Source of the DNA: Pegea sp. RAD2-039
Taxonomy: Eukaryota > Chordata > Thaliacea > Salpida > Salpidae
DNA: 64,000 bases
Direction of reading: 5' to 3'
NCBI GenBank assembly: GCA_034620365.1
Contig: JAQGEQ010000380.1
Location: forward strand, 1,116,001-1,180,000
Part shown: one piece after another, positions 1 to 64,000 of the stretch
Layout: each line of letters starts with the position of its first letter
How positions within the stretch are numbered: position 1 is the first letter of the stretch
Program-made: the position numbers and the translations under genes
Notes under the pieces: model-generated
What the model saw: only the letters and a program-made list of their open reading frames with translations
Told to the model about the DNA's origin: nothing
The model's database searches: none

Positions 1-3000
1 AGTAGACGATAATTTTGGTTTAAAAGAACGCTCATCAGATATTTCTATAGAACCAAAAAGCCAAACTGAAAGTAAGTTATTTCTAATTAGAAAATGAATT
101 TGCCGAAATTCTGTATTTTTCAGTAATATCGCTTAAAGCATGATAATCTTATCATATAAAAAGCCATTAAAACAACTTTTTCTAACCAAATATAACCATC
201 TTTAAAAAAAATCACTATTATTTCAACAAACACTATTTAATATTTTGTTTCAAAATTATCTGTATCATTAGATCCTCATGATACAGATGAAGATGAGAAA
301 GATTATGTTGATAAAGATGGAAGACCTCTTGATAAAGAAGATGAACATAAAGGTTTGTATTTATCTAACATACATTTAAGTATTTATACATTTGTTTCAA
401 TTTTTACTTTAATATTAAACAGATACTCAAATAATTGTTGATGATGAGAAGGATTATGATGATAAAGATGGAAGACCTCTTGATAAAGAAGATGAACATA
501 AAGGTTTGTATTTATCTAACATACATTTAAGTATTTATACATTTGTTTCAATTTTTACTTTAATATTAAATAGATACTCAAATAATTGTTGATGATGAAA
601 AAGATTATGATGATAAAGATGGAAGACCTCTTGATAAAGAAGATGAACATAAAGGTTTGTATTTATCTAACATACATTTAAGTATTTAGACGTTTGTTTC
701 AATTTTTACTTTAATATTAAATAGATACTCAAATAATTGTCGATGATGAAAAAGATTATGATGATAAAGATGGAAGACCTCTTGATAAAGAAGATGAACA
801 TAAAGGTTTGTATTTATCTAACATACATTTAAGTATTTATACATTTGTTTCAATTTTTTACTTTTATATTGAATAGATACTCAAATAATTGTTGATGATG
901 AGAAAGATTATGATGATAAAGATGGAAGACCTCTTGATAAAGAAGATGAACATAAAGGTTTGTATTTATCTAACATACATTTAAGTATTTAGACATTTGT
1001 TTCAATTTTTACTTTTATATTGAATAGATACTCAAATAATTGTTGATGATGAGAAAGATTATGATGATAAAGATGGAAGACCTCTTGATAAAGAAGATGA
1101 ACATAAAGGTTTGTGTTTATCTAACATACATTTAAGTATTTAGACATTTGTTTCAATTTTTACTTTAATATTGAATAGATACTCAAATAATTGTTGATGA
1201 TGAGAAAGATTATGATGATAAAGATGGAAGACCTCTTGATAAAGAAGATGAACATAAAGGTTTGTATTTATCTAACATACATTTAAGTATTTATACATTT
1301 GTTTCAATTTTTACTTTAATATTAAATAGATACTCAAATAATTGTTGATGATGAAAAAGATTATGATGATAAAGATGGAAGACCTCTTGATAAAGAAGAT
1401 GAACATAAAGGTTTGTATTTATCTAACATACATTTAAGTATTTAGACATTTGTTTCAATTTTTACTTTAATATTAAACAGATACTCAAATAATTGTTGAT
1501 GATGAAAAAGATTATGATGATATAGATGGAAGACCTCTTGATAAAGAAGATGAACATAAAGGTTTGTGTTTATCTAACATACATTTAAGTATTTAGACAT
1601 TTGTTTCAATTTTTACTTTAATATTAAACAGATACTCAAATAATTGTTGATGATGAAAAAGATTATGATGATAAAGATGGAAGACCTCTTGATAAAGAAG
1701 ATGAACATAAAGGTTTGTATTTATCTAACATACATTTAAGTATTTATACATTTGTTTCAATTTTTTACTTTTATATTGAATAGATACTCAAATAATTGTT
1801 GATGATGAGAAAGATTATGATGATAAAGATGGAAGACCTCTTGATAAAGAAGATGAACATAAAGGTTTGTATTTATCTAACATACATTTAAGTATTTAGA
1901 CATTTGTTTCAATTTTTACTTTAATATTAAATAGATACTCAAATAATTGTCGATGATGAAAAAGATTATGATGATAAAGATGGAAGACCTCTTGATAAAG
2001 AAGATGAACATAAAGGTTTGTGTTTATCTAACATACATTTAAGTATTTATACATTTGTTTCAATTTTTACTTTAATATTAAATAGATACTCAAATAATTG
2101 TTGATGATGAGAAGGATTATGATGATAAAGATGGAAGACCTCTTGATAAAGAAGATGAACATAAAGGTTTGTATTTATCTAACATACATTTAAGTATTTA
2201 TACATTTGTTTCAATTTTTACTTTAATATTAAATAGATACTCAAATAATTGTTGATGATGAAAAAGATTATGATGATAAAGATGGAAGACCTCTTGATAA
2301 AGAAGATGAACATAAAGGTTTGTATTTATCTAACATACATTTAAGTATTTAGACGTTTGTTTCAATTTTTACTTTAATATTAAACAGATACTCATGATAA
2401 AGATTATGATTATGAGAAAGATTATGATGATAAAGATGGAAGACCTCTTGATAAAGAAGATGAACATAAAGGTTTGTGTTTATCTAACATACATTTAAGT
2501 ATTTAGACGTTTGTTTCAATTTTTACTTTAATATTAAACAGATCTTCATGATAAAGATTATGATTATGAGAAAGATTATGATGATAAAGATGGAAGACCT
2601 CTAGATAAAGAGATGACATAAAGGTTTGTGTTTATATCTAACATACATTTAAGTATTTAGACATTTGTTTCAATTTTTACTTTAATATTAAACAGATACT
2701 CATGATAAAGATTATGATTATGAGAAAGATTATGATGATAAAGATGGAAGACCTCTTGATAAAGAAGATGAACATAAAGGTTTGTATTTATCTAACATAC
2801 ATTTAAGTATTTAGACGTTTGTTTCAATTTTTACTTTAATATTAAACAGATACTCATGATAAAGATTATGATTATGAGAAAGATTATGATGATAAAGATG
2901 GAAGACCTGGAAGACCTCTTGATAAAGAAGATGAACATAAAGGTTTGTGTTTATCTAACATACATTTAAGTATTTAGACGTTTGTTTCAATTTTTACTTT

Positions 3001-4045
3001 AATATTAAACAGATACTCATGATAAAGATTATGATTATGAGAAAGATTATGATGATAAAGATGGAAGACCTCTTGATAAAGAAGATGAACATAAAGGTTT
3101 GTATTTATCTAACATACATTTAAGTATTTATACATTTGTTTCAATTTTTACTTTAATATTAAACAGATACTCAAATAATTGTTGATGATGAAAAAGATTA
3201 TGATGATAAAGATGGAAGACCTCTTGATAAAGAAGATGAACATAAAGGTTTGTATTTATCTAACATACATTTAAGTATTATTACATTTGTTTCAATTTTT
3301 ACTTTAATATTAAACAGATCTTCATGATAAAGATTATGATTATGAGAAAGATTATGATGATAAAGATGGAAGACCTCTTGATAAAGAAGATGATTATGAG
3401 AAAGATTATGATGATAAAGATGGAAGACCTCTTGATGAAGATTATGATTATGAGAAGGATTATGATGATAAAGATGGAAGACCTCATGATAAAGATTATG
3501 ATTATGAGAAGGATTATGATGATAAAGATGGAAGACCTCTTGATAAAGAAGGATTATGAGAAAAGATTATGATGATAAAGATGGAAGACCTCTTGATAAA
3601 GATTATGATTATGAGAAAGATTATGATGATAAAGATGGAAGACCTCTTGATAAAGAAGATGATTATGAGAAAGATTATGATGATAAAGATGGAAGACCTC
3701 ATGATAAAGATTATGATTATGAGAAAGATTATGATGATAAAGATGGAAGACCTCATGATAAAGATTATGATTATGAGAAGGATTATGATGATAAAGATGG
3801 AAGACCTCTTGATAAAGAAGATGATTATGAGAAAGATTATGATGATAAAGATGGAAGACCTCATGATAAAGATTATGATTATGAGAAAGATTATGATGAT
3901 AAAGATGGAAGACCTCTTGATAAAGATTATGATTATGAGAAAGATTATGATGATAAAGATGGAAGACCTCATGATAAAGATTATGATTATGAGAAAGATT
4001 ATGATGATAAAGATGGAAGACCTCATGATAAAGAAAATGGAATTG
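1..4045 (+). CDS. Exons 1-22: acidic DKDGRPLDK repeat region
   Basis: Partial exon 1 (1-71) encodes VDDNFGLKERSSDISIEPKS and ends in phase 1 at GTAAGT. Exons 2-21 are the cassette exons at 272-352, 423-503, 574-654, 725-805, 877-957, 1028-1108, 1179-1259, 1330-1410, 1481-1561, 1632-1712, 1784-1864, 1935-2015, 2086-2166, 2237-2317, 2388-2471, 2542-2623, 2696-2779, 2850-2942, 3013-3096 and 3167-3247. Exon 22 is 3318-4045. All introns are phase 1, so any good cassette can be skipped or duplicated without changing frame. The peptide is rich in Asp, Lys, Tyr and Glu, with core KDYDDKDGRPLDKEDEHK. No enzymatic motif is visible; an extended, charged extracellular spacer is the simplest reading. Confidence 0.8.
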
Positions 4046-7000
4046 GTAATTGTTTTATTTGTCACTTTGCTTGTTGCTCATCAATTGCAATTTCTTACAC
4101 TATTCTAAAATAACCCTTATTTTGATTTTTGTTGATTTCATCTACTTTACTTTAGGTCGATTTCATTTCAATCAAAATGAATTTAGAAATATTAGACTTT
4201 TAAACTAGTTGTTTCATTCATATATAAACTTTTTGGATATATTTTGTAGAATATGAGTATATGGTTCATCGTCGTCTTTTGGAGGCAGAAGCTGATATAA
4301 CAACTCATTTTTCTTATTTTATTTGTCGTTTATCTGTTGCTACACGAAAAGATATAGGTATGAATCGATATTTATTATCATATGTATCAGTGATCATTAA
4401 ATATTTTCTATTTCTCTAATCGTCCTTGTATATTTTCAAAATCTGTCCTATTTCTATTCACTATAAATACGTTCAACATTTTCTCTTTTGTTTATTTATT
4501 TATACTTATAAGATGTTCATCAGCAAATAATTGTTCACTAGGTGACGTTTAAAATCTTTAAAAAGTCATTAATATTATAAAAAATCTTTGAATAGATTCT
4601 GCTTTTGCTCTTATCATCTTTTTGTGTTTTAGAAAATATCAAATTGGCAATCAAAGCAATGGCTGGTGGAATTGTGGAGAGGTTTATTTCTGAACAATTA
4701 CAAAGAGACCACGGTACTTATCAGTTATATGTTGGCATATTTTAGATCTTATGCAATATTTTCTGAATTTTAATTACATGACCATTATGAAATAATGAAA
4801 GTGTAAAATCTGAATTTTTTCTTTAACTAAATAATCAATTTATATCTTACATACTTGTTTTAAATTAATTGATGAAAATATATAGATTTGTAAATGTGTA
4901 ACTTTATCGTTTTTTAGAAAATCTTTACGAAGTTACGATCAAATTATAATTACGCAAATTTATTTTGTTTTATTTAGATGACAGCTTATTTGCACTAATA
5001 TCTCATCATATTAATATACTTATACGTACTTCAAAACTGAATACTCTTGAAAACTTACATTTGCGAGGTTAGTATTTATCACATCTTTTCTCGTTTTTTT
5101 TTCTGTCACAAAAATTAAGTCTGAAATACTTGAGTGAATTACTTTTGTAAACCTTATATCTTCAAGCAAACATTTTGTTGTAAATGGAGCAATTTTATCC
5201 GATTGAAACTTTTTAATTTAGAATTAGTTTGATTTGCCGAAGCTTCTGTCTAAGAACAAAACCTTTCTAACTCTCATAATACTTTACAATATATTTGATG
5301 AGATTGATGTATCTGATTTTGTTGTATAAGTCAGTCATCTATATATAATGTAACATCACTTCTACATTTTCTTCTTTGATTTTATGACCTTTAAAACCTT
5401 TAATTACATTTTCATGTATAAGCCAAAGTAAGAAGCTAAATCATTTGATCTTGACAATTGTAAAAATTTTCCTATCTAACAGTTTGATAGTTGTATAAAT
5501 CAATTGAATTGAATATTTGAACATTTTTAACAATTTCTTTGCAGAATTTGATGAAAGTTTCTCGAATTTAACTGAAATGTTTCATGAAATTGTTGCTGAG
5601 TATGAAACAGCAAATACCAGTTAGTCAACTTTTCTTTCAACAGTAGTTTAATAACAAAATCTAATTAAATCAAATGTTTATTAAATAAGAAATCACAAAT
5701 TACTTGACTTGTCAATTTGAAATTGATTCTTATTTCTTTTCATATTAGATTCATTCGACTCTAAAAAGGTTCTTAAACGAAGTGTTGATTATGAGAAGCA
5801 ACCACCACGTAAGTTGAAATAAATCCAACTTGTTAGATTTATCACAAAACAAAATTTCCAATTTATATTGTAAACATGTTTCAAGGATCAAATAAAGAAG
5901 ATTTCTTAACAATATCAGCTTCTGAAGATGACAGATATCGAATGAACGATTATAAGCTAGGTTGGTTATGATGAAATTTTTTAGTAATTTTGATATAAGT
6001 AATTTTATTAATAACTGGTATAAGCAACCATAAGAATATAAGCTGATAGACTAGTTTAAACAAATTACGTGAATTTAAGTATTTATACATTTGTTTCAAT
6101 TTTTACTTTTATGTTAAACAGATCTTCATGATAAAGATTATGATTATGAGAAAGATTATGATGATAAAGATGGAAGACCTCTTGATGAAGATTATGATTA
6201 TGAGAAGGATTATGATGATAAAGATGGAAGACCTCTTGATGAAGATTATGATTATGAGAAGGATTATGATGATAAAGATGGAAGACCTCTTGATAAAGAA
6301 GATGATTATGAGAAAGATTATGATGATAAAGATGGAAGACCTCTTGATAAAGATTATGATTATGAGAAGGATTATGATGATAAAGATGGGAGACCTCTTG
6401 ATAAAGATTATGATTATGAGAAGGATTATGATAATAAAGATGGAAGACCTCTTGATGAAGATTATGATTATGAGAAGGATTATGATGATAAAGATGGAAG
6501 ACCTCTTGATAAAGATTATGATTATGAGAAGGATTATGATGATAAAGATAAAAGACCTCTTGATAAAGAAAATGAACATAAAGGTTTGTATTTATCTAAC
6601 ATACATTGAAGTATCTATGTATTTTTTCATACTTATAGATATTAATTTTCAAAAAACAGATCTTGATATTATTGGTGATCATGGATCTTTCGATAAAAAA
6701 GGCAGGGAAGATTTATTTGTAGTTTCACCGACAGTAAAAATGCCAACAATAGCTGATATCGACTGGAACAAAGAATTTGAATTATTTTTTAAGAAAATAA
6801 ATGGTGCAGATCTTTATCTATTTTTCTTAATTGCTTATCAAGTTATTTTTAATATAATTTTCTACACTTATATAACTGAATTATTAAATTGACAACATAA
6901 TTCACTTCAAGGTTGTTTTTAGTGGGTTTCCTAGTTTTTATTAATTCAATTTGCCATCTGAAATGTTTTTTCTAAATATTGATTTCGTGTTTTAAGAATT

Positions 7001-10000
7001 TTTGCGATTTCCATCAAGTAGAAACCACGAGGTCTGTCAGGAAACTATTGCTTGGGGTAAGTAAGCTTGTGAAACAGTTAATTTAAAGAACTATCTATAA
7101 TTATTTTATTATTAAATTTAGGAGTGAAAAAGTACATTTCTGAGGGAATTCATGGAAAGCATTTACCAGAAAATGCAACATTTAGAGGTCCATATGGTGA
7201 TCAAGGTTGGTTATTGTTTCGCTCAGAATTTTAACTTATTTAGAAATAATTACAAAATATAGAAGATAACTAGAATTCAGCAGCTAATTTGTATTTTTGT
7301 TTTTTTTATTGTAATTATACTTGAACTTTAAAGATGATAGAGTCCAGCAAAATTTGCGGCGAGTTTTGTTAGGATCAGAGTGGGAGAAGAACAAAGAATC
7401 AACTGTTGATGGTAAAATAACTCAGCTACCACGTGATTTGATGATCGGTAATTAAAACTAGTTGTTTCAGAGTATTCATAATTTGATTTTATATTTCTAC
7501 TAAATATTAGAATATTAGAACTATGATTAATAAATCGAATTATATCTGGATTCACGATTTAATGTTTTGTGAAAATGATTTGTTACAAATTTCGTTCATT
7601 ATCGAATGAAAATAATTCCTGCGGAGTCTTTCTATTTATCGTTTATCAAACAGATTTTATTATCGTCTAATAAACGAAGCATTTATTTTTTTTAACTTAG
7701 ATCCAGATTTTCTTGAAGATGACATTGTCACTGATTTGTGAGTACATTTTCTGGTTATTTACAGAATAAAGATTATTTCAACAACTATCTAACTAAATTT
7801 TATAATTGTGATTAAAAAGTTTCATAAAATTATTTGCAATTGGTTCATTTTAGCAAAAATCGAAATTTGTTTAAAGTTTCGTAAATATTATTATTAATAG
7901 TATAAATTATTCATATATAAATAAACGCATCTTTATATTATCGATATATTCAAGTGATATAATTTGATAATAAATTTCGATTACTTAACAAATGTGTATT
8001 ACACCACCAGTAGATTCACCTGATTATTTCTTACATTTTATAAACTAGTCTGCAAGAAGTTGTTCTAGAAGATAAAGATAAATCAGAATTGATGGATTTT
8101 TTGAAAGGAAAACGACATTATAGTAAAATGAAACGAGATAACTTAAAAAGAATACCACTTGAAATATTTGCTAGAATGAATGTATGTCACTTGTACATCT
8201 CTTATTAAGCTAATAGATTAAAATATTCAACTTGATGTTCAGAAAATCTTTCTACAAAGTCTAAGTTCCGATGAAATAATTGATCTTCTTTCTGATTCAT
8301 CTTTGGAACATCCGTCTGCTGATATACTTTATAGATTTATTGAAAATTTGAATCGTACTCAGATGTACAGAGCAATAAAGCATTTAATAAATGTTAGTTG
8401 ATCTAAGTTTTATCTTTCTATCATACTTTATTAATATCTCTTTTTTAGATATATTTCTTGAATATTTTGATAATTAGTTTTTGTAGAGTTTCATAACTAA
8501 ATACTTGTTATCCTGTAAGATATAATTTTCTTATTTTAAATTAATGATGACATTTTTCAAAACTTTAAAGCATCATAAAAATCTACCAAAAGCATTTGCT
8601 GAAGTCATTCTTTTTAACATCATTGATGTATTTGGATGGAATGAAACTGATTTGATCTGTCACTTTTCTCATGGAATCACAAAAGATATTATTGATAAAA
8701 TGACGAAAGACAACTTCAAAAATATGTATGCATTTATTGAATAATCATTTGCATTTTCTGAAAGTTGACTAAATCTGAATACTTTCTAAAACTTTTGTAG
8801 TTTGAATTTAGTAAATTCAAAACAGAACAAATTAGGTTATATCAAAAGAGAAATTTTGATTAACTTTAAGTGTATGGAACACCTAAATTCGTTTATATAT
8901 ATAAATGAGAGTTCTTTTATCGATTCTTTATAATTTATAAAGAAAGCTTTTAGTTTTGATTAAATTTAAAAAGTTAATTGGAACAACTTTTTATCGTCTT
9001 TCAATAAAAAACTTTGAAATTGTTTTTGTTATAGCCTGTCATGCTTTTCAAACAAAGCACATATGCTTGAAGATACTCAGAAACAAATCATTGTCGAAGC
9101 GGTTCTTACAAGTGAATCTGAAGAAAGTCTTGTTGAAAAAATACTTTCACTTGGGCCACTGGCTTCATGTCTTTCTGTTAACAGTTTTAATTCTTTACAA
9201 TTGTCAGAAGTAAGTATTGATAGAGGCAATATCCATATCTACCAACTACCACAAAGATTTATCACAACTTGTTAACATCGATTTCAGATTGAATATCTTC
9301 TGGATCAAGGATTTGCTGCAACTGTTAATTTCACTCACAGTAAACATCATGTAGCGATCATTAAAGTGATCCTAGAAAAACTCAATTTCACTATTTTATC
9401 GAACAACAGCGAGCAAATAGATAAGTATGTCTCATTCTATTTGTTCCAATTTCTCTGTATTTGTTAATCAAGCTTATTTCGATTTTTGATAATTACTTTC
9501 ATGTCAGTTTAGTGATTTTTTTACTCTTTTAGACTTGGATCAATGATCTGTATCTATGACATGGAGTACAAACCTTCCTTCTTCTTATGGAATGTAACAT
9601 TAGATTCAGTGTTTGGTTCTTACTGGATCCCTCGTTGTTTATTTTCATCTGTAAAAAATCAACGAGACGCAGAAAAGGTTCTTCAGATTTTCAATTAAAT
9701 GAAATATGATAAAAAGTTCATCATAATAATTTGAAATAAATTTGTATGAAGCTGTTTATAGAAATCAAATATTTAAAAATACTAATAAATATTATTTGAT
9801 AAATTCTACTTGAAAGCTTGCTGTTTCAACTGGTTAAACACAAGACACGTGTTTTTGTTTCTAACTTCACTTTTTTATAAAATATTTATAGAGTTGTGAA
9901 AAAATGAGGATTTATCACAACAAGAAAAGTTGTTTGCTGAAGCCTCATAATCACATGTACAAGTTTAAAAGTTTGACGCTCCAAGTACGAAGTTCTTTGT

Positions 10001-13000
10001 TGTATTTTCTCTTAAATATTTATCTAGGTGTAATTACTTGATTGCCCTCACCACTATATTAGCTTAGAAATAAATAAATATTCTTATTTTTGTTTCAGCA
10101 AAAGTACGATTATATAGAAAGATTGAAAAAAGTTCACGATCTTTCATATGTTCTGGAAAATTTCCCTCTAACCCCTGGAATAGTTATGTCATTAAGCATT
10201 CTTCATCCAAGTCAATTAGCTTTAATTCCAAAATTTCGATTACTACGATGGCTCAAACCAATTTCCAAAATTTCGATTACTACGATTTAGGCTCAAACCA
10301 ATTTCCAAAGACAAATCATTATCATTTAGTCAGGTATGTACTTTTTTATATTTATGAAACAAATATTTATTATTTAATGCAGAAATATGTTCTACTTGAC
10401 ACTTTAATGATACAACCAACTGATAATATAAGTGTAACGGATCTTGGTCATCTGATATCTGCTGTTGATATGGATTTCCTCTCTGATGAAATGATTGAAT
10501 TGTTACAAAGAGATTTCCGTTTACTTCGGAATATCAACACAAAACAGCTTCTACAATTAGTTGACAAGGTTTTCAACTTTTTATTATTTCAATTTGATTT
10601 GTACAAATTGGTTGCTTACTAGATAAATATTATTACAAATATTCAATCATTCGGATATTTTTATTCAAGTTTTATTGAATAATACTTGTAAAGAATGAAA
10701 TCTTTAGGATGCTTCACCAATTTTCTATGTTGTAATTTCAATTAACATATCGACGCTAGTCAACTCAAATTTCTTTTCTTTCAGTTTCTACTCGACTCCA
10801 ACGAAACACCAGATTTCCAACATCCTCTATTTACTTTCATTCCTACTGAAAATCTTTACAGTATGTCATTCGAGAATAATAATTTCACAAAAGCAAAGTT
10901 CACTCGATCACAGGCAAGTCTAACTAATTCACTTTCTCAACTATAAACCCTGATTAGTTTGAAAGTAAATCGAATGATTGTCTCTCAAACATCACATGTG
11001 GAAATTTAGTTTTAATATTTGTCAACTATTCATTTTCAAACTACTTTTTATCATTTATTTCTTAATGAGCTTTTTATTTTTGAAATTAATTTCTTGTAAC
11101 TTATCAATAAAACAATCTGACTTTTAGTGATAAACATTTAACAAATAATTTAAATACTTTCTAGGGTATGGTTGCAATAAAAAAGTACAAATCTGGCATA
11201 CATCACGAGAAGAGTTATAAAGAAGAGATGAAGTTAGTATCAACATATTTCCAACTATTTATTCCTTCAAGAACTGATTTCATCTTTAAATATTCGAACT
11301 TTTAGATATATCGGTCAAAGCTTAGTTGGATTGAGTTGTGAAGATGTTGTAGACATTTCTCTAAAATCTTTGCTTGATCTTGCTCTGAAGATTGATTTTG
11401 AAATTGGAGATGATATTTCCCCAGATCTAGTAATTTGTTATTTATGTTATCAATTATTCATCTCAAATATTTTACTACACCAAATAAAATTTAGTTTTGA
11501 TTACAAAAGAAATTTTGCTTCATTGTAAATTGAAATATAAGTTTACCAGTTATCAAAGAAATAATCAAATATGACGAAACTTCATTTTAGGCTAACTGCA
11601 TAGCTACCAAGTTGTATCTCAATTTGAAATTACATCATGAAGATTCAAAATCTCTAACTTTAATGATGAGTAAGATTCCTGGAAACTTTTTGTTGTTTTT
11701 CCCGTGAGTTTACTGCTTTCAACTGAGTATAACTCAATTTAAACTTTAAAAATCACTTTGTAATCATATTATATTGATTAAAGAGATTACTTAGCAACCA
11801 ACTTTCACTATTTAAAAAAGTAATTCATGTTTTGAATATACATCAGTGAAGAAATGACTAAAGTTTAACATTTGGTTTACAATCACAATAACAACTGATT
11901 TCATTCAATTTGTAGCAAGCTTGTTATTCGAAACATTGGATATGCAAAAGAGTGTAAAGCTATCATAATGAGGTTGAAGGAGGCAAATTTGCTACTTTTA
12001 CCACCTGCTATGCATAAAGTTGTTTTTGATGAAGTGCTGTTTGCAGCTAAAAGTTGTCTGGTAAAAAATTAAAAATACTTTAATAGTTTCATTATCCAAA
12101 AAATTACTTCAATCAAAAGTAATTAACATTCATTTAAAGAAGCTGAATTTAAAATCCTTTTTACAGAAAACATATAAAGAATGGCAATTTGGCCCGAAAC
12201 TGGATAAACATTTCAATAATGATAAGACTACAGATTACTACGAGATACCTCATGATAAATATCCAGATTTTGTTTCTGAACATTCCTCATCCAATCATAA
12301 TTTCTTTGATGATGACCATAAAGACTATTCTAAACCTATGACCGTTGTACCAAAAGAAACATTTTCAACTCCTTATCATTTTACAACCACCACCTTAGCT
12401 TATACTAAATCTACAGTTAGAACTAGTACAGAAAATGAAAATCAACAGTTTTCATCACGAACTGCTTCTCCTAATGAAAGATTTGAAACACCAGATGATA
12501 AACAGTTTTCATCACGAACTGCTTCTCCTAATGAAAGGTTTGAAACACCAGATGATAAACAGTTTTCATCACCAACTGCTTCTCCTAATGAAAGATTTGA
12601 AACACCAGATGATAAACAGTTTTCATCACCAACTGCTTCTCCTAATGAAAGATTTGAAACACCAGATGATAAACAGTTTTCATCATCAACTGCTTCTCCT
12701 AATGAAAGATTCGAAACACCAGATGATAAACAGTTTTCATCATCAACTGCTTCTCCTAATGAAAGATTTGAAACACCAGATGATAAACAGTTTTCATCAC
12801 GAACTGCTTCTCCTAATGAAAGATTTGAAACACCAGATGATAAACAGTTTTCATCATTAACTGCTTCTCCTAATGAAAGGTTTGAAACACCAGATGATAA
12901 ACAGTTTTCATCATCAACTGCTTCTCCTAATGAAAGATTTGAAACACCAGATGATAAACAGTTTTCATCACCAACTGCTTCTCCTGATGAAAGATTTGAA

Positions 13001-16000
13001 ACACCAGATGATAAACAGTTTTCTTCACGAACTGGATCATCAGATTCTAATTCAGATGTTGAAATGACTTTTTCGTTTAGAACCAAAAGAGACATAAATT
13101 TTATTCCTTATAGCCCTACGCCTAAACCACAGAACGTAAAAATGGAAAAACGAGAAGAAGATGATGATACATTAGCATACGTTCGCTTGTTGGGTTCATT
13201 TTCCTGTTTCATGGAAGATGACTTTTACAATCTTTCTCCTCAAGCTTTTATAGAATTTTCTAAACTTGCTCCAAAGTGCTTGCATCTAATGCAGAAGAAT
13301 AATGTTGAAGCTATGAGACGTGCGTTCTTCTACTTTTCATTTAAATATTCACTTACAGACAAAGATTTGAAATATATGGTCAACATATTGCCATTACTCT
13401 CTGATTTCGAGATTAGTAACTTCTTCAGCAGAGAGATGTTGATGAAGATGCTACCTTATATGAGTCAGACTAGCTACAAGCCTCCTCTGTGGAGTAAATC
13501 TGTATTTGAAGATCTTTCTGCTGGTGTTGTTACAACTACTGATAATTTGATGATTAAAGTATTACCAGAAGATGAAATGATGTTGAATCTCAATTATAAT
13601 CTTATAAATCAAAGTGAATTTTCATCAGCTTTTGTCAAGCAATTAAAACTCAACAAACCACGAATAAATGTCAATATAGAAGCAGATGAGAAATATGAAT
13701 ATATCTGGCAACGTATCAAAAACCCTTCCTTACAAATAATTGGTGAAGCTAATAAGATGTTAAAAATTCTTCACGGTTTAGATTTATCTGTGGATTACAT
13801 TTCTCACTCCCAAAAGATCATCAAAATAAAAGAAAACCAACTGTTACTGAGTAGTGATCAGGTGGAAGTTTTATTTAATGTCATAAATGTCATTGATCAT
13901 ATTTCTCCGAAAGAATTTAGCAGTTTGATTGATGTATTTAACGTGATTGAATCGATGGCAAATGTAAGTATACCAGGAATGCGAGAACTAGATAGTATCT
14001 TAAAGATTATAGAAATCTTTGAAGTTATTCCTCATTCAAATTATAAAATTGATTTCGTTTTTTTGATACCAAGCCATTATAAAGAAGGTTTAGCTGAACT
14101 CAGCAAACTTCTTATGATGATCAAAAACGAAGCACTCTCTGGAATAAATAAGTGTAGAAGATTATTTTTTTGGGCTACTAGTGATTTAGATGGCTCAGAA
14201 TCACTTGACGCAGTTTTAGAACCACTAGTTAGCTCTTCTTCAGATGTCATTAACCGTTTCGGAACTATACTGAGGTATTTTGGTGAAGAAATTTTGCCTG
14301 ATTTACAAATGTTAAAAAAATATTATGAAGCATACGATGCATCAGGTAGTGAGTTTGGTTTCGATAAACACACAAATGAAAATAGTAATAATTTCAATGA
14401 TATCTTCGAAAGTACGTCGGGAGAGTATATGGAAGGGTCTGCTAGTGAGTTTGGTTTCGATAAACACACAAATGAAAATAGTAATAATTTCAATGATATC
14501 TTCGAAAGTACGTCGGGAGAGTATATGGAAGGGTCTGCTAGTGAGTTTGGTTTCGATAAACACACAAATGAAAATAGTAATAATTTCAATGATATCTTCG
14601 AAAGTACGTCGGGAGAGTATATGGAAGGGTCTGCTAGTGGTTTGCATTCTGGTGATTATGAGCATGATGTTAGCGGGGAATCGCCTGATGGTTGGTTTGA
14701 AAACCATGTAATTGAGTATTACAGTAACTTGTTTGGAACGACAGAGTCTGAAACGAAAAAGATTTTACCACAAGTTATTAAATTACAAGAATTTATTTCA
14801 AGTTTAGAAATGTTTATAGATGAATGGACTCGCGAATGGAAACAGTTGAAAGCTATTTCAGATATGATAAAATTGTATAAAACGTTACCTCATCAATTAA
14901 TTCATCGTCTTAAAAATGTGATCCAGTCAGTTAGTCGAATAAAACATCATGGTCAATTAAATTTAAGAACATTTAATTTAGTTCTGGATCTTGCTAGGAT
15001 TGATCCCACAAATAGTACGGAGTCAGTAAACAAATTATATGAAAAAATGATGCTTTTTTATAGTGAATCTGTGACAGACGCTGATACTTACTTCAACTAC
15101 ATTTCAATGTATGACAGCAATTCTATGTTTGCTAAAGAATCAATCAAAAGTATGAATGAAATGACAATTAAAGGTTTAAACTCGTTGATGAATGACTTAT
15201 TAAAAGTGATGAACATTTTAAGTAGTAGTTCCTTACCTGGTTTTGATGATTATACTGAAAAATTCACATATTATTATTCATATGTAAAAAAAATTCTAGA
15301 AATACCACATGAAACAGCTTCACAAAATGCTGGTAGTAGTGTAAGCACAATAATTGATTTGATATCATCTCTTTTTAGTGAAGAAATGTCATTAAACAGA
15401 TTGGTAAACATGATAAACTCAGTATTAGGTAATTCAGCTACACAAATAGACAGTATCTTTCAATTGTTGAACTTAGGAACTACAGTAGAAACTAACCAAC
15501 TACAACAAATTTGGCGCATTATTAATGCATCATTGGAAAGTAATTTGCCTAATTCTGATGACACAATACAACTATCAACTGAGGACATGATTAAAGAGAT
15601 ACAAGCAATACCTGCTATGATAAATTCATCTACAGATTTAGTGGAACAATTAACAAATTTGATAGTAGATACTTTATTAGCAGAAGAGACATTTGACGAA
15701 GCAGTAAGTTTGGTTAGGCGTATTTTAGAAATAAATATCAAAGAAATGTCCTTACTGATAGAAACAAGCATCGATATGATAGATGACATAGATGCTGAAT
15801 ATAAAGAAGATGTTTTAAACTTTGTTGAAATGATTCAATCAATTATTACTGATTCCAAAATTACAGAAAATATTTATTTCGATGCATCTGGTGATAGTAA
15901 TAGTAACACTACAGAAGACCTCATTAGTATACTAACTCATGTATCACTACCAGAGTTGGCCAGCATTATTAAACATCTTGAAAAAAATAACTTTTCAAAA

Positions 16001-19000
16001 GATATACAAAATACAGTAAATTATTTAAAGGTTATTGAATCAGCAATTTTTAGATCATCAAAATCAATTGAAGATATAACAACTATAATGAATAATGAAA
16101 TATGGTCTGGTGATGGAAAGACTTTTGCTCCAAAATCAATGACAGAAATAATATTACCTGAAGTATACAACCTTATTGATAACTTTATAAATGTATCATA
16201 TGGCAATATTAAGGATATATATAGATTAAAAAATATGGTTCAAACGATAATGAGTCAAACGACTGATGGTGTTGTTAAAGCAATTGATATGATAAACATG
16301 ATGCTTGAAAAGCCTGCTACATTTGCTGATACAACTAAAGAAATATGGAATATTATTGAAATGCAATTAGAAATTGTTATTCCACAATTAGAACAATCTG
16401 CACAACTTATGGATGAAGAATCTGCTAGAGGAATGTTAGGTCTTGTAGATCTAATGAAGATGATTCAAGGAATAATGAGTCAAACGACTGATGGTGTTGT
16501 TAAAACAATTGATATGATAAATATGATGCTTGAAAAGCCTGCTACATTTGCTGATACAACTAAAGAAATATGGAATATTATTGAAATGCAATTAGAAATT
16601 GTTATTCCACAATTAGAACAATCTACACAACTTATGGATGAAGAATCTGCTAGAGGAATGTTTGGTCTTGTAGATCTAATGAAGATGATTCAAGGAATAA
16701 TGAGTCAAACAACTGATGGTGTTGTTAAAACAATAGATATGATAAATATGATGCTTGAAAAGCCTGTTACATTTGCTAATACAACTAAAGAAATATGGAA
16801 TATTATTGAAAAGCAATTAGAAATTGTTATTCCACAATTAGAACAATCTACACAACTTATGGATGAAGAATCTGCTAGAGGAATGTTAGGTCTTGTAGAT
16901 CTAATGAAGATGATTCAAGGAATAATGAGTCAAACGAACTGATGGTGTTGTTAAAACAATTGATATGATAAATATGATGCTTGAAAAGCCTGCTACATTT
17001 GCTAATACAACTAAAGAAATATGGAATATTATTGAAAAGCAATTAGAAATTATTATTCCACAATTAGAACAATCTACACAATTTATGGATGAAGAATCTG
17101 CTAGAGGAATGTTTGGTCTTGTAGATCTAATGAAGATGATTCAAGGAATAATGAGTCAAACGACTGATGGTGTTGTTAAAACAATTGATATGATAAATAT
17201 GATGCTTGAAAAGCCTGCTACATTTGCTAATACAACTAAAGAAATATGGAATATTATTGAAAAGCAATTAGAAATTATTATTCCACAATTAGAACAATCT
17301 ACACAATTTATGGATGAAGAATCTGCTAGAGGAATGTTTGGTCTTGTAGATCTAATGAAGATGATTCAAGGAATAATGAGTCAAACGACTGATGGTGTTG
17401 TTAAAACAATTGATATGATAAATATGATGCTTGAAAAGCCTGCTACATTTGCTAATACAACTAAAGAAATATGGAATATTATTGAAAAGCAATTAGAAAT
17501 TATTATTCCACAATTAGAACAATCTACACAATTTATGGATGAAGAATCTGCTAGAGGAATGTTTGGTCTTGTAGATCTAATGAAGATGATTCAAGGAATA
17601 ATGAGTCAAACAACTGATGGTGTTGTTAAAACAATTGATATGATAAATATGATGCTTGAAAAGCCTGCTACATTTGCTAATACAACTAAAGAAATATGGA
17701 ATATTATTGAAAAGCAATTAGAAATTATTATTCCACAATTAGAACAATCTACACAATTTATGGATGAAGAATCTGCTAGAGGAATGTTAGGTCTTGTAGA
17801 TCTAATGAAGATGATTCAAGGAATAATGAGTCAAACAACTGATGGTGTTGTTAAAACAATTGATATGATAAATATGATGCTTGAAAAGCCTGCTACATTT
17901 GCTGAATACAACTAAAGAAATATGGAATATTATTGAAAAGCAATTAGAAATTGTTATTCCACAGTTAGAACAATCTACACAATTTATGGATGAAGAATCT
18001 GCTAGAGGAATGTTAGGTCTTGTAGATCTAATGAAGATGATTCAAGGAATAATGAGTCAAACAACTGATGGTGTTGTTAAAACAATTGATATGATAAACA
18101 TGATGCTTGAAAAGCCTGCTACATTTGCTGATACAACTAAAGAAATATGGAATATTATTGAAAAGCTATTAGAAATTGTTATTCCACAGTTAGAACAATC
18201 TACACAACTTATGGATGAAGAATCTGCTAGAGGAATGTTTGGTCTTGTAGATCTAATGAAGATGATTCAAGGAATAATGAGTCAAACAACTGATGGTGTT
18301 GTTAAAACAATTGATATGATAAATATGATGCTTGAAAAGCCTGCTACATTTGCTGATACAACTAAAGAAATATGGAATATTATTGAAATGCAATTAGAAA
18401 TTGTTATTCCACAATTAGAACAATCTACACAACTTATGGATGAAGAATCTGCTAGAGGAATGTTAGGTCTTGTAGATCTAATGAAGATGATTCAAGGAAT
18501 AATGAGTCAAACAACTGATGGTGTTGTTAAAACAATTGATATGATAAATATGATGCTTGAAAAGCCTGCTACATTTGCTGATACAACTAAAGAAATATGG
18601 AATATTATTGAAAAGCAATTAGAAATTATTATTCCACAGTTAGAACAATCTACACAACTTATGGATGAAGAATCTGCTAGAGGAATGTTTGGTCTTGTAG
18701 ATCTAATGAAGATGATTCAAGGAATAATGAGTCAAACAACTGATGGTGTTGTTAAAACAATAGATATGATAAATATGATGCTTGAAAAGCCTGCTACATT
18801 TGCTGATACAACTAAAGAAATATGGAATATTATTGAAAAGCAATTAGAAATTGTTATTCCACAGTTAGAACAATCTACACAACTTATGGATGAAGAATCT
18901 GCTAGAGGAATGTTTGGTCTTGTAGATCTAATGAAGATGATTCAAGGAATAATGAGTCAAACAACTGATGGTGTTGTTAAAACAATAGATATGATAAATA

Positions 19001-22000
19001 TGATGCTTGAAAAGCCTGCTACATTTGCTGATACAACTAAAGAAATATGGAATATTATTGAAAAGCAATTAGAAATTGTTATTCCACAAGAAGAACAATC
19101 TACACAACTTATGGATGAAGAATCTGCTAGAGGAATGTTAGGTCTTGTAGATCTAATGAATGAAGAATCTGCTAGAGGAATGTTAGGTCTTGTAGATCTA
19201 ATGAAGATGATTCTGTCGGTAATGTTTATCAAAATAAATCGGAACTAAACTTTTTAAACGAAAATGGCCTCTATTCATCTTCTGTTGACAATCTTAGTAT
19301 CGTTATACATAAATTAACTAGCCAGTTGAAAGCTGATACTATGTATATTTTATTTGAATTTCAATCCTTTTTGAAAGATATCTCTCATGAACATGAGGAT
19401 ATTCCTCTTGTTGTTGAACTTATTGATATCGTTGTAAAAGAAAAGTATAATATTTCAGATTATTTATTCTCTATGAATAATCATTCATCAGTTGTTGATT
19501 CTTCTGAGCTACAAGCAGATTTATTAGAAATAACCAGATATGTTTTGTTTGATATGCACACTGTAATGGGTGTAATAAATGTTATTAAAGATTTAGCAAC
19601 TGATTATACAAATGCAAACAGTGTTAGATTAGTACTTTTTGAATATAAGCCATACATGCGAGCGCTATTAGAATCGATGGAGTATATGGAGCGAATATCT
19701 ATAGACAAATTTGGAACCATGAATGGTTTGTGGAATATTGTTAGTGAATTTGCTGGGTTATCAACAATTGACAGACAATTGGAACTATGCTGGTTAAATA
19801 TAAAAAGAACTATCAATAGTTTCTTATTACATGTTTCCGAGATTGAAAGACTAATGAATGAAAATCAGTATAGCAGTGATATGCTTTATTATCAAACAAT
19901 AAATCAATCTATGGAGGCAATGTGGAATATGATGAGTCATGAAACTATGAATCACATGATTAATCAATCTATGAAAGAAATGTGGAATATGATGAGTAAT
20001 GAAACTATGAATCACATGATTAATCAATCTATGGAGGCAATGTGGAATATGATGAGTCATGAAACTATGAATCACATGATTAATCAATCTATGGAGGCAA
20101 TGTGGAATATGATGAGTCATGAAACTATGAATCACATGATTAATCAATCTATGGAGGAAATGTGGAATATGATGAGTCATGAAACTATGAATCACATGTT
20201 TAATCAATCTATGGAGGCAATGTGGTATATGATGAGTAATGAAACTATGAATCACATGATTAATCAATCTATGGAGGAAATGTGGAATATGATGAGTAAT
20301 GAAACTATGAATCACATGTTTAATCAATCTATGAAAGAAATGTGGAATATGATGAGTCATGAAACTATGAATCACATGATTAATCAATCTATGGAGGCAA
20401 TGTGGAATATGATGAGTAATGAAACTATGAATCACATGTTTAATCAATCTATGGAGGCAATGTGGTATATGATGAGTAATGAAACTATGAATCACATGAT
20501 TAATCAATCTATGGAGGAAATGTGGAATATGATGAGTAATGAAACTATGAATCACATGTTTAATCTAATCTATGAAAGAAATGTGGAATATGATGAGTCA
20601 TGAAACTATGAATCACATGATTAATCAATCTATGGAGGCAATGTGGAATATGATGAGTAATGAAACTATGAATCACATGATTAATCAATCTATGGAGGCA
20701 ATGTGGAATATGATGAGTAATGAAACTATGAATCACATGATTAATCAATCTATGGAGGCAATGTGGAATATGATGAGTAATGAAACTATGAATCACATGA
20801 TTAATCAATCTATGAAAGAAATGTGGAATATGATGAGTAATGAAACTATGAATCACATGATTAATCAATCTATGGAGGCAATGTGGAATATGATGAGTAA
20901 TGAAACTATGAATCACATGATTAATCAATCTATGGAGGCAATGTGGAATATGATGAGTAATGAAACTATGAATCACATGATTAATCAATCTATGGAGGCA
21001 ATGTGGAATATGATGAGTAATGAAACTATGAATCACATGATTAATCAATCTATGGAGGCAATGTGGAATATGATGAGTAATGAAACTATGAATCACATGA
21101 TTAATCAATCTATGGAGGCAATGTGGAATATGATGAGTAATGAAACTATGAATCACATGTTTAATCAATCTATGGAGGCAATGTGGTATATGATGAGTAA
21201 TGAAACTATGAATCACATGATTAATCAATCTATGGAGGCAATGCAGAATATGATGCATGATCAAAATATGGTTGATAATATAAATAAAATGGAAAGATCG
21301 TCATTTATTTTGAGAGACATCAATTTTGTTTTCCCAGATCATTTGGAGAACATTACAGATGTTTTTACTTTATTGCAAAAGAATCTAATTGAAAATCTCG
21401 ATAAACTCGAAGATTTATATTCAAAAGGTTTTTTCCAAAAGATTGAGTTAGCTAAGTTTATCGATAGTCATTCACCTTGGATTGAAAATGGTTTTCAATA
21501 TTTGATATATACTACCACAACGCAAGCTTATGATTTAAATTCTTATCAACAAGTTATAAAGATCATACAACAATTTAGTGCAACTTTATTGTATGGAACA
21601 ACTACAATTGATTATATATTTGATGAAATTAAAATGGATGAGATTGTTGACTATTTACAATTGCCTCAGAGCCACTTAGATGAAGATTTGGGTTCACCAT
21701 CTCCAATTTATTTTGGTGCTAACTTGACTTATGATAAACTTCTTGAACTGTATGCACCACATCTATTAGATGTAGACGACTATCCTAAGTTTACTAGTGT
21801 TGATGAATACAACCATTTTCTGTTCAAACTGGGAAAGTTTTCTGGTTGGAGTTCTGATGTTCTGACTAAAATCCGTTCTCAAACCAATCTTCTTGCATCT
21901 TCTCTTACTAAATCTTATCTCTTAGATCTAGGACATCTATCTCCTATGCTCACTCAAAAAGATATAGCTCAATTAAATGTTCTTGATTTAGATGTTCTAG

Positions 22001-25000
22001 AATGCTTTTCTAAGTATAGATGGGCTGATAAACAGAAAAATTCTATATTGAGTCGATATATGAGACTTAATTCGAAGAGTATTCAATCATTATCTGGTCC
22101 TGAACTTGTGATTGCTGGACACTTGCTATGCGGTGTTTCTTCTTCCAATCTTTTTTCAATCTCATCTAAAAGCTTCAGATACTCATTTTCTGCTTTGGGA
22201 AAGATTAAATGTTTTGATAAAAGACAATTGCAAGTTCTTAAAAATAAGGCGATGCTATTTGGCAATTTATTGTATGATAAAGCCATGTTAAATGACCTTG
22301 GAATCATTGCAGGTATTTAATATTCTTGTATTTTATAATTTAATGAAACTTACAGTAGCCTTTTTAATCATTTCATCATAGCTGTTTATTATTTTTTAGA
22401 ATTATAACAAGTGTGAGAAAAATAAGTTTATACAAAAACAGAATGTGTGATTTCAAACATTCACTTTTTTATTAATCTTAGTTTCAATTGAAACTAACTA
22501 AACCTTTTTTTGGTGAATAGGTGGTTTCAACTCAGATGATTTTGCAAAAGTCAGACCAATTGATTCGTCAATTTTGTCTCCTGGTGCTTTAAGCGTTGCA
22601 TCTGCATCAGCCTTAACAGTAAATAACTTTATATTAGATGCTACATTGTATTGATACAGTAAACGTGAATATTTGTCTACTTATTTGCTAGGATGGTTGG
22701 AATGTTTCGCATTACGCTTTAATGGGTATGTGGAATGGACTGGTACTGATTGCTCGGCCGGAAATTTTCATGAAACTAAATAATCTTGAAAAGAATGCAG
22801 TATTTAGATCAGCATTTGGTTCTAATGCAGGTTTGGTTACTTAGCGAACCTACTGCATCAGATAGATCTGTTGACAATTGATATTTTTCTAGCTTATATT
22901 GCAAATGATCTACAATATTATGAAAATTGGAATTTTATTGATACAAAACCTTTTAAAAAGATGATGCAAGAAGCTTTATCCAACATACTTTTATTGTTTG
23001 ACAAAGTAAACCAGGGAACATCATTAGAGATCGCAAAGGCCAATAAAAATCCTTCTTCCTTATATGGATTAGCTGATCCGACCCTTGTTGAACGGATAAA
23101 AGTTCCTGAATTTGCTCAGGGAATCGCACGAACTGATTTTGAAAAAAGCTTTGGTAATTTTTTTGCTACAAACTTTACTTTATGCCAAAATTATTACCTA
23201 CTGTTGAATTTCGATTGCATTTTATCAGAACTTTTCTTTTTTTACCTAATAATCATTAAAGTCATACGACATCTTAGTAATTAGAGATTTTTTATAGCTG
23301 AGGATGTTTTTGAAGATCGCCGCTTCATTCAATTGTAAGTAAATGTTGAAGTTTTCTCGATGCTCAAAGATTCAAACTTATTGTCATTAGTAATCGCAAA
23401 TAGTAAAAAATAGGATTACACTTTTGTAAATGAAAAATTATTGATGTTTTCAGCTTAAATAAAGAAGCTTCAAACGCAAATAAAGATATTTTGCAAGTAA
23501 TGCAAGGCTCTAAATCTTTTGATGAACTTAATGATAATGAAATTAAAAGTATACCACCACTTATGCTGGAAGGAATGAAAGTGAGTTGTCATTTGTTGAT
23601 GATAATTATCTATCTGACCACTTTTTCGTTATTCTTAGAGCTCAGAAATCCACAAGATGTCTGGTGCATCAATTGCAGCACTACTTGATTCTGACTTGAT
23701 TTCTAGAGACCCAGCAAGCTTTGTAAAAACTTTGAGAAAGATGAGCGATCAGCAATTTAAAGATGCTTTGAGTGTAGTAAATGACAAAATGCTAGAATCG
23801 AATGGACCAGGTGTGTTACCATGGAGACCACCAATAACAACACAGAACGCTATTGTGGATGAGTTTATGAGAAGAATGAGCAGAATAGAGAAACATTTGT
23901 TCTTGGATAATTTCTTAAATTACATGTGTCCATTTGTTGCTGGAATATCTCCTAAAGATCTTCAAAAGCTTCCTGTACATGCAAAGAAAGTTGATGACAT
24001 GCTAGAATGTTTTCAAATGTCCTATAAAGATTTATCAGATCCTCTGAAAGATAGCTTAATCAAATGGACTCATGGCGCTGAAAAATCGATTCCACTCGCT
24101 CGTTATGGCAAATTTATTCTCGATATACCTCTGAAAGAAGTTCAGAACAAATTCAAAAAGTCCCCTTCATCGGTTGGTTATCATTTTTATTTTAAAGTTT
24201 AATTACAATCTGCTTGTATTTGTAGGCATCTGATCTTGTTCTTGAAGGCTATGTAATGATGTTAGATCCCTTACATGAGGATTATGAACGATTTATTAGT
24301 TTGCTGCTGAAAACATTGGTTGAAAATAATAAATCTTCATTTGATATACCTGAGTTTGTCGATAAGTAAGTTTATAAAGATCTTAAACAATTAATCAACA
24401 TAAGAAAGTTTAATCTGTTTTCTAAATTCTTATTCATTTCAACCAAGTAACACTTTAAGAACTTTAGACTAAAGTAACAGTGATTTCTTCAACGATTTTC
24501 TTATTTTAAGTATCAAAGATTGTATAAGATTATAAAGTTAAACTAACTTTTGATTGTTTTTAATTTAGTCTTGGGCATGCTGCTTGTGAACTGCCTTTAG
24601 ACAAGCTGAAGAGATTTATGAGTAAAAAATCGATCTCTCATCTTGCAGTATTTGTTTTGGAAGAGTGTGAAGGCGAAGAAGAGATGCTTTCTGAATCTTT
24701 AGAGGAGGTTATTTTAGCAGCATATTAGTAGCATCAGTAGTAATTACATTAAATTCTGTTCAAATATAAATGATTTGTTACAAACTAAATTCATATAAAG
24801 TGATAATTGTGTTTGCTTTTCTAGTGTAAGGGTAGTGCTGCTTCACGTTTGCAACGTTGTAAGACGTTGAAAGAAAAAGTGGACAAAATGCAATCAACAC
24901 AAGCAGCAGATAACAGACCACGACTAGTTCGCCCCAGTCTTAATCAATTTAATATGATGAGAGAGCTAGCTGATACTATTTTTGAAGAAAAAGATCTTAG

Positions 25001-28000
25001 CAAGCTGAGTGCAAAAGAAATGGAAGAGGGCGCAGGGGCTTTGAGTGGATTAAAACCCGATCAGTTGGATTCGTTACCTAAAGATACAGTGCTTCAATCT
25101 CTTGGTATGATTAAAAAGAACAAAAACTTATCACCACGTCAGGTTAGGGCTGATATCAGTCTTATTTCATCATTAAAGTCATTTTTATGAGCTTCCAAGA
25201 AATTCTAGTTTTATTTGCTTGCAGAAACGTATCTTTTTGGATAAAGCTAGATCTGCTGGCATGAAGATAGAAAAAAATACTTCCATTTCTAGCTTGGGTG
25301 AATTAGTGAGTGAAATCAAACCAGACGAGTTTAAGATGTTGTCTGCTCAATCTGTTGTCACTGGTCTGAGTGAATTGAAAAGCAAGACTACTTCTTTTAG
25401 TTCTCGACAGAAAAAAGCTATTGTTGAAAAAGTAATTGATTTCTTCAATTGAAATGTTGAATAATTTCTTTATAAGATGATAAGTTAAGATTATCAAACT
25501 TGTACCTTTCTAAATCACTATTTAGTTTGCTTGTAGAGATTTTGACATTTGCACGAGGTACACATCAGATCTCATCATTTGTTCATTTACAGTTAGAGGA
25601 AATTAGCATGGATGAGATTTTGAAAGAAAATCTCGGCGAGTTATCCCGTGAGATTTCGTTAGAAAAACTCTCAGAGATTTCTTCTGTGAATATTAGTTTA
25701 GTGAAAGATCAATCATGGGACAGAGGACAAGTCAGTTTCGATATTTTTGAAAATAGAATAATTCAAAATTATTTTTAAGTTTAACTAGTTTATATGAAAT
25801 CGAATTAAATTATCATGTAGGCAGCTAAGTTGGTTGAAATGTTTCTGAATGGGTCTAGTGGTGTGATTACAACTGATCAGCTCAGGTTGAAAATTCTTTC
25901 CTATTTTCAATAAATTTTTAATATTTAAAGTTTTAAGCAATTAACATTTGGTTTTTGACAGTGAAATGGGTTCAACTATATCTGGTTTGAAATGTTCAGA
26001 TGTGATGAACATGTATTATGATGAAATTTTGCAAAATTCTATCGTTATGTCTACTTCAGTTGAACTGTATCCAGACATGGTAACTTGCATTTTATCATTT
26101 GTAATTGCTACTGATGTATCTTACATTACTTGTCTAGAATGAATGCATTCAAAGTAAACTGGATTTTTCAATGCAAATACTTTATGGAGTCAACTACACA
26201 AGAGATGACACAAGTCAAGATTTAGCATCTTTGTTAACAAGCATACCTGCAGATATCATTTTCTATTATCCGTGAGTAGCTTATATCAAGCAAAAAAAAG
26301 ATAAATTAGTTGTTGCAGTAAATTATCGATTTATTTGGTGATGTTTTTAACAGACCCAGTGTGATGGACGATCTACCAAATGATACTTGTTTAACTTTTG
26401 TGGAAAAACTGGGAACCATTCAACTTGGTAAAATAACTTCTGTAATGGGAAAGAAAAAACGAAATGAATATGGAGAAAAAGCAATCAACTGTTTGGTTAG
26501 TAAACTTTCTTTGATTTTTTGATTATTTAAAAAATAAATTATTTTTCATTTAATCGAATTTTCTAATCTTCTAGTTACGAGTTAGTGGGAATGATACGAT
26601 GACTAATTTCACTGAAACAGAAGTTTCTTTATTGGGCGAGCTTGTTTGTGATATTCCTTCAAACTATCTTAGCTATGTGGCTGGTGAAGCATTTACAAAT
26701 GCGTTATCTTACATCACTACCTGTGTTGACCGGTGAGCAATTTGTTGATATTAGGCGCACATGTTCACAATCAAAATAAATAAAGCAATTTGTAAGAATA
26801 ACAAGAAAATATTTTCTAACAGGTTTGACAGCCAATATCGTGACCAGTTGCTCAATTTGACTTTTACTACTTATGGCTCAAACGTTTCTGCTTGGGACAA
26901 TACAATATTAGATACTTTAGGACCAGTTATCAGTTTGTTGAAGTCTGAAGACATCTTGCAAATTGACTCGGTATCCACTTGCAACTTTTATACTTTTTAT
27001 AAATTTATTTTCATCTCAGATAATTTATTAAATATTTTTAACTTTTTATAATAATTTGAAATATTTGATTCATTTCAAGGAATCATTTTTGAGTTCTTTT
27101 GACAACATGTTACCTCCTGAAGATATCTCAATTGTAAACTATCAAGGCTTCTACACAAAAGCACTTCTAGCTGTGAGGGCCAGATCAGAAAGTTTCAGCA
27201 GCCGACGAAGAAGAGGTTCATTTTCTATCTCTTTTACTTTTTCAATAAATTGTTTTAATCATAATTCTGAATAAATAGAAGCTTGTTAAAAACAGTATTT
27301 GATATTTTGATACTTTTTTCAGCAATCAGTTTAACATATGACGACTTTGTAACATTGGGACCAGCAAACTCTTTACTGTCACCAGAAGAGCTTGCAGGAG
27401 TAGCCTACGTGGATTTGATAAATAGTCTTGACACTTTAGGAGCTGTAAATAATTGGTCTGAACAGCAATGTGCTGCTATTCTAGGAGTTATTTCTTCGGT
27501 AATTTCAAACAAATGATTTATTTTTACATCAATGACTTCAAAACCTTCTAATCAACATCAATTTGAACTTTAGGAAATCGGAAGTGATTTTCAAACTTGG
27601 CCGGAAATCTATTTTGTTCAATTACAATATATTCTTCAATATTTAAATTCGACTCAATTTAGTTCTATACCTATCACCTTAGATGTAGCATCTTCAATTT
27701 CAAGTATTTCTCTTTCCACCAGCCAGGTTAGATGTTTATTCTTTTTTTTTTGAGTCACTAACAAGTGCAAATTTCAACCACTAAAATTAATTCAACATTT
27801 TATTGATTTTTAAAACTGACTACCACAAAACTCTATTTGATCGATTTATTCTGATTATTTTAGAGAATGGCTGTTTTTGAACGCTATTTAGAGTATAATA
27901 ATAAGAGTGCTGCAAACTTAACTGGTGATGACTTGATTGGAATCGGATCATTATTGTGTGGAGCCAGTATTAGCTCAATTACAGATATACCTCCTCAAAA

Positions 28001-29314
28001 TATCAGGTTGATCATATTTGAGACTTTCTGTTCTTCATCCCTGACTTGTTTAATATTTTATTTTTGATGTTTAACATTTTAAACACAATTAAATAATTAG
28101 AAATAATTTTCAAACATCTCAATTCAATATTGTTTTCAGAAATGCAATGAAAAATATTGGAGAAGTTTCATGTTTCAACCAATCACAATTCGATGTTATA
28201 TATGCAGCTATCAAATCTGAAAACTCCGGTCAAGTACCAGATGCAGCTCTCATCCAATCGATGGGAAATATTGCAGGTGAGAGAAATAAAAGAAAATATC
28301 AGATTTGTATCATCAAGACGTAGTAATGGAAGCTAAAGTTTTATTGCTTTGTTAATTTTTTTCTTCATTAGTTGGGATGCCAGCTAGTGATTGGAGTTCT
28401 CTTCCACTGGATACGATGCCATTTGTTACTTCAACCGTATTTGATCTAATTGATCCTGAAAGAATAAGAGTGAGTAAAAATGGAATCAGCAGAATCCAAT
28501 TTACTTTGCTCAACTTCTTAACAGGATGGTATCGCGACTGACCAGCTAGCTGCTTCTGGAATAACAAATATCGGTGTAATAAGTGACAAAACATCTCTGT
28601 TTGAAACTTTAACAAACGATCAACAAGCTGTTGTGATGACAAGTAAGTAGATCTGTACAAGAGGAGACAATTTTATTCTAATCAATTACTTGTATTTAAG
28701 TAACTGGAAGAAGTTTAACTGAAATAGAATCGACCACACAGGCTGCTACTGACCAAGCAGCTACAAGTGCTGCTACTGAAAAAGCAACAACTTCTGTTAT
28801 CTCTACAACTCAGCTTCCTTCTGAAGAACCAACTGAATCAGCTACTACAAACGAAGTACAAGCTACTAGTAGTGAAGAAGCAACCACAAGTGATGTTAAG
28901 GAAGCAGCTACAAGTGATGTTGTGGAAGCAGCTACAAGTAATGTTGTGGAAGCAGACACAAGTGATGAAACTACAAAGACAAGCAAAACAGTTTCAGCAA
29001 CCACAAGCACTGAGAAGATGATACCATCAACTAAAAAAGCAACTACATTAGAAACAGTAACAGAAGAAGAATCTTTACCTACTCAGACTTTCGAGAAGAC
29101 ATTTGGTTGGGACTTTGTTACTACACTAGGTGATAATGCTCCAGCAAAAACACCCGGAGACTTGCCTGTTACTAAAGGTTTGTAAACAACATTCTAATGC
29201 CTTCGTCATCATTTCAATATATATTTGTTTACAGCTTCATCTACAAACATACAAGGACACACAGTGCTGTTGTTCCTTACTTCATTCCTTATCATATTTT
29301 TGAATAACTTTTAA
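1..29314 (+). CDS. Giant mesothelin/stereocilin-family GPI-anchored protein gene (5' partial, 75 exons in view)
   Basis: I chained 75 exons from the left edge to a TAA at 29312-29314, using GT-AG sites (one GC-AG) and phase agreement at each junction. The exon sum is about 20.4 kb, roughly 6,800 residues, far longer than human mesothelin or stereocilin. The family call rests on repeated amphipathic helical motifs with the pattern LGxLxxxLxxxxLxxL, such as LGPLASCLSVNSFNSLQLSE (exon 38), LGHLSPMLTQKDIAQL (exon 49) and LLGELVCDIPSNYLSYVAG (exon 65), plus furin-like sites, a Thr/Ser stalk and a hydrophobic C-terminus like a GPI signal. Family members are superhelical surface or matrix proteins. 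The true start and signal peptide lie upstream. Frame breaks occur near 2600, 3549, 10230-10266, 16936, 17904, 19200 and 20566. Exon structure is well supported; function is inferred. Confidence 0.82.
272..3317 (+). repeat. Tandem array of 20 exon-intron cassettes, about 151 bp each
   Basis: Each unit holds an 81-84-bp coding exon and a 69-73-bp intron that starts GTTTGTATTTATC and ends in a T-rich tract before TAG or CAG. Starts step by 151 bp through the first 14 units, with two 152-bp steps caused by one extra T. Two exon types exist. Type A (27 codons) begins DTQIIVDDEKDYDD. Type B (28 codons, from 2388) begins DTHDKDYDYEKDYDD. The exon at 2850-2942 carries an in-frame 9-bp duplication of GGAAGACCT. 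Intron copies are as alike as exon copies, so whole genomic units were duplicated or homogenised recently. Confidence 0.93.
2542..2623 (+). other. Out-of-frame cassette exon (exon 17)
   Basis: This copy is 82 bp rather than 84. Near its 3' end GATAAAGAAGATGAACAT has become GATAAAGAGATGACAT, a loss of two bases. Both splice sites look normal, so inclusion would shift the frame and meet TAA at once, while skipping it would keep the frame because every neighbour is phase 1-1. It may be a decayed, always-skipped copy, a poison exon or a consensus error. Confidence 0.7.
3318..4045 (+). repeat. Exon 22: intronless expansion of the DGRP repeat (13 copies)
   Basis: The exon opens like a type-B cassette and is preceded by the same intron type. 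The coding repeat then continues without introns as 54-bp or 51-bp units encoding KDYDYEKDYDDKDGRPLD or KEDDYEKDYDDKDGRPLD, with L or H after GRP. Thirteen GATGGAAGACCT cores are present. A net -1 indel near 3549 (GAAGGATTATGAGAAAAG in place of GAAGATGATTATGAGAAAG) shifts the frame; the expected frame is open from there to the donor at 4046. The long Ile-rich antisense frames here are by-products of the repeat. Confidence 0.88.
4250..5960 (+). CDS. Exons 23-28 of the giant gene: unique phase-1 segment
   Basis: Exons are 4250-4357, 4633-4713, 4978-5067, 5545-5619, 5749-5808 and 5886-5960. All have clear pyrimidine-rich acceptors and phase-1 boundaries, and each has a length divisible by three. 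They encode helical sequence such as EYEYMVHRRLLEAEADITTH and IKLAIKAMAGGIVERFISEQ that I cannot assign to a domain. A basic stretch, KKVLKRSVDYE, lies in exon 27. The segment separates two blocks of DGRP repeat (exons 22 and 29). The 477-bp intron 5068-5544 shows nothing further. Confidence 0.75.
6122..6583 (+). repeat. Exon 29: second intronless DGRP repeat block (8 copies)
   Basis: This 462-bp exon is in frame throughout (154 codons) and holds eight units of DYDYEKDYDDKDGRPLD type, the last ending DKRPLDKENEHK. The upstream intron ends with the same CATTTGTTTCAATTTTTACTT tract and ATCTTCATGATAAAG exon start as the array cassettes. The downstream donor repeats GTTTGTATTTATCTAAC. It is therefore a transposed or duplicated cassette lying beyond six unrelated exons, expanded internally after the move. 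Confidence 0.9.
6660..7447 (+). CDS. Exons 30-33 of the giant gene
   Basis: Exons are 6660-6803, 6997-7056, 7122-7205 and 7334-7447, again all phase 1. They encode IADIDWNKEFELFFKKIN, EFLRFPSSRNHEVCQETIAW, GVKKYISEGIHGKHLPENA and VQQNLRRVLLGSEWEKNKES. Together they look like a lead-in to the mesothelin-like module that starts in exon 34, and resemble in position exons 51-52, which precede the second module. No named domain is recognised. Confidence 0.72.
7701..9984 (+). CDS. Exons 34-41: first mesothelin/stereocilin-like module
   Basis: Exons are 7701-7737, 8049-8181, 8243-8392, 8571-8725, 9035-9209, 9288-9424, 9533-9677 and 9892-9984. Intron phases switch here from all phase 1 to a mix of 0 and 2. 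Typical helical repeat motifs are LKRIPLEIFARMN, CHFSHGITKDIIDKM and LGPLASCLSVNSFNSLQLSE. The 37-bp exon 34, its phases (1 in, 2 out) and the exon after it match exons 53-54, so the module is duplicated within the gene. The acceptor at 8571 is the weakest of the set. Confidence 0.78.
10099..10333 (+). CDS. Exon 42, with an internal 37-bp near-duplication that breaks frame
   Basis: The exon is 235 bp. The stretch starting CCAAAATTTCGATTACTACG at about 10228 recurs 37 bp later; the first copy reads ACGATGGCTC where the second reads ACGATTTAGGCTC. Allowing for the extra 37 bp, the exon is 198 bp (66 codons), phase 0 at both ends, and reads IPKFRLLRFRLKPISKDK into exon 43. As written, the upstream frame ends at a TAG in the second copy. 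This may be a real allele or an assembly error. Confidence 0.75.
10383..12060 (+). CDS. Exons 43-48 of the giant gene
   Basis: Exons are 10383-10568, 10785-10913, 11165-11232, 11306-11429, 11591-11703 and 11916-12060; phases agree throughout (0,0,2,0,2,0). Motifs such as ISVTDLGHLISAVDMDFLS and VGLSCEDVVDISLKSLLDLA continue the superhelical mesothelin pattern, where short helices alternate with DLG or LSxED turns. Exon 44 uses a GC donor. Confidence 0.8.
10914..11164 (+). other. GC-AG intron
   Basis: The donor reads CACAG|GCAAGT and the acceptor CTTTCTAG|GG. CAG|GCAAGT is the near-perfect extended consensus usual for GC donors, which offsets the non-GT dinucleotide. No in-frame GT donor sits nearby, and phase 0 is kept on both sides. 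Confidence 0.75.
12167..22312 (+). CDS. Exon 49: 10.1-kb exon with four tandem arrays
   Basis: The acceptor is CTTTTTACAG|AAAACA and the donor GCAG|GTATTT (phase 1). The exon encodes about 3,380 residues. In order: an acidic His/Asp-rich lead; ten 19-aa QFSSxTASPNERFETPDDK units; a furin-like RTKR site; a mesothelin-like block (LLGSFSCFMEDDFYNLSPQA); three 32-aa units; about 500 residues of helical sequence; thirteen 75-aa units; a unique linker; about 23 Met-rich 20-aa units; and a closing mesothelin-like block with LGHLSPMLTQKDIAQLNVLD. Four frame changes (near 16936, 17904, 19200 and 20566) lie inside or at the edge of arrays. Their net effect of +2 exactly restores the phase needed at 22312, which supports local indels rather than wrong splicing. 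Confidence 0.85.
12446..13036 (+). repeat. 57-bp tandem repeat, 10 full copies plus a partial
   Basis: Each unit encodes QFSSxTASPNERFETPDDK, where x is R, P, S or L; the tenth copy has SPDER. The array is in frame with no stops. It is Ser/Thr/Pro-rich and likely disordered and O-glycosylated. Variation sits almost only at one codon (CGA, CCA, TCA or TTA). Confidence 0.95.
13079..13090 (+). other. Furin-type cleavage site RTKR
   Basis: Codons AGA ACC AAA AGA encode R-T-K-R followed by D-I-N, matching the R-X-K/R-R rule for proprotein convertases. It lies between the disordered 57-bp repeat region and the next mesothelin-like block. Mesothelin itself is made as a precursor cut by furin. Cleavage here is inferred. 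Confidence 0.55.
14348..14635 (+). repeat. 96-bp tandem repeat, 3 essentially identical copies
   Basis: Units start at 14348, 14444 and 14540 and encode SEFGFDKHTNENSNNFNDIF followed by an ESTSGEYMEGSA-type tail (32 aa). I see no differences between copies, which suggests a very recent triplication. The flanks (YEAYDASG before, SGLHSGDYEHDVSGE after) are also acidic and Ser/Gly-rich, with several SG dipeptides in acidic context that could carry glycosaminoglycan. Confidence 0.95.
16250..19212 (+). repeat. 225-bp tandem repeat, 13 copies
   Basis: Units start at 16250, 16475, 16700, 16925, 17151, 17376, 17601, 17826, 18052, 18277, 18502, 18727 and 18952. Each encodes 75 residues beginning MSQTTDGVVKTIDMINMMLE, with conserved EIWNIIE, IPQLEQS and DEESARGM motifs. 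It looks like two or three amphipathic helices per unit, as in an ARM-like solenoid. The two 226-bp steps (copies 4 and 8) each hold one extra base and shift frame. The last copy ends in an in-frame partial duplication of DEESARGM, followed by a further frame change. Confidence 0.95.
19899..21279 (+). repeat. 60-bp Met-rich tandem repeat, about 23 copies
   Basis: The 20-residue unit is INQSMEAMWNMMSNETMNHM, about 30% methionine, with variants K/E for E/A, H for N, Y for N and F for I. Period is exactly 60 bp apart from one extra T near 20566. The last unit decays to MEAMQNMMHDQNM. Copies from 20640 to 21120 are nearly identical, so homogenisation is recent. The matching antisense frames are shadows. 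Confidence 0.95.
22521..24707 (+). CDS. Exons 50-57: start of the second mesothelin-like module
   Basis: Exons are 22521-22618, 22692-22830, 22893-23153, 23298-23334, 23454-23580, 23639-24172, 24226-24365 and 24569-24707; phases agree (1 in, then 0,1,1,2,0,0,2,0). Exon 53 (37 bp, AEDVFEDRRFIQ) and exon 54 (DNEIKSIPPLMLEGMK) match exons 34-35 of the first module. Exon 55 carries CPFVAGISPKDLQKLPVHA, matching CHFSHGITKDIIDKM in exon 37. Exon 55 fuses what are separate exons in the first copy. Confidence 0.8.
24825..27215 (+). CDS. Exons 58-67 of the second mesothelin-like module
   Basis: Exons are 24825-25142, 25225-25431, 25539-25730, 25821-25885, 25962-26079, 26138-26271, 26354-26495, 26575-26732, 26823-26970 and 27080-27215. 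Motifs follow the family pattern: LSAKEMEEGAGALSGLKPDQ, ISSLGELVSEIKPDEFKML, SEMGSTISGLKCSDVMNM, LLGELVCDIPSNYLSYVAG and LDTLGPVISLLKSEDILQI. The start of exon 60 is uncertain; an in-frame CAG acceptor at about 25590 would drop 17 codons. Confidence 0.8.
27203..27214 (+). other. Possible second furin-type site RRRR at the exon 67/68 junction
   Basis: Codons CGA CGA AGA AGA give four arginines, and exon 68 continues AISLTYDD. The context FSSRRRR sits at a helix boundary where sister repeats read FSSRQKK. Cleavage here would leave a C-terminal, GPI-anchored fragment of roughly 470 residues, like mature mesothelin. Inference only. Confidence 0.45.
27323..28642 (+). CDS. Exons 68-73: last helical repeats of the giant protein
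   Basis: Exons are 27323-27498, 27574-27726, 27864-28006, 28140-28276, 28372-28469 and 28525-28642, with consistent phases. Motifs include VTLGPANSLLSPEELAGVA, IGIGSLLCGASISSITDIP and the closing WSSLPLDTMPFVTSTVFDL. Paired Cys residues (LLCGAS, GEVSCFN) recall the conserved disulfides of the family. Confidence 0.8.
28701..29314 (+). CDS. Exons 74-75: Thr/Ser-rich stalk and GPI-anchor signal
   Basis: Exon 74 (28701-29177) encodes about 159 residues dominated by Thr, Ser, Ala and Glu, with loose 9-residue repeats of EAATSDVV type, as in a mucin-like O-glycosylated stalk. Exon 75 (29235-29314) encodes ASSTNIQGHTVLLFLTSFLI and ends IFLNNF*. The small-residue cluster, spacer and terminal hydrophobic run form a standard GPI-attachment signal. 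The ending fits mesothelin and otoancorin, which are GPI-linked. Confidence 0.82.
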
Positions 29315-29701
29315 TCTCTAGAACTTAATGAAATAATTTCAACTTTTTTCTAATAATATTCAATTGTATTTTTTGAAATGAAAACGAAAATATCGCGCTA
29401 AATAAAATTATTTATCTAGATAAGTTGAGCTAATGTTTACAAACAGTCCTATAAGAAAAATCAAACAATTTTGGTCAAATATACTTATCATCGAGTGTTA
29501 AATGAAACTGATGAAACATCAGAGGTAATATTGCTACATACAAACATGACCTCTTTAAAATATCTAGTTAAAAAGAAATCAGATTTGCATGATGAAATGA
29601 AACAGAAAAGCAAAAAAAAAAAGAAAACGATCAGTGCAAAGTTGAAAGAAAAAACTCTCAGAAAATTGATATAAAACTTTTTATCGATTGCTTCATTTTC
29701 G
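29315..29701. other. Convergent 3' intergenic gap
   Basis: These 387 bp lie between the stops of the plus-strand giant gene and the minus-strand STUB1 gene. They hold the plus-strand polyadenylation signal and, presumably, both 3' UTRs. A short open frame at 29471-29674 (KKKK-rich) has no homology that I recognise. Confidence 0.6.
29401..29406 (+). promoter_or_regulatory. AATAAA polyadenylation signal
   Basis: AATAAA lies 87 bp after the TAA of the giant gene, in the gap before the convergent STUB1 gene. Confidence 0.5.
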
Positions 29702-31357
29702 TCAAAAATGTTCCACCCATTCATTCTGGTCAACAAAGCTTGTAATAACTTCACGCATAGCAAGGTTTGGGATAAGTTGAGTTAGTTTCAAGTCATGTCT
29801 AGTCACTGGATCAAAATGTCCCACTCGCTAAATACAAATACTCAAATAAGTTGGACATTAAATGGTGATTTTTCATATATTTAATGTAAAGACCAACAAT
29901 TCTTAGTTTCAAGATGATCATATTTTGCTAAAATAATAAATAAGTCTCACCTGTAAGTGTTCTTCTATATCTTTCCTGTCGTAAGTGATGCCACTGGGAG
30001 TTATAACGGGATCTTTCATTATAGAAAAACTGATTTTACCACAAAGATAGTCAGGCACCTCTCGGTTCTGTTAAAATAATATCAATAAAATTAAAACTTT
30101 TAGTTCAGAAAGAAAACTGCTGATTTGGCGTTTGGTTGAAAATTATCAAAATTCAAAGTAATAAAAAGAATTAAACTTACTTTACGTCTTTCATCCACTT
30201 GTGCAAACAGCATGTTTAACTCTTCAATTTTCTTTTGCTATTTAAAAATACAATCAAAAGTTAATAACGAATCAATTAAACTCATGGTCTTTGATACTAC
30301 AAAAATGGAAGATGAAATCGAAGAAAGTTGTCTGATTCCAAGTGTTGAAAGTTTCTATAAAAATGTCAACTTACACAATTAACTTCCACTTTTTCTACTG
30401 AATCAGCAATCTTTTCATCATTTCTGTGCTTTTTCTTCAGCTCTTCAATCGCTCTACAATTAATTTAATAATTTCTAATTAGGAAAGTTCAGCAAAAAGG
30501 CAAAAAAAAAACCTTTTTCTGTCTTTTATGATTAAACCATTCAAATAATCCTGCAGCTGAATTTCTTGCTGAAGACGTTTTTTTTCTGACTGTTCCCATT
30601 TTTTTCTTTTTGCAAGTCGTAACATGTAAGCAATATCATCACCGAAGTTTTGCTTTTGCTGTTTGGCCAAATCATTTGCTGAAATTCATAAAAAGTTGGT
30701 AAATTTTTGAAATGAAACTATTTGAGAAGCTTGTATACATGCTGACATGAACTTTTGTCAAATGATTTCAGTTAGAAAGTTATGGTTGATACAAGTATAT
30801 TAAGAAGATCTAAAAAAGACTATTTCTACAGAAAACCTCTCGATAAATGGTTAATTGCTTCATCATATCTTTCAAGCTCCATTTCTGATTGACCCATGAA
30901 AAAATTTCCTTTAATTGATTGAGAGTCACTTTCAATGGTCGATTTACAATCAGCTATGGCCTGCCAAAAACCTTTTGATTGATTTGGTTGCAAATTGTAT
31001 GATGGTTATGTAATTATTATAGTTTATCAATAAATTGTTTAAATAAGAATAATGATAAAATCAATAACTACTTTAAACCATTAATATTTGAACAATCAAG
31101 CTTGTGTAACTAATTACATACAAACCTTTTCCCATTGCTTCAATTTAAGATAACATAAAGCTCTGTTAGAAAAAAATATTGAAGAAGAAGCTCCTTTATT
31201 CTGAAAAAAAGTTGAAATATTTCGAAAATAAACAAATACAAGGTTGGAAATAAATAAATCAACTTACTATTGCTTTAGTATATTGTTTTATAGCTTCTTC
31301 ATATTTCTTCAGGTTAAACAGTTTGTTCCCTTCCTGTCTATACTGCTGCAAAGCCAT
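29702..31357 (-). CDS. STUB1: STUB1/CHIP: TPR and U-box E3 ubiquitin ligase
   Basis: Eight exons in coding order: 31268-31357, 31126-31200, 30837-30960, 30513-30678, 30375-30453, 30181-30237, 29951-30067 and 29702-29827. They sum to 834 bp, 277 residues plus stop; human CHIP has 303. The N-terminal half has three TPRs ([38 protein letters not shown]). The middle has [20 protein letters not shown], matching human RLNFGDDIPSALRIAKKKR. The C-terminal U-box reads [20 protein letters not shown] and ends [23 protein letters not shown] binds the EEVD tails of Hsp70/Hsp90 through the TPRs and ubiquitinates their clients. The Asn residues of the carboxylate clamp are kept; the Lys at human position 30 appears as Arg. 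Confidence 0.95.
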
Positions 31358-31638
31358 TTGTTGCTGGCTTCAAACTCACAAATCTTCACTTAAATCATAA
31401 AATCTTAAGTGACTTCGATACAAATCTTAGTATAGATGAAATTCTTTTATAAATAAACTTAACTTAATCAGTAATCTTCATTAAAAGACTATAAAACAGC
31501 GATTTACTTTACTAACTAACATAATTCACCAAAACTATTATCTATGATTTAAATTAATCAGTTACTAAAAAATCAGTTAATTTTTGAAAGGCAAACTCAT
31601 GCAGAAAGCTATAAATGTTAGCAAAATGTATTTTCAAG

Positions 31639-31881
31639 TCATATACAGGTTCTAAGACCAAGACCAATGCCCATAAAGGTTCCAAATGTACCAGCGCTTT
31701 GAAAAGACATTTTTGACACAGCTGAAACTAATTCACGACCTCTAAGACCAGCTCTTAGTCCTCCAAAAGTTCCAAGAATAGCTCCAGCACTTATTCCAAC
31801 CATACAGCCAGTTAAGAATCCCATTTTGATGGCTCCTCCACAAGAAGAGTTTTGATTAGGAACACCACCATGTACAGGCAT
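31639..31881 (-). CDS. ROMO1: ROMO1: mitochondrial inner-membrane protein
   Basis: Single exon, 80 residues; human ROMO1 has 79. The start MPVHGG, the segment IKMGFLTGCMVGISAGAI, RGRELV and the end SAGTFGTFMGIGLGLR align along the whole human protein. ROMO1 is a small inner-membrane protein linked to reactive-oxygen modulation, OPA1 processing and TIM23-type import. Its predicted transmembrane helix runs from about residue 20 to 43. It lies 281 bp downstream-side of the STUB1 start on the same strand. Confidence 0.95.
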   Translation of the reverse strand: MPVHGGVPNQNSSCGGAIKMGFLTGCMVGISAGAILGTFGGLRAGLRGRELVSAVSKMSFQSAGTFGTFMGIGLGLRTCI

Positions 31882-32312
31882 TTTGTTATTTCAAAATATT
31901 TGATAATTCTAAAAAACTCTGATAAAAATAAAGAACAAAGTCAAACTGACATACATTAAATGCTATAAATAATTAACCATAAAAATATTAGTATAAATAT
32001 CTTAAATATATAATTTATCCTAGACAAATATTATAGGAGTTTAAAGACAGATTTTCTGGGCTACTTTACATTACTTTGTAATTAATTTAATATATAATTA
32101 GCTTCCAAAAGGTTTTGTCATAATTATCATTAATTTTTTTTATAAATGAAAAAAAAACTTTATTATTACAGTTTGAAAAAATATTAGCAATAAAAAAAGT
32201 AAGACAGAAAACACAAAAATAAATAATGAAAATACACTTTCATAGGTCATTGAAAGATAAATTATTATACAAAAGAAATAAGTATACAATTTATCATTGA
32301 AATATATTCTAT
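31882..32312. other. Intergenic gap ROMO1-WDTC1
   Basis: AT-rich. Reading on the minus strand, a T-rich tract ending ATTTTTATCAG lies 37 nt before the ROMO1 start (boundary at 31918/31919). It could be a leader-intron or trans-splice acceptor. Nothing else is seen. Confidence 0.5.
32159..32164 (-). promoter_or_regulatory. Possible polyadenylation signal for WDTC1
   Basis: AATAAA on the minus strand (TTTATT on plus), about 150 nt past the WDTC1 stop. Confidence 0.35.
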
Positions 32313-34235
32313 TTAACTAGTACTACATCTCCCTACATCAAATTCATTTGAAAATATAAATTGTTCATCAAATTGTGGTAATACAAAAATGTTAGTTCTA
32401 TTTCTCAGATAGTCATGATAACTTTCATCTACATATTCATACATATCTTGAATAACATATTCACTTTTTTCTTTGTCTTTACATTGAGGGCTCCATAACA
32501 TGATATCAGAATCAATACCACTAGTAGCAAGTAAGCAAGTGTATGGGTGTGGCTGAACACAATTCACAAGTGTACTGTCACCTCTCATAATACGAACTAA
32601 TTTTTCATTTTCTTTTTCCCAAAAATAGAACGAACCATCATCACAACCAGTTACAATATACTTTCCATTTGGACCAAAAAAATTGACTTCTTTTATATCA
32701 GTAAGTTCATTATAACGACCACAAAACCTTTGTTTATAATCATATTCTGGTATATCATTATCCATATCTGAAACTTCAACTGAATTAGAAGCTTGATTTG
32801 GGATTCCTTCTAAAGATTCTTTGATTTCTTTTTCTAATGAAAGAAAAGTTAATGTTTTTGAATCAAAATTTGGACATTCTTTTAATCTTTCTAAACAATT
32901 CAAAGCCTCACTTTTTTTGTCCATTTTATTTAGACACTTTATCATACTATAATTTGCTTTAGCATAATTTGGATTGAATAATAGTGCAAGATAACAATCT
33001 TGTAAGGCATCATATGCATCTCCACTACAACCACGATTTAAATATGCTTCTGCTCTACCCATATATAATACTGAAGAATTAGGAGCTATAGAGATAGCAT
33101 CATTATAAGTAGCTATTGATTTAAAATATTTTTCTTCATCCAAATAATTGTTGGCTTCTGTTTGTAAATTTTGAGCTTGTAAAGGTAATTCTTTATGTTC
33201 TAAATCAGGTAGAGTAAACATTTTAGGCTGTCTTCTTTTTGATAAAAAGTAATTTCTCATTTTAACTCTTTCAGGTTTAGTAGAATCTTCATTTGGCAAA
33301 ATAGGTAGAGGAAAAGTTTTAAAGACAGAGGACGTTTCAGAGTATAAGTCAAATAAGTAGACCTGTTCAGATCCCATATTAACTAAAAGTTCTTTCCCAT
33401 CTGGACTAAATACTAAATTGGTGCAACTATATTGCTTGGTTAAGTTATTCAAATCTTGATTTTCAATGGATAGATGACCAGGTACAAAATAAGAAACACA
33501 ATTTGACCTATCATTTTGTTGGGAATGAATCATACGTCGATCATACAATCTCACAAATTGGTCATTTGCTCCAACAGCAAGTAAATGGGGATTTACTGGG
33601 TTTATTGATAATGTTTTACATTTACATGTCCATTTACCTTTTGATAACACTTTTATAAGCTTTTTAGAATCACTTTCAGGAGATTGTCTGATGTCAAACT
33701 CTCTGATATAACCATCTTCAGAAGCACTCCACAAAGTATATGGCATATTAGCTACAGTGGAAATCCTTTTCACACGGTTTTCACATGAGTACCCATTTAT
33801 TTCATGATTCTGATTTAAATCATGAATAAACACTTTACTGTCTCCAGCCCCAGTAGCTATGATACTATTATTAGAATTTGGTAAAAACTTTACAGCAAAA
33901 ATATTATCAACGTGAGAAGTTTCCACTTTTTGAACAACCTTTTGAACAAATGCATCCCAAATTAATACGAATGTATCATCAGAACCACTAGCTAAAAGAT
34001 TACCATCAGGACTCCAATCTAGGCAATTTACACATCCTGTGTGCCCTTTTAATTTACCTTCATAATCTAATCGACTTAAGAAGCTTTCATTTACATAATT
34101 ATTAACAGCAAACTGTTTATAAATTGTTGAAGATATTTGCCGGTTTCTTAACCTTGAAATTATATTTAAGTCATCTGCATATTTAGAAAAATAATTCTTG
34201 GTATAATCTTCAGAAGACCCTTTAGGATGCTCCAT
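32313..34235 (-). CDS. WDTC1: WDTC1 (DCAF9/adipose): WD40 and TPR protein
   Basis: One uninterrupted exon, 640 residues; human WDTC1 has about 677. WD repeats begin with LKGHTGCVNCLDWSPDGNLL (human LQGHSGCVNCLEWNEKGDLL) and continue through TGAGDSKVFIHDLN and FVRLYDRRMIHSQQ. A TPR block spans about residues 350-450 (LQTEANNYLDEEKYFKSIAT). Two WD repeats close the protein (TDIKEVNFFGPNGKYIVTGC, LVNCVQPHPYTCLLATSGID). The family acts as a CUL4-DDB1 substrate receptor and restrains fat storage in flies and mammals. The lack of introns in an otherwise intron-rich region is notable. Confidence 0.95.
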   Translation of the reverse strand: MEHPKGSSEDYTKNYFSKYADDLNIISRLRNRQISSTIYKQFAVNNYVNESFLSRLDYEGKLKGHTGCVNCLDWSPDGNLLASGSDDTFVLIWDAFVQKVVQKVETSHVDNIFAVKFLPNSNNSIIATGAGDSKVFIHDLNQNHEINGYSCENRVKRISTVANMPYTLWSASEDGYIREFDIRQSPESDSKKLIKVLSKGKWTCKCKTLSINPVNPHLLAVGANDQFVRLYDRRMIHSQQNDRSNCVSYFVPGHLSIENQDLNNLTKQYSCTNLVFSPDGKELLVNMGSEQVYLFDLYSETSSVFKTFPLPILPNEDSTKPERVKMRNYFLSKRRQPKMFTLPDLEHKELPLQAQNLQTEANNYLDEEKYFKSIATYNDAISIAPNSSVLYMGRAEAYLNRGCSGDAYDALQDCYLALLFNPNYAKANYSMIKCLNKMDKKSEALNCLERLKECPNFDSKTLTFLSLEKEIKESLEGIPNQASNSVEVSDMDNDIPEYDYKQRFCGRYNELTDIKEVNFFGPNGKYIVTGCDDGSFYFWEKENEKLVRIMRGDSTLVNCVQPHPYTCLLATSGIDSDIMLWSPQCKDKEKSEYVIQDMYEYVDESYHDYLRNRTNIFVLPQFDEQFIFSNEFDVGRCSTS

Positions 34236-34423
34236 AAGAATATTACACTTATTAACAAGTTTATATGAAAAACTTTCCTTAAAAAATAATGCTTTAAATA
34301 TAAAAAAATCACATTATGAAAACAAAAACAAATTCAAAAAAAAAAAAAATTACACATTTTTAAATTTTTAGATGACTTAATCAAGTTTAAAGTGTAATAT
34401 GTTTTATAATGTATAATAAATCT

Positions 34424-34780
34424 TTATAGAAGATTTTCTTCAAGAGCACTTAAGACAGTTTTTATCTTTCTTACTTTATCAGCAATTTTATGAACAGAAT
34501 TCATTCTATTATCTAATTCTTCAGAACTAGCAATTAGCAAATACATTGACTTAACTGATGAATCAATTGCCTTTTCCAAATCTTCAATACCAGTAGCACA
34601 AGTTTGAACATTAGTAACAGTTATAGCAGATATTTCATTAAGAGTACGAGACACTTTTTCAATAACATCATTTAATTCCGATGTAATAGTGTGACAATGT
34701 TCATTCAAATCACTTAATATAGTTTCATCTATATCCAAGTTATCATTACAAAATAAATTTGAACTTTGTAGTTTATCCAT
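34424..34780 (-). CDS. BORCS6: BORCS6-like BORC complex subunit
   Basis: Single exon, 118 residues, alpha-helical. The C-terminal half (ITVTNVQTCATGIEDLEKAI, SMYLLIASSEELDNRM, ADKVRKIKTVLSALE) fits the conserved core of BORCS6 (formerly DUF2365): a helix with SVKxMY, then xxxEELxxxM. BORC sits on lysosomes and recruits ARL8 to drive their outward transport. It lies 188 bp upstream of WDTC1 on the same strand. Another small coiled-coil subunit of BORC or BLOC-1 is possible. Confidence 0.62.
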   Translation of the reverse strand: MDKLQSSNLFCNDNLDIDETILSDLNEHCHTITSELNDVIEKVSRTLNEISAITVTNVQTCATGIEDLEKAIDSSVKSMYLLIASSEELDNRMNSVHKIADKVRKIKTVLSALEENLL

Positions 34781-36589
34781 TTCAATTTTATATCTTGAAT
34801 AATCTGAATGTAATATAGGTTAAATAATTCAGAAATTCTTTATCTCATATACAGATAAGAAGTTTAAACAATTTAAACAAACAGTTTAAACACTTTTTTT
34901 ATATAATATAATTTTTTATATAATTTTACAACATGAAATATAGTAATTCAAATTAATATTACAGAAAAACAATAACAAAAATATTCTTGTTAAAGTTAAA
35001 ATATATCAAAAATATTAGAAAATTAAACTTTGTTATAATTAAAAAAATTAAATGTTATTATAAGAGAAATACTGGATTCCTAAACAAGAATTTTATGATT
35101 AACATTTTTTATAATTTAAATAGATTTTATCCTGCTTACAGTTTGTACATCATATCAAATAAGTGAAAGATCTAACTAATACTATTTACATGAAAGCACT
35201 TTTACTTTTAATACTTAAAAAAAGTATCAATAAGTAAATTGAAATCCAACATTTTTACTATTATTATACATTGAAGATACAATTTAAGCTATAGAACAAA
35301 CTGTAATCGTATTTAGTAGAACTCAATGTAAACAATGGCTAAATATTTTTGCCATCTTTCATTCATTAAATATTGAAATAAAAAGATATTGATAGAGTTG
35401 TAAAAAAAAATAAATTATAAGATCAACATAAAACAGGATTAAAGTGTTTATAAAATAGAAAATGAGACTAAAAAAACTAGGTAAATTTTATCAAATGCAA
35501 ACAAAGTTCATTTTTAGAATAATGTTTCAGAAACATTTACCAGCAAATATTGAAATAATAATCATAAGTGAATAAATCATTTTGTAAACAGTTTTCTGAG
35601 CAAAATAAAATGTAAAAAAAATTTCCAAAGTAATTTATATTTCATTTTATTGATCAGTGCATCTTAAATTTTATTCTACTTCCTGTTTTGAAAAGAAATT
35701 CTTTTTAGTTGATTAATCTCAAAAAAGTTACATTTTTCAAGCCAAGTATACTGTATATAATGTATTCTATGACATTATGCAAATGAGTTACATTTAGTAC
35801 TGATAAAAAGAAACTGATAAAACATTAATAAATTACTAATTATTGTAGATAATTTGTATTTTTCTGGATTTATTCTTGTATTTGCTTCCTCCTGCAGTTT
35901 ACAGAAATTATTAAATATTTTGTTCAGAGGTTGTTTAATGAGAGATATATTTACTTTCATCACATTGACATTTGCTTTTCAATTATGAGGAACTGTTCTA
36001 TCTTTTTTTTCTGAGGTGTTTAATTAATCTAATGTTCGATGTTTACCAGATTTGTAAACTTATCTTTACAAATATCCCTCATTAGTATAAATTAATTAAT
36101 TAAACATAATAGCAAATTTACTTAACTTTAGTTTTGGATGCTGCTGATAATTTTTATTCTTAATGATCTTTTTACTGAGTTTGAATATTCTTCCAATTTC
36201 TAAACGCATGGGATAAATATACTTTTTAGTACTTAAACGCTGTAAAATTTAGTTATTTTTTAAATATATAGTTTGATAACTTCCTATGAAGCTGTAACAA
36301 GAAGCTTATTTTTTGGTGGAATCACCATTTTGTTTTCACATTATGCAACAATCACTTCTTATCAATCTCTAATAAGTATTTTTAGTATTACATCCGAACA
36401 ACAAGTCTTCATCAAATATAAATTCTATTGCCGACATTTCTCGCAAAACACTTTTAGCTTCAAGTTTGTAAAAATTCACAGGTAAACAAAGAATGAGTTA
36501 TTCTAACCATAAAAATTGTTATAGCTTCTTTTCTCTTAGTTAATCCGCTGCTGTTCTACTACTGCCAGTTTTCTTCACCTCTAATTTAC
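34781..36589. other. AT-rich intergenic region
   Basis: No convincing gene. Just above the BORCS6-like start, the minus strand carries a pyrimidine tract ending ACATTCAG (boundary 34803/34804). Short frames at 35775-35963 and 36273-36485 have no recognised homology; the latter may be decayed 5' LINE sequence. Confidence 0.5.
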
Positions 36590-38619
36590 TATAAGATGAA
36601 GTTAGTGATAATACTATGGATCTTATTATCACATCAAAACCTGAGAAAATTATCTACGTTGATCAAAAAGAACCTTTTGCTCTAACATGCAACCACAACA
36701 TGATTGAATTTAAGGTTTATAAAACATTTTTCATGGATGTTGAAACTTCAAGAAAACAAAATTTTTATCGTGGAAGCCATGATGGTATTAATTAGTTTTT
36801 ATCTGAGGTTGGCTGAAATTTTGTTTTCAACTCTAGCGAAGACATCAATACTATTTACTCACTGTTTACTAACATCATTAAAGAGTCAGTTGAGAAATTC
36901 ATACCTTTTTATAGAGTCAACAAAAAACTACATTTGCCCAAATATTTAAGGAATTTACAACATTTGAAAAGCCTCTTATACAAACAAACTAAAGCAGAAC
37001 CTTCCATCAAATCTCTGTACAAAGATCTTTGTATAGCTTACAATAAATCTATTTATAATTTAGTTTTATTCTCCAGTTCCATCACAAGCTGGTTGCTATC
37101 ATCAAGAAAGGGAGATATTTGAGATCTCGCCTTAAGCTTGTGATTTATGAAGCCGAAAAACGTTTTCTTGTTAGGTGAAGATAAGAATGTTCTTTCTCTT
37201 CCTAAATAAAGCTGAATTGCTAAACAATCAATTTAATAGCGTTTTTATAACCGATGATCGCAATATTCTCTTTATTTCCTACTCCAGCATTCTTACAAAT
37301 GTCTCTGAGATGATAGATCTTAAAATAACGGTCGAAATAACTTTATTTTAAGGAAAACTACTTCCTCTTTATCACTACTCTTTAACTTCACTCTAAGGCA
37401 AGGGATGGTTGCACAAATTTGGAAAAAAGCTACCATTACTTCGGTTATCTGAAGAACATATCATTCACAACCATATAACCAGTCTTTTAATGGAACACCA
37501 TCTAATACTTGATGTCCAGTATGGTTTTGTGAAAGGGAGATCTTCCCTGGTTCAACGTCTCACTTTTCTTAATGAGCTTACAACCTATATACCTCAATTT
37601 TGCTAAAGCGTTTGATTCTGTCCCACAAAGCAAGTTTATTATTGTTTTACAGACCTCTGGGTTCTGTTCTGGGTCCCCTTCTCTGTTTAAACTTTATATG
37701 AAGAATTGTAGCAGTAGATGATGTCAGTGTGCTTCTGTATTTAGATGACATCAAGCTATTATCTTGCAATCCTTCAAAACTTCAAACTAATCAACACACT
37801 GTAGAAAACTGATCTACGAACTGGCAGCTCAGAATCTAGCCCACAAAGTCTGAACTTATAACTTTTTCTCGTAAACCAGCTGCAAATTCCTTGAACCAAT
37901 ACTCCATCAATGGATTTATTATTCAACGAATATCTTCGGTCTTAGACCTTGGCATTACCCCATCATCTGACTTTAAATGGCACAGTCATGTTTCAAAAAT
38001 ATTTGCAAAATCAATCAACCTTGTCTACCTTATTATAAAGACCTTTAATTCTAAAGATTTATACTTCTTTATCAATCTCTTCAAATTATTCGTACGTCCA
38101 GTTCTTGAATAAAATTTCAGTGCATGGATGCCATATCAAATAAGTAATATCGAAAAAATCGAGTCTGTTCAGGCAATATTTACGAGATTGGTATGCAGAA
38201 AACTTAATATTAAATACGATAGTTATAAACATCACCTTAGCTTCTTAAATCTAGATACTTCTGAAATTTGACAGATTAAACACGACTTAATTCTAATTTT
38301 TAAAATTATCCACAAGTTAGTTGACCTTACTTACCGCACAATCAGTATATGGAACAATCTGCCATCAGAGATTGTCATGTCAAAATCACTTGTGTTGTTC
38401 AAAAAAAAGCTGAATTGTTATAATATCGCCAACATTGCCATTTCTAAACTGTGAATTTTTCTCTTTTACAATTCTACGATTCTGTGCAATTCTTCATTGT
38501 CATATCCTTTTTCGTTTACACGTCAAATAGATCTAATTTGTGAGAATGTGTGTTAGCGAGAGGTGCTCTCTTTAGGCACCCTCCTTCACATTTATTGTAA
38601 TAAATAAATAAATAAATAA
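36590..38619 (+). mobile_element. Decayed CR1/Jockey-type LINE, 5'-truncated
   Basis: Conceptual reading in several frames gives the end of an APE endonuclease (TMDLIITSKPEKI, HNMIEF), the linker (LPKYLRNLQHLKSLLYKQTK), and reverse-transcriptase pieces: YGFVKGRSSLVQRLTFLNEL, LYLDDIK (the catalytic box, near 37735-37749), LDLGITPSSDFKWHSHVSKI and the C-terminal SIWNNLPSEIVMSKSLVLFK. Many stops and frame changes are present, so it is long dead. The 3' end is an (AATA)n tail with no poly-A. The frames at 36704, 36934, 37409 and 37891 are fragments of it. Confidence 0.85.
38598..38619 (+). repeat. (AATA)n microsatellite at the LINE 3' end
   Basis: About five AATA units follow CACATTTATTGT. Short tandem 3' tails are usual for CR1-related LINEs. 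The preceding GAGAGGTGC...GCACCCTC can form a short hairpin. Confidence 0.8.
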
Positions 38620-41600
38620 AACCACCGAAAACTTATCCATCGTACCCTAACCAAACCTTCACTTCTATAAAATAATATCTATGTCCTACTTTTCTTGGTT
38701 TGTAATAACAGTTTATGATGCGCTTTTTAACCATTATATTTACGTAATCCTGTGAGCCTAAAATGCCTGAACAGGCTCTCTAGTTTCTGAGAAACAAAGT
38801 TAGGTGTTGTATTTTAATAATAGTATATATACTTTATAAGGTATAATTTTATATTTTGTTATTTTATACCAGCTTTAGACTGATTTTCAGGCCGCTAGAA
38901 AGTTTAAACTCAACCAACGTAGTACTAAAAATTAAGAAAATTTCAAAAGTTATATTAAAAAACTTTTTATTGAAAACAAAGACCAGATGCTTAAATTCAG
39001 CAAATAAAACAAACCTCAAGACTTATTAAGACTCCAAAGACTCATTTGAGTCTGTGCAGTCAGCTTTGAAACTATTTTTCTAAATAAATGGGTCAACTTA
39101 TCAGATTATTGGCGTCTTCAACTATAAAAATTTAATTTTAGTTCACATAAATCAGATAAGTTGTATAAGTCCAGATGCTAGATAAAAAAAAACTAGCTTT
39201 ATTTAAGTTATACTCATGAAACATTTAAAGAGAATTCAATGTGAGTCATCGATGTGGTAACGCACAGCATGGTTCTTTATCTCTTTTTCAACTTTATTTT
39301 TCATAAGATTGGTATTTCTAACATCTGTAAATGTACAAAATTAAAATAATGCAGCAGATTTTGAACTGACTGTGATGATTAAGATGTAATGATTCCAATT
39401 TGGTCTTTTAAATTGTTTATTTGCTGATGTTTGATCATCATCAGAATAATTATTTGTGATTTTGTTCACAAATTATCTTGGTCTAGTCAACGTTTGTATA
39501 ATTCTTCTTTAGAACCACTGATTTTGTAGCAAAAATAAAGCGTAAATGACGACAGAATAACTAACCAAAGAGTTTAAATAATGATTCGAGTGTTTATTAA
39601 AAACAACCTTCATACTTTACATAGCCTGATAATTCCAACATTTTCAAGATTTATCATCAGATTGGATATCTCCAATAAGATAAAATTCAATCTCTACCAG
39701 AAGTTGCAGTTTGGGTTAAAATACTATTCTATTTAAAGGAAAAAATGTTACAACCTTTTAAAATAAATTAAACAAATGAGTTTTCATGCTGAAAAAAATC
39801 CATACATTTATTTAATTGATGATTGCGTTAGTATACTAAAAATTACTTCTCTAAATCTAATTTTGGTCATCTATACGTTTTATGCTTTTTAATAAAATCT
39901 ATGATTTAATCTTAACGCACAAAGTGAACTGAAGATTTCTTTCTAAAAGAACGTAAAAAAATAATTTGTTTAATGAACTATTTAATTTTAACAGTTCAAC
40001 ATAGAAATTTGAAACCTCAAAACCTCTTATAAATTACAATGTATTCTATTAAGTGATTTACAAAAAGCACCAAAAATTAGTCACTTATATAATAAAATTC
40101 CAAACGTATGATATTGTTTTGTACTTAAATAACTACAAATTATAAATATTTACTTACAGCCTTCAATAAAAACATCCATAAAACATTACAGAATATTTTT
40201 TAGTTGAATTTGATATTTTAAACTACAGTTTTCAACAGATCATGCTATTAAAATTTTGATCATATAAACACACACAAATATATTTTTCAACCACAAGATG
40301 ACAGCAACATCTTAAAAATAAAACTAACAGTTATGTGAATTATGTTGAAAAGTACTATGGTCTTCTACCGCCTTCTTCTTACAATAGCTTGGTTAATCTT
40401 TTTTTGTTTATCGTATTATGTGCATGTAGGGGTAGTAGTAACCAGTCAGTAAGGTTCAAAGCTTACACAAGAAGCTGCTCGATGCAGTAAAAGTTAATTA
40501 ATATATTAGTAGTCAACAGCTTATAATATTTATATAAGTGTTTGGTTAGTTATTAAGAATAGTAAGATTTTTAATACAAAATTTTTGAAGTTAAAAAAGT
40601 TATTAAAAAGGAGAAAAAACGAACTAAATATTCCGTTCATTCGATAAGTATAAATATTTTATGTGAAGAATGAATAAATGTTAAGATCTCTAAGATTAAT
40701 TGATGAATATTTTGCTGAATACGCACGCGTAATAATCCGATTTCAACGTCTAAAATTGTAAAATAAATTTACATGAAAAAAGGCAGTTGCTAGTCTGTTT
40801 GAAAGGGAATTTTTCTGTTCAAACGATTTTTAAACTTTTTTTTTCAGATACTAATTTTGTTTTCAATGCTTAACCTTTTGTTGTAAAATAAGAATTGATT
40901 GACATTTATATATTCTGTTTCCGTTTAACTACAAAGTATAAAAACCTTTTACACTAATATCTTTATTTTTCTACTTTTCAAAAATCTTTTCACTGAATTA
41001 TACAATGTTTTAATGAAATATTTGATAAATATAAAATAAATATGTTACTTTTGTTAATTTGTCCATAAGTTTATTTATTTTATCCTCTATCATTTTTAGC
41101 TAGTCTTTAAAAAAATAATCTTTTGTCGCACTCAAAAAAATAAATCATATTTTATTTTGATGTTAGTATTACATAGTTATATATTATTTTATACATTTTT
41201 TATGGATTTAAATAACTTCGTTTTTGATTAAGTTGATAGCAAGTTTTAACTCATGTAAAGATGCACTTCTCTTGAAGATTAATCACTATCCTGGTAATTT
41301 AATAATCAATCTTTTTTTAAATATATTTTTTGTAAAAAGCTCTGTTTTCAATACTGAGTTCAGTTTGCATTTAGCGTGGATAAAAATTTAACTATAATTG
41401 TGATCTAAACGATCTTTTTATTTTATTAGAATAGTGCAAAATTCATTTTGATAAAATATTAAGCGTTTTTATCTGAGCTTGACTTATTACTATCACACAG
41501 ATTTAAGTTTAAATCTTTGGTTAGCTCCTTACACTTTTTGGTTGACTTCCAAAAGTGAAGCAGATAAAAAGATTGTTGCTATATTCAAAGCTAATCGTGT

Positions 41601-41700
41601 AGAAGTTTACAATACAATGAAGATAGAGATTTATTCGTTATCAGTATTTCAACAAAATTTCAGTCAATAACAACGGAGCTATAAAAAATAACAAAGAATT
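38620..41700. other. AT-rich intergenic region upstream of the calcium channel
   Basis: No gene recognised. A frame at 41479-41670 (63 codons) lies just before the channel start but has a stop before it and no homology. A CAG at 41661-41663 after a pyrimidine-containing stretch lies 37 nt before the ATG and may be a leader acceptor. The promoter of the channel gene should lie here or upstream; I see no diagnostic elements. Confidence 0.5.
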
Positions 41701-44700
41701 ATGAGTGATTTATGTCTCTATCGTGATCAGAAGAAAGATTTTATGGTACTTGGTGAACCAACAGTCCCAACAACAATCAAATCAGTTGCTTTTCAAGTTG
41801 ATACTGATATTGAGCATGCAAACAACGACCAGCCTTGTGGTGGTTGCCCTTACAGGGGCGAACGCTTAAGATTAACTGATGATGACTCAATGACTGAGCT
41901 TGGTTCTTCTAGTGGAGCCAAATCTCAAGATGGTGAGCTTTTTCCAGCTTTACATCCAGTAGTGTTTGGATGTCTTAAGCAAAAAACGCTTCCTCGGATT
42001 TGGTGTCTTCGAATCGTAGCCAATCCATATCCTTCTATTTTTATTAAATAAAGTTTTGAAAAAATATTCTAAAACTAAAATTGATTATTTAATAATTTAT
42101 AAATATTTTCAAAAAAAATTAATTAGCTTTATAGTTTTGGATTTATTATTAATTTTAAATTAAAATAAGATAAAAATTGTATTACTAATTATTAAATTAA
42201 ATTATTATATTAAAATTATTAAACACTAAGCGAAGTTAGAAAATAATTTTTAGTTTAAATAATGAAAATCAACGTATTATGCGATGGTTATAGAATCAAA
42301 ACGTTTTAGTTGGGAGCCGTTTCCTTATCTACTTCTTGAACTTTGACTATACATTCGCCATTCCTTGTCTCTCTTAAAGGTTTGGCATGTTTTGTTTTTC
42401 ATTAAGTGAAGGAACTTCAATCACTGAATGACATATAGATAGATAACTGAAAATTAGAATTTTAACAGCACAAGAAAAACGTATTTACTTCAGTTTCTCA
42501 AAATTTATTTCAAAACTCGATTATAATTATTACAAAGTTTGAGATTACAGGTTGTAAATGATTTTAATCTGACTTTGAATGATGTTTATGTTAGCTTTCA
42601 AAGTATGAATGACTTTGTTTAAAAATATGCAGAGATAAATATGCTTCATTGAGTTTAGCTAGAAAACTTAAAGAAATTTACGCATCACTACTTTCATTAC
42701 AAATTTATAAGATTATTCATGTTCAAGTCAACACAAAATCTAATCTTATTTATTAAGATTGTAAGAATTGAAATTTAATTAGAATTAAGAAGATTTTATT
42801 AAAAAAAAAACAGCTGTATTGAGACATACATTTGTTTTCTAATATTTTGTAAACTTTAAAAAAGTCCAACAATTTTGTTATTTTTAAGTTTTTTTTAACA
42901 ATGCAAGGATACTTTATTAGTTTATAAAGGTTAGTTTCTACATACCGTAACATTTCTGAATCATTTTATTCGAAGAAAAGCAATATGCTTTAAAATGTAT
43001 CTTGATTAAATCGCAAGCTGCAGTAAGATTTATTTCTCAAGAAGTGTTCGTTCACATTTTAAACAGGTTTAATGGAACAAACTTTTGTTTAACCAAACCA
43101 AGGACAAAGAATTTTGAAATTTGTTGTTCAAATAAATGTTCTTTGTTGAGATTTTCTACAATTGTAAAATAGAAGAAAGAATTTATATCTAATATAAAAT
43201 AGTAAAGTTGTTGCTTCAGTATCTTCAAGCATATGTATTTCTAGATCAATATACGTTGTTTTTATAACAAAGTTGTACATAAAAAAATTATTTGTTAGTT
43301 TTTATATCTTCAAAATTTTCAAAATCATTACTTTTATAAAGATCTTAGAAAACATTTTATTGAAATGCTCAACAAATAAACTATCAATTATTTTTTATAG
43401 ACTGAACAATTTTCCTAATTCAAAGTATAATTTTTTTTATTTATTCGATTTCTTTTAAGGTAGACTTGTTGTGTAATGAAATTATAAGAGTTGAACTGAT
43501 GTTAGTAATTACTTCAACATTTTATATTGTACATCGTAATCTATATCTACATATTAAATATCCACAATTGAACTACAATAAAGAAAACCCTTTTCAAATA
43601 TCTTTTTATTTTTCTGATTGATTTATTTACAGTTTTCCTATACACCGTTCTTTGTAAACGTAAATTATTGTGTAATTTTGATATCTATGTTATATTTAAA
43701 ACTTTGCTTTTTATTTAGAATTCATTTTATTCAAGCAGGATTTTATTTTATATACATGATGAAGTTTTGAAAATAGATTGAAATTTAAAAAATAGTATAA
43801 ATAAGGTTTAATTTCTGAATTCAATAGTTTAATTAGAACTCCTATACTGAAAAAAACAAAATAGTTTTTTCTAAAGATATTAGTTTCAGTAAAAATGATA
43901 AATTAAGAACTATTCCTTAAATTCTACTTTGTTTTAAAATTTAACCATTTATTTTATACTGTATACATTATAAATAAGTACATATGTAGATAAAAAATCT
44001 TATGAAATTAGTATAATTTATAACGATTATGTCTCTGACTGCTTTTTCATTAATTTGATTATTAGACTCAGTGACAGTATGAAACTTTTCAGTTTGTTTT
44101 TACCGTATTTCAGCTTTTTATTTTTTGGCTTGTTTGTTATATAGCTTGTCATTTTTACTGAAAATGATATTAGTAAGCTTTATGTAGACATCTGTTGTTG
44201 TTGTTGTGAGACATAGCATGGTATTTAAAATTAAAAGTTTAGAAAAATATTTAACTTTTCGTTTACAAATAAATTCTCTCATTTATTGCTGAGAATTAAC
44301 ACAACGCAAAGAAATTTTTAAAAAAAGAGTTAAAAAAAAGACAAACAATAACAATGAGAACACCAATCAATATTTTATACTTTGTTGAGTAGACATCAGA
44401 AATTCGATTTAGTACATTGCTATATGAGTGCAAGGAGTTGATTTTTTTCATAAATAATTTTACATCTCTCAAGAAACAATTGCTTTCAATGAATCTTTAT
44501 ATTTCTTTAAAAATTAATTCCTGCTGTAATAGTTTCTATTAAATGAAATCAATAACAATAATTCTAATCAATTACACCAAACTCTGTTTGAGATCATTGA
44601 TAAATGATTCATAAATAAATATTCAGAATAAAAATAAACAGTAAGAACTTGTATAACTTTACAAGCTCATATTGTGACCAAATGACTTTAATTGCTCATT

Positions 44701-47700
44701 TTTTAACATCATTGAAATTGTTGTATGTTGAATCAAATGAATTTTGTTTTGTATACCTTTAAATGATTTCTTTAACAGAAAACTCACTAGAAGCTTTAGT
44801 TTCACTGGATTTCATTTAAATCATGTCTAACCTGTTTAAACTACTAAATTGGAAACAGTGTTTTGATGTGCACTGAACCAACATAAAGCAAATTCCTTTG
44901 CAATCTATCATTAATCAGCAACAATTATATATTCAAAGATACTCAATGATACTGTTAAAAGATAAAAATAGATAATCTGCATAATATCCCAATCATGGAT
45001 GTAAACTGTTAGAAATGAACTATTGATTGTAAAAAAAAGCTTTTATCATGAAAGTAAGAGCATGTTTCAGTCAGAACGTATACCAAAACATTATACTTTT
45101 GGATATTATTGGCTTTGTCCTTCCTAAGAATACTCAATTGTGCTTATATAGTCATTATATCGAATAAGATGAGTATAGTTTTTGTACAGGTATACCAAGA
45201 TGAGATAGCCACAACAAACAATAGTTCTTGTAACTTTTGTTTTGCTTTGCTCATAATAAATAAACAATTATTTAATTATCAAGTGGTTTTTGATCGAGAC
45301 AGTATTTGCTGATTCTTTTAGAGAAATCCAACAGTTTTATCGTTGAAAAAAGTATAGAAAATTGTATTATTTTAATCTAAATGTTAACGAAAAATCTTTT
45401 TATGCTTTTGCTTCTTAAAACAAGCTATATGCTGTAAAATAATTAATATTTTATTATTTTGTCACTGTTTGTTAAAAAACTATTACAGTTTAGTTTGATC
45501 AGCAATCAACATTTTTCATCAGAGATATAGAAAAAGTTGAGTATAAAGTTAGGGTAAAAGCAATAAAGCAAACAGAACTTTAAATAAATTTTTGTATCAA
45601 TATCTATCAAATGCTTTAAAAAGTGTTTTGGTTTTTTTCAAATAATTGTTCTTCGTAAATTCTAAGCATTAAACAAATCACTTAAGAAGCTCGTTAGAGA
45701 AATTTATTTGAGTTTTTTTTTTCATTCTTCAGATTAACCTCAACAATTAAACAAAGATGTATTCCATCTCAGGGTACACGAAATGAGTTATTTTAAATAT
45801 TTTATACTCGATAAACTAAACCAAATGATTTTTTTAATAATAAATGTAACCAAATCTAAATAAATGTAGTCTTATATTCAAAACTACATCGAATAGTAGT
45901 TAATTAATCTTATTATACGAATACTTAGTAGTAATCTCATTGGTTATTACCTTTACCAAATATTTTCATTCCAAACATGGCTGGAAAGACTCAGTATGTT
46001 TGCAATTTTGGTAAATTGCGTCACATTAGGCCTTTACGAACCTTGTAGCCACAATCATTCTGAAGAATGTACAAATGACGTTTGTCGGGCATTATCGGTT
46101 AGTATCTCTAATTATTTTCGATATACTTCAGTTTTTAATTATTATTTTTAACATTTCTTACAACTAATTTTACATAAAGTTATCATGAAAGTTGCCTTGT
46201 ATTATTATTCGATTATATGGTTAAAAAACAATATTTGGAATAATTTTTTAACCCACAAATATACATTTGGTCCAATTTTCGACTAAAACCTTTCTACTTA
46301 TGTAGACGATCGATAAGTGTAAAACGATTTTTAACTATAAAATTATCATGTCTATTTTGAATAGAGTTTGTAAATACAAAGTTTAAATTTCTTCATGTTA
46401 AAACTAGATCAACATCATAAAAACATCAAATGAAATACTTATTTTATTTAATTATTAAATATTTGTTTAAAACGAATCAATAAAGGCTTTGTGAAAGTCC
46501 AACTACTAATGTAAGTGATTTGTTTAATTTTATCTAAATTTTCTTAAATTGGTATAATGATACCTTTAAAATGTTTAAATTAAAAGCTATTAAACTACTA
46601 CAGTAGAAAATTAAATTTTCTGTTTATAGTATTATCATTTGACTTGTTTAATGCTTCCTTAAGTGAATGAAGTAAATAATTCAAACCACATCACCATAAA
46701 ATTAAATAATAAATCAATAGGTCATACATTTACTTGAGTTTCATTGAAAAATAGTTTAAGTCCTAAAGATGTTGTCTTTGTTTATATATTTTTATTTTTA
46801 AATTATGCTGTCAATTATTTTTTTTCAACTTTTTGGGTTAATTACATCAATAAGCAAACAATATTGTTTTATCGGTTTGTATACTATAGCAACTTAATTT
46901 AAAGCTTTTATTTTATAACGTAAGTTAGTCTACTTTAAATTATTTAACTTTTAGTAATTGGTTGCAAAGATTTTTAGAATATGATTTCTGTCAAAAACTT
47001 TTTGTAAAAAGAAAACTTTATTTAGTAAATAACAAAACAAAAGAATAAATGTAACTAACGCTGTTTAAAGAACTCAGATTACAAAGTTCATAAATTTTGT
47101 ATTAGTTCTAAATATAAATAATTCCATAATTTGTTATAGTGACGAACTAAACCTTGATTAAATTGTTATTATCTTTATGAAAATTGTTGTCATAAATAAG
47201 TCAATGATGACAGCAAGTTTTAATGAAGTTTGTAAACGTCAGTTTCAAACCAACCGAAAATATTTTGTTCATCTGAAATTTTAGAAAACTTTTGGCTTCA
47301 TTGCAAATTATTAAAGTTTTTTTTAGACATGAAAGCTTTTCTGAAATGTAAGCTTTGAAATATTTATACCTTGTTATACTCTGTCTGTTATGTTGTGTCG
47401 GACAGAATCCTCATATATTTTGTTTCCTTAGGTATGCGATCACGTGGTTTTGAGTTTTTTCACAATTGAGATGCTTATTAAAATGTTGGCAATGGGTGTT
47501 TGGGGTAAAATTGGTTACCTTGGAGATGCTTGGAACTTTTTGGATTTTTTTATTGTTGTTATGGGGTAAGATATCGTTTTATACTTTTACTTAGAATATA
47601 CCCGTCGTAAAATTAACAAAAGTCGTTAAGATTAATTAAAAATCTTTCTCTGTTTATAAAACTTTGTTTGAAATTAACATTTTGCTATTAGTTACATATG

Positions 47701-50700
47701 AACTAAAAGGTTGCAGTTAAAACTAACTCGAATTAGCATATAACATGAAAAAAGGCTGTAGAGTTGGTGAACTCCCCAACCAGCAATAAAACTTACATTA
47801 TAGACATCTATCATTCAGGCAGTTTTTGCAATTGTTAGTGGAAAGTCCTTAGAAGTAGCTTACTTTGCGTAGTAAAAATGTCATTCGCCCTTTTTGGTAA
47901 CAATATGTAAGCTTTTAAAAACTGTCTGTTTGTATTGCTGACAAAAATTTGCCTTAAAATGTCTAATATACTTGTTAATTCAGTTATTGCACAACAATTT
48001 TATACTAGACTTTTATAAGTGATTATTGTGGTTGATAAATTCGTATCTATTGAACAATAATTATTTATTCAGAGATTTAAAAAAAATGTTTTACTAAACT
48101 TTTGTTAAACAGAGAAGAGATATTCAAACTATCTTTATGTCAACTAATTTTTCTTATTAGTGAGAAGTATTGAATTATCTTTCTCTTACTCAAAGTAGTT
48201 CTGTGTAAATTGTAAAGTTTGAATCCATATTCTTACTTTTTTAGATTTTCAAAATTTATTTTAGATACAACACTATGCAACAAATGAAAATTACATAAAA
48301 AACATTACTTTCATTGTCAAAAAATACAAATATTTTTTTAGTTGCTAAAAAGCTTTTTAGCCCTGCTGATATTTTAATTTCTAATATTGCTTTTTCATAT
48401 TGCAAGCTTTTATCATAATTGAAAAAATATTTCAAAGAAATAAATAAACCAGCTTATGACATTTGTCAAACAATTGAATATTACAGTGATTAATATTATA
48501 AACTTAAATTTTTTTTTAGTTGAACTTTTAAAGGTTTGTACTTTATCGATTGATTCTAAAATATCAAAAATACTTTCATTAGATTTATAACAATGATTTC
48601 AAACTTAAACTTTTTATACCAGTAACTGTTAAAAGTTTAAGTTTGAGCTGAATTCTTAATCTATATTGTTTAGAACTAAATCTGTCAAAATATTTACTTA
48701 AGCTAAAGATTACAGTTATGATCAATTTAAATTGATTTTCATTTATAATGTCATAAAATATGACAATAAAATAACAAAAAATAAGATGGAGTTCAAAATA
48801 TTTGTGCTAAAAAACTTTTTATCTTTTGTTGACAATTTACAATATAGTTGTTTAAAGAGAAATTAATTTGTAGATCTGTGTCTTACTCAGTTAATTATTT
48901 ATTTGATCTGTCAGATCTTACAAGCTGTAGCCAACTAAAACCTTATAAAAATTGTTTTATGCTTTAATGTTTTATTAATAAAAACATTTTTTGTCAACTC
49001 AATTTTAGTATATCCATTTCAATGTAAAAGTTTGTTAATTTATAGTTATTTACTGTCATAAACGTGAGAAGTTTTTAAACATAGAAAATGATAATCAAAA
49101 CTAAGTTTTTTGAACAATAAAGAAATATATTTTATTTAGATAATCAACAGTTAAAATCATGATAATAGTTTATCAATAAACTAATCTTGAAATAAACTTA
49201 ATGTATTAATCACAGCCTCTATAGAAGAAAACATGACTTGATTTTTTAATATGTACTACAAATAATAGTTTATCAAGATTGAACACAGCTAATTTCTTGT
49301 TAGCTTCTGAAGAAAAATAATAATATTTCTGACATAATAAATAACAAACTTTATAGAGGTACTAATTTTAAAATAATAAAATCTTAGCTTCAAATTTGAA
49401 CTTTACAAAATTGGTCAAAAGTAGTGAAACATTACAGTATCAATAGAAAAGATTTTGTAAATTAAGGAAGCTTATGCTACTGTTCTTGGAGTTTTAATAC
49501 AATTATTTTTCAATTTGTTTGAGCAATTACTTAAATAAAATAAGATTAATTTATCCAAACAGAAAATAAGTACAGGTTTTTTATGAAAAAAGTAATCTTA
49601 ACTAGAAAATATACAAAGTTTACAACAAAGCAACCTTTTTTGAAATGTTTTTATATCTTTAGTTTACTAGTAGAACATATTCCAAGAAAAAAGTAATATC
49701 AATCAAAACTGTAGAGTGATCAGCATCGATTGTTGCCTCAAATACGTTTTTAAAGTTCTTCTGTAGCATATCGACCATTCGAAAGAAGATACTAACTAAA
49801 TATATGTCAATATAATGTCTTTTTTGTATTTAATCTCAAGCATTTCTAAATGTAAGCAGTTCAAACTTGACTTATTTCAAATGTAATTCAACTAATCAAT
49901 AAAGTAAAACTACCTGTTAACAAATTTTTGGGATTAATTTATCAAATTTGAAGAAAAGTAAAAGAGAAATAGTATAACTTAGTTGGTAGATTGCTTACAT
50001 CAGTACTTTGTATTTATTCATGTTTGCAATAGACTGTATTGCTCAAACCTTCATCACAGATTGACACAATTTATATAAAAGGTTAATGTCTTTTAAAAAG
50101 CATAATATTTTATTCTAATTAGAAACTAATATTTTACAACTTAGATTTTTTGTAGAACTAAGGTAATGCTGTATATAGTAAAACAGAACTTGAGCTTTTT
50201 GTCATAAAACAAAATGATAAACGTTGCAACAGTCTATTAAACAAAAATATATATTTATGACATTAACAGAATATTATAATGCATATAGTATTGACATCTT
50301 TTAAATAAATTTATTTCAAAATAAAATTAACATTGAAGATTGAAGTTAATGATTTTAATTGATTTAATATTCTTATTTATAGAAGAATAAAATAACACTC
50401 TTATCAATTTATTTTGTGATCATAGATTTTTCTAAAAATAAATTGTAATTATTTTATCAAATTTTATATTTTTTTTTAGTCTGGTCACATTACTTTCTTT
50501 GAATAATTTTTAATTTTTAAAATTTAGTTACAATTTTATTTGGTATGATATTAACTATCATTTGATATTACTGTGTCTTTATTTCAAGATTGTTTATGTT
50601 CATGATTTGAATTATTTTTAGTTTGAAATATTTCAGTTTCAAAAACATAGTTTGCATTACAAACAAATTTTATTCTAATCACAAAAGAACTGGAGTAGAA

Positions 50701-53700
50701 AACATCTTTTTTATAAATTATTTTCAACTAAGTTTGATTTAAAGTTATAAAATTCTTTTCACAAAAAAAAACTAATTCTTATAACTTTTTAAAGCTGTTT
50801 TGTTTTGCAGTTTGTGAAAGAAATTCAAAGCTTTGTTTTGAGTTAGAACATTTTCAAATTAGCATAATTAAGACGTTTCTAGGCATTTCGTTGTAAAATG
50901 GTTGTCAATTTGTTGACATAAATCTAATCAACAAATTATATCATTAAAAAGTTACACTTAAAATAGACAACAAAAACAAAGCTTACAAAGGCAAAATGTA
51001 AATTTAAGATTTTATTTTCAATTTGTGTATATATTAGCATTAGTTTTAATTAAAAATAACGTCTTATGTATTTTGTTATTGATTTTTTATGCAAAAACGT
51101 ATTGCAATTTGTTTATAGCTTTTTGCTTGATTAGTAATCTATTTAATAAATGTTGCCAGAAAGGCAACAATAAAAAATCCACAATTTTTAAGTTCAATGT
51201 TTTGGCAACTTATTTACAGTTTAATAGAGAATATTTTACCCTCAAATTCATACGTCAACTTGTCAGCATTACGAACAGTACGAGTGCTACGACCACTGCG
51301 AGCAATTAATAGAATTCCAAGTAAGACTTTGTTTACAATTATTAGACTGTTCTAGATGAAAATATATTTATTTTACACTTTCAACAAATAAATTCTAATC
51401 TTAAAATTTTTTTCACTAGTAAATAAAGATCTTATTTTTTAAATAAGTGATAGATTTTTAGTAATTATAAATTATTTGTAATACTTCCATAAGAAGATAT
51501 TGATTAGTGATATGATAACTAAGCACAAGCTGTTTAAAGTCAAAAACACTTATGTATAAATAAAGTAGTTTGTTATAATCACAAAATAACTTTTATAAGC
51601 AATCAAATAACAATTATTCTTGTGTAGGCTTACGAATTTTAGTAATGTTACTGATGGACACTTTACCAATGTTGGGTAACGTTCTTATGCTATGCTCATT
51701 CGTATTTTTTATCTTTGGCATTCTAGCTGTTCAGTTGTGGTCAAGTGTATTGCGACAACGTTGCACTTTGTCCACTGAGATGACAAATTGGTTAAATAAC
51801 ACCAAGTAAGAAACATTTTGAGCAAATTAAACAATTTTGCTTTACATTGTTTAAAAAACTCCTTAATAAATTCTAACTTTGCTAAGTTTGCAAAAAACTT
51901 TATTATACGAAAAGATTTTTAATGTGAAGTTTATACAAATATTATTCAGTATTAAAGATAATAAAGTTATGATAATTAAAAATACCATCTCAGTAATTGT
52001 TTGTGATGCTTTGAATCTTATAGGCTCTTAACCTTAAAAGAATTCAACTTAACAATAAATACTTTTGCTAGAATCAGGTTTATTAAAACGTTTCAAATTC
52101 ATAAATAAATAGAATTCATTACAAGTTTGATAGAAAAAGACAATAAATTTGTAAACAGTTTTTGAATAAAACTATAATTTTTAATTAACTGAAAATTTAG
52201 ACTAAAAATATTTTGGTATTAATTAACAATATTTTACAAATATTCAAGTAATGTTTGTATGCTGAATTTAGTATCTGTTATTAAAAAAAGAAATAAATTA
52301 TAAATTTTTGGCAATTAGACGTTATTCTTTCAACTTCACTATTGCTTAAGTTTAATAAATAAAAATATTTGATTTATTCTAAATTATTGCATTTTTCAAA
52401 CCTGTTGAAATACTTAATTTATTGAACAGTGAAAATAATATATGATTTATCTAAAACTAAATAGATTGAATAAATTTTCTATCATCTCAGCCTCCATAAA
52501 ATAGTTTGGAATAATACTTCATTCAAATAACTAAACGAACTTAAACAATAGCTACATCGCCTTCTTACACATAATCTTGTGAAAGGAGATGTCTTATTTT
52601 TCATAATAATAATATTGTTAGTTGTAGAAATACTTCCTATTATGAAAATATTTACGTTGGGATTGTTTTCCAACTTGTTCTTCTGTTTCAGTGGTTTAGT
52701 TTTTGAAAAACTTTTAAATGAAGTTCCAAACGGCGGAGCTTCCGTGTGTTCACTTGACAAAGGAAATGGGGACTTCCACTGCAATGACCGTTCTATTCTC
52801 ACTTATTATAGGGTTGAAAACATCACATGTAAATTAGATCGCTCACATTATCAATTGGGTGCAAGCAAAGATCACATCTATCGATATAATAGTTAAGTTT
52901 CATTTTTGAATAAGTTAACATTTTGCTTTGTAGTTCTCTTTTATCTTAACAAAAACATTTATAATTACAGATACAAACCATTGTATCGATTGGTACCAGT
53001 ATTACAGCAACTGTTCGACATCTGGAGAAAACCCATTTCAAAAATCTATCAATTTTGACAACATCATGTATGCTTGGGTAGCAATTTTTCAGGTAAATTT
53101 TCTTTATATTTCTTTTTGTTTTCTGAAATCTTTACCAAGCTCTGAAAAATAAAATATTTGTAAGCAAATTAGTTTAAAATATGATGACTGAAAACAAAAC
53201 TGTGTTGCTACTACTGTTGCCATTTATTTTTGTAAAAATGATGATAGCGATGTAAATTTTAAAGATTTATTTATTACTAAACCTATAGAAAATTAAACTA
53301 AAAATTGAATGATGAATTTTAGGCACAATTTAGTTTTTACTAAGCTGAGTAATTTTGATATTTACGCAGGTAATTAGCTTAGAAGGCTGGGTGGAAATCA
53401 TGTATTTACTTATGGACGGTTTCTCTTTTTATTGTTTTATTTATTTCATTCTTCTCATTGTAGTAAGTAGTTCAGTTTTTAATTTAAATAAAACAACATC
53501 ACAATGTAAAAGAGAAAATAAAATACTCAATCTTTCTAGATTGGGTCTTTTTTCATGATCAATTTATGTCTTGTGGTAATTGCTACTCAATTTTCTGAAA
53601 CTAAGCAAAGAGAAGAACGTTTAATGGAAGACCAACGCATGAGATTTAAATCAAATGATAGCACACTTGCAAGTTTTTCGCCCCCTGGAAATTGTTACGA

Positions 53701-56700
53701 AGAAACTTTGAAATACATTTCACACGTGTTCAGAAAAACTCGTCGAAGGTGGTTGAGGTTGGTTACCTGCTTCAAATACATCTTTCAAGATCATCTGTAA
53801 TTTTAGTTTTTGAATGTATAAGTGTGAAATAGCAGATTTTTTGTAAATATAAAATTTAAAACAAATTTTTTCTTGCAAACTTTGAATAACTTAATCAAAA
53901 GTTTTTTTGAAATAATTGTTTAACAAACCATTACTAATTTGAGAGATTTAAGAAAAATATCTTCAACATTTTAAGATCTTTACTTGCATGGTCATTTAGG
54001 TTTGTAAGAGTGTAATCTGAGGTTTTCCTTTTTTAAACTATAAAAAGATTCTGCCAATAAGCTTCAGCTTTTCCAATTGCTGTTCTAGAAAATTTATTTT
54101 TTATATTTTTGCTTTTCTTTTAAGCTTAAAATTCTGAAGCTTCAATGAAAAATTAAAAGAAAGGTTATTCGCTAAAAAAGTTGCTAAAAGTTATCATCTA
54201 AAAACCCTATTATCTTTTAATTAAAACAAATATTTTGCCTTATTAGATAGTTGAACAGCTTTTAAAAAAATTAAAAAACTTTGAGTAATTTTATTTTCAA
54301 ATATTCTGCTTAAATGAAAACCACCGTAAAACTGATTACAGTTGTGAGTATATCTTGTTGATGGCATCTTTCAATACCATAAGAAGAGTTTGAAATAATT
54401 ATATAGATAATAAAAAGTTTTGATATTCGATACAGCAACTTCATACAAAATGCTTCATTTTCATTAGATATTACCATTTTAATACTATGATGAGTGATCA
54501 CAATACAAGCAGTTTACTTAAAATGTATATTATAAAAGATAGACACAGGGTTCTAACAGATTGTGAACTAATGTGCTGCGTGCTACTAGTAATCAAATGA
54601 TCTATAAAGTAAAAGCTGTGCTGAGTAAATAAGAAAAACAAGTGCAGTTCATGTACGATATTTAGTAGTAGACATTTTTGTTAAATTTCTATCATGTGAT
54701 AGCATTTCTAATTATTTCATCAACAGGCGTTTAAAACGTTGGAGGAAAAAGCGGTTGCCAGCTGATGCTGTTAACTTTAAATCAGATGAGAGTACATTTG
54801 ACACTGATGAACCAGTTGAAGCTCTTAGGAATCGCCACAATGCTTATCGTAGAAGACACAAAAAACTATATCGATTAGATTGTTTTAAATCTAAATCAAA
54901 TTCCGACCAGCAATCAATTCATCTTCATCATCACTTTCACCATCATCATCATCACTATCATATTCAAGGGGGTAGAAGGTCAAGTGTTGAACTTCAATCT
55001 AACTGTGGAAGTACGGCAAACTCATGTGGCAAAAATAGCAGTGACCGGTTGCTAAAAGTTGGAGTTGAAATTGATCTGCATGAACGACCAACTGGTATTT
55101 CTCTATTACCAACTCGACTAATGTTGAGTAATGGACATGATGAAACCGCTGTGAGTTATTCAGGTCTCAGAAAATCGATACAGTAAGTACTGTTGACGTT
55201 TCAACTTAACTGCTTTCAAATCCAAGCCTTATTAGACTATTTGGTGTTTTTAATGACTTCTTGTGTCTAAATATTGCGAAAAATCTTACAACAAATTTAA
55301 ACAGAAAATTTAAATTAAGACTTTTTATTAAACATTCTTATCGTTTGTTGTATAACAGTAAAAATAGAATGTTGTGTTTAGGTTGTCAATACCAACACTA
55401 TCAACTGGATCTTCTTTATGTTCGATTAATCGAAAACCAGATGATAGAAGAGCCAGCAATACATCTTCATCAACAGACATTGCTCTCACATCAGCAGGAG
55501 TTCTTCGATTCAAGCCATGTGCTGTTCGTCATTCATCTAAATTTAGCGGAAAGTCAAAAACCTGCTCATCAAACAATACAGTTCCCGATTGCTACCCTGA
55601 TGATGGTAAGATTTTTGATATCAATTTAAGTTAACTTAGACTCGCTTTGAAATCTTTAAAACATGTTTAAGATAATTCAGAAAGCTTTTTAAAGTAAAGT
55701 ATTTTAGTTGTATCTTCTGTCTTATGTTAATCAAACATGATTTGGCGTTTGACAGAAGCTATTATAGTTAGTATTCTTCATTACAAACTTGTGACATTAA
55801 AAGTTTGAATAATTTGATATTTTTTTCATAGCAACGTTTCATGGACTCCAGTTTCCTTACATGCCTTCATCAAAATGTAACTTTTCTGAATCAAAGTTAG
55901 GACAATGCCCTCAAAAGATTCGTTTCGAGAATGTATCTAACAGCTTTGTAGAGATTAATTGTGGCAATACTGTCCCATCAAAGAAGCTTATTCAAAATCA
56001 CCGCTACCGTCCTTTGTTAAGTCAATGTTCAGTAGTTCATCTGTTCTTCAAGGTGTTTACAACTCTTGAAATGTTGTGAGGTGTCATAACTCTTTAAAAT
56101 ATCTTATTGAAGTTATAGGGTTTAAAGTTTCTAAAACTTATCCCTAAATTAATCTTTATAAAAGTAAGATTATAATAAGAATGAATAGATAACTTGCATA
56201 TTTCGTGGCTTATAGTTTAAGTACTCAACTTATTTGAGTTTTTTTCGGAAATTTTTTTAGTGCTATTTTGTCTCAACAGAAAAGAAAAGATCGGATTAAA
56301 TCTGCTTGGAAATGCATCAGTAGAAAAGCAAGACTTATTGTTGATAGTTCTTATTTCAACCGCTTTATTATGATTGCAATTACAATAAACACTATGAGTA
56401 TGGGAATAGAATTTCATAATCAGGTCTATTTATAAACTGTTTCCTAGTTCATAAGTAAAACTGAATTATTTGATTTTAATCAACTTATTTTATCAATATC
56501 AAAAATATTACTTATACTTGTTTTAAAAAACAAATTATTAAAGTAAAGATTTTTAAATATTTAAGCAACAATTTAATATCAAATCTAAATTAACTTGCTT
56601 TAGTTTGCTGTGAGATAAATAAAGTAGTTTTTATGACCAACCTGTGATAGAAACTTTAATATGATACTGATAAAAAAAGATTGGTCTAGTTTTTACACAA

Positions 56701-59700
56701 CTCAATAGATATGTTTACATCTATATTGCATATAAAGTTAAATTAAAGTGACAACATTAGAATTTACGAGCAAAAAAATGTGTGAAAATTATTAAATCAA
56801 TTCATCTTTTTTACAGCCAAATTATCTTACAAGAATATTAGAATACAGCAATATTGTTTTTACAACCATTTTTGTTCTTGAAATGTTTACTAAGATAGTT
56901 GCTTACGGAATATTTCAATATATATTCAACATTTTCAATGTACTTGATGCTTTCATTGTAATAATCAGGTAATTTCAAATATTTTCTTGTCTACTTTTTA
57001 AATTTATATTTTTTTGCTTGTTTTTCTCGATTTAAAAAAATTCAAACTATTTTTAGAAATGGAAGATTATTTTTGAAATATTCGAAGTTAGTAATTAAGT
57101 AATTTTTTTTGGTTGCAGTGTAATTGAAATTGCTTGCTCCAATGGTTTAGGAGGCTTCTCTGTATTAAGAACTTTTCGCTTGCTTCGGGTTTTCAAGTTG
57201 GTTCGATTTCTACCAGCACTACAACGCCAAGTGGTTGTACTTATTAAAACGATGGACAACGTTGTTACATTTATGATGTTATTGCTTTTATTTATTTTCA
57301 TTTACAGGTAAAAAATTATACTTTCGATATTTATTTGGTATCACTATATACTTCTTTTCTTCTTTGGTTTTTGGCAGCATTCTTGGCATGCATTTGTTTG
57401 GTTGTAAATTCTGTTGGAAGAAAGAAGATGGAAGTGGCGAAACAGAATGCGATCGAAAGAACTTTGATTCATTGTTATGGGCTTTTGTGACCGTATTTCA
57501 GGTTTTCTTCCTAATTTGCAAATTGGTTTTCATCAAAATACTGTTTTAAATCACTTTTCAAGAATTTAGTTGTAGATGGCGTTGAAACAAGTTTTAGAAA
57601 CTGCTAATTATATAGAATTTAAACCTTAATCTTTTGTTTTAGTCAAGTAAAGAATCAAAATTCATAAAAACTATCGGCTTGAAACAAGTAAACTACCAAA
57701 AACATTTTCTTGAGATTGTTTGCTACAGATTCTGACACAAGAAGACTGGAATGTTGTCTTGTACAACGGAATGGCTTCTACATCACCGTGGGCTTCAATC
57801 TATTTCATCTCGTTGGTTGCGGTTGGGAATTTCGTTCTTTTTAATCTGCTAGTCGCTATTTTAGTGGAAGGTTTTCAGACTGAGGTAAATTATCACTTGC
57901 ACGATATTACTTTCACAATTAGCACGTCATTACGCTTTGTTTGCTGATGTAGATGATTTATTTTTTGGTTTGTTCATTTCATTTGTTCAAAATTTCATCA
58001 TCCTAGTCGCGATCGTCTTCAACAATTCCTAGTGATGATGATAGTGACATCATAAAAGCGGTTCTTCGCACGACCAGGCGTCCATCACACATCACTTATC
58101 AATCTGTTCGAGTTACATCTGAAAGTGATTCTGATCCTCCTTCATCTACTCCATCTTCATATGTTCGAATCATTTGCATTTTATTTCTAGTTTTACAACT
58201 GCATGGTCTGTATTTATTTCGCTTTCGGCTGATGCTACAGAGTTTTAGTTTTCACGTTTATACATTTAAAAATGAAAATTCAATGATTTTTTCGGCTACT
58301 TTTTCTACAATTTATATTTATTTTTTGTAATAATACACTTTTACTTATAAGTTAAAGAAAAAACGATTAGTCATTCCATATTCAAAGTATTTAAATAAAA
58401 TGTTTAAAAATGTTCAAGTAACAAACATTTTATTACATCGCTGATCAAAACAGTTTTCGAATTTCATATTTGTTCAGAAAGTAGACTTTACTTGAAATTA
58501 TTTGGTCATGGTAGCAATTCTTTAGATTTAGTATATTACAATTTTGTTTATCAGAATTTAAAAACTAGTTTTGTATAATATGCAACGTGCTTTTGTAAAT
58601 TTACATTTTTTAAGGAAATAATTTATTAAAAAGTTACTCACCAAAAAGAATTTTCTTTGTAATTCATCTTAAAATCACGCTTCATTTATTTTTGCAATCG
58701 TTTTTAAATATCAGAACAAATTCATTCAAGTGAAAAATTGAACTTTGATCTTGCAACAAGCTTATGTGCTTGACATCTTATAATGATTTGTAAGTTAATT
58801 GATTTAAAAGATTTTTGATTTTAGGCTGCTGCCGATGATTCAGTTGAAGACGTTTCAAGCTCAGAAGAGGAGCAGTTAAAAGGTGTTGATAATAAAGAGG
58901 GACTCGGCTTACAAGCAAAATTACTTGCTCCTTCAATTGACTGTGATGAAAGTAGGACGACCTCAAGTCACGTGATCATCAGCTGATTTTAATGTTTTTA
59001 CTAAGATGATGAAAATATGAATTTTAACGAGAAATGGAAAAAATCTCCAGTACTTCCAGTAATCACACATACATCAGCAACTCCGGTTGGAACTCCTACA
59101 CCTTTAGGGAGTACTCCCAGGATTAACTTACTTCGTCGCCGAGATGAAGGAGAAGTATTTGTGTTTGGTTACAGTCGATCAAGCTCGGGATGTGATGAGA
59201 CGACTGAAAACAAAGCTTACTCTCAGCAAGAGTTAAGTTTCATCGACTCTAACTCTCAAACCACTGACAAATCGAAGACAAATGTTAGTTGATTTTATCT
59301 CGATGAATTATTCAATTCTTGTAGACACGCAGTAATTTGTCTTTTGGGATTATTTTGCCGCTTGTCCTTGCTTAGGCCTTAAATTGATTTTCTGATCATT
59401 GAGATCACTAAAAACATAATTGCTCGTCCGTTGAAGTTCAATGAAAATGTTTGATTTGGTTTTTCAAGTACTTTCTAAAAAATGATTCATATAAATTTTT
59501 TTACAAATTTTAACTTTTTCGATTTTCTTATCTTTTATTCACTAAAATCTACAATTGATAATTCATCACATATTATCTTGTCACAGTTATCTTGTCGAAG
59601 CTCCATAAGTCCTCGTTGGCACACTAGATCATCACAAGACGCTACTCATCTAGCTAAAGAAAGACTCGTCAACCAAGAAAGCAGTTTTCAGCAAATTAAA

Positions 59701-62700
59701 TGGAAGAATTCACTTCATAACAAGACAGGTGATTTACATAGAAATGTATGAATAATTATATATATATCAAAACCATAATTTATAGTCACAGTTTTTTCGG
59801 TTAGGTGATCTTTATTTTGATGGGGAAGACTCTGCAAGTGATCTCAATATAAGCATTCCACTTCCTGATGATAAGATTTGCAGCTCTTTAAGTAAAACAA
59901 AGTTATTGTATTTTAATGAATTGTATAAAAGCTTATTTTGCAAGGCATTAAATATAAAGTTAAAAAAGATAATATTTTTTATTAAAATTGTTAAAACGTT
60001 TTGAAAAATTTTTAATTTTTGTTATTTTTTTGTTATTATTATTTTGTAGTTATTCTTAAAATATAAATTTACAATTTTTAAACCTTTCTTAATTAATGAC
60101 AAAAAAACTAAATTATTATTGAAATTTTAATAATCAAGTAATATTTGGCTATCAAAAATGGAACATCAATAAATTTGCACATTTCAAAATTAAATGAGAA
60201 AATAGAATTGAAAGTATTTTGTTAATATGTATAATTATTATTAGCATTATTCTAAATTTTAAAAAAATTGAAAAATTAGGCTTTGCTATTTTCATTTTTA
60301 ACAAAATAATAAGTTTATACAAAAAAATATTTATTGTATTTTATCTTTTTTAGTTTTCGTATGTATAAAAAAATAAATCATTATTGTTTTTTTGAAACAA
60401 CATGAAATTAAATCATTTAAATCTTAAGTAATAAATTTGTGGTTTAGGTAAATGTTCACTTAATTTTTAATAATAGATGATGAGGTTTTTACCTTTTTTT
60501 TTAGAAATTATAAAATAATTTTTTTATAATCTGATAACAAATTATAGAATTTATATCCTTTAAAAAATACGGAAAAAATTTTTTCTTCGAATTCTAAATT
60601 TTTTTTCTAAATAACTTAAAAAAGAAATAATATAATCTAAGAAGTATATATTGAGTTGTACAAATTGTTTACCGAGTACACAATGAAATAATTGCTTTGA
60701 TACCTACAAAAAAATAAACTAACTCGAATAAATCTGTATTAATCAATATTTTCCTACAAATTCATATCTTATTTAAGTTTATCTTCGGTATGACTCATTC
60801 AGAGCAAATTCAAACTAATTTTCATAAACTAGTGTGAAGTTGAAATTAAAAGAGGAACTTCTGAATTTTGAAATAATGAAAATTAAAATTAATGATTTAC
60901 TTAAACTTTAAAAATTTAATTTGTAGATAAAAATCACCTAAAATAAACTTATTGTATAATTTGTATTTTCTTGCTACTAATACTTATCACTTCTATGGTC
61001 AGTGAATAATTTCTAAAAAAAGTTATTTTTGATAAAGAACTTGATGAGGATTGGAAAGAAAAATCGTGGAGAAAGATCTCTTCTGAAAGTTCATTTGAAT
61101 CAAATATGACGACCCATGAAGATAAAGAGGTGTTTATTGATTGTAAATTCAATAGAGTAGATAAAAGTTATTATTTTCATTACTCAAGCGCAAACTGTAT
61201 AACTTCCTATTAAAATCTTTTATTAAAATTTTAAGGAGATTGACTTAAAGGTAATTTTTGATTTATTCAGATGACTTATAGTTTAGAGTAATAAATAATC
61301 ACTTGATCAATTTTGCTACTTGAATTAACTAAAATAGATTCAGAAAAATTTAACGAGCTGTTAAAACACTCAAAGCATAAAGTTTTTAAACTGTTTAAAT
61401 GAAATTATTTTTAAACATTTTGTTTATATTTTCATATAGTCTCTCAATGAGAACCTATTTCAACGTTTCATTAGAAAGCAACTTTGTCCTTTCATAGAAA
61501 AACGGAAAGAGTGGCCTCTTTTTGTGCTGCGACCTGATAATAGGTTAGTGAATTATTCATGATGTATAGGTTTTGTAGATTGATAAAATACACAAAACTT
61601 GTTTGTACAACAAATAAACTAAATGTATATGTTAATATAGGTAAGTAACTCAATAAAAAATCTAATCAACTTTACATAATTCTTTCTTATTTAAATGCAA
61701 CTTTGTTTTTAAGAACTTTATCTGTAAAGTCCACCTTAAGTGCTTATTTCTAAAGGTTTTTTAAGCGATATAAAAAACAACAACTTAACTATTTTTATCT
61801 CTAGGTTTCGCTCTTTTCTTGGACGTATCGTGCGGAAGAAACAGTTTGATTATTTTATTTTAGCTTTTATAATGGCAAATTGTATTACTATCACATTTGA
61901 GAAACCTTCCTTGAATGAAAATGCCGAGGTTAGTGGTCGTGTAGGCTTCAGTGAACTAAAATCTCTTTTCTTATATAAGCCAATAACATAAATCTAATTA
62001 GCTTAACGTAAAAGGTTTATTGGATATAATTAATGATAGAAACTTAATTCAAACAAAGTATTTCTATTCAAAGTCACAACATTGTTTAAAACAGTTTAAA
62101 ACTTTTTATTTTGATTAGTACTTATGATTAAAGCTTAAAAAATAACACTTTCAAAGCTAAGGTCAATTTTTTTTTGGATATTTACTATAAAAATAAACTC
62201 AAAGTTTTTTATTTATTGACTAAAGCTTATTTTTTCTGGTACATAGAATTGTTATTGTTTCATTTTACTGTTTTCAAAACAGAAATGTCAAGAAGTAGAG
62301 GTTAATAACATAACAACTTGATTATACCTATTTTTTGTTTTAAAAAGTATTTTCTAGTCTTAACTACCAAGTATGTGCTTTAATAACAAACTATCTGTAA
62401 TATTTTGTCTTAAATGTCAAGATTTTGTTTTCGAATTAATTCATATTGTAGCTCGATTGTATGAAACTTCATAAGAGCAAATATTTATTAAAAAAATTGA
62501 TGTAAGTTAAATAATTGATTATTTTTTATTAGGAATATGACTTATTGAAGTTTTTGGACTACCTTTTTACAACAGTGTTTACTATTGAGCTTGCATTGAA
62601 AGTTCTAGCTAACGGTTTTTACATTGGAAGTAATGCATATTTAAGCAGGTTCTATTTATCTAAAGTTATTACATAAATCAATCTGAATAAACTCTTATGA

Positions 62701-64000
62701 TAACTGCCAACAACTGAGTGTTGTAATTACTATTAGCTTGAATAATCTAAAATTCTAATTTTTATATCAGTGGATGGAATATTCTGGATTGTTTATTAGT
62801 TGCAACATCTTTAATTGACGTATTAGTCAATGTCATATTACAAGCAGAACAAGTTGATTTTCTAGGAGTACTTCGAGTATTTAGATTACTACGAGCCCTG
62901 CGACCTCTCAGGTGATAATTTAACTAATTGCATTCACTTCTAAGTTGAAATTAGTCTTACTAATTAAATAAATCTCTTTGAAGAGTTATCAATCGTGCTC
63001 CTGGATTAAAACTAGTGGTCAGGACTTTATTGTCATCGCTGAAGCCTATTGGAAATATTGTTCTTATATGCTGCGCATTTTTTGTTATTTTTGGTATTCT
63101 TGGAGTTCAAGTAATTGAAATTACTTAAGTTTAAATAACTAGTGACATTAATTTTTATACTTTTATGCCTTCTAAATCATTATATTTTTGAGATTTTGTT
63201 TTAAGAGTTAAAAGTTACTACAAGATACAAATTGTTCATAAAAATAACATTGATTTTTAGCTACTAAAAGGAAAGTTTGGTTATTGTATCGGTCCCAAGC
63301 ATGTGTTGAACAAAACTGAATGCGATAACGAAGACCAGCAATGGTCTACTAGACAGTATGTTTATATGAAATATAAACCACAAAAAATATTCTTTTTATT
63401 CGATAAAAATATATTTATAGAAATTACAAATTTTTGCTTCGATTATATTTTTTACAGAATCTCTCTTTTACCAGGTACAACTTTGATGACTTATTTCAAG
63501 CATTGATGGCTTTGTTTGTTCTTGCCTCTAAAGATGGTTGGGTCGAAATCATGTATAATGCAATAGATGCAACAGGAGTTGACCAGGAGGTTTATTAAAA
63601 ACTTATAATAAAAAATCTACATAAAAGATTTAATCGTAGAAAATCTTTAATTCGTTTGTAGCTCGCTCACAGAATCATTTTATTATACAGCCAAAACGAA
63701 ATCATAATTTGTGGATGCTTATTTATATCATTTCTTTTATTCTAATTGTTGGATTTTTCGTCATCAATATGTTTGTTGGAGTTGTAGTTGAAAACTTTCA
63801 TAGATGCCGTGAAGAACATGAGCAGGAAGAAATCAGAAGAAGAGAAGTCGGTTAAGTTATAACTCAATAAATATCATCACCTACTTATTTTAGGCTCGGC
63901 GGCTTCATAAGCTAGAACGGCAAGAGCGTAAGAGGGCTGCCCAATTGAACCAGTCAGAAAATGAATCGTTTTCTCGTAAAACTTTAAAACTTGCACTATC
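41701..64000 (+). CDS. T-type (Cav3) voltage-gated calcium channel alpha-1, 3' partial
   Basis: Thirty-two exons (about 5.1 kb, 1,708 residues in view) align with human CACNA1G/H/I from the N-terminus through domain III. Start: ATG 41701, with an in-frame TAA 12 bp upstream; exon 1 (41701-42026) contains [20 protein letters not shown]. Pore-loop residues are E (LEGW, 53382), E (QEDW, 57741) and D (KDGW, 63533). The E-E-D order, with D in domain III, is diagnostic of Cav3; Cav1/Cav2 have E in all four. S4 segments keep the Arg ladders. Cav3 opens at low voltage and supports pacemaking. Domain IV is outside the window. Vertebrate paralogues split later, so no single human symbol applies. Confidence 0.96.
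42027..45976 (+). other. U12-type AT-AC intron (3.95 kb) of the Cav3 gene
   Basis: No GT-AG pair joins exon 1 to exon 2. The 5' site is CC|ATATCCTTCT, matching the U12 AT-AC consensus ATATCCTTT, and the 3' end is CCAAAC|ATGG. A branch-like TACCTTTACC lies about 20 nt upstream of the 3' end (U12 consensus TTCCTTRAC). The join gives IVANP|WLERLSM, exactly as human LVCNPWFERISM. Minor AT-AC introns are known in sodium and calcium channel alpha genes. The intron interior shows nothing else recognisable. Confidence 0.88.
45977..53757 (+). CDS. Cav3 domain I (exons 2-9)
   Basis: Exons are 45977-46097 (S1, [13 protein letters not shown]), 47432-47565 (S2-S3, [15 protein letters not shown]), 51220-51320 (S4, [17 protein letters not shown]), 51628-51805 (S5, [20 protein letters not shown]), 52692-52891 and 52971-53092 (Cys-rich extracellular loop, [12 protein letters not shown]), 53370-53462 (pore helix, filter Glu in [14 protein letters not shown], start of S6) and 53540-53757 (rest of S6, then the linker start). 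Phases are consistent throughout. Exon 9 has two in-frame donors 9 bp apart (after 53748 or 53757). Confidence 0.93.
46098..47431 (+). other. Intron 2 of Cav3
   Basis: 1.33 kb between S1 and S2-S3 exons, donor TCG|GTTAGT, acceptor TTTCCTTAG. No feature seen inside. Confidence 0.8.
47566..51219 (+). other. Intron 3 of Cav3 (3.65 kb)
   Basis: Very AT-rich, from GTAAGATATC to TATTTACAG. A short stem-like GTTGGTGAACTCCCCAACC occurs near 47764. No coding frame or transposon signature recognised. Confidence 0.8.
51806..52691 (+). other. Intron 5 of Cav3
   Basis: 886 bp; donor AA|GTAAGA, acceptor TTCTGTTTCAG. The overlapping antisense frame 52482-52802 is a shadow of exon 6. Confidence 0.8.
53540..56052 (+). 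CDS. Cav3 I-II linker, including the gating brake (exons 9-12)
   Basis: After IS6 ([20 protein letters not shown]) comes the helix-loop-helix gating brake typical of Cav3, with [20 protein letters not shown] close to human [20 protein letters not shown]. Exon 10 (54727-55182), exon 11 (55382-55605) and exon 12 (55832-56052) add about 300 mostly disordered residues, including a His-rich run and Ser-rich stretches ([17 protein letters not shown]). The brake holds the channel closed near rest in vertebrates; conservation suggests the same here. Confidence 0.88.
53758..54726 (+). other. Intron 9 of Cav3
   Basis: 969 bp (or 978 bp with the upstream donor), acceptor TTCATCAACAG. The small antisense frame at 54310-54501 has no support. 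Confidence 0.75.
54920..54961 (+). other. Poly-histidine tract in the Cav3 I-II linker
   Basis: Fourteen codons encode [14 protein letters not shown]. Human Cav3 channels have a similar run ([15 protein letters not shown] in CACNA1H) at the same place, so the tract is conserved and not just a CAT microsatellite. The codons mix CAT and CAC. Confidence 0.85.
56280..57884 (+). CDS. Cav3 domain II (exons 13-17)
   Basis: Exons are 56280-56423 (S1, [20 protein letters not shown]), 56817-56968 (S2-S3, [20 protein letters not shown]), 57119-57307 (S4-S5, [20 protein letters not shown]), 57378-57501 (loop, [12 protein letters not shown] and [17 protein letters not shown]) and 57729-57884 (filter Glu in [17 protein letters not shown], then S6 [15 protein letters not shown]). 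Identity to human Cav3 is very high in S4 and the pore. Confidence 0.95.
58007..61543 (+). CDS. Cav3 II-III linker (exons 18-24)
   Basis: Predicted exons are 58007-58162, 58825-58951, 59006-59283, 59587-59728, 59805-59891, 61038-61129 and 61440-61543. Exon 20 has [19 protein letters not shown], like human PPLIIHTAATPMSLP. Exon 21 has [17 protein letters not shown], like human WTSRRSSRNS. Exon 24 has [17 protein letters not shown], leading to IIIS1. The rest is acidic, Ser-rich and poorly conserved. Least certain are the weak donor of exon 18, the 54-bp intron before exon 20 and the acceptor of exon 23 (an in-phase alternative lies 16 bp upstream). Confidence 0.7.
58163..58824 (+). other. Intron 18 of Cav3
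   Basis: 662 bp. Its first 50 bp stay open in frame with exon 18 ([13 protein letters not shown]), so an alternative, longer exon end is possible. Nothing else seen. Confidence 0.5.
59892..61037 (+). other. Intron 22 of Cav3
   Basis: 1.15 kb, among the most AT-rich stretches in the window, with long runs of A and T. No coding or structural feature seen. Confidence 0.65.
61805..63846 (+). CDS. Cav3 domain III (exons 25-31)
   Basis: Exons are 61805-61928 (S1, [20 protein letters not shown]), 62533-62648 (S2, [20 protein letters not shown]), 62771-62911 (S3-S4, [16 protein letters not shown]), 62984-63110 (S5, [20 protein letters not shown]), 63261-63355 (loop), 63475-63589 (pore, filter Asp in [16 protein letters not shown]) and 63691-63846 (S6, [20 protein letters not shown]). 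The Asp in the domain III filter separates Cav3 from high-voltage channels. Exon 31 must end at GAA|GTCGGT; using the better-looking GTTAAG donor 4 bp on would put a stop in exon 32. Confidence 0.95.
61929..62532 (+). other. Intron 25 of Cav3
   Basis: 604 bp, donor GAG|GTTAGT, acceptor TTTTTATTAG. No feature seen. Confidence 0.8.
63894..64000 (+). CDS. Cav3 III-IV linker start (exon 32, cut by window edge)
   Basis: Follows a 47-bp intron. Encodes [20 protein letters not shown] and on to [10 protein letters not shown] at the edge, matching human ARRREEKRLRRLEKKRR after IIIS6. Domain IV and the C-terminus lie to the right. Confidence 0.85.

Follow-up and report, generated by a model that had tools for sequence, protein, structure and literature searches.

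Growth of coding sequence by tandem copying of a unit that carries both an exon and an intron is known but uncommon, and it is a test case for the expansion of coding repeats. A close described parallel lies in the MaSp2 silk genes of Argiope, in which iterated and near-identical small introns mark off the protein repeats and are 97.6% alike on average within a gene (PMC9779670). The flagelliform spidroin, as cited in that source, likewise has homogenised repetitive introns. On a larger scale, the kringle IV type 2 repeat of human LPA has a 5.6-kb unit, and more than 40 protein isoforms are described between people (PMC6314250, PMC4378929). For mesothelin, a basic furin-type site and a hydrophobic GPI-anchor tail have been described (PMC2628672).

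In this study, we analyzed a stretch of 64,000 nucleotides (the window) that contains an array of this kind close to its 5' end. We consider the array to be a coding minisatellite with a 151-bp exon-plus-intron unit, situated in a gene whose product is secreted, probably GPI-anchored, and a member of the stereocilin/mesothelin superfamily, and grown by tandem duplication together with unequal exchange or gene conversion; we put the probability of this reading at about 0.8. In a limited literature search, no title or opening abstract described such an array in a mesothelin-like gene. The coordinates of the features are collected in Table 1.

Anatomy and homogeneity of the array

TRF detected a 151-bp period at 288-3393 (20.4 copies, 95% matches, score 5296), and splitting of the window at GT-AG sites yielded 20 exon-plus-intron units between 272 and 3317. 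The initial annotation had given the same limits and the same number of units, and both are borne out, the count being provisional because of a contig end (C10) described below. It had also set the exons at 81 to 84 bp, which needs a small correction, and the GT-AG introns at 70 bp. The exons measure 81 nt in 15 units, 84 nt in 3, 93 nt in unit 18, and 82 nt in unit 16; the introns measure 70 nt in 17 of the 20 units, with two of 71 nt and one of 72 nt making up the rest. Together, the array exons total 1,642 nt. The further proposal, that all exons are phase 1-1 and that any subset can be joined in frame, applies to 19 units, whose exons are multiples of 3 with symmetric phase; it fails for unit 16, whose exon length leaves a remainder of 1 when divided by 3 and whose frame meets a stop. 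The defect in unit 16 is either an assembly error or a decayed unit.

Each unit encodes 27 to 28 amino acids, with 12 to 13 acidic and 5 to 6 basic residues, within an acidic low-complexity stretch. Taken without unit 16 and with the exon that follows, the array is 35% Asp, 15.5% Lys, 10.1% Glu, and 8.1% Tyr. Fourteen units (2 to 14 and 20) form class A, which encodes the peptide DTQIIVDDEKDYDDKDGRPLDKEDEHK; unit 9 has a single K-to-I change. Class B encodes DTHDKDYDYEKDYDDKDGRPLDKEDEHK and includes a 9-nt insertion in unit 18 as well as the frame break of unit 16. The class B exon opens with an 18-amino-acid module, DKDYDYEKDYDDKDGRPL, and the same module is found without introns in exons 3318-4045 and 6122-6583.

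The copies had been described as nearly identical in both of their parts, and this was confirmed: over all 20 units, mean pairwise identity was 96.2% for the introns (91.4 to 100%) and 93.9% for the exons (79.7 to 100%). The exon figure is depressed because classes A and B differ in their first half. Within the 14 class A units, exons were 98.5% and introns 96.2% identical, and within the 5 class B units the corresponding values were 96.6% and 97.7%. The 20 units comprise 14 different introns and 9 different exons, and as whole sequences they are of 19 kinds, the sole identical pair (units 2 and 13) being 11 units apart; therefore, 20-fold looping of a single read does not explain the array. 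Identity was 96.9% at lag 1 and dropped unevenly with distance, reaching 92.0% at lag 14. The variants are mosaic, in that a GTC exon variant is paired with one intron type in unit 4 and with another in unit 12, and one of these two types also sits behind another exon (unit 10). Judged from the sequence, this pattern would fit repeated exchange among units.

Three of the 4 variable sites in the class A exons (n = 14) are silent, and there are 8 variable sites among the 17 introns of 70 nt. In other arrays of the same gene, the protein is altered at 19 of 22 variable sites (225-bp array, two blocks compared), 6 of 6 (60-bp array block), and 3 of 5 (57-bp array). Silent-site bias is thus at most suggestive in the array exons, where the sites are few, and there is none in the 225-bp and 60-bp blocks. 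With a silent excess of just 3 sites in 4 and mostly protein-changing sites in the other arrays, selection on the repeats is unsupported.

Table 1. Features of the array, its host gene, and related sequences (window positions unless another locus or contig is named)
Feature	Position	Strand	Basis
Exon directly before the array, ending in phase 1; first bases upstream in L008	1..71	+	gene model, sequence
Tandem exon-plus-intron array, 20 head-to-tail units of ~151 bp each	272..3317	+	TRF, splice-site splitting
Unit 1 exon, divergent 5' end, NPHDTDEDEKDYVDKDGRPLDKEDEHK	272..352	+	splice-site splitting
Class A units 2-14, 81-nt exons	423..2317	+	splitting, identity comparison
Class B units 15-19, exon starts matching the 54-bp intra-exon module	2388..3096	+	splitting
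Unit 16 exon, 82 nt, frame broken, stop	2542..2623	+	splitting
Unit 20 exon, also class A	3167-3247	+	splitting, identity comparison
Long exon behind the array, ~13 intron-less 54-bp modules (DKDYDYEKDYDDKDGRPL), frame break near 3551-3560	3318..4045	+	TRF, gene model
Five single-copy phase 1-1 exons (4250-4357, 4633-4713, 4978-5067, 5545-5619, 5886-5960)	4250..5960	+	gene model
Likely exon missed by the model	5749-5808	+	manual reading, open frame
Copy of the 3' part of the array intron	6073..6121	+	sequence, DNA match
Dispersed cassette copy: exon, ~8 54-bp modules, array-like exon end	6122..6583	+	TRF, gene model
Intron, 5' part homologous to the array intron; acceptor by regular expression (model used 6638)	6584..6659	+	sequence, DNA match
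37-bp two-copy duplication in a likely coding stretch left out of the model (9678-10382)	10226..10309	+	TRF, open frames
57-bp coding array, 10.4 copies, same gene	12444..13034	+	TRF, gene model
96-bp coding array, 3.1 copies, same gene	14347..14644	+	TRF, gene model
225-bp coding array, 12.9 copies, frame breaks near 16935 and 17908	16247..19160	+	TRF, gene model
60-bp coding array, 22.5 copies, NQSMEAMWNMMSNETMNHMI, frame break near 20535-20579	19902..21255	+	TRF, gene model
Stereocilin/mesothelin-type match region	20579..28642	+	Pfam
Exon ending SSRRRR, furin-like basic site, by eye	27080..27215	+	sequence
24-bp coding array, same gene	28877-28967		TRF
Last exon, hydrophobic C-terminal tail of GPI-signal type, by eye	29235..29311	+	sequence, gene model
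C10 contig end overlapping C6, stopping in unit 1	G000 C10 last 6 kb, L010 3668-9644		contig comparison
Decayed relic of cassette exon edges and intron, 71-72% identical	L011 ~4868-5031 = C23:331868-332031	minus	DNA search

The predicted host gene and its protein

The array lies in a predicted gene that spans from the upstream locus (L008:8565) to window position 29311. The gene was modeled by dynamic programming, with codons scored from open frames in the vicinity and with splice matrices that had been retrained. The resulting rough model comprises 71 exons and 6,489 amino acids (~6,500), with its stop after 29311; it has 19,471 coding bases (~19.5 kb), of which 7,916 are in tandem arrays. 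The start codon is followed by a hydrophobic stretch (MFRIIFYLVLITG...) that we read by eye as a putative signal peptide. A LINE (reverse transcriptase, PF00078, 5.2e-39) is located at L008 ~4385-7450, ~1.1 kb upstream of the start codon.

Inspection by eye revealed exons that the model skips (L008:9521-9559 and, in the window, 5749-5808 and 27574-27726), and open stretches at 9678-10382, 10861-11271, and 11430-12166, all absent from the model, suggest others. The model also drops unit 16 and renders the frame break of the 60-bp array as a 43-nt intron. Because exons were missed, the true exon number is higher than that of the model, and the protein is probably longer. In the 5' region of the model every intron (29 of 29) is phase 1, including 19 array copies and all 10 of the remainder. 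Downstream of this region, 12 of 41 introns are phase 1. The proposal that the array belongs to a gene for a secreted protein and is joined to exon 3318-4045 is supported computationally by the predicted gene model, the splice donors, and the domain matches of the 3' part; the units appear to be genuine phase 1-1 cassette exons.

Pfam analysis of the predicted spliced 3' peptide (1,609 amino acids) gave matches to Stereocilin (PF21058; 1.2e-11, 44.9 bits, cut-off 26.6) and Mesothelin (PF06060; 1.6e-10, 40.3 bits, cut-off 25.8), both of which exceed the curated cut-offs of these superfamily profiles. The superfamily is characterized by superhelical ARM-type repeats of helices, and a single-sequence structure model of 21301-22311 was helical, though at low confidence (mean pLDDT, 40.8), and a 237-amino-acid C-terminal stretch matched no solved structure at E values up to 1. 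When the genome was searched for paralogues with the peptide of 21301-22311, the query matched only itself; a 218-amino-acid query from the 3' part found its own exons and a 29% stretch at 22036-22311 in the same gene. With its putative signal peptide and a C-terminal tail of GPI-signal type, the protein would be anchored at the cell surface.

Beside the 151-bp array, the gene contains at least seven tandem arrays, two with a unit of 54 bp and the others with units of 57, 96, 225, 60, and 24 bp. The 60-bp unit (NQSMEAMWNMMSNETMNHMI) carries two N-glycosylation sequons (NQS and NET). Exon 6122-6583 is flanked by copies of both parts of the array intron and is therefore a dispersed copy of the cassette. 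In a DNA search of the 105.7-Mb assembly, among the best candidates, which were scored, the unit was found only in this gene and in one relic on contig C23, and the predicted protein had no tblastn match in the 10-kb locus of that relic at E values up to 10. TRF analysis of four other loci (flanks, a nonrandom sample) found no array with a unit of >30 bp. No exact copy of the array intron pattern turned up in viral_contigs or genome_contigs; since neither is a eukaryote collection, this says little.

In the remainder of the window, a single open frame of 640 amino acids with WD40 repeats is present on the minus strand at 32313-34235, and we take it to resemble WDTC1. Another open frame, at 41701-42051 and downstream, presumably resembles the N terminus of a T-type calcium channel; this frame alone gave no Pfam match. 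Scans of the whole window for Rfam families (at the gathering threshold) and for tRNA genes were negative.

Splicing, origin, and alternative explanations

Splice sites were scored with a matrix trained on the 46 nonarray introns of our own rough gene model. All 20 array donors scored 9.1 bits, compared with a training median of 7.0 and a score of 5.1 for the best of 86 decoy GTs. The array acceptors are weak (3.2 to 4.6 bits, under the training lower quartile of 5.5), which counts against our main reading. Eleven of 173 decoy AGs outscored them, at 4.9, and these appear to be a mid-intron TAG of 11 units; the decoy AG at 2978 is mid-intron, and the TAG variant is present there in 11 units. 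Use of this TAG as the acceptor would leave an intron of 35 nt. Read-through into the intron meets a stop inside the intron in 12 units and 7 to 16 nt into the next exon in 7 units, and in unit 16 the stop is already within the exon. Translation across the array therefore needs the array introns to be removed, and we expect that they are spliced out in vivo.

The following course of events may account for the array. The coding module probably was first an 18-amino-acid (54-bp) acidic repeat, as in class B and the intron-less repeats of 3318-4045 and 6122-6583. A single copy of the module with a flanking intron would then have become the 151-bp unit and spread through the 5' portion of the gene by tandem duplication, combined with gene conversion or unequal exchange, and a variant first half (class A) would have overtaken most copies. 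Since a unit contributes a symmetric exon and loses its intron in splicing, every further copy would have lengthened the acidic stretch, a possible spacer, with the frame kept, and the introns would have remained alike because they were copied along with the exons. The simplest reading is of a gene prone to repeat growth in which the unit of one array happens to span an intron.

The state of the assembly bears on how much of the array can be taken at face value. Contig C10 is the same as contig C6 over its last 4,340 bp and stops inside unit 1; the two differ further upstream, within the LINE. C10 joins this differing LINE copy to an identical copy of the 5' end of the host gene, and its end is possibly a misjoin through the LINE. 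That C10 stops in unit 1 indicates that the assembler was in difficulty, and the count of 20 is provisional accordingly. Five frame breaks were found, all of them in tandem arrays (unit 16, 3551-3560, 16935, 17908, and 20535-20579). The array may be real while its copy number and its defects are products of assembly, the true allele having another count and an intact frame. We judge the chances of this to be about even, and it is compatible with the coding minisatellite that we favor. The C10 end points in this direction, as does the confinement of the five breaks to arrays that make up 7,916 of 19,471 coding bases; the chance of this is ~1% if the breaks are independent (0.41^5), a soft figure, as the model was free to hide further breaks in introns. 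A simple loop, however, is excluded by the distinctness of 19 of the 20 units, and a likely sixth break, read from the sequence, coincides with the two-copy duplication at 10226-10309, in otherwise single-copy sequence. Consensus error in repeats is our preferred cause of the breaks over decay. If decay were at work, the array would be a neutral relic without function in a failing gene; the five and probably six breaks, the 71-72% relic on C23, and the slight silent-site bias of the other arrays speak for it. We think it improbable, as the remaining exons of the model required no frame break (though introns could hide some) and the domain matches across the 3' part are strong.

Alternatively, the units could be splice-tunable cassettes, with variable skipping or inclusion of exons giving a ladder of protein lengths from one allele. 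Small symmetric exons serve alternative splicing in schistosome micro-exon genes (MEGs), which yield variant proteins (PMC4350168), and here 19 of 20 exons are symmetric, all model introns of the 5' region are phase 1, and the 20 donors score alike alongside weak acceptors. Symmetry, however, is automatic when one symmetric exon is duplicated, and RNA folding of units 2 and 3 revealed no structure beyond that of shuffles (z +1.58). Moreover, strong donors and short introns, both of which the array has, favor constitutive splicing. Variable splicing of the cassettes is rather unlikely in our view. A broader proposal, that the minisatellite both varies between individuals and is variably spliced, would give a mesothelin/stereocilin-like surface protein two levels of control over the length of its acidic stem, with the 18-amino-acid module also expanding without introns in neighboring exons; we regard this as decidedly doubtful. 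That the array is an intergenic minisatellite never joined to coding exons is disfavored and has a very slim chance of being correct: its AT-rich, repetitive composition would suit such an origin, but the continuous phase, the donors, and the start and stop of one predicted gene surround it, and the translated unit agrees with the module that exons 3318-4045 and 6122-6583 carry in frame.

Comparison with described systems

With the mesothelin/stereocilin/otoancorin superfamily, the predicted protein shares the Pfam matches and, as read by eye, would share a basic site and a hydrophobic tail, but it is much larger and includes at least eight tandem arrays (PMC2628672). The host gene resembles the schistosome MEGs in that its predicted product is secreted and that short, symmetric exons follow one another toward its 5' end (PMC4350168). 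MEG exons, in contrast, are very small and form most of the coding region, whereas the exons here are near-identical copies of 81 to 93 nt each, their 1,642 nt are a small part of ~19.5 kb, and the coding sequence is mostly in larger exons (PMC4350168).

The LPA gene, which codes for a secreted protein, has a tandem repeat bearing exons and introns (PMC6314250, PMC4378929), and the tandem unit at this locus also contains an exon and an intron; the 5.6-kb unit of LPA contrasts with the 151-bp, low-complexity unit seen here in one assembly. If copy number varies between individuals, the array would provide a compact model for exon-bearing coding variable-number tandem repeats, with a unit ~37 times smaller than that of LPA.

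The MaSp2 genes of Argiope and the array both have near-identical small introns between similar exons (97.6% in Argiope, 96.2% here), and just as an exon or exon pair corresponds to one protein repeat in MaSp2, the exons here delimit the repeated unit (PMC9779670). Near-identical introns within one gene, together with predicted exons that delimit a protein unit, would place this locus among genes with iterated, homogenized introns. The initial annotation had held that introns as homogeneous as exons were unusual, a view that is weakened by the Argiope figure. The systems differ in that MaSp2 is a silk rather than a mesothelin-like protein, each of its repeats has several poly-A units, and some of its genes alternate two intron types, an alternation not seen in this array (PMC9779670). 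The flagelliform spidroin and tenascin-X, both cited there, are proteins unrelated to this one. In the gene described here, the same protein module expands in two ways, inside exons and as an exon plus intron. This lets one ask whether carriage of an intron alters the rate or evenness with which repeats are homogenized, as was proposed by the authors of the Argiope silk study (PMC9779670).
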